Below are positions 1-64,000 of a stretch of DNA of 64,000 bases, one piece after another. The translations under genes and the position numbers were made by a program. The stretch covers positions 165,868,719-165,932,718 of the forward strand of contig OX352772.1 of the NCBI GenBank assembly GCA_947095535.1, given 5' to 3'. This DNA is from Poecilobothrus nobilitatus. Taxonomy: Eukaryota > Arthropoda > Insecta > Diptera > Dolichopodidae. How positions within the stretch are numbered: the stretch's first letter is position 1; each line of letters begins with the position of its first letter. A model generated the notes under the pieces. It was not told where the DNA came from and did not search any database. It saw nothing but the letters and a program-made list of their open reading frames with translations.

Positions 1-402
1 TGCACTCTTCCTCGTTTTCTATCAAAATAAAATAAATCTAATGAAATTATTAATTATACTTATAAAGTTATTTTATAAAGATGGAAAAAAGAGAGCACGT
101 AGCAAAGGAGCAAGAGAGCACTTTTGCTAAAAATAAAATTCTGAATGATGCTAAAAAACTAAAATGCATATTTACTTCAATTTTTTAATTTTATTTTTCG
201 GTTCTATATTTTAATTTTTTTTTTTTTTTAAATTAATCTTAATTAATATTGTAAATATCCTTACATATGTACATATAATATGTACATATACCGTTTAAGT
301 TTTTGATGCTGTTTTAGATTTTTCATATTTTTAATTGTTGAAATATAAAAAATTAATGGCAATTGTAAATATTAAATATGCATTAAATTTTTCAACTTTT
401 GT
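1..402. other. AT-rich sequence, no gene seen
   Basis: No coding signal on either strand. A short palindromic ATGTACATAT run lies near 266-292. Bases 7-22 match the end and first flanking bases of the DINE-1-like element that finishes at 1984 (CTTCCTCGTTTTCTAT), so another copy of that family may end here, with its body outside the window. Confidence 0.4.
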
Positions 403-1984
403 TTATACCCGTACGATAGGATCGGGTATAATAAAATTACTCCTCCGTTTGTAACACCTCGAAATAAGCGAGCTAGATATACCTTCAAAGGTATGGATCG
501 GATCAGAAAAAAATTCTAAGACTTTTGAGCCATGTCCGTCCGTCCGTCCGTCCGTCAGCACGCTAACTCAAAAACTAAGAAAGCTAGAATCTTGAAATTT
601 ACACAAAATATTTTGGGAGTAATTTGTAGGTTCCTTATTTTTTTTGGTTGAGTTTGCACCAAGCCTTAGGGTAGCTCTCGAACACCTAACTTTTAGATCC
701 CCACATTTTTTTTGCAATAGAGCTATGAAATTTTAACTACTGATAGATCTCACAAAAATATTAATTTTATTTTTAATAACTTTTTTTTGTAGCCCCACCC
801 GTTACGGAGCTACAGCTCTCCAAAGGTTCAAAAAAGCTCTATATTTAAATTGTTATAGCACAAGTTGTATAAGGTATATCTTCATTTTTAAAATGCCAAA
901 CGATTACTACTTTTATTAGCTTTAAAAGTATATATACAATAAATATATATTTTTGGCATACGGTGTCTTAATTTACCGTTATGCGAAACTCAAATTTTGC
1001 AAAATTCTTTAACCCTTCCATCTTCTAAACGGTTAAAGTTGGAAACTTGAAATTTTGACAGAAGTTAGATCTTTGAAAATTAGTATGAGTCATTTCAGAA
1101 ATTTTTTTTGTATCACCCCCCGTTTAGGAGCTATAAAGGGTCAAAAACTGAAAATTTCCTATTTTTAAACACCTGTAACTTGAACACCTGTTAAAATTTT
1201 TTTAAAGTAATACACAAAAATTAAAGCTCCAACATTATACTTTTATTTCTGTTAACAACTTTTTTTAATAATATAGGGTTACTTTATAATTGACGAAAGT
1301 GTTACTTGATTTTTTCAAATTTTCTAACAAATTTCTTTAACGAATTTTTTTTGCATATTGTTTTACTCGATAATTTGAAATTGTTGAGGATATAATGCGT
1401 AGTACAAAAAAATGTAATTAAATAAACAACATAACGGTTGCTTGAAGAATTTTTATTTATATGATATTGATATATATACATACTTATATAATATCATGTT
1501 TATTTACATATCGTATATGTCACTAGTGCATGAATGATAAGAGTATAGATGTATATTATATAGCGCCGTATTTACATACATATATGTATTTTATTGTACT
1601 TATAAGAAATTATTCTGTCAATGGAATATTTAAATATAATATAATATAATATTTAAAATTATATTTACTGTTTTGTACTTAGTAAATTTAATATACATTT
1701 ACCGCTTAGTATTAAATGGTACTATAGAATATTTGAAAAAGTTTTGGATTGATAATCGTTATGTGGAAGGTTAGAATCTGCTTTTGAAGAATGTACATAT
1801 AAACATGTAGTTTGAATATATGTACAACCCATAGTTCTAGAAATTATAAAATTCACCCAAATTATTTTAAAATACTAAAATATTAAAAAAATAATATTGT
1901 AAGCAGAGTGACAGGCTGTGAACATACTAACGGTTCGTACGGGTATCTAAGAGTTGACAAAGTCAACTGTATTCTTCCTCGTTT
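403..1984 (+). mobile_element. DINE-1/HINE-like non-autonomous Helentron, copy A
   Basis: Non-coding 1.58-kb element, nearly identical to 45,301-46,886 (inverted) and 47,313-48,890 (direct). It starts TTATACCCGTACGA. A perfect 12-bp inverted copy (TCGTACGGGTAT) lies at 1935-1946. Next comes a 7-bp-stem hairpin (AGTTGAC-aaa-GTCAACT, 1952-1968) and a 16-nt tail ending CCTCGTTT. Near the 5' end is the CCGTCCGTCCGT stretch (538-555) typical of fly INE-1/DINE-1 elements. Subterminal inverted repeats, a 3' hairpin and insertion in a T-run without clear target duplication are the Helentron-associated pattern. It encodes no protein and would depend on a helicase-bearing Helentron elsewhere. Confidence 0.75.
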
Positions 1985-4180
1985 TCTATATTATTAGTTT
2001 TTGTATTAAAAAATTTGTCTATTTGCCACTTACAATTTTTCCAAAGCAAAACAAAAGTTCTGTGCTCATTAGATTCGTTATAAGCAGAGAACCAATCTTT
2101 AAAATGTTTATTGGTAATTTCTACACATTGTTTTACAATAGTTTGCCTAATATTTCTACTAAATTGCCTAAATTGCCTTATTTAGTTTATTTTTTAAATT
2201 CCGTAAAAACACTAATTTGGAGACTACATATTTTGAAAAATTTTTCGGAAGGCCATATTAAATGTTGCTCTCCGTTATTAGTTTCATATTCTCTTAACTC
2301 AATCAAAATTTCGGTCATATTGAAATTAGGTATAGCAGTTTTGCACATTTCACTTGCACATTAATTGGAGATCTTATTAATTTTCTTCATTGTCTTAAAG
2401 AAACAATAACCAGCGGAATATCTCGTTGCAATATCAATTGGGGAGGGTACATTAACTAATTTGTATCTTCGTCATAAAAACTTTAACTTCCATCATAAAA
2501 TTGCTGTAGAATATTATGTTGCATCAATGTTTGGTCAAGATCAGAAGCAGGTGTTATAGCTTGAGTTAATGGCATCATATTTTCATTTAGTGATAAATCG
2601 AAAACAGTATTCCAATTAATTTCAAGAAATTTGTCACCATCTTCTACACAATTTGAAAATTTTGACCGAAATATGAATTTAATTGATAAAAATTTGGCAA
2701 ATATAGCACCGAATTCTTCAACTGTTAGATTAACCTTATTGACATTTTGATCCCTTATTTTGCCGAAAAAATTTTCTAATGGGTCTTCTTTTTATCTTTT
2801 GCACTAATTATTTACATAAAAAAAATCATATTGGAAAATTCATTAAATAAAACGTTCTTTATTTGTATCACACTTTCTATTGTATACGCTAGGCCTTTAA
2901 AACAAAACGATTTGTTAGAATTCTTTACGGGATTTTATATTTAGTAAATATTTTTGCATTTCTACCAGAAATTCTACATTTTTATTGTTTATTTTTAATT
3001 TAAAATGTCAAATAATTTATTCATTTTATTTTAAATTCTGATGTTGGATTAACATACTGCTTAAGATGATGAAGAAATTTATTTAATTTTTCAATCACTC
3101 CGATACCCTCAGCAACACTTCTACTCAATATTTGAACAGCCAGTTTAACATTCATTTTTTGGAAATTATTTGGATATACATGGTTAAATGTAATTTTTGA
3201 ACATATTTTGGTTTGTGTGGTTTGCAAATTACTATTTATCAAATTGTTTCTAATATTTTTGAATAAATGCGAAACAAGGCATGTGGAATATCATACATAT
3301 TCTTATTTCTATATGTAAAAAATGGATTCGTTTTAGAAATGTTTAACATGTTAAAAAGGCGATTTGTTGCACCATGGTCGCAACAAATACTTCTAACAGT
3401 CAAACCTATTTCGAAGCATATTATTATGGAAACATTTGTGAACTTCATTTTATAAGATTAGTGCAGGTATATTGATAGGGCAGGCAAAGTAATATAAAGG
3501 TAATAAAAAATAAAAAATAAAGTAATATAAAAGCACTTTCAAACTGCCGCAAATCATAAAAATTCAAATAGATTTTGCGCAAATATTAGTTCTTTCTTGT
3601 TGACCGTAATCGACAAAACCGCCAATTATATCCTTGAATTTATTGTATGTTAAGTTACTTTGAATGCTCATTTCATTAAATAAATATAATTATAACATTT
3701 TTTTTCTAGGTAGTTTAATTTCATGGCAGAATGTTTTATTTCTTCAATAACCGTACAGACAATTTCAGGTGAAAGGCTTTTGATTTTAATCCATATATGC
3801 AAAAATGGCGGATGAGGTAAATGAAAGCCTAAAACATTTTTTAGAAAATTGTAAGCTGCAGTAGATCGAAAAAAAAAATGCATTGAGATATCCACTTCTC
3901 ATCTTCTGAAAATAAGTTAGTACTTTTTCTTAAAATTAATTTTGAAAAAATTTTGAAATTTTGACCAATGTCCTTTAACAAGTCTATTGATTGGTTTAAA
4001 GTGCCATTGGTTTTTGAATTTTCGTTTATAAAATAAGTAATTTAGTTTTATTCTAGTATTTTTTTTAGTTTTTTCTTTAAATTATTTAATTTTTTTTTGA
4101 GTAAATTAATTTTTGTTCGGTAGAAAATAATTTTTTCATTTTTTTTGTAACATCATTTTGATTCATCATTAATTTTTTGA
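1985..4180 (-). pseudogene. Degenerate P-element-type transposase
   Basis: Several minus-strand fragments, read from high to low coordinates, follow the order of P-element transposase. About 4,010-3,600 holds an S-T-A-A-Y-N-F-L and H-I-W-I type segment followed by a conserved G-F-V-D-Y-G block. Then 3,448-3,239 holds a C-D-H-G-A-T-N-R core near a D-I-P-H motif, 3,242-3,021 holds N-N-F-Q-K-M-N-V-K-L-A-V-Q, and 2,770-2,450 holds the E-D-P-L-E-N-F-F-G-K-I-R signature. A last piece runs to about 1,990. Fragments lie in different frames with stops, so no active protein is possible. No THAP domain was found. Family assignment rests on remembered motif patterns; an alignment would settle it. Confidence 0.65.
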
Positions 4181-4989
4181 CATGGAATACACTTTGCTAC
4201 ATTCAGCCCGGCTATGGTTATGTCAGAAGATATTTCAGTTCGAAACCGTTACATCATTTACTATACCTATAAATATTTTTTTATTTTTGTAATAAATGAA
4301 ATTACTTTATCAATAAATGTTTTTAATATTTAAATAACATTCATAATTTTCACAGATGAAGATTTGTTAGAACTTACAAAAAGTGTAACAAATTGCTGCA
4401 TGTATAATATGTAAGTATGTATGTGTTTTATTCTTAAAAAAATGTATGGTTATTAAAATTTCATGGTTATTAAAATTGCATTGTTATTAAAATAACAAAC
4501 ATTTGAAAGATTTTAAATTTGTAGATGTAAGTATATATGTATATGTTAATATGTATGTACATATTATATAGAATAATTCCTATGCAATTAGATTATTGCT
4601 TTGAAAATAAAATATAAAATTTTATTGTACCTAGCTGAAGTAGTTTTTGTTTGTTTTCTTATTTTTCTTGTTGTGAAACCTTTTGTACCTATAAGAAAAA
4701 AAAAATAATAACTTTTGTATTTTTACTTTTATATATGATTTTTTTCTATAGATATAAGACATCTGTATTGTTATTCTGTCTGTGCTATTAGTCTTTCTTT
4801 TTTGAGCTTTAATTTTCCTTTATTTTTTACACACCACAAATTAGTAAATATTCTTCGGAAAAATTGAAAAAAGTGTAAAATAATTAAGGAAACCCTACAT
4901 GAAGCTGCTAACACATGTAAAATTATAAAAGATTTCATTTTACCTTTGATAAATTACATAGCGGTGCCTACACATAGCGTATTTTCAAG
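4181..4989. other. AT-rich spacer, nothing recognised
   Basis: No coding signal, RNA gene or clear repeat boundary. Mostly A/T with short microsatellite-like ATGTATGT runs near 4,410-4,560. Confidence 0.4.
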
Positions 4990-5340
4990 TTTTGACTCAT
5001 AGTAACTAACTCTTGAACGGAGAGAAGTACAAACATTTTTATAAGTAACTTATGTTAATTCTCAAAGATCTTAATACTCTTCAAATTTCAAGGGTCTGGA
5101 TAAAGGGATCCGAAAGACTAAAAACTATGGTAACAAAACATTTGAAAATGGGTGTTTTTTAAACTTTCCCGGTCTGTAAGTCTGTAATGGCTACATAACG
5201 AAGTTGTACAACATTTAGTTTTTATGAGAACATTTAAAAATATGTTACACAGTTAAAGTAGCATAGCTTTGCTTTAAACTGAGTAGAAGTTTTGTACAGA
5301 CGGTAGGATGGGCGGCATTTTATTTTAAAATGTGCTAAGA
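4990..5340 (-). repeat. Possible decayed DINE-1-like relic
   Basis: Read on the minus strand, this shares short word order with the central part of the 1.58-kb DINE-1-like elements (an AAATTTGAAGAG...GATCTTTGAGAA string and a short GCTACATAACG phrase). No terminal hairpin or clear ends remain. The match is weak. Confidence 0.25.
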
Positions 5341-5796
5341 AAGGTCTATAAATGAATCAAATAAAACAAATAAAATTCCAATTCGATCAAGTATTTCAAA
5401 AAGAGGAAGCGAGCTAAGAAAAGCTATTAGATAGTTGGGTTGTCCATTTAACGGGCAAACCACCTTATTGTCTTACTGATTACAAATAAAATTCCTTATC
5501 TACTGGATTGTTGCTACAATAAAAAAAAATATTGCCAAACTTTATTAGACTTAGGTTGCTCTTTTATCTTATTGAATCTGGTACAAAATAAGCTACATTT
5601 ACGGACGATACTGCAATACGATATAATGGCAGTAGAATCCAATGTTGAGGAGGCTACAAATGAACTACCAAAAGCAAGTGTAAAAAAAACTTTATGCATA
5701 ATCGACGAAACACAGTCTAATTAACCAAAATCGACCTACATCGATCCTTCTAAGAAAGTATTCCAGCAGAGACAACTGACTTAACTTCATTTTTAG
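5341..5796. other. Unassigned spacer
   Basis: No recognisable protein or RNA. Slightly less AT-rich than its surroundings, with a short open minus-strand stretch (5,699-5,514) that resembles no family I know. It could hold a decayed host exon, but nothing supports that directly. Confidence 0.3.
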
Positions 5797-5798
5797 TA

Positions 5799-7059
5799 AA
5801 GGGTCTCTCAAATTGAGTTTTCAAAAGTAAATAATTAAAAGACATAGAATTAAGTTTTTATTTTTCTTTGAAATACAATGTTTGCCATTTATACTACGAA
5901 AATGATGTCCCCCATGTGACCACCTCTTGCGTCTCTATAGTACCTGATTCTTTTATCAAAATGATCGGTCACATTCTGGTATAGTTGCGGCTCTATCTCA
6001 CCAATAACTCGAATAATTTCTGCTTTCAAGGCTTCAACGTTTCGAGGATTATCCTTGTAGTCCTTTCACATAGCCCCAGAGAAAGAAGCCTAACGGTGAC
6101 AAATCGCAGGATCTTGAGGACCAATTCACGTCACCGAAACTGGAAATAACACAGTCTGGAAACTTTGTATGCAGTAAATGCAGTGTTTCTCTTGCTATAT
6201 GACACATAGCCCCATCTTGTTGAAACCACATGTCCTAAGTATCAATATTTTCCAGTTTTGACCACAAAAAAGTTCTGATCATATCGCGATATCTGGTACC
6301 GTTAACGGTTATGGCTGTTCCAGCATCATTTCGAAAAAGTACGGACCAACCACACCACCAGACCACAATGCACACCAAACAGTGACTCTTTGTGGATTCG
6401 TTAGCTTCTCTTGGATCACGCGAGGGTTTTCCTCTCCCCAAACACGGCAGTTTTGTTTATTAACGTAGGTACCGATTTCGAAATGTGCTTCGTCCAAAGA
6501 GATTTTTTTTTAAAAATCGTGGTTTTGTTCCAGTATCCAATTGGCAAAGTGGCGACGCATGGAATGATCTTGTGGCAGCAATTCTTGTGTCAGTCGAACT
6601 TTGTAGGCCATCAACGCTAAATCGTGCATAATGCGCCATACAGTCGACTCAGAAAGTGCCAATTGTTGTGAACGTCGGGAAATTTTCATGGAGGGCTCAG
6701 CTGTAACACTATCACTCACAGCACCAATATTTTCTTGTGAACGACCGGCACGAGCATACTGATGTCTTTCTCGATCTTGTACTGCACCAGTTTCTTGAAA
6801 TTTCCGCACAATATTACCAATTTGTTGCTCAGCTGAACGATTATGTCGACCATAAAAATCGCGTAATTCGCGAAATACATTTCTTACGGAACGACCATTT
6901 TCGTAATATAATTCAAATTTTTCATGTTGTAATGTATACGACTCCATTTTTATAAATGGCAAACCTTCAACTATCAAAAAGACATAATATGGATGCGTTT
7001 AATGTTTGAAGTGTGTTACACAGGCGCCTGCTTTTGAAAACTCAATTTGAAAGAACCTT
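5799..7059 (-). mobile_element. rosa-like (DD41D) Tc1/mariner element
   Basis: Imperfect ~30-bp terminal inverted repeats (AAGGGTCTCTCAAATTGAG on the left; the reverse complement of AAGGTTCTTTCAAATTGAG on the right) are each flanked by TA (5797-5798 and 7060-7061), the usual target duplication of Tc1/mariner elements. The 1.26-kb body carries one minus-strand transposase reading broken into several frames. Repeat mismatches and gene breaks mark it as an old inactive copy. Confidence 0.8.
6049..6977 (-). pseudogene. DD41D mariner transposase, inactivated
   Basis: Three overlapping minus-strand pieces make up the protein. 6,977-6,510 is the N-terminal DNA-binding half with paired helix-turn-helix features (R-S-V-R-N-V-F-R and S-E-S-T-V-W-R-I-M-H). 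6,497-6,309 begins the catalytic core with D-E-A-H-F, V-N-K-Q-N and V-T-V-W-C. 6,231-6,049 holds W-F-Q-Q-D-G-A and ends F-F-L-W-G-Y-V-K. The second and third acidic positions lie 41 residues apart, the DD41D class. The third position is glycine (P-L-G-F-F) where the family has aspartate. Frame changes near 6,500 and 6,240-6,310 also break the reading. Confidence 0.8.
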
Positions 7060-7680
7060 TATATGGAACATAGAACGGCAAACCAGATGCGATATAGATT
7101 TAACTTACGTATAGAGATCCTTAGATGACACTTCTTCATACCCACTTATACCCATTCATTTATAGTGTATTTTATAAAAAAATTACATATTTTGTTTAAG
7201 ATGTAAGAATGAAATTCAAAATAAGTTAATGTAAAGTACTTTAGGCAACTTAACATGCCAGATTTTTTAGATTGATTAACTTGACGAAACTAATACGCCA
7301 CTGTGACCCAACCAAAATAATACTTGAAAATGAAAAATTAGGTTTAATGACGATGAAAATTTGCATTTATATATTTTTTTTTTACTTTGAGGACAAATTG
7401 CCAAATACTTATGTCCCATGTGATATAAGTTTAAGAATTTCAAAATTAAGATGAATTTTATTATTTCTTTTAATATACTGTTCTTAAATAGATGATAAAA
7501 CAGTTCTTCTTTTGACTAAATGCAGTGCTTTTTAAGTACAAGTTAGAGTAATCCATATTCCTGTTAACCTCGCAATGACTAGATAACTGAATTACATTAT
7601 ATTACAGAATACGTAAAGGTTGATAAATTGAAAATTTTCTAATTCTACATACACATCCATCCTAGAGGCGAAACTGAAAT
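7060..7680. other. Spacer downstream of dynein exons
   Basis: No confident coding signal. Later dynein exons would be expected on the minus strand here if the gene continued. Only a doubtful D-G-C string near 7,650, behind an in-frame stop, was seen. Confidence 0.3.
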
Positions 7681-7738
7681 AACGACTTACCGACTACATT
7701 TAACTTACATATGAACTTCGCATTTTTTACGAACTTAC

Positions 7739-8255
7739 CGAATTTCCAATTTCATGTAATTCGAAAACTTTCTTTTGATCGATCTCATGAGGTTGTATTT
7801 CAAAATCGAACTTTAAAAAATCTATTGGAATTTGAAATTTTCTTGCATGTGTTTGCAGTACTCCGGTTAGAAAAGCTTGCGGAAAGTAAAATCCACTTAA
7901 CCAAAAAGAACGTGGTGGACCCCACTGCTGCCAAGACTAAAAAATAGATTGTATTTCCAATAAATTATTAACATTCTTTTACCTGTATGAAATCCACACG
8001 AAGTTGAAAGTCCATCGTCCAATTTGCAAGCGATTTTATTGACAAAAAACTTTTTTTCGACCAAAGCTCAGGAACTTTATTTAATAAAATAGCTTTCATC
8101 ATCAACTCAATTGTTTCATTAATAACCACTGTTCCAGCTATTGCTTTTTTAACATTACTTAGACTGTCATGAACCAATTTTAACAAAATATTAAATCTAT
8201 CAACTTCTTGCAACACAACAGTATTTAAAGAATAAGGGCGTCCTTTATCGTCAAA
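7739..8255 (-). CDS. Axonemal dynein heavy chain, two C-terminal exons (partial)
   Basis: Host gene fragment. Exon 8,255-7,983 (91 codons) follows a T-rich AG acceptor and reads L-Q-E-V-D-R-F-N, later P-E-L-W-S-K-K, ending D-F-I-Q. A 46-bp GT-AG intron (7,982-7,937) is followed by exon 7,936-7,739, with G-P-P-R-S-F-W-L-S-G-F-Y-F-P-Q-A-F-L-T-G-V and a consensus GTAAGT donor at 7,738. These are hallmarks of the dynein heavy chain C-terminal domain, which follows the AAA+ motor ring. Both exons are fully open, and the phase agrees across the intron. Flanking exons were not found within the window, so this is either a gene with very long transposon-filled introns or a stranded fragment. Which paralogue it is cannot be told. 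Confidence 0.85.
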
Positions 8256-9096
8256 CTAAAAAAAATGTATATACATACAAAATCTAGCATCTATATTTCG
8301 TAACCAATTTTTAAAAACAAGAATCGATAACTTGCAACAAAAAAGTGTTTGATGTTTTTAAACGTTTGTTTATATTTCTGATTAAAGATATGTGTGCTTT
8401 AGTTCATATGCAGAACTTTAAACTTTTGATATTTCAGTATAGTATTTCAATTAAAATTTGCACAAATATGATAATAGACTAAGAACTTTATTGTTTTTGA
8501 TTTATTTTCCTTTCCAATTTGGGTGTCTGTGGTGATTTAAATCAGACATCCATAAACAAGCTCTGTCGTTAACTCGATTAGCGTCGATAAACGTCATAGT
8601 TAGTAAATTATTTAATTTTCAAAATTTGGTGGGTAGCTCAAAATATGTTTATTGAAATACTTTAACAGAAAACAATTAAAACTAATTTTGATTTATTTAT
8701 TAATAAATACGCAAATAAAGGCAAGTACTCCTATGTTTAGGTAAGGAAATGCTTATCGTTTTCTTTTTTGAATTTAAAAAACAGAATTCATTTCAGTTCA
8801 GAAATAAACTACCCGATTTACTTTAAATTAATTCATTTCACTTACATTATAATTTCAAGATAAAACTAATTATTTTTATTCCTTTTTTTTTATTTTTATT
8901 TATATAAATACTAATTTCGGATTAGGACAATGCTTTTCGGACTTTACTTTAAATTATAATAATCATCTCATATTAAGTATATCTTTCATAGTATTAACAA
9001 CTAAGTAACCTATAAGTGTAAACTTATTAGGTATTTTATTCTATAATAAAAATTTCACTTTGAAAAAAAATATAATATGTATATATGCTCAGGGTT
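8256..9096. other. AT-rich spacer
   Basis: No recognised gene or repeat. It lies immediately upstream of the dynein exon acceptor, so it is probably intron. A minus-strand open stretch near 8,600-8,515 matched nothing I know. Confidence 0.35.
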
Positions 9097-10060
9097 TTTA
9101 TACCCATATGAACTATGTTCAAGGGTATAAATAAATTTACCATTACGTTTCTGACACCTTAAAGGAGTCGAGCTAGGTATAGTGCCAAAGGTATGGATCA
9201 GCTAAGAATCGAATTCTGAGTCAATTAAGCCATGTACGTCCGTCGGCATGATGACTCAAAAAATAAAGGAGCTAAAAGACTGACATTTTTTTACGTCACA
9301 TCATTTTTGGCCGCCGGATTCTAGTAGCTTCAATACAACTTCTTTCTTTATATGGGAATAACTCAGTATATATTCAAGCTAGGTATCTGCAATTGTGCAA
9401 AGCATGATCAAGTTTTATGGCAACAAGTTCTGTAAAATTTGGTTGTGATGGTATGACAGGTTCGGGTAGCTGCCATACAACTTCTCTTTTTAAATGAAAA
9501 TAACTCAGTCTCTACTGAAGCTGGGAATCTGAAATTTAGTAAAGAGATGTCGAGTTACATGCCAACAACTTTTGTAAAATTTGTTTGGTCTAGAGCAGCC
9601 GCTTTAGGCTTCTTGCACCTCTTGGAACTTGGGGTCTGAAATCTTACAAATGATAAGGAAGTTTTATGACCACAACTTCTGTAAAATTTGGTTGTGCTTG
9701 TGCAATAGATTCGAGTAGCTGTCATACAACTCCACAATTTACATAAATATATCTCTGTAGTTAACGTCGGTACTGAAAATACCTTTCTAACGGTTTAGTA
9801 ATAAATATAGGATGTCTTTAAAGATTTCAACATGTATATTGGTTTTTTTGAAAGCTTGAATTTTTTTTTGTTTTTATGAAAATTTCCACTTGAAACTGCA
9901 ATATCCCGAAAACGGTGACACCGATTAAGATGAAACAAGATGTATATTAAAGACAGTATTGTGCTCTACTATATTGTTTAAAATGGTTTCTCTATAATAT
10001 CGTAGACAAAAAAAATATAACGGTTTAAGTGAATTACTGAAAAATGTTAGAACATTTTTA
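9097..10060 (+). repeat. Diverged DINE-1-like element
   Basis: Starts TTATACCC, soon followed by the inverted GGGTATA at 9,122-9,129. It continues with GACACCTTAAAGGAGTCGAG, AAGGTATGGATCAG and AGCCATGTACGTCCGTCGG, in the same order as the three 1.58-kb elements but with many differences. Internal units of about 120-130 bp (AACTTC..TCTTT..ATG..AATAACTCAGT, ATTTGGTTGTG) recur between 9,300 and 9,740. The 3' end is uncertain. Non-coding. Confidence 0.55.
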
Positions 10061-10349
10061 AAATAATTGATTTGACCTTTAAATGTCCTTGTCGCCAAAA
10101 ATCATAATATATGTGACGTCACCAGGTACCATTATGTAAAATTTCAAAGTAATTGGACAATGTAAAGTATTAAAGTAAAGTAAAGTATTTCCCATATTGG
10201 TTATTATTTTGATACTATAGTCAATAGTCACATTAAATACATTACTACTGATTATTTTAATATTTGGTAAAGTGTGATCTCTATTGGCTATTTTAATGTT
10301 ATACATACATATGTGTGATAAGGAAAGAAAAAGTGTCTGTACCGGAATC

Positions 10350-10520
10350 ATTTCATTTTTAATCTTATTTTTTCAAAATTTTATTTAAGAAAATCTTATT
10401 ATCCAAAATATTATTTTTACAAAATCTTATTTTCCAAAATCTTTGTTTTTTCATTCTGTTTTATTTTTTGAAATTTACCGGCAAAAATTTTGATAAGAAA
10501 AAAATGTAATAAATTATCTA
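10350..10520. repeat. Left arm of an AAAATCTTATTTT foldback repeat
   Basis: Four or more degenerate copies of AAAATCTTATTTT/CCAAAAT, followed by a TTTACCGGCAAAAA-type segment. The inverted counterpart lies at 15,180-15,400, with the same word order on the other strand. The LINE at 10,748-14,500 sits between them, so it probably inserted into a smaller foldback element. Confidence 0.5.
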
Positions 10521-10645
10521 CTTAATATTTAACGCTAATTTTCATGGAAAAAATTTTATCAGATATCGGATATTTAGAAAGAGTAAACTATACTTAATAC
10601 TACCAATAGGAAAGAGGGAGAAAAATAATGAATTCAAATGTCATG

Positions 10646-10747
10646 TATCCATAAGAATGTTAGCAGTGTGCCCATTTTTTTTGTGTACATACACATTTTT
10701 TACGCATGTGTTAAAAATATCGTAGATAATTATAGAAAATTTAGCTT
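10646..10747 (+). repeat. Left ~102-bp direct repeat flanking LINE
   Basis: Begins TATCCATAAGAATGTTAG and ends AATTTAGCTT. It is repeated at 14,501-14,603 with about five substitutions and one extra T. The copies abut the two ends of the LINE, so they look like an unusually long target-site duplication. Confidence 0.7.
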
Positions 10748-11411
10748 CAAGTTAGAGCTCATTATAAGTAATCAAACATCACAAAACATTGAATTCCAAA
10801 AAATGCAAAGTGAAGTTAAAGAACTCAAGGAATATCTAAATAGTCTTCTTGGGCAGAACCTTGGCTTAAGAAATGAAATACAGATTCTGAAAGATGAAAT
10901 TCTTCATAACAAAGTGGAGTTAGAAAAAATGAAACAAAAGCGAATAGAGAAACAAATAGAAATTAGTGGAATAAAAGATGAAAATATAGAAATTGAACCT
11001 ATTGATATCATTAAAAAACTGGGTCATGAAATTGGAATGATAATAGAGCCACATATATTTTCAAACATATTTAAAAAAAACAAAATCCCAGGAAGGTCAG
11101 GTGAGCCAAATAAATTAATTGTAGAATTTGATAACATTGAAAACAAAAGTGCATTTATGAAATTAGTAAAGGAAAAGAGAACATTAACAATGAAGGTAAT
11201 ATGTGATAATGGTACGAGTGAAAATGATACTATATTTGTCAATGAGAAATTAATACCATATTTCAGCTATTTAGCTAAAAAAGCTAGAGATATGAAAAGA
11301 AATAATATAATTGAGTTTACATGGATTAAAAATGGCAGATTGTTCATACGTAAAAATTCCAAATCAAAATACATACGAGTATTACACGAATTACACTTAA
11401 ATGTCGAATAA
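10748..11411 (+). pseudogene. LINE ORF1 (coiled coil plus RNA-binding domain), 5'-truncated
   Basis: Open from the left repeat to the stop at 11,409-11,411. Residues encoded at about 10,800-10,970 form a heptad-rich coiled coil (L-K-E-Y-L...L-K-D-E-I-L). The rest (E-I-S-G-I-K-D-E-N, then N-K-L-I-V-E-F, and F-T-W-I-K-N-G-R-L-F-I-R-K) is the C-terminal domain seen in ORF1 proteins of insect CR1-like LINEs, which bind the element RNA. An ATG at 10,638 lies in flanking DNA and would give a chance fusion. The normal N-terminus (often a PHD-like finger) is missing. Confidence 0.7.
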
Positions 11412-14178
11412 TTTAGTATTTGATCTGCCATTGAATATTCATGTAAATAATGTATATAAAAATTTTGACATACCACTGACTAACGAGAATACATTAAAAG
11501 TTCTGTACTTAAATGCAAGAAGTGTAAAATATAAAATCGATGACCTAACGTACTTATTAGATACACTTAAACAAACAATTCATATAATTAACATCACGGA
11601 AACCTGGTTGCTTGACTCTGAAACTAACCACATATATATAAAAAATTATTCTCCAATATTTTCTTGTAGACAATCACGTCAAGGTGGAGGTGCGCAATAT
11701 TTGTTCACAAGAGTATAAATTATGTAACAAACCATACATTTAGTGATGAGTTTAATAGTTTTATTAGTATAAAAATTGATTATAATGGACATAATTATAA
11801 TATATCGTCAATCTATAGACCTCCAGTAAAAAACTCGGTATTGGTTGACATATTTTTAAAAAAATTTGAAGATCAACTTGAAAATCTAAAAATAAAAAAC
11901 ACATTAATAATTGGCGATTTTAATTTTGACTTGTTAAATGCTAATGACAACAATAATAAACGATACAAAAATATTGTTGAGTCAAATGGTTATTTGTTTT
12001 GCCATAATCAATGTACTAGATCTATATCTAATACATGTCTTGATCATGTTATGTACAATGATCCTTCAGCTCAAATCGTCATATCTCCTTTTGAACATGA
12101 TATATCTGGTCATTTGGGTTTGATAGTAGAAATTAAAAATTCAAAACTCACAAATATAACATGTAAAAAAATCTCAATGAATGATAATAATAATAAACAA
12201 CTGATCAAGAAATTAGATTATGATAAAGTAAAAGAGAAATTGAAGGGTCTTACTGTCAAAGCAACAGATGTAAATGATATTGCAATGAAAAGATAAATAA
12301 AATTAAAAACAGTATTGAAAGTGCTACCGTTGTGGTAAAATTAAAAAGTAGTTTAAATAAGTATGGAGCACCTTGGATAGATGAAAATTGTATATAATTA
12401 ATAAAAAGAAAAGATTATTGGTTTAGAAAATATATGCAAAATAAAAATAGCGATTATTTGAAATTTAAATATAAATATTGGTGTAATAAATTAACAGAAA
12501 TGAAAAGAAAATGTAGAGTAAACTATGATATAAAAAAATTTGATGAAGCGTCTGGAGATGCTAGGAAGAATTGGAAATACTTGAAGGAAATAATAAACCC
12601 AAATACAGATTATAATAATAAATTTTTTAACAATATAATAAATGTAGAAGAAAAATATAAAAAAATTGAAAAGTTTAATAAATATTACTGCACAATAGGT
12701 GGAGAAATGGCTAAAAATTTTAGTGACATATATCTCCCCAAAAGTAGAACTAATAAGATCTTTCAGTTTAAATTGATTAATAAATACGAAACAATAAAAC
12801 TAATTGGTAATTTGAATAACACTAATTCTAAAGATTCAGATGGAATTTCAACCTTATTCATAAAAAAATGCAAAATGAAATTGGCGGAGAACATAATGAA
12901 GTTCATAAATGCATCATTAACTCAAAGTAAGATGCCTGAAATAATTAAAATAAATAAAGTTCTACCAATTTACAAAAATGGTAATATTCAAGATATAAAT
13001 AATTTTAGGCCCATTTCCATATCCTCGACAATTAGCAAAATTATTGAAGCATTTGTTAATAAATAGAATTTTTAAATACAGAATCACTAACTCAAAATAA
13101 ACAGTATGGCTTCAAGACAAAATCGAACACCGAAGCAGCGTTATTTGATGTCGTTTTAGAGATTCAGTATGGGCTAGATAAAAACAAAAAGACAACAGCT
13201 ATATTTTTCGATCTTAAAAAAGCCTTTGATTCGGTAGATAGAAGCATATTACTAAAAGTACTTTTCGAGATGGGAATCAATGGCAAAGAATTTAAATGGT
13301 TTGAAAGTTATTTGAATAATCGAATTCAATTTACTGAATGTGATGGAATAAGAAGGTCACAGTATTATGTGAATTATGGTGTTATCCAGGGTAGTTCGCT
13401 AGGCCCAACTTTATTTACGTGCTATATTAGTAGCCTGCTAAATGTGAATATGCAAGGCAAACCATTCATGTATGCTGACGACTTAGTTATTGTCTATAAA
13501 GAAGACACATTAAATAATCTCCAAAAGACCATAGATGCAGACTTAGTACTAATAAATGGTTGGATGAACAAACACAAACTGACAATAAATTCTAACAAAA
13601 CAAAATATATGATTTTTAAAGGTGGTGGTACTGACATCTTAAATATAAAATATAATTACCATAATATATGTCAAGTGGAGGAATACAAATATCTGGATGT
13701 TGTTGTAGATAATAAACTAAGTTGGAACTCTCAAATTGATCTACAAATTAATAAAGGCAGGAAACTGGCTGGCATATTTAAATTTGTCAATAATAGGGTG
13801 CCGTTAAAACTAAAAAGACCTTTATATTAAAGTATATTCCATAGCACTGTTGCCTATGCAATACAAATTTGGGGTAATACATTTAGTAAAGACCTAAATC
13901 AATTACAAAAGTTGCAAAACAAAGCCATAAAAAATTTATACGCTTATAAATACAGAACTTCAACTAAATTAATTCATGAAACACATGCAATTTTGCCACT
14001 GAATCTACAAATTAAATACAAACTAGTTATACAAGCACATATGATGATTACAGAAAATATAAACACAACACAAAATATACTACAAAACAGCGAATATCAC
14101 CAATACTATACTAGAAATGCAACAAACATTAGAATAAGTTCTTTAACAAAAAGATTTAACGGATTAGATACTATTTGA
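11401..14178 (+). pseudogene. LINE ORF2: endonuclease and reverse transcriptase, broken
   Basis: The endonuclease begins near 11,494 (L-N-A-R-S-V, T-E-T-W-L, G-D-F-N near 11,910-11,930). The reverse transcriptase shows F-R-P-I-S near 13,005, K-K-A-F-D-S-V-D near 13,215, G-S-S-L-G-P-T-L-F near 13,395 and Y-A-D-D-L near 13,475. At least four frame changes or stops (near 11,715, 12,295, 13,065 and 13,830) interrupt it. ORF1 and ORF2 overlap by about 10 bp, a common LINE arrangement. The G-S-S-L-G-P loop (usually G-V-P-Q-G-S) fits the CR1/Jockey group. Confidence 0.8.
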
Positions 14179-14500
14179 ATTACCTATATATATATTACTA
14201 TAATGAATAACCTAGAGATTTAAAAGAAATTGAACATTTACATACATTTAAAAACAAAACAAACGAATTTTTTTTAACAAGAACTGAATTGAATATAACT
14301 TAAATACAAATGTTACCAAAGAATTGTTAGTAATTACTATATTAATACATATTACATTGGCCATAAAGCCATTGGCCAATAAATTTGATATAAATATTGT
14401 TGTTATTATTATTGAAAAATTATTATAACATGTTACACTCTGTACGAGCATTTTAGCTCTTTTGAGATTAAAAAATAAAAAAAAAAAAAATAAAATAAAA

Positions 14501-14603
14501 TATCCATAAGAATGTTAGTAGTATGCTCATTTTTTTTTGTGTACATACACATTTTTTACGTATGTGTTAAAAATATCGGAGATAATTATAGAAAATTTAG
14601 CTT
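14501..14603 (+). repeat. Right ~102-bp direct repeat flanking LINE
   Basis: Near-identical to 10,646-10,747 and directly after the A-rich LINE tail. Together they support a long target-site duplication. Confidence 0.7.
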
Positions 14604-14854
14604 TAGCGAGCTAAATTTCATCAGATATTTTGGTATATCTCCGATATTGTTTCAACGCTTGTACCGATATTTTTGTATTTTTTCTCTGTCATACAAGTAG
14701 TGTTTTTGTATCTTCTGCTATGCTCTAACAAATATCGCCGATATTTTTCGTCATGAAAATTAGCCTTTATATATCTTTTTACATACATAATATAATAAAT
14801 TAATGCATGCAAAAACAATATAACAATATACAATATATATAATATAATCATATT

Positions 14855-15130
14855 CCTCCTAATTCAGAACCTCGCACATACATAAATATAAATATTCTAG
14901 AAAAAGCGTATAACTCTGCTTTTAAATCCAACTCTGAAATGCCTCCTAATTCAGAACCTCACATATACATACATATATATAAATATTTTGGAAAAAACGT
15001 ATAATCCTGCTTTTGAATCCAACTCTATAATCATTCCTAATTCAGAATCTCAAATATACATAATAAGTACCTATAAACATATTCTGTAAAAGGCACATAA
15101 TTCTGATTTTATAACCAACATTAAAATATC
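14855..15130. repeat. Three tandem ~87-91-bp units
   Basis: CCTAATTCAGAA(C/T)CTC recurs at 14,858, 14,945 and 15,036, each followed by an AT-rich run, ATAAATATTCTG-like and AAAAGCGTATAA-like strings and a TTTAAATCCAACTC-like string. The same unit appears within the repeats at 15,885-16,560 and 44,760-45,260, and inverted as a fragment near 20,190-20,260, so it is a dispersed satellite-like module. Confidence 0.65.
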
Positions 15131-15179
15131 ACCGATATTTTTCGTTTTCAAGATTTTTTTCAGACTTTTATAACATTCG

Positions 15180-15400
15180 GGATTTTTTCAACAAAATTTA
15201 AATTCGAGATTTTTTTTTTCGGCAAAGTTTAAAAAAAAAATGTTTTTTATTATTTTTTGTTCTTAAAAATCAATTTTTCTCAGAAAAAGGAATTTCTGAA
15301 AAAAATAAGATTTTTGATAAGAAAAATAAGATTTACTAAAAAAATAAGATTTTGAAAAAATAAGATTTTCCAAAATAAGATTTTTAAAAAGTAAGATATC
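15180..15400. repeat. Right arm of the AAAATCTTATTTT foldback repeat
   Basis: Multiple copies of AAAATAAGATTTT, the inverse of the motif at 10,350-10,460, preceded by a CGGCAAAGTTTAAA segment matching the left arm. The stretch 15,400-15,884 beyond it is plain AT-rich DNA with no gene seen. Confidence 0.5.
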
Positions 15401-15884
15401 GATCCGATCTTTTAATAAAAAGATTTCGATCCGCTGCCAAAGGAAAATTGTAGGTAAGTTAGTTGTAAGAAAATATTTTTTTTTTTCAGAAATGGATGAA
15501 AATAAAGAAGAAAACAAAATGAAATATCAAGAAAATAAAGAAAAAAAATCCTCATCAGAGCCTGACACGGGTCGATAAAAAGCGATCTAAGTGCGTATAT
15601 GCATTTTAATCTCAAAAAAAGAAAAAATATCTAAGTTCTAATCGCATAAAATAAAATTTTATAAAATAAAGCATTTTTTTCACATTAGATTTTTTTTGAA
15701 TTTGGAAAATAAATCTAATGAAAGAACGCCATTTATGACGGGTTTACTACAGATGGGTCTAGTAATAATAATATTTCGCCAGTCATTAAATTTTATTTTT
15801 ATATAAAATTTCAATTCATTACTTTTTCTTTTATGCAAAACGAAATCATAATTTTTTTCTCTTTGCTCATAATAACAAATAGAA

Positions 15885-16560
15885 ATTAAGGGTTGCTTCC
15901 GAAATCCCTAAATCAAAATCCCAAGCCCCAAATCTCAAACAAAATAATCCCAAATTTCAAAATCACAAGTTACAAAATCCCAACAAAAAAAAATCCCAAT
16001 GTTACAAAATCCCAAAAAAAAAAATCCCAATGTTACAAAATCCCAAAAAAAAAAATCCCAATGTTACAAAATCTCAGAATTTCAGAATTTCGAATATACA
16101 TAATATATAAATATTCTGCACACGACGTATAACTCTCATTTTGTAACCAACTTCTAAAATCTCTCCTAACTCAGAATCTCACATATAGATATATATAAAT
16201 ATTCTGTAAAAGGCGTATAAACCAGATACCTAGATATTTTTGTATATTAATATATATTTTCAATAATAAAGAACTTCCAATAGTGGAATACTCTAATACG
16301 GGTATGGCATACCTATTTTATACAAATGTATTAAAAATAAAATATTTTTTTAACCGTGGCTTTTTGTAATGCAAGATAAAAAAACAAGCAAGATTCCTAA
16401 TTCGAAATTGAAAGATATACCCTTGATTTGGGATTTTGGGATTTTGTAATTTGGAATTTTGAAATTTGCGATTATTTTTCTTGGGATTTTTTTTTTTTTG
16501 GATTTTGTCTTATTTGGATTTTGTATCATTGGGATTTTTTTTTTTTGGGATTTAGGTGGA
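15885..16560. repeat. AATCCC foldback-type element
   Basis: Starts GGGTTGCTTCCGAAATCCC and continues with a tandem AATCCC/TTACAAAATCCC array. Then come one or two of the ~90-bp satellite units and a unique centre (16,230-16,430), ending in an inverted GGGATTTTG array to about 16,560. Inverted relatives lie at 44,760-45,260 and 46,890-47,175. No coding potential. The inverted simple-sequence arms resemble foldback transposons, but no target duplication was identified. Confidence 0.55.
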
Positions 16561-17149
16561 CTTTCGAAATAAATTGAAATTAGAATTTATTAATAAAATC
16601 GAAGGTTCACTTTTTATATTTTTTTATTTTTTTCTTGTTAACATTTAGTATTTACTGTTTAGTAATTAATATTGTGTTGTGCTACTAAGAATAATATAAT
16701 ATCGTATGTAAAATGTACATTGTACATTATATTGGAGTTGGTTTGGTATTGGTTGGTACATACGTAGTATAATTAAAATCTAAAGAGTAAAGAGTATAGT
16801 TTAAGAATCAAAACCAAACTAAAACATTTCTTTTTATATTTTTTTTACCAATTTTCTTGTTAGTATTAGTATTTAAATATTGTGATTATGCAATTTTGCA
16901 TTGTGTATAAGAAATTAAATTAATTAAGCTTAAAATCTAAATTAATGTACAATTAACATAGTAATAATATAGTTATATAAATTATACATTTATAAAATAT
17001 AAATTTTTAACTCAAAATAAAATTATAAATATTATGCTCTCATTCTTATTTTCTAAAATTTTAATATGCTTTTTTAGAGATGATTTGAACTTAAGCATGT
17101 TTGTAATCCTTTATGTAGTCCGGTAAATCCGGTAATTTAACTGCGCTAT
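16561..17149. other. AT-rich spacer, probably LINE 3' region
   Basis: No coding signal. It lies downstream (minus strand) of a reverse-transcriptase relic and may include its 3' untranslated region. Confidence 0.3.
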
Positions 17150-18110
17150 TTTTCAGACTATTGTGTTTAGTGAACGTTCTAGCTTTGGGTATATTTAATT
17201 TAAATCTGAACCTTATGTTATAATTATGTATTTCCTTTCGTTTATTTAGTATTCAATTTGACTTTAGTTTTTTGTTTACTAATATTATGAATATATTTAC
17301 ACTTTGCGAAGTAGATTAGTTGATTAATATCTAATTCTTCTGTCACCATATATAGATTTGTTGTGCTACATCTCATATCCATCTTATATAAGATTTTTAG
17401 TGCTTTATTCATTATTGTACAGTTTCTTTTAGATGAAAACTTGAACAATGGCTCTAGCTAGTAATGTTATATCTAATTCTGGATAAAATATGTCCATTAT
17501 AGATGAGTTTAGATACTTTCTTTGGAATTCCCCCCGATCTTCTGATAATCATTACTATAGGAATTACACTATTTTTCATTTTGTTTTATGTTCTTATGCC
17601 ATTTTAGATTTTCATTTCATTCAGTCATAGTGACTCCCAAATATTTTACATCGTGTGCTCTGATTAGGGACTGATTGTTAATGTTTATGTTAATTTCATC
17701 ACCGCTTCTCAGATCAGGCTTAAAAATCATATAATTGTTTTTTTTTATATTCATAATAAGTTCATTCGCTTTTAGTCAATTACAAAATTTTTCCAAGTCC
17801 TTATTTAATACAGTTTCTAATTCAAAAACAGTGCTTACCTTAGCAACAATATTTGTGTCATCAGTATAAATATTATATTTTGACATTATGCCACAGTTAG
17901 CCATATTCATGACGTATAGTAAATATAATAGAGGACCCATTAGTGATCCTTGTGGTACTCCAAATTTGAAGCACCTTCGTATATTTTTAGCATCAAATAC
18001 CTTGCGTCTTTCCCATCCTATACATAATTTGTCATTCGCAAGTATTTTTGGAAAACTACCTTTATTTACTCCAATTACTGCGGATTAAATTATTAATTGT
18101 ATAATCACAA
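17150..18110 (-). pseudogene. LINE reverse transcriptase relic
   Basis: On the minus strand, F-G-V-P-Q-G-S-L-M-G-P-L-L-Y lies near 17,970-17,925 and Y-T-D-D-T-N near 17,870. A thumb/C-terminal piece follows with M-I-F-K-P, V-K-Y-L-G-V and (17,448-17,242) N-K-A-L-K-I-L-Y-K. Stops and frame changes interrupt it. The motifs are of the CR1/Jockey group. The catalytic Y-A-D-D box is altered to Y-T-D-D. Confidence 0.7.
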
Positions 18111-18790
18111 CCTTTGTATTTAAATCGCTTTTTGTTTTTTCACTTTTTTGTTTGTTTTTTGTCTTAACAATCAAAGGTAATTCTTTTTTCATTTTCATTC
18201 GAATATTTTTCGTATTTTTTACCATATCAGCAAATGATACATTCATTAACGTTAATATCACATTACTCATTTTTTGGCAGACTCATAATTTTTTTTCTTA
18301 CATTAATAAACGATTCATTCACCTTATCGCTTTGTATTCTGAAAACTTCAGTAATATTTTACGTATCAGAGCCATTGGAGAGCCATACGTTACGGAGCCA
18401 TCTTACGTAGCTCCATTTGTTGTCCACTCTTAATTTCCTCTAATCTTTTCGTAAAACCCGACTCTATAGCTCTCAGTAAATTTATGACTTCACTTTCGTT
18501 TCTTTTAATAGCAGCTTCGAATTCACTTTTATACTCCTTTAAATGTTCATTATTTTTTGTTACCGCAGAATCCATGTTTTGTAGAACCAAATCCACATTT
18601 TGTATGTATAAGATGCAATCGTCACAGATGAATCTCACATTGTTGTTTGCATACACATTTATTAATCGTCGATTGATCCAATCCTAAACATTTCCAAGCT
18701 TTATGAAAAACTTTTTGACACACTCCCGAACATTAAATTCCCGTTTCACCTGTTATTTTAGCTTTGTATTTATTTTTTTTCTTTAACTTT
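18085..18790 (-). pseudogene. LINE ORF1 relic with PHD-like finger and coiled coil
   Basis: Minus strand. Near 18,740-18,640 there is a PHD-like zinc finger spread over two frames (C-S-G-V-C-Q-K-V-F-H, then F-I-C-D-D-C). A coiled coil (18,600-18,420) follows, and a lysine-rich part to 18,085. A related finger occurs in the ORF1 at 38,481. Here ORF1 lies between an endonuclease piece (higher coordinates) and the reverse transcriptase, so at least two LINE insertions are superimposed. Confidence 0.55.
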
Positions 18791-19149
18791 TAAGACTCCA
18801 TTCTAAAAAGTTTATTTTTTCTTTTTGTTTTATATGTTTTGCAACATATAAAATGATATATTACAAAAGTTTTTTTTATTATTTTTTTTTCTGATTTATT
18901 TTAAACTTGTGTTGTATTGTTTTAAAGTAATTTTAACCGATAATTAAAAACACGTCTATACTGATGAACAGTTTGATTAGGATCGATACATGGTTAATTG
19001 TATTTTGTATTTGGAATCTTATTTTATATATTTTCCAGTTCCATTTCTACATCATTTGCATTAATGTTAATGTCATCAGTATAAACATTATATATTTTGA
19101 AATAATATTGTTCTTCGGTATATTAATATTAGAAAGATATAAAAACTAG

Positions 19150-19650
19150 TTTTCATAATAACTTCGTCACTCGGTACGATACCCTTTTCTTAAATTGATT
19201 ACATATTTTATTTTCTAGATTTATTTTTATAGCTATCTTATTTTTAGTTTTTCATAAATCAACGGTGTTATCCAAGTATTATGCTTCCGTACTAATTGAC
19301 ATTAGAGTTTGTATACATACATAAAACTTTTGCTACCTTGTATTATTTCCAAAATATTCGTATTTTTTATTTACAATATTTGGTTATAATGAGTTTTACT
19401 TAATATAATCTTCATTGATATTTCATAGTACATACTAATTGCTTTTAGTGTTACTACAGCTTGGTGATCAGATAGACTATTATTTTCTATTGAAAAGATA
19501 TTATATTTCTCGGTTAAATTTATTATTACATGATTGATTATGGTATTGGACCAAGCTGTGTTTCTTTTACTTTGTGGTTTGTTAATATTATTTAATATTA
19601 TTACTACAACGAGATGTGGTTACCAATTACCATATCTTTATACTTAATTG
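19150..19650 (-). pseudogene. LINE endonuclease C-terminal relic
   Basis: Minus strand, broken. About 19,600-19,430 reads an N-T-A-W-S-N-T-I-I-N-H-V-I segment and then S-D-H-Q-A-V-V, the conserved SDH motif that closes APE-type LINE endonucleases. A decayed W-I-T-P stretch follows near 19,270. Confidence 0.5.
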
Positions 19651-19880
19651 CCTTATTGGAATTGTCAAATAAGTTTAAATTAGTATCAGCAAAAAACTAT
19701 TTTATATTTTATATTGAAAAAAATAGAAGTAATATGTTTTTCAGGTGTTTATTTGGTTGTTGCCTTCTAATATATTTTGAATATTTTTTTATAAATAATT
19801 AGCTAAATGCATATAAGTATATAATATTTGTTGGAAAGAAATCGAAGCAATATCTATTTCAGATGTTGAATGAAGATAGA

Positions 19881-19982
19881 TAAAACTAAATGTACATACT
19901 ATATTATATTATGCTTTGGCGTTTGTTTCTAATATTATATAAGCATAATATAATATATAGTATCTAAGTACATTTAGTTTTA
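19881..19982. repeat. Imperfect inverted repeat (hairpin)
   Basis: TAAAACTAAATGTAC...TATATTATGC (19,881-19,913) and its approximate reverse complement (19,940-19,982) surround a short loop. CTTTGGCGTTTG at 19,913 is also matched by CAAACGCCAAAG near 20,008. Possibly a tiny MITE; nothing else is seen between 19,983 and 20,402 apart from a fragment of the ~90-bp satellite unit near 20,190-20,260. Confidence 0.4.
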
Positions 19983-20402
19983 TATATGTTTTTAATAACA
20001 AACAAACAAACGCCAAAGAAAAACATAACGTACATATATAATATATAGTACATATATAATATGAGTTAAGTGCATAATCCCCACTAAGTACAAAATCCCC
20101 AAAAATTTATGCATTTAAAAATTGTAGTATCAATAAACTGTTCTATTTGTTGAAATATGTGAATATGAAATATGTAAAAAAAAGTAATTAGGAGGAATTT
20201 TAAAGTTGAATTTAAAAGCAAGGGCTTTTTCCAGAATATTTTTATATATAGTTACAAATTTAAGGTTCTTTACCGGAACACAAGGTTAACATTAAAACGC
20301 GTTTTATGATTTTTATTTTATTCCAGATTTTATTTTATTTTATTTATCACTAGAGGCTTATGAAAATAGAGTAGGTATTATTCTAATCTTTTATTGTCAT
20401 TG

Positions 20403-20408
20403 CATATT
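20403..20408 (+). repeat. Left Polinton target-site duplication (CATATT)
   Basis: CATATT directly precedes the AG that opens the left inverted repeat. The same six bases follow the right end at 35,344-35,349. A 6-bp duplication is the Polinton norm. Confidence 0.93.
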
Positions 20409-21049
20409 AGTAGGTAACCCTGCACTTTGGGATGGGAAAAAATCAATTAAAAAACAATTAAAATTGCCCGACATGCTGACCTACATTTTGATTAATGGGT
20501 TTAATGTAGGTTATGCTTAATTAGTAGGTTAAGAGTTTGTTTAGGTCGGCTCTTAATTAAGAAAATTGTATACTTGATTTAAATACTAGGCGCACATATA
20601 AAAGTAGTAAGAAAATTTTCTTATATGAAAATAAAAAACAGAAAAAATTTTTTATTTTTAAATCTACAGAGCATCTTTAAAATTGAAAGAAAAAAAAAAT
20701 TTTGCATTTAAAAACAAAAAGAAAATAAAAAACTTGGTCTTTATAATAGCATGCTTACATAAAAATGTGGTCTCTTCTGAATAGATACATATTTGTGTTT
20801 TTGTAATTTAAGAATTTATAGAAGAAAAAAGAAAACGAAAGTAATCAATTAATTGACTGCATGTCGTGTAAGATATTTTTTTATTTTTTAATTAATAAAT
20901 ATTAAAAAAAAAAAAAAAATATGAATAAAAAGAAAACAAACCGCAAATCAAAAATATGGAACTGGTTAAACTAAAAATGTACTCTTTACTCTTGATATGC
21001 ATTTATATTTATTTTTTTGTTTTTGTATGGAATAAAAAATAATTCAAAG
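20409..21049 (+). repeat. Left terminal inverted repeat of Polinton
   Basis: Begins AGTAGGTAACCCTGCACTTT and matches the reverse complement of 34,804-35,343 with few differences, ending at GAATTATTTTTTATTCC-type sequence near 21,049. About 104 bp of A/T-rich sequence (20,875-20,978) is present here where the right copy has three bases. The repeats serve in integration and in protein-primed replication of linear ends. Confidence 0.93.
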
Positions 21050-21142
21050 ATAGGTTAAGTGATTTTCGTATTTATTTTGAAAATATAAGATAAAAATAAA
21101 ACACATTTATTTTTATGTTTGAAATCTTTTATTATTATATTT

Positions 21143-21370
21143 TTATTTAAATCTAAGTTGAAACAATTTTTTACGATGATCATATGTTAAAATTGCAGAA
21201 ATAGTGAGACCAACTTTTTCTATACGTCTTTGAAATCTACTTCTATCACGTGCGTATTCTTCCCAATGACCTTCCCGTGCTGATCTGTAAGCATACTCCC
21301 ATACATGTATAACGTGAATTTCTTGTTTACTGTTGAAGTGAACTTTTTTAGTTTTGTTATTTAAATTCAT
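21143..21370 (-). CDS. GADD34/PPP1R15-like PP1-binding protein
   Basis: A 75-residue protein starting at ATG 21,370; an upstream in-frame TTG gives only three more residues. Residues 9-12 are K-V-H-F, the docking motif for the protein phosphatase 1 catalytic subunit. Residues 24-50 run from a tryptophan through R-E-G-H-W-E-E-Y-A-R-D-R-S-R-F-Q-R-R-I, which matches the functional core of the PPP1R15 (GADD34/CReP) family. In that family the core recruits PP1 to dephosphorylate eIF2-alpha and so restores translation. Viral members, such as herpesvirus ICP34.5 and the African swine fever virus DP71L protein, counter PKR-type shutoff; the ASFV one is similarly short. It lies 27 bp downstream of another minus-strand gene. 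Family membership is recognised from motifs; function is inferred. A PPP1R15 protein is not part of the usual Polinton gene set as I know it. Confidence 0.85.
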   Translation of the reverse strand: MNLNNKTKKVHFNSKQEIHVIHVWEYAYRSAREGHWEEYARDRSRFQRRIEKVGLTISAILTYDHRKKLFQLRFK

Positions 21371-21397
21371 ATCGTGCAAGTATGAAAATTGAAAGTC

Positions 21398-21889
21398 TTA
21401 ATCTAACATTTTTTCCTTTAAAAGATACATATATACATTATAACAATTTTTAACAGCACATCTGAAATTGTTGTTTGATAAGTGTATAGGACAATTTGAT
21501 TTAAAATTATCAATCTTTTGCAATGACGGCAAGTTTCTGCTTAGATCTTCTATTTTAACACTGTCAATGTACTTTTGAAGAAAAAGTTTTTTTTGTTCTC
21601 CTTTAACATAAATTTTTTCAGCAGGCTCTAAATAGTGTTTTAATATACATTTTACATCTAAATATTCAACTAAACCGTTATTCCATGTAAGACCGTTTAT
21701 CTTACTTTCGCAATACTGGTTATTATATTTTATATCGTGATTAAGTTCTTCTGCGGGGTACGGTGCTTTGAAGTGATACACAGTTGGAATTAAACTTCCT
21801 TTTTCAAGTATGGCTAACTCTTTTAGGAAATATTGCTTTTCATTTCCTTGTAAAAATTGTAGGTCAACTATGAGAACTTGTTTAACCAT
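21398..21889 (-). CDS. Polinton accessory protein, possible RNase H/DEDDh-like fold
   Basis: 163 residues from ATG 21,889. The N-terminus has a strand-like I-V-D-L-Q...F-L-K-E-L-A-I pattern, then F-K-A-P-Y-P, I-N-G-L-T-W-N-N-G, I-Y-V-K-G-E-Q-K and a C-terminal C-P-I-H...C-A-V-K-N-C cluster. I recall similar proteins in arthropod Polintons, without known function. The opening D-x-Q...K-E resembles the first motif of DEDDh exonucleases (D-x-E) with one acid replaced, so an inactive or altered nuclease-like fold is possible. The 111-residue protein at 26,369 shares the same pattern. It is read with the PPP1R15-like gene and diverges from the ATPase gene. Confidence 0.7.
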   Translation of the reverse strand: MVKQVLIVDLQFLQGNEKQYFLKELAILEKGSLIPTVYHFKAPYPAEELNHDIKYNNQYCESKINGLTWNNGLVEYLDVKCILKHYLEPAEKIYVKGEQKKLFLQKYIDSVKIEDLSRNLPSLQKIDNFKSNCPIHLSNNNFRCAVKNCYNVYMYLLKEKMLD

Positions 21890-22009
21890 GTCGAAGGCTT
21901 ATTGAAGAATGTTTCATAGAATAACTAAATTTACATTTATATTCCCTTCGGGAAAAGAGCTTTTCATATAAATATAGGTTAGCAGAGTCAGTTTTTAACT
22001 AATACAACT
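21890..22009. promoter_or_regulatory. Divergent promoter region, left Polinton block
   Basis: A 120-bp gap between the minus-strand pair and the ATPase gene. TATAAATA at 21,967-21,974 lies 36 bp before the ATPase ATG. On the other strand TATAAATG (21,941-21,934) lies about 45 bp before the ATG at 21,889. The two TATA-like boxes are placed nearly symmetrically around a CTTCGGGAAAAG palindrome-like segment. Confidence 0.5.
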
Positions 22010-22684
22010 ATGCTGTTTCACCCGTTTACGATGATGGTGGCGGGTCCATCATGCTGTGGTAAAACCACTTTTATTCATAATTTAATAACACATAAAAAAG
22101 AAAATATACAACCACATATTAATAGAATAATTTGGTGTAATCCAGACAAAAATGCCGTTCCAAAATATATTAAAGATGTGGAATATAGTAACACTATTCC
22201 AGATTTTAATGATAATCAAAAACCTTTGTTAATTATTATCGATGATATGATGTTAAATTCTCATGATAAGTATGTATGTGATTTATTTACTAGAGGATCT
22301 CATCATAGAAATTTATCTGTAATATTTGTAACACAAAATGTTTTTCACCAGGGAAAATTTTCAAGAGATATTTCACTTAACTGTAAATATTTAGTACTTT
22401 TCAAAAATCCAAGAGATAAATCGCAGATATTACCTCTAGCTCGCCAAATATACCCCAATCAAATCAAAGCATTTGAAAAAGTATATAATGATGTGACGTC
22501 AGTCCCATATGGCTATATATTAATAGATCTTACTCAGGACGTTAATGATATATTTCGATTAAGAAGTGATATATTTGGGAAAGGTTTGTGTTATTGTACG
22601 AGAGATCAATTAGAACAATTTGCGGAGGAATATGAAACGTTTGAAAACCAATCGTCATATATTGCACCTATTAAAAGCCTCTAA
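22010..22684 (+). CDS. FtsK/A32-type genome-packaging ATPase
   Basis: 224 residues, intact. Walker A G-P-S-C-C-G-K-T-T is at residues 12-20, Walker B L-L-I-I-I-D-D at 73-79, and a sensor-like V-I-F-V-T-Q-N at 104-110. It belongs to the HerA/FtsK superfamily ATPases that pump viral DNA into capsids in Polintons, poxviruses and other large DNA viruses. Length and motif spacing are normal for Polintons. The TATA-like box is 36 bp upstream, and the 3' end overlaps the next gene by 53 bp. Confidence 0.95.
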   Translation: MLFHPFTMMVAGPSCCGKTTFIHNLITHKKENIQPHINRIIWCNPDKNAVPKYIKDVEYSNTIPDFNDNQKPLLIIIDDMMLNSHDKYVCDLFTRGSHHRNLSVIFVTQNVFHQGKFSRDISLNCKYLVLFKNPRDKSQILPLARQIYPNQIKAFEKVYNDVTSVPYGYILIDLTQDVNDIFRLRSDIFGKGLCYCTRDQLEQFAEEYETFENQSSYIAPIKSL

Positions 22685-22955
22685 ACCAAAATTCCAGAAA
22701 GTAATTATAAAACACTGTGACCCTGAAGTAATAAAAACATTTTGCGAAATCTCTTTAAATATTTTAAAAGGTAATTGTAATCTGAGTAAAAAAGCAACAA
22801 CCCAATTACGAAAGTATAAAAAAGAATTAAGATCACTCATTTGCTCGAAAAAATCTATAAATAGCAAAAGAAAAATCATTATTCAACGTGGTGGATTTTT
22901 ACCTACACTTCTTGGTGCACTACTATCAGGTATAATCGGAAATTTTATAAAATGA
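22632..22955 (+). CDS. Small basic Polinton protein with C-terminal hydrophobic tail
   Basis: 107 residues from ATG 22,632 (an in-frame TTG at 22,620 would add four). Lysine- and arginine-rich helical body, with C-D-P-E-V-I-K...C-E-I-S-L-N-I-L-K-G-N and repeated K-K-x-L-R, ending R-G-G-F-L-P-T-L-L-G-A-L-L-S-G-I-I-G. Proteins of this shape are common in animal Polintons beside the ATPase. A virion core or membrane-active role is possible, but no function is established to my knowledge. The start overlaps the ATPase gene, and the stop overlaps the next gene in ATGA. Confidence 0.75.
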   Translation: MKRLKTNRHILHLLKASKPKFQKVIIKHCDPEVIKTFCEISLNILKGNCNLSKKATTQLRKYKKELRSLICSKKSINSKRKIIIQRGGFLPTLLGALLSGIIGNFIK

Positions 22956-23626
22956 ATAATACAACATTTAATAAAATGATAATTTTAAAACCTGAGATTT
23001 ATGAGAAAATGAAACAAAATGCGGACGTTGAACTTAATGAGTTGGATAAAAATATGAAAAAAATAATGTTAAATAAACATCTCACGGACACTCAAAAATG
23101 GTATTTATACAGACAAAATCTATTTAAAATAAGAAACAGAAAACGAGAACTTCCTAGAAATAAAGAGGAGAATGTAAAAATTACGGAAACAAAAGGTACT
23201 CAAACTCGTGCAAAACCAATGTATATAGATACGGAAACTCAATCGGATTTTCCTGAATATAAGAATGTTGGAATACAAGTTGTTCCTGAAGAAGAAGAAG
23301 TATATGAAAAAGAAGCTGATGACGAAGTATTTGATGATGAAATTCAAGAAAATATTTTAACAAAAGCATTGTCAGCTGCTTCAGCTGGAGAACGTCTTAG
23401 AAAAAGAAAATCAATTAGAAATCAAAATGTACAAATTTTTGAAACTGATACAGGAGACATTATAACTGTTCCTTTAGATAGCCCAAGTCCACCAACGAAA
23501 AAAGAAAAAACTATAAATAGCAAAGAGTTGAATAATTCATCAAGACGTGTTTTAAGGTCAGCAGCAGCTAATACGCAAACAGAACTTAATTTTCCAATTC
23601 GTAAGAATAAATCCGCAAGCTCATAG
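22952..23626 (+). CDS. Polinton conserved coiled-coil/disordered protein
   Basis: 224 residues. The N-terminal ~75 residues are helical (E-I-Y-E-K-M, then L-T-D-T-Q-K-W-Y-L-Y-R-Q-N-L). The middle has T-Q-T repeats and a strongly acidic stretch. The C-terminal third is basic with likely nuclear localisation segments (R-L-R-K-R-K). The L-x-D-x-Q-K-W-x-x-Y-x-x-x-L pattern recurs in Polinton proteins that I cannot assign a function. It overlaps the upstream gene by four bases (ATGA) and abuts the minor capsid gene, so it is probably a structural or core component. Confidence 0.7.
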   Translation: MNNTTFNKMIILKPEIYEKMKQNADVELNELDKNMKKIMLNKHLTDTQKWYLYRQNLFKIRNRKRELPRNKEENVKITETKGTQTRAKPMYIDTETQSDFPEYKNVGIQVVPEEEEVYEKEADDEVFDDEIQENILTKALSAASAGERLRKRKSIRNQNVQIFETDTGDIITVPLDSPSPPTKKEKTINSKELNNSSRRVLRSAAANTQTELNFPIRKNKSASS

Positions 23627-24541
23627 ACAACATACAAGTAAATAATGAAATTTACGTCACTTTACTCAGTGATTCATCTATGAACTATTATCCAGAAAAT
23701 TCATTATCATCTTTTTCAAATAAAATGAATAAATACATGTGTGATTCAAGGTGGAAAGTCGGTATTTCAGAAATGTATGTTAATGATTTCGTTCCAAATG
23801 TGTATGGTGAAGAATGGGAAAAAAGTACTCAAATATTTATTAAAGGTATGCAGAAAGATATGATAGGAGTTGGAACATCATATATTCCACACATAGAAAA
23901 ACAAATGATATGCGACTGGAAAGTTTTTCTACTACCAACACTAATTCAAAATATACGCCCACTTAATAGATTTACAAGAAAAGAAGTTGAACGACAGTTG
24001 ATATGGGGAATTTTTAATTTTATAAACGATGAATTTCATTATACACAATCAGCAATAGCTGAGGAAGCTGCCTAAAAATATAAGTTACACTACAATATGT
24101 GTTACTAGGCCTAAAATAGATATAAAAATAAGAGCAAATTATGCTTATACCCTGGAAGGACTTTTGACAACTTGTTTCAATCAAGTATCTTCGAAAGTTA
24201 CAGATTTTAAAAAATATAAAACACGTGTAATAGAAGCTTTCAAAACTTTTATAGATAGTTTACAATTGATTCCAATTATTAAACCAGATATGTTTTTTAT
24301 ATACACAGATATAATTGAACCGCAAAAAATAGGTGATAAAGATGTAAGGTGTTTAAGATCTGTTAACATACAAAATGCTTTCACTGATACTGTAAAAGAA
24401 TTCAGTAATATTAAATATTGCAATGTGGAGAAATCATTTAATAACATTTCATTACTTTTATGTGATAAATATGGATACAAAATAAACTTTTCTAATAGTT
24501 CAATTCCAACAAAAATTGTATTACATTTTAAAAAAGTATAA
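23623..24541 (+). pseudogene. Minor capsid (penton) protein, one frameshift
   Basis: The reading has the single jelly-roll penton pattern: Y-V-T-L-L-S-D-S-S, Y-P-E-N-S-L-S-S-F, then W-K-V-G-I-S-E-M-Y-V-N-D-F and I-S-Y-T-T-I. It is open in one frame to a TAA at 24,073 and continues in the next frame to 24,541. A single-base indel within about 24,050-24,073 explains both halves. The first ATG is 23,680, but homologous-looking sequence extends upstream to 23,623, where ATA stands at a plausible original start overlapping the previous stop. Total length (~300 codons) is normal. AATAAA follows at 24,542. The gene is broken here or the assembly has an error. Confidence 0.85.
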
Positions 24542-24584
24542 ATAAAAGCGATTTTACAAAATTATATATTTTATTTTATTCATT

Positions 24585-25031
24585 ATGGAGAGAGTATACT
24601 ATAAGTATTATTTAATTCAATCTGGTAGGGGACTTGATGATATCGGCCCTTTATTACATTCAACCGTATCTTTTCAAAGAGGTCGTGGATTGGGAAGCTT
24701 TTTTGGGGGACTTTTTAGATATTTGAAACCATTATTTACTTCAGGCGCTGATATTTTGAAAAAAGAGGTTATTAACTCTGGTATCAATGCTTTATCTGAT
24801 ATTGCATCTGGTGCAAATGTAAAAGAAGTTATGCAAGATCGTAGTAAAGAAATTGTTAAAAATGTACGACGTGGCGCCGTACGAAAACTGAATGAAATGT
24901 ATGGTTCTGGTAAAAGAAAACGAAAAGCTATAAAAAGACCATTCATTAAGAATTTAAATTATTTAATTCAAAACGACGCAAAGATAATAACAAAAAGAAG
25001 CAAAAAGATATTTTTAATTAATTATGATTGA
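24585..25031 (+). CDS. Polinton glycine-rich virion-associated protein (pVI-like position)
   Basis: 148 residues. The N-terminus reads Y-Y-K-Y-Y-L-I-Q-S-G-R-G-L-D-D-I-G-P, then Q-R-G-R-G-L-G-S-F-F-G-G-L-F-R, an amphipathic helix-like region. A basic C-terminal half has K-R-K-R-K-A-I-K-R. This protein typically precedes the major capsid gene in animal Polintons. By placement and composition it has been compared with adenovirus minor or core proteins; that role is inferred. It overlaps the capsid gene by eight bases. Confidence 0.75.
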   Translation: MERVYYKYYLIQSGRGLDDIGPLLHSTVSFQRGRGLGSFFGGLFRYLKPLFTSGADILKKEVINSGINALSDIASGANVKEVMQDRSKEIVKNVRRGAVRKLNEMYGSGKRKRKAIKRPFIKNLNYLIQNDAKIITKRSKKIFLINYD

Positions 25032-26331
25032 GTGTATGAAATCTGCGTTGGATATTTTTAAAACCCAACCCATTCAGTCTAGCATTTTACGATCTGAAGA
25101 AGTTTCCTGCAATCCTATTGCTTCTTTAGACAACCCTTCAACTATTGAATTTGTTTCACTGGGTCATGGCGATACATATAGAGATTTGTCTTCTACATAT
25201 TTGAGATTAAAAGTACAGATCTTAAAGAAAGATGGAACTCAATGGAATAAAGATAAAGATAAAAAAACTGATGGAACACCTATACCACAACCAAGTGTAG
25301 TTAATAACATTTTACATTCTTTAATAAAACAATGTAATGTTCAATTAAATGGCAAGAATATAACACCATCTGATGGAAATTATCACTATAGAGCTTATAT
25401 TGAATCATTATTGAATTATGGTACAGATGCCGCTGCAACACATTTAGAATGTGCAGGATGGATTCTAGATAAAGCAAATATAGCAAAATCTGATAATAAT
25501 GGATCAAAAGAGCGCGAAAAATTGTTTCATAATAGCAGTGTAGTGGAACTTATGGGTAAACTACACGTAGATATGTTTAATCAACCTACTCTACTTATAA
25601 ATAATGTTGACATTCGTATAGTTTTAACACTTGAAAAACCAGATTTTTATCTTTTTGCAGACGATTCTGATGAATCACAATTAAAAATTATAGAAGCCAC
25701 GCTATTTATGAGGCATGTTACCGTTAATCCAAGCGTGCTGTTAGCACACAATGCTGTTCTTGCGAAATCAAATGCTAAATATAATTATAAACGCGTTGAA
25801 GTAAAAAGTTTTACAATTCCAATGAACAGCTCATCAATTTTACTAGACAATGTTTTCATTGGGCAGTTACCAAATACAATAATTTTTTGCATGACAGAAA
25901 ATGTGGGTTACTCTGGAAAAAGGTCAAAAAACCCATATAATTTTAAGCATTTTGATATTTCACAATTTTTGCTTTATGTAAATGGTGTGCAAATTCCTAA
26001 CACTGCAATTGAAACTAGTTTCTCAGAGGAGAATAATTGTCATACTCGTGCGTATCACACACTTTTTTCAGGTACCGGAATATATCATAACGATAAAGGT
26101 CATCAGATAACAAAATCTATGTTTAGTAATGGATTTTTTATACTAGCTTTTGATTTAACTCCAGATGCATCTGGAAATGAAGTATGTCAAGGTTTACTAA
26201 ATCAGGGTACAGTTAGAATTGAGGCAAGGCTATCAAAACCACTTACATCTACACTAACTGCTATTGTTTATGGAGAATTTGATGCAAGCATACAAATTGA
26301 TAAAAATCGAAACATATTTACAAATCTATAA
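25024..26331 (+). CDS. Major capsid protein (double jelly roll)
   Basis: 435 residues, intact. The pattern is the Polinton/adintovirus hexon-like capsid protein: P-S-T-I-E-F near residue 40, T-Y-L-R-L-K-V, N-N-I-L-H-S-L-I-K-Q-C-N-V-Q-L-N-G-K near 95-112, Y-R-A-Y-I-E-S-L-L-N-Y-G near 127-138, a first-domain L-H-V-D-M-F-N-Q, and a second jelly roll ending in E-A-R-L-S-K-P-L. It assembles trimers that build an icosahedral shell. The size is at the short end for the family. No lesion seen. Confidence 0.93.
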   Translation: MIECMKSALDIFKTQPIQSSILRSEEVSCNPIASLDNPSTIEFVSLGHGDTYRDLSSTYLRLKVQILKKDGTQWNKDKDKKTDGTPIPQPSVVNNILHSLIKQCNVQLNGKNITPSDGNYHYRAYIESLLNYGTDAAATHLECAGWILDKANIAKSDNNGSKEREKLFHNSSVVELMGKLHVDMFNQPTLLINNVDIRIVLTLEKPDFYLFADDSDESQLKIIEATLFMRHVTVNPSVLLAHNAVLAKSNAKYNYKRVEVKSFTIPMNSSSILLDNVFIGQLPNTIIFCMTENVGYSGKRSKNPYNFKHFDISQFLLYVNGVQIPNTAIETSFSEENNCHTRAYHTLFSGTGIYHNDKGHQITKSMFSNGFFILAFDLTPDASGNEVCQGLLNQGTVRIEARLSKPLTSTLTAIVYGEFDASIQIDKNRNIFTNL

Positions 26332-26368
26332 ATAGAATACTGAAACATATATTTGAATATTCGACAAG

Positions 26369-26704
26369 ATGTCGTCATCCTGTGCACTTGTGGATGTGAA
26401 GTTTTGTTGTGATGATAAAAATACTTTATTTGTAAAAGATCTTTGTTTAGTTGGAATTAAAGAACCTTGTAAAAAATTTGTAAAAGAGTTTACTTACAAA
26501 TTTCCAACCAAAGAAATTATAAATGAAAATTTTGAAAATTACTCTTTCGGAACTGTACATAATGATCAAATTAATAAAGAATTAAGACAAGTACTAGAAA
26601 AATTTGATGTTATTGTAACAAATGAAAAAATAAAAAAGGAGTTTTTAATGAACTACATTAATGAAATTAGTAGAGTGTATGATTTGAGTCAGTTTGAGTC
26701 ATGA
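26369..26704 (+). CDS. Short homologue of the 163-residue accessory protein
   Basis: 111 residues. A-L-V-D-V-K-F...L-F-V-K-D-L-C-L-V, then F-T-Y-K-F-P, V-H-N-D-Q-I-N-K-E-L and V-T-N-E-K-I-K-K-E-F-L line up in order with I-V-D-L-Q-F...K-E-L-A-I, F-K-A-P-Y-P, L-T-W-N-N-G-L-V-E-Y-L and V-K-G-E-Q-K-K-L-F-L of the protein at 21,398-21,889. It lacks the C-terminal Cys/His cluster. The two are therefore probably distant paralogues. Function unknown. Its stop codon overlaps the protease start (ATGA). Confidence 0.65.
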   Translation: MSSSCALVDVKFCCDDKNTLFVKDLCLVGIKEPCKKFVKEFTYKFPTKEIINENFENYSFGTVHNDQINKELRQVLEKFDVIVTNEKIKKEFLMNYINEISRVYDLSQFES

Positions 26705-27190
26705 ACACTTTAGAAATAACTAGTGTTTTAAAATGTAACAAATTTACAAAACAAATATTTTAAGGGAGTTTTTGCTTTAGACAAAATTCCAAATATATTA
26801 GAAAAACCAACTTTTTTAATTGTAAACACTGACAAGATAAAAGATCCTGGAACACATTGGTTTGCTCTTTATTTTCCAAAGCATGGTTGCACAGAATATT
26901 TTGATTCGTATGGTGGAGTTCCAGATAAACCGGAAATTTTGAAATACTTGAAAAATCAGTGCATAGTTTTTAATAATAGGCAGATACAGGGTATTCTTTC
27001 GGATGTATGTGGGCAATACTGTTGCGTTTATGGCTGGTATAGATGTTTTGGTTTAAGTATGAAAACTTTTTTGAACGAGTTTCACAAAGATAATCATATA
27101 GAAAACGACAATCTGATTATTAATATGTTTTACAACTTATTTGGAAATTTAAATTTTTCACAATCTTGTGTACCTCAGCAATATAATTAA
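26701..27190 (+). pseudogene. Adenain-type cysteine protease, one frameshift
   Basis: The start ATG 26,701 overlaps the previous stop. After 20 codons the frame hits TAA at 26,761, in a run of four T where three would keep the frame. The next frame then continues to 27,190. It contains all the adenovirus-type maturation protease elements: H in G-T-H-W-F-A-L-Y, D in Y-F-D-S-Y-G, and Q seven residues before the C of D-V-C-G-Q-Y-C. The family cleaves capsid precursors. Full length would be about 160 residues, near normal for Polintons. Everything but the one-base indel looks functional. Confidence 0.9.
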
Positions 27191-27219
27191 TATTTAAAAA
27201 CTTTAGTTAAAACGTATTA

Positions 27220-27771
27220 ATGGAAGATCAAAGTTCGAACACAAATTTGATGTTGAGCTATACATATTTTCTCAACAGAAATCAGTCATTAAAAGTTCTT
27301 GTTGGTTTTGATACAGAATCTCTTGTAGCAACTTGCATTTTTCACCGTATTGGAAAAAAGCCAGCTATTTTAAAATATCATGATTGGTGTAAGTTCTATC
27401 AGCAATTTTATGAAAAGTACTCTAAACAAACAATAAAGAATACAAAATTATGTTTACAATATGGGTTAAAAATTGTTATTGGCCGATGTCTTAGTATCAA
27501 CAAGGAGGAAGCTGGCATATTTTACAACTTAATTGATTTTCTTCAAGCTGTAATGATACACAATAAAAATGCTGAATCAAATGTACGGGAATATGTTTTT
27601 AAATATATCAAAACGTGTCAAGAAAAACATGTTATGAAATTGCATGAAGAAATATATATTCCAATACAACGTTATAGTGTTCAATGCAATTATTCTAGAT
27701 TGTTTTTTGAAATACCTGTACTACTAGAAAATAAAATTTGTAATATTTTAGTCAAGAACAACAATAAATGA
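27220..27771 (+). CDS. Polinton protein of unknown function (183 residues)
   Basis: Intact, no recognised domain. Visible features are a strand-rich first third (L-K-V-L-V-G-F-D-T-E, A-T-C-I-F-H), an aromatic W-C-K-F-Y-Q-Q-F-Y helix, several cysteines, and a helical I-F-Y-N-L-I-D-F-L-Q-A-V segment. It is last in the plus-strand block after the protease. Similar late-block proteins occur in arthropod Polintons, but I cannot name this one with confidence. Confidence 0.6.
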   Translation: MEDQSSNTNLMLSYTYFLNRNQSLKVLVGFDTESLVATCIFHRIGKKPAILKYHDWCKFYQQFYEKYSKQTIKNTKLCLQYGLKIVIGRCLSINKEEAGIFYNLIDFLQAVMIHNKNAESNVREYVFKYIKTCQEKHVMKLHEEIYIPIQRYSVQCNYSRLFFEIPVLLENKICNILVKNNNK

Positions 27772-27871
27772 AAATTTGTAAAATTTATTTAATTTATTTA
27801 ATTTGTTTTTATTATAAAAATAGGTACTTATAAGATACATTTATACAAGTATTTTTATATATTATTTGAGG

Positions 27872-28114
27872 TTACAAATTATTTCTAAAAAGTTCTGCAA
27901 AATAGTCCGGATCGCCTTCTTGGTTATTTATGTCCCAAATTTGTTGCTCCACTATATCTTCATCTAAATCTTGAAACGGTGGTATAAATTCTTCCGTTTC
28001 CATTAATTCTTCCTCATCTACAGTGGATGTAATTTCATCAACTTGAATCTCATTTTGTATACTGACTATTGAAGTTTCCTCAGTATATGGAAATGTTGTT
28101 GAATCAGGTTCCAT
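27872..28114 (-). CDS. Small acidic protein of unknown function
   Basis: 80 residues from ATG 28,114. An in-frame TTG further upstream would only add a poly-lysine artefact from the T-run before the ATG. It is strongly acidic (E-E-E-L-M-E-T-E-E, D-L-D-E-D) with a conserved-looking C-terminus D-P-D-Y-F-A-E-L-F. No membrane segment or known domain. It diverges from the integrase gene across a 185-bp gap. Acidic short linear-motif proteins are often host-interaction factors; that is speculation here. Confidence 0.6.
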   Translation of the reverse strand: MEPDSTTFPYTEETSIVSIQNEIQVDEITSTVDEEELMETEEFIPPFQDLDEDIVEQQIWDINNQEGDPDYFAELFRNNL

Positions 28115-28299
28115 TTTTTTTTTTTTTTTTTTTTTCTTAGCTAAATATCTAAGCAAAATTGAATCAAAAATGATTTGTCAGAAAAATTACAACGCGTTAT
28201 ATACTGTAGAACCCAGTCAAAATTCAAAGTTTTCAGAGTATATATAAATAAAGAAATGTAAGATTGGATTTTTAAAACTAGTTAGATAGTGTAAAAATC
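28115..28299. promoter_or_regulatory. Divergent promoter region before integrase
   Basis: TATATAAATA at 28,241-28,250 is 50 bp before the integrase ATG. A weaker TATATAAC on the other strand (28,205-28,198) could serve the acidic-protein gene. A long T-run follows 28,114. Confidence 0.45.
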
Positions 28300-29220
28300 A
28301 TGTCAAGATCTCAAATAGTAAAAGAAATACATAGACCAGTTAGAAAAAGGTATCTTAGAAGGAAAGTCAAACAGAAAGGAGTACATGATACGTGGCAAAT
28401 TGATCTAGTGGAAATGATTCCTTATGGAAAATTCAACAAAGGTTTTAAATATATGTTAACCGTTATAGATATATTTTCTAAATATGCTTATGCTGAACCA
28501 ATTAAAACTAAAACTGGTAGTAATGTTTTAAATGCTTTAAAGAAAATTATAAACCGAGCTAAAAACTTACCTAAAAACATTCATTCAGATCAAGGTAAAG
28601 AATTTTTCAATTCGATATTCCAAAATTTTGTTGAGAAGAAGGGTATTAATCACTATCATACTTACTCTGAAATGAAAGCATCTATTGTAGAACGCTTTAA
28701 TCGAACTTTGAAAAATTTAATGTGGAAAACATTTAGTTTACAAGGAAACTACAAATGGATTAATACATTGCAATCTTTATTAAACACCTATAATTCCACT
28801 AAACATAGAACAACTAAATTACCCCCTGAAAAAATTTCTAAGAAAAACGAAAAATTTATTTTAAAAAATGTTTACATGCAACCTAAAATTTCTGTAAAAG
28901 CTAAATATAAAGTTGGAGACTATGTTAGAATAAGTAAATACAAAAAAACTTTTGAAAAAGGTTATCAACCGAACTGGTCTACTGAAATTTTTAAAATTAT
29001 CAAAGTAAACAGTACATATCCGATCACATATCAGTTGATTGATTATAAAAATGATTCAATAATTGGTGGATTTTATGAGAAGGAACTCGCATCTGTTAAA
29101 CACCCACATGTATATCTTGTCGAGAAAATTTTAAAGAAAAAAGGCAAGAAAGTTTTTGTTAAATGGCTTGGGTTTGACGAAAAACATAACACATGGATAA
29201 ATTCAAAAAATATTGTTTAA
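28300..29220 (+). CDS. Retroviral-type integrase with C-terminal chromodomain
   Basis: 306 residues, intact. Catalytic triad D35 (T-W-Q-I-D), D97 (H-S-D-Q-G-K-E-F) and E131 (V-E-R-F-N-R-T), with 33 residues between the second and third acids as in Polinton c-integrases. After a V-G-D-Y-V-R-I segment, residues ~270-303 form a chromodomain (Y-L-V-E-K-I-L...V-K-W-L-G-F...T-W-I). The zinc-binding N-terminal domain is not evident, so the start at 28,300 may be short or the domain absent. It joins element ends to the target, giving 6-bp duplications. The chromodomain may steer integration to modified histones. Confidence 0.95.
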   Translation: MSRSQIVKEIHRPVRKRYLRRKVKQKGVHDTWQIDLVEMIPYGKFNKGFKYMLTVIDIFSKYAYAEPIKTKTGSNVLNALKKIINRAKNLPKNIHSDQGKEFFNSIFQNFVEKKGINHYHTYSEMKASIVERFNRTLKNLMWKTFSLQGNYKWINTLQSLLNTYNSTKHRTTKLPPEKISKKNEKFILKNVYMQPKISVKAKYKVGDYVRISKYKKTFEKGYQPNWSTEIFKIIKVNSTYPITYQLIDYKNDSIIGGFYEKELASVKHPHVYLVEKILKKKGKKVFVKWLGFDEKHNTWINSKNIV

Positions 29221-29428
29221 TATTAAACAGTAAAATAAAAACTTTAATAAAGATCTGAAAAACTTGATAACATCTGAAAATAAAATAAAATCCTAACATC
29301 TGAAAAATGAAAATAAATTTAAAACAGTACAAAATTTATTTAAAATAAAATTTTTTATTGAACAAATTCTTTATATAAAATTCTTATTGTATACAAATTC
29401 TATAACATAAAAGCTTAAAGTATAATTA
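29221..29428. other. Convergent intergenic spacer
   Basis: AT-rich with three repeats of AACATCTGAAAA-like sequence (29,262-29,310) and AATAAA strings that may serve as polyadenylation signals for the integrase gene and for the convergent poly-Q gene. Confidence 0.4.
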
Positions 29429-29876
29429 TTATTGTTTTGTGGCGAATTCAAAATCACCACGCTCTTCTTTTAAAACTAATTCATTTTCCTCGTTTATGAG
29501 GAAATAATTATTTTTTTCGATTTCTTCTCGGAAATCATTATCTTCAAATACCGCAACTTTTTGTTGCGGTATAAATATAATATTATTTAGGGTCTCGAAG
29601 ATCCATTTTTCACCGTAAACGGTGTTAATTTTTTAAATTTTTTGTAATTTATAGAGCCTACTTGGCTCCATATCTTTAACCTTTAAAAATTTTTTTAAAG
29701 GTTTTTTTTTTTTTGAATTAAATAATTCCACCAGTTTTCTTTTTTTGGTGGAATTTGATGTTGACTCCTGGTACACAAAATGCTGTGCCAGCAAATGTTC
29801 GATTTGTTCTGGTTGCTGATAAAATGCTGAATGCTGATGTTGTTGTTGTTGCTCTTGTTGATGATGTTGCTGTTGC

Positions 29877-29916
<40 letters not shown>

Positions 29917-30028
29917 GGTGCTGGTCATGATAAACTGACATTTTAGTCATCTTCTTCTTTTTTAAAGGAATTTGAGGCTGAATGGTTACATCATCCAACA
30001 CGTAAACCTTGTCAAATTCCTGTGCCAT
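29429..30028 (-). pseudogene. Poly-glutamine basic protein, in-frame stop
   Basis: Starts at ATG 30,028 with a TATA-like box (30,062-30,055) 27 bp upstream. Residues 1-35 end in K-K-K-K-M-T-K-M. A glutamine/histidine tract follows (29,930-29,830), then a basic K-K-R-K-L-V-E-L-F segment. A TAA at 29,633-29,635 stops the protein at 131 residues, yet the same frame stays open for 66 further codons to 29,429. That tail reads N-T-V-Y-G-E-K-W-I-F-E-T, similar to a T-x-Y-G domain seen in proteins of Polinton-rich genomes, possibly OB-fold-like and DNA-binding. The stop is therefore likely a recent nonsense change (or an error). Glutamines are almost all CAA/CAG in a pure repeat. Confidence 0.7.
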
Positions 30029-30561
30029 TCTGCTTGTTTCAAATTAAACTGATATTTTTATAAAAATCTTGATGTATTTATATATAAATTTCGAGTAAAA
30101 TATTAAAACATAATAAAACTTTAGAACTCTTGCAAATATTTTCTAAGTTGAAAGGGTAAAATCTATAAATATGTCAGTTGATTACAATGTTGCTAATATT
30201 TTATGCAGAAAAAGCGTAATTTATTAAATTGCCGTTTGATTACAATGTTGTAATACTGTTTTCTATTTGAAATACGTATAAGATGAGAATCTAATTTTTA
30301 ATGAAATATAATTTATTATAGTGCCATTTGATTACAATTTATATCTCTATGATAAGTTTTAAATTAAATTGTAGTATGAAAATTACAATGTTGCATAGAA
30401 TTTTCTATTTAAATCTTAAGATAGGATTTAATTGGGGTTCTAATTAAAACTACTAAAATTTATTAAAGCGTCATTTTAATTTAAAAGAATGACTTTGTAT
30501 TTGTAAATTTAATATTATTCTGTTATTCAAACATTTAACATCTGAAATTCGTATAAAGAAA
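30029..30561. promoter_or_regulatory. Divergent region with iterated repeats upstream of polymerase
   Basis: A 533-bp gap between two divergent genes. The words GTTTGATTACAATGTTG and AATTTATTAAA recur with variation: GATTACAATGTTG near 30,180, 30,237 and 30,388, GATTACAATTTA near 30,328, and AATTTATTA(A/T)A near 30,219, 30,308 and 30,456. Spacing is roughly 60-90 bp. Such iterons could bind a regulator or a replication factor; there is no direct evidence of function. Confidence 0.45.
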
Positions 30562-33500
30562 ATGTCGAAAAAAATTATTTTACAAAGATTTCTTACCGAA
30601 ACTATAACGCCTTATATAATAGAAAGTGAGAATTCGACATTTGTTAAACGGTTTAATATGAATGGTCGTAAAATAAAATTTGTAATTAAATCCGTACCTG
30701 AAAATAGAGAACCAATTAGTTGGATTAAGGATGCTATACATCAAATAATCAGGATTGCAGTCGAAGATGTGAATTCCACTGATAAGATTGGGTTAACATT
30801 TTGTGGAGAGAGCTTTGAACATCAAGGTCCTGCGTATCTCAGTTTTAGATCCGCTCACGAACTTAAATTTAGCGACGTTTGGGATGTAATTTCTAATGTT
30901 TTTCAAAGTAATTCTGAAGGTAGTTATTTATAATGCATTTTTAGTTTTATTTTTTATAAAATATTTTTATTTTACATCTATAGGCTTAAGTACAGACACA
31001 TTTTGTTTAACAAAAATGTGTTTTATTATTTTATTATTAAAAATGTGTTTTATTACAAAAATGTGTTTTGTTTTATTACCCACCGGTAGAGGCAGAAATA
31101 ATAAATATTCAAATTATAAAGAGGAATGCTTAAAAAGGAAAGGAATAATAACAATAAAAAACAGCGATAATTTATGTCTACCACGTGCACTTGTGGTTTC
31201 AATAGCTAAAATTGAAAAATTTATTGAATATGAAAAAATTCGAAAAGATATAGGAAAACTTCAAACTTTAACAGCTTTAAAATTATTAAAAACATCAAAA
31301 ATAACAATTCCATCTGAAGGTTGCGGAATTCATGAATTGAATCAATTTCAAAAATTTTTACATAAACACAAAATTATTGTATATAAATATGGAACAAGGG
31401 GTGCAGAAGTAATATTTGAAGGATTTAATAACGGAAAAAAAATTAACTTGCTATTCCATAATAATCATTACAATGTAATAACTTCGCTAACAGCTGCTTT
31501 TTGCACAGCATTTTATTGTGAAGAATGTCATATTCCGTATTCTAAGAAAAATGAACATAGGTGTTCGAAAAGTTGTCCTTGCTGTCAAAACTCACCAGCT
31601 TGTTCAATTAATGTTAAAAATATTTTATGTTTGCAGTGCAATCGCACATTTCGTGGTCAGTCATGTTTTGAAAATCATAAGGCTTCCAGTTCAAAAAATA
31701 GAAGCATCTGTGAAGAAATTAGGAAATGCAAATCTTGTTTTAAAGTTCATAAAAGTTGTAGGATTCATATATGTGGAGAATATTTTTGTAAAATTTGCGA
31801 TAATCATGTTCCTGAAAACCATAAATGCTTCATTCAGCAAGACAAAAAAAAAGTAAATTTTGAAAATTGCATTTACGTATTTTATGATTTAGAAACAAGA
31901 CAAGAAGAAATTAACTCTACAAAAATAAAAGAACATGTTCCAAGTTTATGTGTGGCTCAATTGAGATGCTTTAAATGTATAAACATTGACTCTCTATACT
32001 TCTGTGGAAAATGTAAATTAAGAGAAAGAATTTTTAAAACGAAAAATGTGATAGACGATTTCATGGAATTTATTTTTAAATTAAGAAAGGAATTCAAAAA
32101 GATTGTCATAATTGCTCATAATGGACAAGCGTTTGACCATCAGTTTATTCTGAATTATATTCTCAATAAAACTGTACTTGAACCAAAGTTAATTATGCGA
32201 GGTACAAAAATTATTGTTATGATAATTGATAATATTAAATTTATTGATTCTATGAACTACTTTCCTATGGCCTTGGCAAAATTACCAAAAGCTTTCAATT
32301 TATCGATCAATTTGAAAAAGGGTTATTTTCCACATCTATTTAATAAATTGGAAAATGAAAATTACATTGGCTCACTTCCAGAAATTAAATACTATAACCC
32401 TAATACAATGAAAGCAAAAGAGCGTAATGAATTTTTAATGTGGTATGAACAAAATAGAAACTCAGAATTTAATATGGAAAAAGAAATTTTAGAATACTGT
32501 AAAAATGATGTTGAAATTCTAACTAAAGCATGTCTGGTTTTTAGAATTTTTTTTTTAGAAGAATGTAATGTGGAACCGTTTTTAGAAGCAACAACAATAG
32601 CTTCCGCCTGTAATCTTGTATATAGAAGAAACTTTCTCAAATCGAATACTATAGGCATTATACCAAGAAAAGGATATAGGATGGTAGACAATCAATCAAA
32701 AATTGCCTTGCAATGGCTTCTTTGGGAAAAAGATTTGAGAAAAATTGATTTGAAATGTGCATTTAATGGAAAAGAAAAGCAAATTGGAAATGTTAGGGTC
32801 GATGGATTTTGCGAAGAGACTAAAGAAATATTTGAATTTTATGGTTGCTATTATCATGGACATCCAAAATGTTTAACAAATCAAAGGGATATACCATTAC
32901 ATGATAACTCTGGCGATACTTTGAATCTACGATATGAAAAAACATTAATGAGATCAGAGTTTATAAAATCATGTGGATATAAAGTTATTGAGATGTGGGA
33001 ATGTGAATTTCGGGAGCTAATGAGGCACAATGAAAATATGAGATATTTAGAAAACCATTCATTAATTAATTTAGTTCCTTTAAATCCACGTGATGCATTT
33101 TATGGCGGAAGAACGGGAAATACTTACACATATTACAAATGTAAACAAGGAGAAAAAATTAAGTACATAGATGTATGTTCCTTATACCCATATATTTGTA
33201 AACGAGGGAATTTTCCCATAAACCATCCTAAGATTTATGTTGGAGAAGATGCCTGCTCCAAGATAAACATAATGACTATTGATGGTATTATTAAATGTAA
33301 AATCTTACCACCAACAAATCTATTACACCCCGTGTTACCTGTCAAACAAAATAATAAATTGATGTTCTCACTATGTAGCACTTGTAGTGAACACAAATAT
33401 CAAGGAAAATACTGTGAACATACAGACGATGAAAGAGCATTAGTAGGAACTTGGGTAACTGATGAAATTAAAAAAGCAATTGAAAAAGGGTATAAACTTT

Positions 33501-34492
33501 TAAATATTTATGAAGTTTGGGAATACGAAACAGTAAAATATGACAATTGCAATGGTATTGATGGCTTATTCACTAAAATGATGAACAAATTTATAAAGAT
33601 TAAACAAGAAGCTTCTGGATGGCCAATAAAATGTCAAACTCAAAAAGAAAAGGAAGAATATATTGATAGTTTTTTTGAAAAGGAAGATATTAAATTAGAA
33701 TACGATAAAGTAGTTAATAACCCTGGTTTAAGATCTTTTGCTAAAATTATTTTAAACTCATTCGGGGGAAAATTTGGGCAAAGGGAAAATCAACAACAAA
33801 CCACCATTATAAATCAACCTTTTAAACTTTACGAGTTAATAACAAACCCCTCTGTAGAAGTATGTCACATATTTCCAGTAAATGAAGAAAACATAGTGGT
33901 TAGCTGGAAATATAAAGAAGAAGCAGTAATTTCTTTATCTACTGTCAATGTAAGTATCGCTGCTTATACAACAACACATGCTCGTCTTCAACTTTACAGT
34001 TATTTAGAGAAGCTGGATAGTAGAGTATTATATTACGACACCGATTCAGTCTTGTATATTAGCGGAGAAGGAGAATATGAACCACAAATAGGCGAATTTA
34101 TAGGAGACATGACTGATGAGTTAGAAAGTTATGGTATAGGAAGTTATATTACAGAATTTGTAAGTGGTGGTCCCAAGAACTACGCCTACAAAATTTACTG
34201 TACAAAAGATAATACAGAAAAAATTGTTTGTAAAGTTAAAGGATTCTCTCTTAGTTATGAAGCTTCTCTAAAAATTAATTTCAATAGCATAAAGGAAGCA
34301 GTTTTAAATTCATTGAATAATACAGACACATACGTCATTTCAGAAAATATTCGTCGAAATAAAAATCATGATGTACTTACGATTCCCGAAATAAAAAAAT
34401 ATCAACCAAAATCGGAAAAACGAAAATTTAATGAATATGGTAGTTCTTTACCGTATGGATATAACAGAAAAAAAGCACATATTGATAAGTAA
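30562..34492 (+). CDS. Protein-primed DNA polymerase B (with 64-bp intron)
   Basis: Exon 1 is 30,562-30,919 and exon 2 is 30,984-34,492. A GT-AG intron of 64 bp (GTAGTTATTT...CTATAG) joins them in frame, giving 1,288 residues. All numbers are for the spliced protein. Exonuclease motifs: D-L-E (~419), N-G-x-A-F-D (~502), Y-x-K-N-D (~625). Polymerase motifs: S-L-Y-P (~848), K-x-x-L-N-S-F-G-G (~1040), Y-D-T-D-S (~1136). Residues ~295-405 are a Cys/His-rich zinc-binding region usual in Polinton polymerases. Residues ~178-286 have D-N-L-C-L-P-R-A-L and H-N-N-H-Y-N-V, an OTU-protease-like Cys/His pair. It copies the linear element from its terminal repeats using a protein primer. No stop within exon 2. 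Confidence 0.93.
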
Positions 34493-34803
34493 ATCAAAAT
34501 TAGACATTATTTACATATATATACTAAGTATATATAGTTCGATTTCTTTTATGATCATTACATTTTTTAAAATCTTAATAAATTCACAATAAATTCTTAA
34601 CATAAACTCGTTATTATTTGTATATTATAATTTTTTAAAATCAGGAACTATACTATCATAGAATCATTCAACTTTTACATTATATTCTTTTTATATCAAT
34701 TCCTTGCTTTGACTAGATAACTAGTGATTTGTATACTCGTATATTAATTTAACAAAAACAAGTCTTAATTTTTTTTTTCTTTTTTTAGTTTAAAACTAGA
34801 ACT
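34493..34803. other. AT-rich spacer between polymerase and right repeat
   Basis: No coding signal. An AATAAA at 34,578 could end the polymerase transcript. Confidence 0.5.
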
Positions 34804-35343
34804 CTTTGAATTATTTTTTATTCCATACAAAAACAAAAAAATAAATATAAATGCGTATCAAGAGTAAAGAGTACGACATCTTACACGACATGCAGTCAAT
34901 TAATTGATTACTTTCGTTTTCTTTTTTCTTCTATAAATTCTTAAATTACAAAAACACAAATATGTATCTATTCAGAAGAGACCACATTTTTATGTAAGCA
35001 TGCTATTATAAAGACCAAGTTTTTTATTTTCTTTTTGTTTTTAAATGCAAAATTTTTTTTTTCTTTCAATTTTAAAGATGCTCTGTAGATTTAAAAATAA
35101 AAAATTTTTTCTGTTTTTTATTTTCATATAAGAAAATTTTCTTACTACTTTTATATGTGCGCCTAGTATTTAAATCAAGTATACAATTTTCTTAATTAAG
35201 AGCCGACCTAAACAAACTCTTAACCTACTAATTAAGCATAACCTACATTAAACCCATTAATCAAAATGTAGGTCAGCATGTCGGGCAATTTTAATTGTTT
35301 TTTAATTGATTTTTTCCCATCCCAAAGTGCAGGGTTACCTACT
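34804..35343 (-). repeat. Right terminal inverted repeat of Polinton
   Basis: Reverse complement of the left repeat, ending AGGGTTACCTACT. At 540 bp it is about 100 bp shorter than the left copy because it lacks the A/T-rich segment at 20,875-20,978. Confidence 0.93.
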
Positions 35344-35349
35344 CATATT
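35344..35349 (+). repeat. Right Polinton target-site duplication (CATATT)
   Basis: Matches 20,403-20,408 exactly. Confidence 0.93.
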
Positions 35350-36279
35350 GTATACATAAACTATTGTATATTGTATACATAAAAACAAAGTTTTATACAA
35401 AAATGAAGATGCATCTGAATGAGACTATATAACAATTATATAAATTAAGGTGCATCTGTACATGAGTATATAAGTGTATAACACCTCCCCACTAAAGTTC
35501 TTTACAAGGACTCTGTAGGTAATTGCATTTAAATCTAAAATTTTTTTTTTGTAAACAGTTTTTGTTTTATTAATTATCTTTCCATGGTAATGAAAATGCT
35601 TACATTCATTCTAATAAAATTTTTATTATAAGCAATATTAATGTTTATTATCAGAAATGCGATTAGGTTTATGCGAATTATAGATTTTTTCTTTTTTTTT
35701 TGTTACTAAAATTAATACATAAAATTAATTTTTCTTTTCGAATTAAATTTTAATTAAAATAAAATATAATTTAGTTTCCTTATTAATACTTTTACAATTT
35801 TGTCTACTTAAGATTAAGTAAATCTTTCATTAATTTTCTTATCATCTTATACCGGTAATTTTATTTATTCCGATTTGAGCTATTTATCATTTGATTTCTG
35901 ATTGTTATTGTTTCTCACGTTTTTATTGTTTTATGGTTTCTTGTTTCTATCCACATTTTATGATAAATAAAATTTTCTATGAATGAATAAAAGGTAATTA
36001 TATTTGCATATAAGTTTTCAGTTTCACAAAGTATTTAGTTTTGATACCTAAATATTCTTTTAGTTTGTTTAGATGTGTATTTGGTATTTAGTATTGCTTG
36101 TATCAATCACGTAGTTGTTTTATTTTTTAAATTGATTCAATTTCTTATATTTGGATTTTATTTTACTTACATTTCTACTATTTACTATGTTGTCAATAAG
36201 TTCGTATTGTAATTCTCGTTTCTCGTTTAACCGATTGATACGAGCTATTTTATTTTACTAAAAACGTATCATAAGATTA
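35350..36279. other. AT-rich spacer, no gene seen
   Basis: A TGTATACATAAACTATTG motif is partly repeated at 35,349-35,382. An ACACCTCCCCACTAAAGTTCTTTACAAGG-like segment near 35,481-35,510 is less AT-rich and could belong to a retroelement LTR, but no second copy was found. Confidence 0.35.
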
Positions 36280-37168
36280 TTAATTTCTTCTTGATTCAAA
36301 TTTTTTTAATAAAATCTATAGGTTTTGATTTTGTAGTATCTTGTGTTTGATTATAAAAAATTACTGTATTGTAAATTTCTTCTAGATTTCGTCTTAATCT
36401 GCATTTTCAGGCTTATCTATTTAGAATTTTGATTTCTTTTTAGCTATTTTTAAAAAAAATTTTTTGTGTTATCCGAAGACATATATAACTGATATAAGAT
36501 TCATAGCTTTTTCGAGGATAGTAAATCCAAGAAAAATTGTGTTGACTAAGAGAATCTTCTAAAATATTTATTTGATTTCAAACTATTTTTCTATCATTTT
36601 CTAAATTGTTTTAATTTGATTTATAACACTGGGCACTTCTGTGAGATTATACTTAATTTTAATAAGTTTTCTGTCGTATTTAACCCGCTGACAGATATCA
36701 CATTGATTTATAACTATTTGAATTCTTTCTAACAGTTTTGAGTAGTACAATATATTTTTTAACTGATTATAAGTTTCCTGTATACCAGAATGAAAACTTT
36801 CTTTGACGTGATAAAATGAAATTTGTTTAACCGCTTTTACTTCTGTTTTTATTTCTTGCGCTCTAAACGAATATTTAATAAATTTGAAATTTTTATCATT
36901 TGAAAATTGTTCTATAAGTTTATTTTAATTATATTTATGGTCTGGTAATTCTGAATATATGCAAGTTATACCTTTTTTAATATATTTTCTTAAAATATCA
37001 TTTAAATTATTACTAAATTTTTTTCCTTTTAAAATATAACGGAAAATTTGGTTAATTTAATTTTTTTTATAAAGTAGTTACATTTTGAGACGTGTTGAAG
37101 TTTGATTGTAATTTTTCCGAAAATTAATTTAAAATCGAAATAAAATAGAAGAAAAACTCCTTTTTTGC

Positions 37169-37363
37169 GGAATAATAATTTTTTATTATTCCTAATATAT
37201 ATTTCGTGTGCTACATACAAACTTTATTTAGCTTCATTTTTTCTAATAGAAGAAAAACATTAGAACATTCAAAGAAATTAATAAACATTAGAAGAAATTA
37301 AGTTTTGATAATGTGTGTATGTAGCGCACGAAATTATTAGCAATAATATAAAATTATTATTCC
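37169..37363. repeat. Inverted-repeat (MITE-like) insertion
   Basis: A ~50-bp arm (37,169-37,218) beginning GGAATAATAATTTT and including TTTCGTGTGCTACATAC is matched by its approximate reverse complement at 37,317-37,363, with about 100 bp between. It sits between integrase and RNase H pieces of the gypsy relic, so it is probably a small later insertion. No target duplication identified. Confidence 0.45.
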
Positions 37364-37457
37364 ATCTTAAGTTACATTTTATTTATTAAAAAAAAATTTA
37401 ATTATTCAAAAAACCTGTGAAAGGGTATCTAAAAAACAAAAAATATGCAATAAAAAA

Positions 37458-37552
37458 AGGATGTACGAGTTAATTCGTAACTGGCAATGGCGATACCTTT
37501 TTTAGTTCTTATTGCCACCTACGAGTTAACTCGTACATCCTTATTATAAATA
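37458..37552. repeat. Short palindromic insertion
   Basis: AAGGATGTACGAGTTAA(T)TCGTA and, 50 bp on, its reverse complement TACGAGTTAACTCGTACATCCTT form a ~23-bp stem with one mismatch. Looks like a tiny foldback/MITE. Confidence 0.5.
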
Positions 37553-38480
37553 GTGATGCCTTGTTTTAATTTTGCTTTTTTCATGAAAAATCAGAGTTGG
37601 CGAATAACATTAATACAAGAAAATCAAATCTGCAGTGGACGTGTTAAAAAATCTGGGACACGACTTTCTTTTCCCTTAACGTGTTCAATTTGGAATTAAA
37701 ATTCACATAATTTTAATAACCATCTTTGATGTCTAGGTGATAAATATTTTCCTTTATATTTGGTACGGAAATATTTATAGCTTGGTGATCGATCATTATT
37801 TTAAATTTGTTACCGTAAAGGTAATTTCGTTTGTGAATGTTTAAAGTTTGTGAAATAAAACAGACTGGGTGTCCTTCTTGCGATAGGGCCGCACCGATTG
37901 TGTTATTTGATACGTCAGTTGTTAGAACGAAAGGTTTTTAAAAATTCGGATATTTGATTACTGGATGACTTATTATAAGAGATTTTAATTTCTCAAATGC
38001 CGTAATATAGTTAGGATCATTAATGTTAATTTTAGTATTTATTTTCAAAAATTTTGTGATCAGTTGTTCAACTTTTGCGTAATCTTTTACTAATTTCTGA
38101 TAATAAACGGTTAACCCTAAGAAATTTTTAATTGGTCTTTCTGTTTTTGGTAAAGTAAAATCGGTTTTTTGGCGGTTATTAGTTGCGATCAGACGTGTTT
38201 TTTAATAGCGGAGAATAATATTTTAAATAATTCGATTTTTTTAAGTAAAACACTCGAAAAATTAACTAAATTAATCAATGTTAAATAAAAATATCAATTC
38301 CAAATAAAACAAAAATAAATTAAATTAAATTAAATTTCAAATTAAATAATTTATTGATAAACACTAACATAATAAAGCAAACTTTGATTTCAAAAATAAT
38401 AAGTAGTATTAGACTTACTTAGGATACTAAAATATAAAAAGCAAAACAAAAAAAATAAAAATTAAGTTAAAAAAAAAATT

Positions 38481-39428
38481 ATGGAAAAAAATATTAATCA
38501 TTGTGCTACTTGTAATGTAAAAATTGCTGACAAAAAAAAAGGATTATTATGTTCTGGCGCCTGCAATAAATATTATGATAACAAATGTGCTAATATTACA
38601 AATCAAGTATTTCATTTAATACAAACTGGTAATGTATCATGGAAGTATTCACAATACGAAATACTAAAAGATAATCAATTATATGCAATAGAAGATCTAT
38701 CTTCATTTGATTTTAAAAATTGCTCTAACGATATAATGGGGGCTACCCTATTGCAAATTCAGAAATCACAAGAATATTTCAACACACAAATGGAAGATAT
38801 AGTACAGCAGAATAATATATTCCGACAAGAAAATCAAAACTTAATACATTAATCATTGGAACATACAGAAAAAAAAGTGCAAGCATTAGAATACAAGGTT
38901 AATAAATTGGAATACTTACTGGATGAATCTATGCAAACAAAGTTAAAAACAACATCGTATTGGCCGGATTACCGAAAGATATACAAAATCCAAAAAATCT
39001 AGTGATTAATATTGCAAAGAAAATTGGCGCCGAGGTTGAGCATAGTGATATTTTGGAAGTTTGCCCAATCAAGAACTTAAAGAATAGCGAAAATTCCTTT
39101 CACAACAATTTATATGTGGTAAAGTTTAATTCTGAGCATTCAAAAAAGCAGTTGATGGAAAAAACGAGCATACAAGCACCTCTTTACTACTGAATTGAAT
39201 TTACCAAAAATACGGATAACATTGAAATTTTCTTTCGCCATCATCTTACTTCTATTGCAAGCTAAACTATATCATGAAGAGAAAAACATCAAAATATCTC
39301 ATCGATTCAAATTCCTTTGGATTAAAGACAATCTTATTTTCTTGCGTAAAAATGACACTAGTAAAGTATACAAAATTTGTTCAAAAAACGACATCAATTA
39401 TCTACTTTCAACATTGCACATCAACTAG
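38481..39428 (+). pseudogene. LINE ORF1 with PHD-like zinc finger
   Basis: Starts at ATG 38,481. The first 60 residues hold a PHD-like finger (C-x2-C ... C-S-G-A-C-N-K-Y-Y ... C-A-N). The histidine usually seen is tyrosine, and the final W-K/C-x2-C pair is degraded. A coiled coil (E-D-I-V-Q-Q-N-N) follows. The reading stops at 38,850, and the C-terminal domain continues in other frames to 39,428 (K-I-G-A-E-V-E-H-S-D-I, F-L-W-I-K-D-N-L-I-F-L-R-K). The family packages LINE RNA. Confidence 0.65.
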
Positions 39429-40138
39429 AGACAAGACTGCAAATATGGCGGAAAAGCACGTTGTAAAATTAAAACATTTAATTATGGTATATTTTTTTAT
39501 TTGTTGTCATTATCTTTACATTTACATATAATATTTAATTTCTTTTCATTATTTTATAAACCTTTCGTTTTTTACTTCACTTTAATTTTTGATATATCTT
39601 CTATTTTAATTTATTTTTTTCTTAATACATTACAATTTACATTTATTACATACAATACATTTCGTTTTTTGTCACAATATTTACATTTGCATAATAATTT
39701 TTTTTCAATATTAATATTTTATAAATTTTACTTTTTTTACTTAAAATTATTTTTTGATATTTTTTTAATTTTAAATTATATATTTTTTAGCACATTACAA
39801 TTACAATGTAACATTTAACCAATTATTTCAATAACAAAAAAACACATTAAAAAAATTTCCAATATATTACATATAATTGACTTAAATTCTAATAATTATT
39901 ACACTAATCAAGTATTAGCTTATAACTACCAGAAAGAAACTGATTGTAATATCATCAGAATTTTTAAAGAAAGCGAAGAAAAAATTTTTCTTTTCTACTG
40001 TTTCTATTTCACAAACATTTTATTTACCAGCTTACTTACTCTTATTCCAACATACAATTCCATTATTTTATGCCATTTGTTTTTCGTTACATCTATCACT
40101 TTTACATACGATCATATTGGATTAAGAGCGAATAATGA

Positions 40139-42990
40139 TTGATGTTAATGAAAAGCTTAAGTATAAAATGCTCTACGGTACTGAGCAAAAGTATTTTTTC
40201 AGGTTATAAAAATCACCTTAATATTATTTATTTAAATATACAAAGTATTAGGAATAAGTTATACGATCTAGAAATGTTAGTTAACTCTTTTGGCACAGAA
40301 ATACATATTATTGTGCTCACAGAAATATGGATTAGCAAGGGCGAAAATATTTTTTTAATATTCCAGGATTTAATTAAAATTCATATGGAGGTGTAGCTAT
40401 TTTTATAAGGGATTATCTTAATTATACCATCATTTTTGAAGAAGAATTTGATCAATCGAATGTATTAGTAGTTAAATTAATACGCCATAACATAAATATT
40501 ATTTCCATCTATAGGTCGCGTCATACTAACGTTGATTCTTTCATGGATAAAGTAGATGATTTTACAACGAGATTTAAAAACTAATGGATATTTGGGGATT
40601 TTAATATTAATCTACTAGATAAAAAAAACAGATGCAGTAAATTATAGAAACACTCTATTAAGTAATGGTTTTATAATAGGGAATGAAATTTCACAAACTT
40701 TTGCTACTAGGATAGGTAGCACTTCCAAAACTATAATTGATCATTTCGTTACTGATAATCTCAAATTATTCATATGACCTTTATATTATGGATTCTTCCT
40801 TATCTGACCACCAAATGATGCTATGTAGTATTAATTTAAACCCGATCATAGAAAATTCGAAAAACTTTATTACAGTTCTGAATTATGGCAGGTTGTCTAA
40901 TGACTCGTTCTGGCAAAATATTGATTCTTTTTATACTTTTGACACCTTTGTAAAGAATCTTACAGCACTAATTAATAAACATACAACTAGTAAACTAGCT
41001 AATGATAAACCCAAAAAAAGTGTTTGGATGGATGATGAAATTCTCAAGATGATGGAAATCAGGGACTCCTTTATGAAGTATAAAAGGAAATATCTCGACG
41101 ATGCTCATATCTCCCAGTTATATACCTCCTACAGGAACAAAGTCAAATCCTTAATATTAAATGCTAAAGTAAAGTACTGCAGTGAGGAAATAGCCAAAAA
41201 TCCAAGTGACGGTAAAAAATTATGGGAGTTATATAAAAAAGTTATGCTTAATACAAACGCAGTTAATGCAGAAAACAAAATCAAAATCTTGGAGCACAAT
41301 AACAAATTTATCTCTGACGAGAAGGGTATTTCCGAATGCATGAACAATTTTTTTGCTAATGTAGCAAACAATTTAGGCATCTCAAATGATATTGTAGATT
41401 TAAGCTATTTCAATAAATTTACTTATAGCATCCGTCATCCTTTCGAACTCAGCTCAGCAGAAAACAAAATCAAAATCTTGGAGCGCAATAACAAAGTTAT
41501 CTCTGACGAGAAGGGTATTTCCGAATGCATGAACGATATTTTTTGCTAATGTAGCAAGCAATTTAGGCATCTCAAATGATATTGTGGATTTAAGCTATTT
41601 CAATAAATTTACTTATAGCATCCGTCATCCTGTCGAACTCAGTTCTACAACAGCTGAAGAGGTGGAAGATATGATATCATCGCTTAAACCAAATCAGAAA
41701 CCGGTTATGACAAAATCTCCTCCAAATTTGTAAAAAATTTTTTTCCAATTTTAGTTAAATTTATTAATATATTTTTTGAAACATTTGCCTTTCCGGAATC
41801 TTTGAAAACAGCTGTAATTACACCGATTTACAAAAAAGATAAGAAGTGTGACCCAACCAACTACAGACCAATATCCGTTTTGAGCACTTTCTCTAAAATA
41901 TTTGAAAAAGTTATAAAAAACAGGTTGACTTCTTTTCTTATACAAAATGGTATTTTATATTTAGGACAATTCGGTTTTGAGAAAAATTCGAACACCACTG
42001 CGGCATGCCTTGCTCTTACTGATTTTATATCTAGGAGCATGGACGAGGGAAAATATACTGCATGTACATTTATCGATTTCCAGAAAACGTTTGACTGCGT
42101 GGATTATGATATCCTGCTTCTTAAATTACAAAACATGGGGTTTTCTCAGCAGTCAATTAATTTTTTCAAAAGCTATTTAGTTAGTTGGTCTCAAAGGCTG
42201 AAACTAGGGAATACCCTCAGCGACACTAAACTAAGCCGTAAAGGGGTGCCTCAGGGGTCCATTTTGGGACCTGATTTATTTAATATATATATTAATGATT
42301 GGGTACGACTTAATCTTAAAGGCACTTTACAATTGTATGCAGATGATGCTGGAATTAAATACTCGGAAAATAGTGAGCCTGAATTGGCAATTTTGAATGA
42401 CCTAGAGACAGTTGGGGAATGGGTAAAAAAATATCGGTTAGCTATAAACTTAAAAAAAACAAAGATATTGGTGTTTGAAAATAAAACCCTTGTTGACAAT
42501 ACTTTCTTATACAACAATCACATAATACAAAGTGTAAAGAACTTTAATTATTTAGGCGTAATGTTTGATAGTACTTTTAAGTGGATTGATCATATCAATT
42601 TCATTTGCAAAAAAATCTCTCCGTATATTTTTATTTTAAATAGATTAAAAAAATTTTTAGACAATAAAGCATTATTTATTATTTTCAATTCTTATATTAA
42701 TTCTAATTCTATTTAAATCCCATATGGAGTGGAGCCGCAAAAACCCATCTAAAAAGGCTCGACATTCTACATAAAAAAGCCATAAAGGTAATTCACAATT
42801 ACCCGATACTACACCCGGCCATTCAGTTATACTCCGCACAATATCCAAGCTTTGATTACATCTGCAAAAGAGAAATATATTTTCTAGCTTTCAAGATTAT
42901 AAATAATCTAATTAAACACAATTTCATACTTAATAGGAACATAGACATACACATGTATAACACGAGAAATAAATAAAATTTTTACCTTCC
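40139..42990 (+). pseudogene. LINE ORF2: endonuclease and reverse transcriptase, broken
   Basis: Endonuclease pieces lie at 40,210-40,860 (L-N-I-Q-S-I-R-N-K, T-E-I-W-I, G-D-F-N-I-N and a closing S-D-H-Q). A linker region with a 189-bp tandem duplication follows (41,268-41,646). The reverse transcriptase, 41,802-42,716, is largely open: Y-R-P-I-S-V-L-S, F-I-D-F-Q-K-T-F-D, G-V-P-Q-G-S-I-L-G-P and Y-A-D-D-A. The active-site Y-A-D-D is preserved. Breaks at about 40,395, 41,549 and 42,716 inactivate it. The region 39,430-40,138 between the ORFs is AT-rich without clear domains. Confidence 0.8.
41268..41646 (+). repeat. 189-bp tandem duplication inside LINE ORF2
   Basis: 41,268-41,456 and 41,457-41,646 are near-identical (about five substitutions and one extra base). 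Both start GCAGAAAACAAAATCAAAATC. The second copy's extra base shifts the frame. Confidence 0.85.
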
Positions 42991-43582
42991 ACTCTTCAGA
43001 ACTGAAAAACAAAAATTAAATTGTTTGTACGTTTGTCTAAAATTTTTTAATGAATTGCCAAGTAATTTAAAATTAGAATTAAGTTTTAGTCTCTTTAAAA
43101 AATTATTTTGTTTTTAGAAACTGCTGATAATATATAATGGACATTGGGCACATGATTATTATTTCTTATTATTTTATTTTATATCATTTATTTTTTCTCT
43201 TTTCATTTCTTTTATGTTCTTTTGTCTCTTGTTTCTTTGCTTTTATTTTTTCTTCTTTTTGGTTTATATTTTTATTTTTATAGTTTTTGTTTATTATGTG
43301 GTTTTTTTTTTATTGGATCAATGTGTAATGGTTTGTAATAGAATTATACCTAATTTAGAATAAAAAAAATAATATATGTAAATAGTATTATACGAATAAT
43401 TTGTCAAAAAAAAAAAATTTTTAATAATCTATAAGACCAGACAGCATATGCTACGGTCGTAACAAAATTATACACCAAATGTATGAAATATTCTGTTTTT
43501 TTTATTAATTAAAATTAATTTGACTTGAATTTTGTATAAGATTTTCATACTTCATATAATAAAGAAAAAAAAAAAAAAAATC

Positions 43583-44560
43583 TTGTATAGTTTTAACTTT
43601 GTTTGGGTCAAGTTTCAGTCGGTGTTTAATTAATATGTGTTTTAAAAATTCTAGCTTTTTTCATAAAGTTGCATTTACCAATTTGGATTTTATAGTTTTT
43701 ATTTTATAAAACTTTAAAATGCTATGAATTACACTAATATGTTCTTTACGTGATGTACTGAATATAAGAATATCGCCAACACCTTGTTAATATTTTCTCT
43801 TAAAATGTCGTTCACGAGTCTTTGGAATGTCGCCGGAGCATTCTTAAGACCGAAGGGCATTCTGTTAAATTCATTTAACCCATGTAGTGTTACAAATGCT
43901 GTCTTTTGTTTGTCTTCCTCTGTAATAGATATTTGGTGGTAACCCTTTGCTAAATCTAATGTTGTAAAGTACTGTGCTTTACCTAATTTACCTAATATAG
44001 AGTCAATGTTCGGTAAAAGAAATTGTTCGTAACTGTCACTTCGTTTAGCCTTTATCACAATCCTAAATTTCTTTTCTTCCGAGTTATCCGATTTTTTGGG
44101 TACTACTATCAAGGGACTGGAATATCGGGAATTTTTTCTAATAGTTCCTTGGGTTTCCATTTCCGCTGTTTGTTTTCTCACCTCATCTTCGCGCTTTGGT
44201 GGATATATATACAGTTTTGAGTTTATAGATTGTTCAATTGTTCTTGCTATTTCATGTTCAGTTTGTTTTTGCTATTGCTTGCTTGCTGTTACAGTTTGTT
44301 CTTATTCTTGCTTGCTAATTGTTCTTCCTATTTCGTGTTCAGTTCTTGCTATTTCGTTTCGTGTTGTAGTTTGTGTCAATATATCTCCGTTTTTGAAAAA
44401 AAATTTAGAGAATATTTTATTTAGTGTTTGTATTTCTTCTAGTTCTTCTGAATTAAAATGTATTATATTCTATCGTCAATAATACTAAAACTAGATCCGC
44501 TGTCAATTAATGCTAAAAATATTCTATTTTCTATTACTTTAATAATAGGAAGATCCGAGG
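43583..44560 (-). pseudogene. Ty3/gypsy pol relic: reverse transcriptase part
   Basis: Minus strand. 44,181-43,729 is open and shows S-P-L-I-V-V-P-K-K, Y-F-T-T-L-D-L-A-K-G-Y-H-Q-I and N-R-M-P-F-G-L-K-N-A-P-A-T-F-Q. The catalytic Y-L-D-D region is altered (F-L-Y-S). Upstream, 44,560-44,190 is low-complexity sequence of the protease/linker side. It is continuous with the RNase H and integrase relic at 36,280-38,156 once the LINE at 38,163-43,580 is discounted. Confidence 0.8.
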
Positions 44561-44759
44561 CTAGTTTATTAAAAAAATCTATATTATGGAAGTATATTCA
44601 AGTAAAAACTAACGAAAAGAATAGAAATTAAAATACCTTCTTTGTGCACTATTGTATCTTTTATTTTAATTTTTAATTTTAATGATTCTGTTTTAAAGGT
44701 TTTTAAATGCTTTATCCACTGAATCTTAGATTCTATCACTGCATAATGGGAGTCCAGGT

Positions 44760-45260
44760 AAATCCCAAAAAAAAAATCCCAATGATACCAAATAAGATAA
44801 AATCCAAAAAAAAAATCGCAAGAAAAATAATCCCAAATTTCAAATTCCAAATTGCAAAATCCCAAAATCCCAAATTTTAAAATCCCAAATTGCAAAATCC
44901 CAATTTTTAGTTGGTTATAAAATCAAGGTTACATCTTTCAATTACGAATTAGGAATCTTGCTTGTTTTTTTTATCTTGCATTACAAAAAGCCACTATTAA
45001 AAAAAATATTTTATTTTTAATACTTTCGTATAAAGTAGGTATGCCGTACCCGTATTAGAAAGTTCTTTATTATTGAAAATATATATTAATATAAATAACT
45101 ATCTAGGAGGGATTTTATAGTTGGTTACAAAATCTGGATTATACGCCTTTTACAGAATATTTATATATATCTATATGTGAGATTCTGAGTTAGGAGAGAT
45201 TTTAGAGTTGTTTACAAAATCTGGGTTTCAATAATTTGTTTAGCGGGGGTTTGGGGGCGG
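44760..45260. repeat. AATCCC foldback repeat with ~90-bp satellite units (inverted)
   Basis: 44,760-45,230 is the reverse complement, with moderate divergence, of 16,140-16,555: a TTCAATTACGAATTAGGAATC strip, the central unique part and ~90-bp units. A short G-rich island (GCGGGGGTTTGGGGGCGGCA, 45,243-45,262) lies just beyond. A further part of the same family, 46,890-47,175, is separated by DINE-1 copy B. Confidence 0.55.
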
Positions 45261-45300
45261 CAGTCCCCACTATTTCAAGTTGTTGTTCAAATATATATAT

Positions 45301-46886
45301 AAACGAGGAAGAATACAGTTGACTTTGTCAACTCTTAGATACCCGTACGAACCGTTAGTATGTTCACAGCCTGTCACTCTGCTTACAATATTATTTTTTT
45401 AATATTTTAGTATTTTAAAATAATTTGGGTGAATTTTATAATTTCTAGAACTATGGGTTGTACATATATTCAAACTACATGTTTATATGTACATTCTTCA
45501 AAAGCAGATTCTAACCTTCCACATAACGATTATCAATCCAAAACTTTTTCAAATATTCTATAGTACCATTTAATACTAAGCGGTAAATGTATATTAAATT
45601 TACTAAGTACAAAACAGTAAATATAATTTTAAATATTGTATTATATTATATTTAAATATTCCATTGACAGAATAATTTCTTACAAGTACAATAAAATACA
45701 TATATGTATGTAAATACGGCGCTATATAATATACATCTATACTCTTATCATTCATGCACTAGTGACATATACGATATGTAAATAAACATGATATTATATA
45801 AGTATGTATATATATCAATATCATATAAATAAAAATTCTTCAAGCAACCGTTATGTTGTTTATTTAATTACATTTTTTTGTACTACGCATTATATCCTCA
45901 ACAATTTCAAATTATCGAGTAAAACAATATGCAAAAAAAATTCGTTAAAGAAATTTGTTAGAAAATTTGAAAAAATCAAGTAACACTTTCGTCAATTATA
46001 AAGTAACCCTATATTATTAAAAAAAGTTGTTAACAGAAATAAAAGTATAATGTTGGAGCTTTAATTTTTGTGTATTACTTCAAAAATATTTTAACAGGTG
46101 TTCAAGTTACAGGTGTTTAAAAATAGGAAATTTTCAGTTTTTGACCCCTTACAGCTCCTAAACGGGGGGTGATACAAAAAAAATTTCTGAAATGACTCAT
46201 ACTAATTTTCAAAGATCTAACTTCTGTCAAAATTTCAAGTTTCCAACTTTAACCGTTTAGAAGATGGAAGGGTTAAAGAATTTTGCAAAATTTGAGTTTC
46301 GCATAACGGTAAATTAAGACACCGTATGCCAAAAATATATATTTATTGTATATATACTTTTAAAGCTAATAAAAGTAGTAATCGTTTGGCATTTTAAAAA
46401 TGAAGATATACCTTATACAACTTGTGCTATAACAATTTAAATATAGAGCTTTTTTGAACCTTTGGGGAGCTGTAGCTCCGTAACGGGTGGGGCTACAAAA
46501 TAAAGTTATTAAAAATAAAATTAATATTTTTGTGAGATCTATCAGTAGTTAAAATTTCATATCTCTATTGCAAAAAAAATGTGGGGATCTAAAAGTTAGG
46601 TGTTCGAGAGTTACCCTAAGGCTTGGTCCAAACTCAACCAAAAAAAATAGGGAACCTACAAATTACTCCCAAAATATTTTGTGTAAATTTCAAGATTTTA
46701 GCTTTCTTAGTTTTTGAGTTAGCGTGCTGACGGACGGACGGACGGACAGACGGACATGGCTCAAAAGTCTTAGAATTTTTTTCTGATCCGATCCATACTT
46801 TTGAAGGTATATCTAGCTCGCTTATTTCGAGGTGTTACAAACGGAGGAGTAATTTTATTATACCCGATCCTATCGTACGGGTATAA
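45301..46886 (-). mobile_element. DINE-1/HINE-like element, copy B (inverted)
   Basis: Near-identical to copies A and C in reverse orientation, 1.59 kb. It starts (plus view) AAACGAGGAAGAATAC with the terminal hairpin and ends at GGGTATAA. It splits a foldback/satellite repeat. Confidence 0.75.
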
Positions 46887-46889
46887 AAA

Positions 46890-47175
46890 AAATAATTAAA
46901 AGGGATATTACAGTTGGTTACAAAATGAGAGTTATACGTCGTTTGCAGAATATTTATATATTATGTATATTCGAAATTCTGAAATTCTGAGATTTTGTAA
47001 CATTGGAATTTTTTTTTTTGGGAATTTTGTAACATTGGCATTTTTTTTTTGGGATTTTGTAACTTGGGATTTTGAAATTTGGGATTATTTTTTTTGGGAT
47101 TTTGGGCCTGGGATTTTGGGCTTGGGATTTTTATTTTGGGATTTTGACCTTGGGATTTCGGACCCAACCCCTGGA
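46890..47175. repeat. AATCCC foldback repeat, distal part
   Basis: Reverse complement of 15,885-16,135: the satellite-like end, a GGGATTTTGTAAC array, then the end TTTCGGACCCAACCCC. With 44,760-45,260 it forms one interrupted copy. Confidence 0.55.
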
Positions 47176-47209
47176 TAATTTGTTTATATATTATGTAGAA
47201 TTTATATTT

Positions 47210-49197
47210 TGTAAGTTCACTTTATTTATTACAATTTATTTAAAACTGTATTATTTATTTAATATACAGTATTATGTATCATTTATTTAATATACAAATG
47301 TTTATTTAATTTTTATACCCGTACGATAGGATCGGGTATAATAAGATTACTCCTCCGTTTGTAACACCTCGAAATAAGCGAGCTAGATATACCTTCAAAG
47401 GTATGGATCGGATCAGAAAAAAATTCTAAGACTTTTGAGCCATGTCCGTCCGTCCGTCCGTCAGCACGCTAACTCAAAAACTAAGAAAGCTAGAATCTTG
47501 AAATTTACACAAAATATTTTGGGAGTAATTTGTAGGTTCCCTATTTTTTTTGGTTGAGTTTGGACCAAGCCTTAGGGTAGCTCTCGAACACCTAACTTTT
47601 AGATTCCCACATTTTTTTTGCAATAGAGCTATGAAATTTTAACTACTGATAGATCTCACAAAAATATTAATTTTATTTTTAATAACTTTTTTTTGTAGCC
47701 CCACCCGTTACGGAGCTACAGGTCCCCAAAGGTTCAAAAAAGCTCTATATTTAAATTGTTATAGCACAAGTTGTATAAGGTATATCTTCATTTTTAAAAT
47801 GCCAAACGATTACTACTTTTATTAGCTTTAAAAGTATATATACAATAAATATATATTTTTGGCATACGGTGTCTTAATTTACCGTTATGCGAAACTCAAA
47901 TTTTGCAAAATTCTTTAACCCTTCCATCTTCTAAACGGTTAAAGTTGGAAACTTGAAATTTTGACAGAAGTTAGATCTTTGAAAATTAGTATGAGTCATT
48001 TCAGAAATTTTTTTTGTATCACCCCCCGTTTAGGAGCTGTAAGGGGTCAAAAACTGAAAATTTCCTATTTTTAAACACCTGTAACTTGAACACCTGTTAA
48101 AATTTTTTTGAAGTAATACACAAAAATTAAAGCTCCAACATTATACTTTTATTTCTGTTAACAACTTTTTTTAATAATATAGGGTTACTTTATAATTGAC
48201 GAAAGTGTTACTTGATTTTTTCAAATTTTCTAACAAATTTCTTTAACGAATTTTTTTTGCATATTGTTTTACTCGATAATTTGAAATTGTTGAGGATATA
48301 ATGCGTAGTACAAAAAAATGTAATTAAATAAACAACATAACGGTTGCTTGAAGAATTTTTATTTATATGATATTGATATATATACATACTTATATAATAT
48401 CATGTTTATTTACATATCGTATATGTCACTAGTGCATGAATGATAAGAGTATAGATGTATATTATATAGCGCCGTATTTACATACATATATGTATTTTAT
48501 TGTACTTATAAGAAATTATTCTGTCAATGGAATATTTAAATATAATATAATATAATATTTAAAATTATATTTACTGTTTTGTACTTAGTAAATTTAATAT
48601 ACATTTACCGCTTAGTATTAAATGGTACTATAGAATATTTGAAAAAGTTTTGGATTGATAATCGTTATGTGGAAGGTTAGAATCTGCTTTTGAAGAATGT
48701 ACATATAAACATGTAGTTTGAATATATGTACAACCCATAGTTCTAGAAATTATAAAATTCACCCAAATTATTTTAAAATACTAAAATATTAAAAAAATAA
48801 TATTGTAAGCAGAGTGACAGGCTGTGAACATACTAACGGTTCGTACGGGTATCTAAGAGTTGACAAAGTCAACTGTATTCTTCCTCGTTTAATCTTAAAA
48901 TTGAAATATGAATTTACATTTAACTTACTTCTACTTTGTTTGGTTTTACGAAACTCTATTTTATGGACTGAGCTTGATGACTGCCTTTTCTATATGAAAC
49001 ACGTTTTTTGTTTGAAACGGAAGATTAAAACTGGCTTGCCCAAAGGAAAAGCTTTTAAGTTGCTTTTAATATTAGAAGGAGACAAATTACATTAGAGAGA
49101 AATAAAGAAATATATTATATTAGATAAATTGCGGACAGTGGTGTTGACTATGTATTTTAGTACATTCTGCCACTCCTGCTTTGACGTTGATCTTACA
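47210..49197 (-). repeat. Left (3') LTR, interrupted by DINE-1 copy C
   Basis: 47,210-47,312 plus 48,891-49,197 align with 54,912-55,329: the shared words include TTCACTTTATTTATTACAAT, GAAATATGAATTTACATTTA and GAGACAAATTACATTAGAG. Confidence 0.8.
47313..48890 (+). mobile_element. DINE-1/HINE-like element, copy C
   Basis: 1.58 kb, near-identical to copy A. The paralogous right LTR gives the empty site: a run of six T followed by AATCTTAAAATTG. Here five T precede ATACCC and three T follow CCTCG, so the element entered a T-run without a clear duplication, the Helentron habit. Confidence 0.8.
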
Positions 49198-49237
49198 TTC
49201 GACCATCCTGAAATTTCATTCGACCCGAATGAAAGGG

Positions 49238-49760
49238 TTAATGATACGAGGTCAATCCTAAAAAACGTTGTAGACTTTTCATATATGTCGGCAAAGGGAA
49301 ATCTTTTACTGCTCTGGTTTTTTTAGCTGATGGCTTTATTGTTCCGCTTTCGACAATATAGCCTAAGACGTCCATCTTTTTCTGCAAAAATGGGCATTTA
49401 CTCCACTTAATCTGTAAACCATTTACCGATGCAACCTCCAAGACCAACTCTAATTTCTTTGTACCTTCTGCCATGTCCTTGGAAGGGATTATAATGTCAT
49501 CTATGTATACTATTATCATTCCGCTTCGTATTAAATTTCTTAGCACTGCAAAAATGTATCTTGAAAATACCGCTAGTATATTTTAATATATAACTAATAG
49601 TTTGATATTCAAAATTTTTTTTTTGGCAAAACGGACTATGTTGCGACTACAGGACTTTTTGTTCCGTCTTTTTTCCCCACCAGCACTAGTACTGACGCGT
49701 TTTGATAGGTACTAGGCTGAATTATTCCTTCTTCAAACCAATTGTGTTGCTTTGTTGCTC
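49238..49760 (-). pseudogene. Gypsy reverse transcriptase remnant
   Basis: 49,760-49,640 reads W-F-E-E-G-I-I-Q-P-S...G-K-K-D-G-T-K. After an internal deletion, 49,546-49,238 reads V-Y-I-D-D-I-I-I-P-S-K-D (active site Y-I-D-D), then L-G-Y-I-V-E-S-G-T-I and F-L-G-L-T-S-Y-H. The palm core between them is lost, and the rest of pol is missing up to the LTR. Confidence 0.75.
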
Positions 49761-50109
49761 TATGGCTGTTTGATTAGCTTGGGACGTTATCCTCGATCGT
49801 TCATATACAGGTACATCATCTACTACCAGTATTTTCATTTCCACTGGGGAAGTCGGTGCTTTATTAGGTTTGCATTTAGCCACCATCTCTTTAATGACTT
49901 CTGCATGAACTTTTGCACAGTGCGAAACATTTATCTCCCCCGCCCATTTTCGACATATGTTGTTTCAGCTATTGCACGCAAAGCTTCAAATTCTTTGTCT
50001 ATATTATCTTCCTCTATGTCGATATTTTTATGAACATCATTTTTAATCCTGCGCATTTGTAAGTGATCTTTGTATTCCGGATTTCCATTACCTGGGATGC
50101 TTTCATTCC

Positions 50110-50520
50110 AACTCCTCTATTTTCTAACTAACCTTGCACCGTCCTCTGTAAGGATTATATTCACATCCTTTAGGACATTATTACCAATTACAACTTCGAA
50201 GGGGATATCTTCTTTTTCCACTATATGGAATTTAATTATTGCGTCCACTTTCACCTCTGTAGGAAAACTCCCATCGTAATTATTCCCTTATTGCCGATAC
50301 ATACTAAACGTTTCCTTTCTCCAGCTATCTCCCGTCCGTTGAAACTTTTCCATGCGTCATACCTCAATAAACATAGATCGCATCCTGAATCTACTATTGC
50401 TTCCAACTTGAATGCTCCAAGTTATACTAGTTTGAAAATTATATCAGTGATTAGCTTTGACGAGTTTTCCTGGGTCACATTTCAAATCTGATATTATATT
50501 AGCATTTCTAAATACTGACT
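50110..50520 (-). pseudogene. Gypsy aspartic protease remnant
   Basis: Minus strand near 50,420-50,120: L-E-A-I-V-D-S-G-C-D-L-C (the D-S-G active site), I-V-L-type strands, then I-P-F-E-V-V-I-G-N-N-V-L. A one-base frameshift follows G-V-F near 50,270. 49,770-50,110 is decayed gag/pol linker. Confidence 0.6.
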
Positions 50521-50866
50521 ATATATATGTAAAAGTAAAGTTAAAAAAACAAAAGTTGATAAAAAACTTCGTTTAAAGTTTAGACACTGACTATATACAT
50601 ATAAAAATAAAAAAAAATTCGGTATGAATTGGATTCGATCCTCGATACTACACTTACAAATGTGTTGAACAGATTACAAACATAATAAAAGGCTACACCG
50701 AATGACTAATAAAATAAATGAATATATAAATTAAAAATAAAATGTTCAACAACATTTGGCGGAATATAAATATGTAACACATACATATAATATGATAATA
50801 ATTTATTTGGGGGAACAATGTTCCATTTTCTCATATGAAAAATTCTATTTATTCATATAAAACATT

Positions 50867-51915
50867 TCATATAAAGAGAGTTTTTTGTGCTCTATCATAA
50901 TGATTTCGGATTAATTTTATTATAAAATTATCTATTCTTATGATTTGTGCTTCCTTATACAAATATTTGTTGGAATAATAATATTTGTAGTCGGATTCGG
51001 GCTTTCTATAAATGTTAGTACAAGCTCTTATGCACTTTCTTTCAAATTTTCGCAGTGTTTCCATTAAGCTTGCACTAATGTTGTACCATATAGGTGCACC
51101 ATATACAAGTGTTGGCCTTATTAATGTTTGGTAACAAACTATCTTAACTCTTTTACTTATGTTTTTGTTGTAAAACAGTTTTTTTGCTGCCATAAACGCT
51201 CTGTTACCATTTGATATAATATTCTTTGTGTGATCTATGTAATGTAAGTTTCGATGTAGTTGGACTCCTAGATACTTAACTGTTTTTTTGTTTATCAAGA
51301 GTGACCGGTTTGGGGCTGTAATGGAAAAACTCTTCCAGTTTCTTCTAATACCGCTGTTGGTTTTATCTACAGTGTTGCGAAATAAAATAGTTTCGCATTT
51401 GTTAAAATTTATTTTAAGCTTCCATATTTTGCAGTAGTCGATTATAATGTTAAACATTTCTTGCACTTTTTTCTTGTTGTTTTCAACACTTTCATTAGCG
51501 GAATATATAATAATATCATCGGCAAAAGCTATAGCATAATTGTTGCCTCTTACTCGTTCTAGCAGGTTCAATAATTCAGAAAGGTACAATGAAAATAATA
51601 TTGGTGCATTGACGGTACCTTGCAAAAGGCCATTATCAATAGAAAAGGTTTTATGCTGCCTATTGAAACTATTATGTACAAAAAAACTGGTTTTTGTAAA
51701 TCATTTCCATGATAATCGAGACCAAGTGTTTCGGAAACTTGTACTTTATAAGCTTAAAGATTAACCCATCTAACCAGACTGAATTGAAGGCTTTTTCTAT
51801 GTCGACCAGACATGCACCAACGCCAAAGTTTTTTTTTATGAACCAGCAGATGTCTGATGTTAATTTCGTAATTGCATGGATTGCTCCATGCTTATGTCTG
51901 AATCCGAACTGTTAA
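50867..51915 (-). pseudogene. LINE reverse transcriptase (partial)
   Basis: 51,915-51,680 reads Q-F-G-F-R-H-K-H-G-A-I-H-A-I and V-D-I-E-K-A-F-N-S-V-W. After a frame break near 51,650, 51,625-50,867 reads G-T-V-N-A-P-I-L-F, A-F-A-D-D-I-I-I and the thumb segments K-Y-L-G-V-Q-L and Y-G-A-P-I-W. The active-site A-D-D is kept. It is preceded directly by ORF1 sequence, with no endonuclease. Confidence 0.8.
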
Positions 51916-51947
51916 GGATAACAGTTAAACAGTTTAATTTTGTTATG

Positions 51948-53464
51948 TCAATGTTGTTTTGAGAATGACATATTTAGAATTATTCCACTGGTAAGCAAGT
52001 GTTTGTTGTTGATTTTGTCTTTTAATATTTTTTTCATAGTTTCACGCTTCTTCATTCTTTGTTGAAACTCTGGACAACCTTTGTACGATGCTGGGTGACA
52101 ATTTTTCTTACAAAGTACACAAATTAGTTCTTCTTTGGGATCTTCGTTTTGATATTTCATTCTCCAGGTGTATGGCTTTTGCCACATTTTACGCACCTGA
52201 ATTCTATGTTGCAGTTGGACGCTGAATGTAAAAAGCGTTGGCATCCTGTGCATTGTGTTAATTGGGGTTTATAAATTTTTTCCCATCGTATTATTTGATG
52301 ATCTAATGCTTTAATTTTCTTTATTTCATTCATTGAGCTATTGGAAGATGCTTGTACCACAAAATGTGGTAATGGTTTATTATTATTTATTGAATATTTT
52401 GTGGTAAGTCGCGTTACTTTTTCAAATTGAATGTTGTAATTTTCATGTAATTTTAGAATTTCAAGGATCTCTTCACAAAAATAGCCGCTATTTAGCCCTT
52501 TAAGCACCAGAGTTATTTTTTTTCGCTTTTAGGAGTGTAGGTGTAGTAGTTCGTATTTGGTTTTTTAAAACTTCGCATACACGCGCATAATCGTTTGTAT
52601 TGTTGGTATGTAATACAACGTGCATATCATTTTTTTACTTTTATTCAAAAGTTTTTATTTTTGGGTTATTTTTTACGGTGTCCTTCAGTACACCTACATC
52701 GGTTTGGAAAATGCTGATTGGAGGCATTTTCGTATTTTTTTGTAGGTTTTCGCCCACATTGGGAGATTGGACTCTTTGCTGATGGTTAAGTTTTTATTCG
52801 CTTTTAGGAGTGAAGGTGTAGTAGTTCGTATTTGTTTTTTTAAAACTTCGCATACACGCGCATAATCGTTTGTATTGTTGGTATGTAATACAACGTGCAT
52901 ATCATTTTTTACTTTTATTAAAAAGTTTTTTATTTTTAGGTTATTTTTTACGGTGTCCTTCAGTACACCTACATCGGTTTGGAAAATGCTGATTGGAGGC
53001 ATTTTCGTATTTTTTTGTAGGCTTTCTCCCACATTGGGAGATTGGACTCTTTGCTGATGGTTAAGTTTGATTTTATTTTTATTCTCATTCTTTTCTGCTT
53101 CTTTTTTTTTTATTTCAGCATTTCTCTTTTCCAGTTTTAAAATGTTATCATCATTATCTTCATTATCCTCTGTTACATCCATCAATGGTTCAAAACAGCT
53201 AGTGTTGCTGCTCGTACCTTCACCGCCGCTGTTGGCCATTATAATTTTTGATCATTTAGCATTTTCATCAGATAATCTTTTGATTATCAATTTTAATTCG
53301 CGAATTCCTGCGGTTTGGTTCTTTTTTATTTTAGTAATTGGACCTTTAGCACCGAGTGTTTTTAATTTTGTTGTTTCTTCATTAATAATTTCATTTATTT
53401 TAGTAATAACATTGTTTAACTCATTTTCGGTTAAGATATTTTCACTTGTTTCATTATTTTGCAT
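51948..53464 (-). pseudogene. LINE ORF1 (gag-like) with CCHC zinc knuckles
   Basis: From 53,464 the pieces are a coiled-coil start, an acidic/lysine-rich part (53,239-52,694), an RNA-binding-like region and, at 52,260-52,060, three cysteine knuckles (C-T-G-C-Q-R-F-L-H...C; C-V-K-C-G-K-S-H; C-V-L-C-K-K-N-C-H). A 275-bp tandem duplication (52,524-53,070) and frame breaks disrupt it. Confidence 0.7.
52524..53070 (-). repeat. 275-bp tandem duplication within LINE ORF1
   Basis: CGCTTTTAGGAGTG starts at 52,524 and again at 52,799. The following ~270 bp are nearly identical, including AATCGTTTGTATTGTTGGTA and ACACCTACATCGGTTTGG. Confidence 0.85.
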
Positions 53465-53500
53465 TATTCAATGCACTTATCCCTTCCTAAGGGGATCCAA

Positions 53501-54911
53501 TTAAGAAAAACTACTTATATTTTCCTCTAGTTTTGTGCTTTTTTTATTAATTTTAAATTTTTATAAAATTTTTTATAGATTTTTTGTTCTTTTTATTATT
53601 TTTTATGTTTTTGTTTTAATTATTAAGGGATACGTCCTTTCCGCTTCGGGTTCACTATCGAACATAATTTAGAAAAAAAGTGTTCTAATTTGTGTAATTT
53701 CTTCAAAAATACTGAATTTAAATTTTTCTTTGTGTTCCAAAATGTTGGCATACTTTCAGGAGAACACAAAACATATAATATTATATAATATCATTTTACC
53801 GGTTCTTTAAACCAGACCGTAAATCAATTAATTGCACTTGGCAAAGCTTTTTTTTCTTTAATCATGAAAGTTTCCTTAAACTTTACACTTTCGTTCTTCT
53901 TTTTTTATTTCATTCACTTAATAATTTAAATTTATAAGACTTTCTGATGAAAAAAAAATTATTCGTAATTTTTAGTAATTTTATGTTTAAGTATTTTTAA
54001 TGACATATTCAATATAATAATATGAAATTTTTCTAAAAGTCTTATTAATGTTTTACAATTACTTTTCAATTTTATTAATTAAACGTTTTTCAAATGTTGT
54101 AAATTATAAGGATAAAAATTTTTAAAATAAAAATTAATTATTATTAAGAGTATATTTTATTAAATTGAACAAACAAAAATATATAATGTATATAATTAAA
54201 TGTTTTTTTTTTCAATTTCTTTCCCTTGTTTTTTTTAAACTTTTTAGTATAAGAATAAGATCTCAAAATATGTTCATAAATGTAAAATTGTAAAATTTAT
54301 ACTTTTATTTATCTTAATTGAATTTTTACTTATCTTAAAGTCTGTTTCTCTCTCCAATGTTCGGTGACCCCATGTGATATATTGACCTTTGATGGCGAAT
54401 GGCGACTGGTGACTCGCGACTGGTGACTTTGATGAAAATTTGAAATTTTTTTTTCTGGAACTGATTGTTTTGATGAGAATCTGAATTTTTTCTGGAACTG
54501 ATTGTTTTGATGAGAATCTGAATTTGATACTCGAACTGATGATTTGAAAATTGGTGAACTGTAGGGTTTTTGTTTTTTTTTTTTTAGCTTCGATAAACTG
54601 ATTTTCATGAAATTGATTGCTGAAACATTTATGAAAATTGATTTCACGAAATTTTTGATGAAACTGGGTGAAATCAATTTCGTGAAGTTGATTGTTGAAG
54701 AATTATAAAAATTGATTTCACGAAGTTTATGATGAAACTGGTGAAGTCAATTCCTTACTTTTATGAATTAAATTGATGGCTTTTCCGCTGAGACAAACAA
54801 AAAGTTTTTTTTATACAATTTTTGATGAAACTGTGATGAAGTCAATCTTCTGGAACTTTGTTGGACTACGTTTTCTCCGATGAAACTTCGGTTTGATCCC
54901 GGTTGATATTT
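53501..54911 (-). other. Gypsy leader/gag side, repeat-rich
   Basis: No clear gag protein. 54,440-54,535 holds two copies of TGGAACTGATTGTTTTGATGA, and 54,600-54,770 holds ~75-bp repeats built on AATTGATTTCACGAA. Next to the right LTR, GGTTTGATCCCGG (54,891-54,903) resembles a tRNA T-arm and, on the minus strand, could be a primer-binding site; weak. Confidence 0.4.
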
Positions 54912-55329
54912 TGTAAATTCACTTTATTTATTACAATTTATTTAAAACTGGTATTATTTATTTAATATACAGTATTACGTATAATTTATTTAATTAATGT
55001 TTCTTTAATTTTTTAATCTTAAAATTGAAATATGAATTTACATTTAACTTATTTCCACTTTTTTTTGGGTTTTCCGAAACCCTATTTTATGGACTGCGCT
55101 TGATGGCTTTCTTTTCTATATGAAACACGTTTTTGTATAAAATGGAAGATTAAAACTAACATACCCGAAGAAAAAGCTTTTAAGTTGCTTTTAATATTAG
55201 AAGGAGACAAATTACATTAGAGAGAAATAAAGAAATATATTATATTAGATAAATTGCGGACAGTGGTGTTGACTATATATTTTAGTACATTCTGCCAATC
55301 CTGGTTTGACGTTAATCTTTTGATCCTAC
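54912..55329 (-). repeat. Right (5') LTR of gypsy element
   Basis: 418 bp, uninterrupted; partner of 47,210-49,197. Confidence 0.8.
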
Positions 55330-55689
55330 ATATATATAAATCTTTGTGTCTTAAGCAGACTCATTTAATTAAGGACATATATATTGAAATTATCCTACCG
55401 ACTGCGTCACTTTTATGAAATACATAACTTTATTTAACAGTAATCTTACAATTTAGCTTATAACACAAGTTTTAAACAAATGACTTAATTATAACCACTT
55501 TCATGTCTAAACAATGATTGATTTAATTGTAATTTGTATGACTATTTATATTAATTCAAAAGCGCAATCTTTGCATTATTTAACTTAATTTTATTTAATT
55601 TTATTTTGGTGTTATTTTGAGCAATGTTACTTAAATGTTATATACTGCAAATATTATATAATGGTGTTATATACTTCTGCATGTTGTAA

Positions 55690-55787
55690 TTCACAGATGG
55701 CGCTGACTCTGTAGTAAAATAATAACAATAATAATAGTAATAATAATACTAATAATAGTAATAATAATTATAATAATAATAATAATA

Positions 55788-55818
<31 letters not shown>

Positions 55819-56200
55819 TTAATAATAATAATAATAGTAATAATAGTACAATAATTAAATAGTATAATAAATAGTACAATAATAATATAACAATAATTAT
55901 AATAACAATAATAGTAATAATAATAATAGCTACTACAGTGGGGCTATCTTTGGTTATATCATGCAAGGAAGGTGTTATATACTGCTGTACATTGTAACCC
56001 ACTGATGGCGCTGACTCTGTAGTAAAATAATAATAATATTAATATGAATATTAATACCAATAATAACAGCCGCTACAGTGACAGTGAGGGTTGCCTTCAA
56101 TAATTACCTGATGTAGTAATATATATACTACTACTACATGTTATAACTCTTCTGACGGCTTTGGTCACTGTTAGCAAAATAATAATAATTAGGCGGATTC
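55690..56200. repeat. AAT microsatellites with repeated unique spacer
   Basis: AAT-type trinucleotide arrays at 55,720-55,930 and 56,020-56,040 each follow a GATGGCGCTGACTCTGTAG spacer (55,694 and 56,004); a decayed third copy is near 56,140-56,190. The unit (spacer plus microsatellite) thus recurs about every 200-300 bp. Confidence 0.6.
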
Positions 56201-56623
56201 ATTGTTTCCTTACAGTCCCACTCTCAATTCAATGTTTCCGTATCTATTTTCCTATCCTTTCCTATCCCTACTCCTTAGCCAATATACTGCGTTTGAAGGT
56301 AAGGGTTTCATCCCACTATATTGGCTAAAAGAGGGAGGTGGGTTTAGTCAGTAAGAATCTGATACTACCAAGGGGTAATTCTTGGTGTCTTTGGAAGATT
56401 CCCACCTTCCTTAGGAAAAAAAAAAAATGTGGGAAAGCTTTTATTTTAATTATTCCACGATTTAGTTCTGATTAAACATGACTTCTGAAACATGACATTA
56501 AACATTAAATTAACAAGGATGTTATTTCCATTTATACCGTCAAAATGATTGTCGACATTATATTACAGAAAGTCTACGAAATGATTCTTGTTCAATTCTT
56601 TGAAGATCGGAAAACTGTAATCA

Positions 56624-56917
56624 TCGTATGCGAAATACATAGGACAAACAAAACATAATATTTTAATTAGATTTAAACAACATTTTCCACATATCAAATT
56701 CAACAGACCGACAAAATCTTCAGTTGCACAGCATTGCTTAAAAAATAATCATTTAAATATCAATAAAAATAGTTTAAAATTATTAAAAAATGTTAACAAT
56801 AATAATGAACTGGACGCTTGGGAGAGTTTCTACATAATTAAGTATAAAAAAAGAAAAAGATTCAACTTAATGAATAACGACCCAGAGCCAATAAACTCAC
56901 CGCTCTTCAATATATAA
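56624..56917 (+). pseudogene. Penelope-type GIY-YIG endonuclease fragment
   Basis: An open plus-strand stretch without its own start reads Y-A-K-Y-I-G-Q-T-K-H-N-I-L-I-R-F-K-Q-H, then S-S-V-A-Q-H-C-L-K-N-N-H, L-D-A-W-E-S-F-Y-I and M-N-N-D...S-P-L-F, ending in a stop. This is the order of the GIY-YIG endonuclease at the C-terminus of Penelope-like retroelements: the Y-I-G, the R, the H and the E-S are in place. No reverse transcriptase was seen upstream. Confidence 0.65.
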
Positions 56918-57169
56918 CAATAAATAATTCAATAAATTAAAACTGCCTTTGGAACACATTGAAATTTATTTTAATTATTAATTATTAAAAATTTTGTAAT
57001 CAGTTTTTATACTCTTTTTTCCTTTTTTTCTCTTACTTGATAATCTTTTTTGTTTTCTGTTAAATGTTATTTATTAAAAAGAAATTCTTAATGTAAAGTT
57101 CGAAAATGTTAAATTCAAAAATAGTTTTTTTAAATGTTAATCGCCAAATTTTATCTGTTAAATGTTATA

Positions 57170-57665
57170 ACTATATATACTAATATATAGTTATACTAAT
57201 TCTAAAAGCTCTTTCTTGCCTCAAAATTTCAAGCCTCTATCTAAAAGCGTGCCGGAGTTATGAAAGTAGAAAAATCATGCAAAATTTGGTTTTCACATAA
57301 CGGTAAATTTAAATACTAAATTAAAAAAAATTGTATAATTTTGATATTAACTTACAAAGAAAAAAGAAATACCTGTCGAATGACGTTTTCAGATTGAAAA
57401 AATCTTAAGCAGAACATAAGATATATGCATTTAAAAATAGGGCTTTTTCAAAGTTTGAGGGAGTGTAGCTCCGTAATGGGAGGGGCTACATGAAAAAGTT
57501 GTTCCACAAAATTATTTTTTTTATGAAACCTACCCATGGTTAAAATTTTTTTTCTCTATCTTTAACGGTGTAGAAGTTTTGTAAACAGACGGACGATCGG
57601 ACGGACGGACAGAGTGAAACTAATAAGCACATTTTTTCAAAATTTTTTTGGAAATGTGCTAAAAA
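57170..57665 (-). repeat. DINE-1-like relic
   Basis: On the minus strand it carries the words seen in the 1.58-kb elements: a CCGTCCGTCCG stretch (57,600 downwards), GTAGCCCC(T/A)CCC-type, TACGGAGCTACA-like and ATTTACCGTTATG. Ends are worn. Confidence 0.55.
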
Positions 57666-57695
57666 GTATATTACAAAACACAAACTGATACACAA

Positions 57696-57791
57696 ATGAA
57701 AGTTAAGCAAAAATATAAGAATTTTGTAAAAGGTGAAACGCTCAATTCGGGAAAAAGCCGGTTCAAAAAAAATAGTAATAATAATAATAGT

Positions 57792-57856
<65 letters not shown>

Positions 57857-58505
57857 TAATAATGATAATAATATAAATAATAATAATAATAATAATAATA
57901 TTAATAATAATGATAATGATAATAATAATAATAATATAAATAATAATAATAATAATATTAATAATAATAATAATAATAACAACAATAATAATGATAATAA
58001 TAATAATAATAATATAAATAATAATAATATAAATAATAATAATAATAATATTAATAATAATGATAATAATAATAATAATAATAATATAAATAATAGAATA
58101 AAAAAACATATTACATTAAACCCGGCATTACCACCAATTGTTAGAACGACGCAACAATCTCTAACCGAGGACTGCACTTATGCACTTTCTAGATTTAGAG
58201 ATGAGAAAATTCTAAATTATGTAAGATTATTCCTTGCATATTTACATGATGATTCTTACAATTGTGTCATTGAGGGTAAAACGAGAACTAGCTTACTTGT
58301 GCTGATACACAATGAAGGTTTACCATCAAACTATAAAGAGTTGTATAGTCTTTATTTCAAGTATCATAAAAATATTGGTTTTACCCAGAAACAAATTGAG
58401 GAAGATCTTAGAGCTTTCCGTAGTTACTGCAATAGTAACTACTACAACCACCTGTACCAATCTCGTGAGAACTACAATAAGTCTTTTCGGCCCAGCTCCA
58501 AGTAA
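57696..58505 (+). pseudogene. LINE N-terminal reading with poly-Asn tract
   Basis: Continuous for 269 codons. Residues ~27-133 are almost pure asparagine from an AAT/AAC repeat (57,775-58,100), with isoleucine and aspartate interruptions. The rest (residues 135-269, D-C-T-Y-A-L-S-R-F-R-D-E-K, Y-K-E-L-Y-S-L-Y-F-K-Y-H) is ordinary sequence without a known domain. The AAT tract also keeps both minus-strand frames open (Ile/Leu runs), which are artefacts. Confidence 0.5.
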
Positions 58506-59911
58506 TAATTCAGCTTTAAATCTCAATACCATTTCTTATACAAATTCAAATCTAATAGCACTATCTAACTTTAATACAAATAATAATAATAATATAAATA
58601 ATAATAATAGCGTTAATTGTTCTAATAATATTAAAGTTTATTATCACAATTGCAGTGGTATGAGAGGTAAGCTAAAAATATTATTTATAGATGCTAAGTC
58701 ATGTGATTTCAGTGTGTTAGCTATTACTGAAACATGGCTGAATGATTCGTTTTTAAACGAAGATATATTAGACAGCACTTGGGCTATATATAGAAAAGAT
58801 CGAGACTACCGGACTACAAATTGTTCCCGAGGAGGTGGCGTTCTACTTGCAGTCAAAAATAACTTATCTAGTATAGGTTTAACCACTAGGACTTGTAATT
58901 CTTTCGACCACTAATTTATTAAAGTAAACTTAGGTAAATACTTTTTTTTACCTTGGAATAGTTTACTTCCCTCCAAATTCTGACAATACCTCATACAATG
59001 AATTTTATGATATATTATATCACAATATATTATCAAATATGAATGAGGATGATTTTATTTTTATTTTTGGGGATTTTAATCGTCCTTCTCTTTCTTTTAT
59101 TGTCGACGACTCTGATAATTTGTTACTACCAATTAACTTTCAGGACGAAATAGATTTCGACCTTATTAGTACATTCTATGGTAATGATTTACAACAAATT
59201 ATCAGTTTTCCTAATAAAAATAACAAGTGGTTAGATCTTGCATTTTCAAATGCATATGACAGCGTAGTGGTAAACCTCGCTGATGACGCAGCAAACCTTT
59301 TTACTAACACCTCTCATCACAACGCAGTCATCTTCGAAATCGCCACGTCTATACCACTTTACACTAAATCGTACAATAATAATTTTGTATATGATTTTTT
59401 TAGCGCTGATTATGATAGCATTAACAATGCTTTATCAGTCATCAATTGGGACGAGCTGTTAGCACAACAGGATATTGATTTATTAATCTCTATCTTTTAT
59501 ATGAGAATTTTTGACATAATAAACTCCTTTGTGCCAAAAATTCGTAAAAAAAACAAGACAACTGAACCTTGGCTCGACAGAGAACTTAGGACATTGCGTA
59601 ACCAACGCAACAAATTGTACAAAAAAATCAAATTTTCAAAGGAGTCTAATATCAATTTGTTGAATATGCACAAGGATCTTGCATTTGAATTCAAACAAAA
59701 ATCTAACTTAGCATACGATAATTATGTCACCGATATCGGCAACAAATTAATTTCAGATCCAAAAAAATTTTTTGACTTTATAAATATTAAGCGTAAAAGT
59801 TACAGCTACCCAAACTCAATGTCAAAAGACAACACTTCCTCGTCTTGTCCTAAGGTAATTTATAATTTCTTTGCTGATTGTTTTCAAAAAGTTTATCGTC
59901 CACTTCTATAA
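58506..59911 (+). pseudogene. LINE APE-type endonuclease, frame-broken
   Basis: 58,631-58,914 reads V-Y-Y-H-N-C-S-G-M-R-G-K, I-T-E-T-W-L and G-G-G-V-L-L-A-V. After a frame break, 59,039-59,911 reads F-I-F-G-D-F-N, L-D-L-A-F-S-N, S-H-H-N-A-V and a linker E-P-W-L-D-R-E-L-R-T-L. Motif order is that of Jockey-group endonucleases; the S-D-H box is S-H-H here. Confidence 0.75.
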
Positions 59912-60090
59912 ATTTCGAATCTTCTATAAATTTCGATCTTTCAAATTAAACAAATAACTCAAATTCAATTATTACGGATATATATCTTACTGAAAATGAA
60001 ATATTTGAAGCAATCATTAACATCGATACTAAAAAAGGTGTAGGACCTGACTTAATCCCGCCGACTTTTTTATACAATAGTGTTAGTTAT

Positions 60091-61527
60091 TTGACTTATC
60101 CACTTCATCTCATTTTTAATAAATCACTTTCCTCAGGTGTTTTCCCATATGCTTGGAAATCGTCTTATTTAATTCCCATCCACAAAAAGGGCGACAAAGC
60201 ACACGTCGAAAACTACCGTGGTATAGCTATTCTATCGACTATTCCTAAGTTGTTCGAAAAAATGGTCGTAAACAAAATTACACCCATCATAAAAACAAAA
60301 TTAAATGAACAGCAGCATGGTTTCAGAAAAGGTCGTTCTACCTCAACAAACCTTCTGGTTTATACATCTGAAATCCTTAATGAAATGGAAAATGGGCACC
60401 AAGTTGATGCTATTTACCCAGATTTTAATAAAGCATTTGATCGTGTCGATCATACTATTTTGCTTAACAAACTTGTTGCAATAGGTATTTCCGGTACATT
60501 TCTTACATGGCTGTACTCTTACTTAACAAATAGAACTCAAAATATAAAATTCCAAGGTTTTTTATCAAACACAGTGACCGTTACTTCAGGAGTAACTCAA
60601 GGTAGCCATTTAGGTCCACTTCTATTTAATATATTAATTTCAGACCTTTCGGCCAAACTAGTGGGTGTATCACATATTGCATTTGCCGACGATCTTAAAA
60701 TTTACCACGTTATCAAAAAGATTTCTGATGTTGCATTACTTCAGTCAAACCTACATTCTTTACAAGAATGGTGCTTTTCCAATAAGTTAGAGCTCAACAT
60801 TCAAAAATGCAAGGCTATTAGTTTTAGACGGAAAAGATCTACTATTTTATTCGATTATTCTATTGATAATGTAACTTTAGAAAGGGTAAGCAGCATGACC
60901 GATCTAGGGATTCTTTTGGATGATAAGCTTAACTTCCATCTTCACTATGAGCATGTGATTTCCAAGGCAAATAAAATGTTAGGATTCATTAAAAGAAGAG
61001 CTAAAGAATTCAGTAACATAGCGGTGACAAAATCTCTCTCCTGTTCTTTAGTACGATCTATTCTAGAATACGGCAACATTGTTTGGAATCCTGCATTTCA
61101 AATACATTCCGATAGAATCGAATCTGTTCAAAAACAATTCCTATTATTTGCTTTGAGAAATCAATATAACCCTATTGACTATTCAATGCTACCTAATTAT
61201 AATGTAAGATTAAATTCATTGAACATGTTAACTTTATCTTCACGCAGGCAGATACTTTCATCCTGTTTTACTTTTGACGTTTCAAATAAAAATATTGACG
61301 TTCAGTTTTTGATAGATAGTTTTAAATTAAACAATGAAGTTAGAGTTACACGAAACACTAAGTATTTAATTGAAAATACTCATAAAACTGAATATGGAAG
61401 AAATGAACCAATTAACAGATGTTGCATTACATTCAACAAACACAGTAATCTCTTTTCAACACAAATGTCAAGGAACACTTTCAAACAAAAATTAATACAA
61501 AAATTTGTTACTAACCTTACACAATAA
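60091..61527 (+). pseudogene. LINE reverse transcriptase (Jockey group), frame intact
   Basis: 478 codons: I-P-I-H-K-K-G-D-K, N-Y-R-G-I-A-I-L-S, Q-H-G-F-R-K-G-R-S-T, D-F-N-K-A-F-D-R-V-D-H, T-S-G-V-T-Q-G-S-H-L-G-P-L-L-F and H-I-A-F-A-D-D-L-K. Active-site A-D-D preserved. The thumb and a C-terminal tail follow. Sequence just upstream (59,912-60,090) belongs to the same frame group but contains stops. Confidence 0.85.
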
Positions 61528-61560
61528 CTTTAACTTTCATAATATTAGATTACACTTCAT

Positions 61561-61859
61561 ATTGTACAAGTTATTTTATTTTTACCTAACTGAGTTATAT
61601 TAATTCAAATCTAACTGTGTTTTTGCTTTGTAAGCAATTTGTAATTTACCATATATACTCTAGAGAAAAAAGTTTATCTTACGAAAAGCAAACTGGGATG
61701 TCTTTCGCGAATCCATATTTTTTACAAAGGGAAAATGTTTTGTAAATATAGACGAACATGAAAAACATATTAGAATAAATATTTTAAAATGAGCCAAACT
61801 GCTATCCCTTTAATTAGGCCAGCACAATATGAAAAAAAGTGTTCCATAGTGGAATGGAA
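61561..61859. other. Spacer between LINE relics
   Basis: AT-rich, no coding or repeat signal recognised. Confidence 0.35.
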
Positions 61860-62960
61860 AAATTAATGAATTAATAAATAAAAGAAAACCTCTGAAACGT
61901 AAGTTTGATAGGACATATCTGACTTAATCGACCACAGAAATTTTTTAATTGCCAAATATGAAGACCGAAAAGAAATGACCAAGTTTATGGGTTTCCGATT
62001 GGTCATAGTCCACAGATCAGTGTTTAATATTCTTTGTGGCCAGAATATTCTGCATATTATTCGGAAACATCTGTTGAAGAATACTTGTAATTTGTGTATT
62101 ATTTTTTTTGTGGCCAGCCATTTTTCGCTGCCGTGTAGCAAGACCGATTCAACACGATTTTGATTCGAATATTGTCAATTTTGTAGCTCTATTAGTTACT
62201 GCTGATCGCCATACTTTCCATAGTCTTGCAAAAACCGCTTTAGCTTTCTTGATTTTAGCACCTGCATTCTTTAATGCTCCATCTCCCGTTGTAACTGTGC
62301 ACCCAAGGTAGTTTTAATTCGATACATCTTCTAGTGGTGTTTCATTTATTTTTATTGGTGTGGTGCTGGTTGTATTTATCCTCATTATTTTTGTTTTCCC
62401 CATGTTCATTTTGAAACAGATTTCTGCCTCCTTGAAAGCTCGTTGATCTTGCTTTGCATGTTGGTATGAGAATGCGATAAGCGACATATGTCGTCGGCGT
62501 AGTCTAAATCTTATACTTTGTTTGTGAGGTACCAGTTTATACCTCCTCCGGTTGTGTTATTTGTTATGTTCATGATGACATCTAATACGACGTTGAACAG
62601 GAGTGGGGCGAGTGGGCAGCTTTGTTTTATACCATTCTGCAGTTTTATTGGCATACTCAGTTTTCCGTTACAGAGTATTTGGGAATCTGCATATTTCTAG
62701 AAAGCCTTAATGATCCTTATTAATTTTCCGGGTATGGATCTTTCTTCTAATGCTCTCCATATTTCGCGTCTTTTTACAGTATCGAACCTTCTTTTGAAAT
62801 TTATGTAGGCGTATAAAGGAGAATTGTATTTTATAGACTGCTCTATTATAATTCAAGGTGAATTTGCATGTTCTATACAACTGTGTCCTCTTTCGAATCC
62901 AATTTGTTCTCTTCTTGTTGTGTTTTCAAGGTGATCTACGAAGAACGAAGAGTACAATCT
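61860..62960 (-). pseudogene. RTE/CR1-like LINE reverse transcriptase relic
   Basis: Minus strand from about 62,800: V-K-R-R-E-I-W...I-P-G-K-L-I-R-I-I, I-K-Q-S-C-P-L-A-P-L-L-F-N-V-V-L-D and D-Y-A-D-D-I near 62,490. After decayed sequence, 62,141-61,863 reads L-H-G-S-E-K-W, K-L-Q-V-F-F-N-R-C-F-R and W-P-Q-R-I. The G-x-K-Q-x-C-x-L-x-P-L-L-F and D-Y-A-D-D pattern differs from the other LINEs here. Several stops. Confidence 0.7.
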
Positions 62961-63032
62961 ACTATTTAGACTAAATTAACTAGAAATTGCATTAAGAAAA
63001 GTTCATCTCCCCCGCATCTCATCTTATTTAAT

Positions 63033-64000
63033 ATGAAACTTAATCCTAATGAAAAAATATTCTTACTAGATCTACATACTGACGTATGGATGAATGGTAC
63101 ATTTCCGGAAAATTGGAAAAGAGCATTACTTATTCCTCTTCTTAAGGAAGAGAATGATCCAAAAAATACTAAAAATTGTAAATATAATTTTAAGCTATTG
63201 ATTTTTGCCTACTTAAATTTCTTCTTAAACTTGTATCGAATTGCCTACTTAAACTTCTTACACTATTAAACTTCTAAATGTTGTAGTATTACCGATAATA
63301 GATTATGCCAGTCAAATATATAGTTCAACTTGTAAAACGAATTGGAAAAAGCTTGATAAAATCAACAACTTTGGGATAAGTATCTCAACCGGGCCATATA
63401 AAACTAGCCTATTAAAAGTATGATGATATATTCTGGTCAACTACACTTATTAAAAAGGCGTGAAAACATATGATATATATGCAGTCAAAATTTCTTTTTT
63501 AAAAATTAGGCTTTAACAGATTTTTTAAGAAAGAACAACGTTCGTAATAAAATGAAAAGGTTACAAACTCGTTCTCAACCTAAATTGACAAGAGGCAGAA
63601 GATGCACTAGAAAAATATAACATATTTTCTTCACATAATATGGAAACTTGAAAATTTTCTAAGAGTCCCCCTTGGCTTATCCCTGATCTCAAAATTGATT
63701 ATGAATTAACAAGCTACACAAAAAATAACACAAACCAAATCCACACATTAATTTTAGCATTAATTTATCATAAATATGAAGATACCGACGGATCAGTTAA
63801 AGATCATGAAGCAGAAAGTACTCTTAAACATAATCAAGAAGAACATCAATTCCATCTTCAAAGATTTCCAAACATAGTTAGCGCTGAACTATATGCTATA
63901 TATAAAGCACTTGAATGTATTAGAAAAGGAATGAAAAGAATTTTTTAATTTGTACAGATTCATCGAGTTCTTTATAGGCTATTTCCCTATTATACCTAAA
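63033..64000 (+). pseudogene. LINE relic: reverse transcriptase start and RNase H
   Basis: 63,033-63,240 reads F-P-E-N-W-K-R-A-L-L-I-P-L-L-K-E, the start of a Jockey/R1-type reverse transcriptase. Most of the palm is deleted. 63,785-63,960 reads T-D-G-S-V-K and S-A-E-L-Y-A-I-Y-K-A-L-E, an RNase H domain (first Asp and Glu present). Runs off the window end. Confidence 0.65.

What the first reader, a model, noticed from the sequence alone, without database searches (positions are those of the whole stretch)
21143..21370. Polinton encodes a GADD34/PPP1R15-like eIF2-alpha phosphatase adaptor
The 75-residue protein has K-V-H-F followed 23 residues later by G-H-W-E-E-Y-A-R-D-R-S-R-F-Q-R-R-I. KVxF docking plus W and ARDRxRF in this order and spacing defines the PPP1R15 family. 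Established: these proteins bring PP1 (and G-actin) to eIF2-alpha, and several large DNA viruses carry short versions to keep translation going when PKR-type kinases are active. Inference: this Polinton captured the gene from a host, or shares it with insect DNA viruses, to resist an antiviral translation arrest. That would support Polintons as real viruses with host-defence genes. I know of no report of this gene in Polintons.
Basis: partly seen in the sequence, partly recalled or inferred. Interest (0 to 1): 0.93.

Follow-up and report, generated by a model that had tools for sequence, protein, structure and literature searches.

The report
Virus-like transposon carries a GADD34 gene
A complete-looking Polinton, a virus-like transposon inserted in an unidentified AT-rich genome, encodes a 75-residue member of the GADD34/PPP1R15 family, which is predicted to bring the cell's PP1 phosphatase to eIF2-alpha and would keep protein synthesis running when the cell tries to shut it down; no paper found here reports such a gene in Polintons.

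Summary
ORF 21143-21370, minus strand, is 75 aa. It matches Pfam PF10488 (PP1c_bdg) at 41.1 bits (cutoff 26.1), E 2e-10, and human PPP1R15A from the eIF2-alpha holophosphatase complex without a gap over 59 residues. Of 14 positions that papers assign to PP1, G-actin or eIF2-alpha contact, 13 are identical and one is V to I. The gene lies inside a complete-looking Polinton, 20409-35343: 466-bp identical terminal repeats, 6-bp target duplication, integrase, PolB, A32-type ATPase. The nearest protein found, 75 aa and 68% identical, is unnamed. In the viral structure library the best matches are DP71L of an insect granulovirus, shearwaterpox SWPV1-205 and DP71L of an insect iridovirus. Not shown: donor (deep tree forks unresolved), activity, expression, capsid gene, presence in other Polintons, host identity; the own-genome search did not complete (18 tries). 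Best mechanism: a short viral-type PPP1R15 that dephosphorylates eIF2-alpha with host PP1 and actin.

The parts
21143..21370 (-). 75-aa PPP1R15 (GADD34/DP71L-type) ORF: RVxF motif KVHF (res 9-12), PhiPhi IH (18-19), Arg32, Trp36, predicted eIF2-alpha/actin helix (35-61), second helix (63-74)
20409..35343 (.). Polinton/Maverick element, 14,935 bp, ends AGTAGG...CCTACT
20409..20874 (+). left terminal inverted repeat, 466 of 466 bases identical to the right one
34878..35343 (-). right terminal inverted repeat
20979..21050 (+). inner inverted-repeat arm, 71 of 72 bases complementary to 34803-34874
34803..34874 (-). partner of the inner arm
20403..20408 (.). target-site duplication CATATT, left copy
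35344..35349 (.). target-site duplication CATATT, right copy
21398..21889 (-). 163-aa ORF of unknown family, directly upstream of the PPP1R15 ORF, same strand and same frame, one TAA and 27 nt between them
22010..22684 (+). packaging-type ATPase (Pox_A32), Walker-type motif read in the translation
25024..26331 (+). 435-aa ORF, candidate major capsid protein by position and size only; no profile match above cutoff, model failed
28300..29220 (+). integrase (rve) with chromodomain, open
30896..34492 (+). family B DNA polymerase (DNA_pol_B_2), open, polymerase motifs present

Best explanation
A Polinton in this genome encodes a 75-residue PPP1R15-family protein that likely works as a viral-type eIF2-alpha phosphatase adaptor, predicted to dock host PP1 and G-actin and so to reverse eIF2-alpha phosphorylation. 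Shown: family membership, intact ORF, residue-for-residue presence of the known contact positions, and location inside an element with open integrase, PolB and ATPase genes. Inferred: the KVHF motif, I18-H19 and R32 grip PP1; residues 35-74 form a kinked helix held by actin (F46, R49, R66); its other face (R41, D42, R45, R48) holds eIF2-alpha so that the phosphorylated serine reaches PP1. Inferred further: the element makes it when it replicates, to keep its messages translated against PERK- or GCN2-type kinases. The protein is only the conserved core, without the long N-terminal part of cellular PPP1R15, as in ASFV DP71L.
For: Pfam PF10488 above cutoff. PDB sequence matches: 7nzm_C PPP1R15A E 2.8e-9, 4v0u PPP1R15B 6.7e-9, 9nb9 DP71L 5.1e-6. 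13 of 14 contact positions identical to human PPP1R15A and one V to I, in an ungapped alignment with 26 of 59 identities; roles of these residues from passages of PMC8500838, PMC4394352 and PMC10743859. ISAIL (57-61) aligns with LSAVL of DP71L (row P0080), which the abstract of PMC5346070 says is required for function. AF2 model: extended to residue 24, helices 35-61 and 63-74, mean pLDDT 87-94 over residues 41-75; best PDB match of the model is 7nzm_C (prob 0.98, E 0.038); best viral matches are DP71L of an insect granulovirus (E 4.7e-5, 47% identity), shearwaterpox SWPV1-205 and DP71L of an insect iridovirus. Core fragments of 70-76 residues of human PPP1R15A/B suppress the stress response in cells (PMC4394352 passage). 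GC3 of the ORF (0.18) fits the five other element genes measured (0.18-0.24).
Confidence: 0.8

Rival explanations
1. It is a passenger: a host PPP1R15 exon captured by chance, with no function in the element and on its way to decay.
For: The conserved core is one separate exon in PPP1R15 genes (PMC4394352 passage), so a single capture event would give just this piece; only one copy was seen.
Against: Own start codon, intact ORF, 13 of 14 contact residues identical although overall identity to human PPP1R15A is only 26 of 59. A second 75-aa protein shares the N-terminal stretch outside the Pfam match. Base composition is like the element's other genes.
Confidence: 0.1
2. It recruits PP1 (and perhaps actin) but serves another substrate, for example an element or host protein, or merely titrates PP1, and does not act on eIF2-alpha.
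For: RVxF is common to many PP1 regulators (PMC8500838 and PMC10743859 passages); the upstream eIF2-binding region of cellular PPP1R15 is missing.
Against: The four residues named for eIF2-alpha contact are kept (R41, D42, R45, R48), and a short viral relative of the same size acts on eIF2-alpha (DP71L, abstract of PMC5346070).
Confidence: 0.08
3. The gene is not a private capture from the host but was passed between insect DNA viruses (granulovirus, iridovirus) and Polintons. This concerns origin and is compatible with the best explanation.
For: Structure-library matches to insect granulovirus and iridovirus DP71L; a supported clade of this protein and eight short or fragmentary unnamed proteins (98/93).
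Against: The granulovirus and iridovirus proteins were not in the tree; deep forks are unresolved and the bootstrap had not settled; named cellular-type proteins are about as similar (frog 52-55%; Callosobruchus 40%).
Confidence: 0.35

Closest known systems
P0032, unnamed 75-aa protein, source label lgn, longest contig 2,407 nt
   Same: Same length, 68% identical over the whole length, nearly the same N-terminus
   Different: H19Q and R41C at contact positions; genomic context and organism unknown
Viral DP71L-type proteins (ASFV DP71L; SWPV1-205; DP71L of Erinnyis ello granulovirus and Wiseana iridescent virus)
   Same: Short PPP1R15-type proteins: 41% identity to ASFV DP71L over 68 columns; 47% (granulovirus), 37% (SWPV1-205) and 33% (iridovirus) in structure alignments
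   Different: Carrier is a Polinton, not a large DNA virus; RVxF-to-Trp spacing is that of PPP1R15A (ungapped), while the alignment with ASFV DP71L needs gaps
Cellular PPP1R15A/B (GADD34/CReP)
   Same: C-terminal core, ungapped with human PPP1R15A over 59 residues; frog PPP1R15A-like 52-55% identical
   Different: Lacks the N-terminal membrane and eIF2-recruiting parts; 75 aa only
Polinton/Maverick (adintovirus-type) elements
   Same: TIRs, 6-bp TSD, integrase, PolB, ATPase
   Different: Carries a PPP1R15 gene, not mentioned in the papers searched; capsid gene not proven here

Membership tests
PPP1R15 core (Pfam PF10488) | Profile match above the curated cutoff | tested here: met
   41.1 bits against 26.1
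PPP1R15 core (Pfam PF10488) | PP1 docking: RVxF, PhiPhi, Arg, Trp in PPP1R15A order and spacing | tested here: met
   K9-V10-x-F12, I18-H19, R32, W36; ungapped
PPP1R15 core (Pfam PF10488) | eIF2-alpha contact residues R587, D588, R591, R594 | tested here: met
   R41, D42, R45, R48; roles from PMC8500838 passages
PPP1R15 core (Pfam PF10488) | G-actin contact residues F592, R595, R612 | tested here: met
   F46, R49, R66; roles from PMC8500838 passages
PPP1R15 core (Pfam PF10488) | Kinked helical extension as in 7nzm | tested here: inconclusive
PPP1R15 core (Pfam PF10488) | Binds PP1 and promotes eIF2-alpha dephosphorylation | not testable with these tools
   No complex prediction or assay available
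Full-length cellular PPP1R15A/B | Long N-terminal region (membrane targeting, eIF2 recruitment) | tested here: not met
   ORF has 8 residues before KVHF; the frame is closed 9 codons upstream of the ATG by TAA. Filed as short viral type, not as a cellular member
[quoted passage not shown]
   466 of 466 bp identical; CATATT on both sides; features as in PMC8097293 passages
Polinton/Maverick | Retroviral-type integrase and family B DNA polymerase | tested here: met
   rve 1.5e-18; DNA_pol_B_2 1.6e-46
Polinton/Maverick | Packaging ATPase | tested here: met
   Pox_A32 26.1 bits against 22.8
Polinton/Maverick | Double jelly-roll major capsid protein | tested here: inconclusive
   435-aa candidate has no profile match above cutoff and no PDB sequence match up to E 1; single-sequence model pLDDT 29.5
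Polinton/Maverick | Adenovirus-type protease | tested here: inconclusive
   None among the 10 proteins scanned with Pfam; not all ORFs were scanned

The most novel reading that the evidence does not exclude
A lineage of animal Polintons has a virus stage that meets an eIF2-alpha-kinase defence and carries its own eIF2-alpha phosphatase adaptor to defeat it, a gene shared or exchanged with insect granuloviruses and iridoviruses; Polintons are thus armed viruses with host-defence genes, in a host that may lack PKR.
Probability: 0.4. Interest if true: 0.87.

Novelty: new member of a known kind. Interest (0 to 1): 0.74.

Why it matters
Whether animal Polintons are infectious viruses or only transposons is an open question. 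A dedicated translation-shutoff antagonist makes little sense for a purely vertical transposon and good sense for a virus that must express late genes in a resisting cell. The gene gives a direct, cheap test (does the native 75-aa protein lower phospho-eIF2-alpha?), and it suggests that control of eIF2-alpha phosphorylation is a battleground between small DNA viruses and animals. Groups of short unnamed PPP1R15 proteins in sequence collections may be further cases.

Tried and rejected
Donor by sequence: among longer proteins the search found 6 hits of 10 candidates, 4 of them named, all frogs. This was not read as a vertebrate origin, because candidates must share exact 5-residue words and the window is not CpG-depleted. 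The tree used 70 of 90 rows: I dropped 18 near-duplicates, chosen by eye, and 2 fragments; only 13 of 67 inner branches are well supported and the bootstrap had not settled, so I do not name a donor.

Other Polintons with the gene: the search for related loci in viral contigs with the protein, ATPase, 435-aa ORF, PolB, P0059, A4 and P0077 and in genome contigs with A7 gave no relative; tblastn in phages none. The genome-contig collection is prokaryotic and single-protein scans find close relatives only, so these absences say little. The first protein search with the bare sequence had no candidate with three shared words.

Own genome: the genome search for PF10488 was sent 18 times, each time unanswered because the machine was busy or out of reach. 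Copy number, the host's own PPP1R15 and dN/dS are therefore unknown.

Capsid and neighbours: the single-sequence model of the 435-aa ORF failed. PHROGs (10 proteins) and NCBIfam (8 proteins) gave only weak chance-like matches. PolB has no PDB sequence match up to E 0.01 and the 163-aa ORF only weak ones (best E 0.059). The bacterial-type promoter scan is not informative in a eukaryotic element. Stop-codon readthrough joining the 163-aa ORF to the PPP1R15 ORF was considered because they share a frame; nothing supports it.

Literature (10 searches): Polinton with PPP1R15, 0 papers; at least two of Maverick/Polinton/GADD34, 137 papers, none of the 20 listed with GADD34; Polinton with eIF2, 3 papers, listing only; at least three of adintoviruses/GADD34/eIF2/Maverick/PP1, 576 papers, none of the 20 listed with adintoviruses or Maverick; insect-virus names with eIF2/GADD34/DP71L, 1,807 papers, none of the 15 listed with either virus name; DP71L-protein wording, 12 papers, listing only; some searches were listings for background. 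No occurrence of PPP1R15 or eIF2 on word search in the main texts of PMC11071296, PMC8097293, PMC8363768, PMC10675110 and PMC11071308, nor of words beginning eif or phosphatase in the Erinnyis ello granulovirus genome paper PMC4192325. The adintovirus founding paper is not held.

Full report
Observation. The ORF 21143-21370 lies on the minus strand and encodes 75 aa. It matches Pfam PF10488, PP1c_bdg, with E 2.1e-10 and 41.1 bits (cutoff 26.1), residues 8-71 on profile positions 163-228 of 230. phmmer against PDB sequences finds PPP1R15A (7nzm_C, 2.8e-9), PPP1R15B (4v0u, 6.7e-9) and DP71L (9nb9, 5.1e-6); all 6 matches up to E 10 are PPP1R15A, PPP1R15B or DP71L. In the window no other stop-to-stop piece of 20 aa or more resembles the family.

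Anatomy. Against human PPP1R15A the alignment is ungapped from residue 8 to 66 (26 of 59 identical), so numbering differs by a constant 546. The PP1-binding residues K555, V556, F558, H565, R578 and W582, the eIF2-alpha-facing R587, D588, R591 and R594 and the actin-facing F592, R595 and R612 are identical; V564 is I (13 of 14). These roles come from passages of PMC8500838, PMC10743859 and PMC4394352; the last numbers the PPP1R15A arginine and tryptophan R571 and W575, which I take to be R578 and W582 by the offset of 7 that its F585 and I589 also show. Across the 90 rows of alignment A5, W36 and D42 are invariant and R32, R45, F46 and R49 nearly so. The stretch ISAIL aligns with LSAVL of ASFV DP71L, required there for eIF2-alpha dephosphorylation (abstract). 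The AF2 model has an extended N-terminal part and helices 25-31, 35-61 and 63-74; its best solved match is the PPP1R15A chain of the pre-dephosphorylation complex, though the match is weak by VIA Z (3.3). Its best viral matches are DP71L of Erinnyis ello granulovirus, SWPV1-205 of shearwaterpox, DP71L of Wiseana iridescent virus and two ICP34.5 proteins of herpesviruses (5 of 8 listed; the other 3 have E above 8).

Carrier. Inverted repeats and flanks give an element of 14,935 bp at 20409-35343 with terminal repeats identical over 466 of 466 bases, ends AGTAGG...CCTACT and target duplication CATATT on both sides. It encodes an integrase with chromodomain, a family B polymerase and an A32-type ATPase, open and with their motifs readable. 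[quoted passage not shown] A capsid protein was not proven. Identical repeats and a perfect duplication suggest a recent insertion (inference). The 3' end of the PPP1R15 ORF lies 268 nt from the inner end of the left repeat; it reads toward that end, downstream of a 163-aa ORF in the same frame with TAA plus 27 nt between. An AATAAA overlaps its stop codon.

Relatives. The bare protein found no candidate among proteins of about 41-131 aa. Padded to reach longer proteins, it found 6 hits of 10 candidates, all with PF10488, 4 named as frogs, 52-55% identical. With a five-row alignment, 83 of 943 candidates scored E up to 1, among them a 75-aa protein 68% identical over the whole length (P0032), a Callosobruchus maculatus protein named Protein DP71L (40% identity), a shearwaterpox protein and ASFV DP71L (41%). 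Several hits open with sequence that reads like an intron running into Q-V-x-F (P0033, P0037, P0041, P0046), hence probably host exons (inference); others, like P0032, P0043 and P0065, are short proteins with a start codon at or near the motif.

Mechanism. Committed reading: a pared-down PPP1R15 that assembles host PP1 and G-actin on phosphorylated eIF2-alpha. Sequence membership and contact residues are shown; binding, catalysis, expression and benefit to the element are inferred. Core fragments of human PPP1R15A/B of this size suppress the stress response in cells (PMC4394352 passage), so the missing N-terminal part does not by itself speak against activity.

Novelty. The protein is a new member of the short viral PPP1R15 kind; its presence in a Polinton was not found in the searches listed under Tried and rejected. 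The subscription literature and the adintovirus founding paper could not be read.

Limits. One element, no copy comparison, no host name.

Noticed in passing
window 21398-21889 (-) and 26369-26704 (+): The 163-aa ORF beside the PPP1R15 gene and a 111-aa ORF after the capsid candidate are weakly alike (28 of 120 columns identical, E 1e-4 in a single comparison), possibly a duplicated gene of unknown function in the element.
   Followed up: partly
window 21371-21400 (-): The PPP1R15 ORF shares the reading frame of the 163-aa ORF upstream, with one TAA and 27 nt between them; how the second ORF is translated is open.
   Followed up: partly
window 23680-24541 (+): Two neighbouring ORFs (23680-24075, 24290-24541) look by eye like one minor capsid-type gene in two pieces (recalled resemblance, not tested).
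   Followed up: no
proteins P0067, P0071, P0073, P0079; P0076, P0078, P0085: Two further well-supported groups of short PPP1R15 proteins from unnamed contigs (100/99 and 100/100); possibly other viruses with this gene.
   Followed up: partly
window 10632-14178, 40737-42716, 58306-61527: Reading frames of non-LTR retrotransposon type (reverse-transcriptase-like by eye) lie on both sides of the element.
   Followed up: no
window 29633-30028 (-): 131-aa ORF with a long poly-Gln run inside the element, between integrase and polymerase.
   Followed up: no
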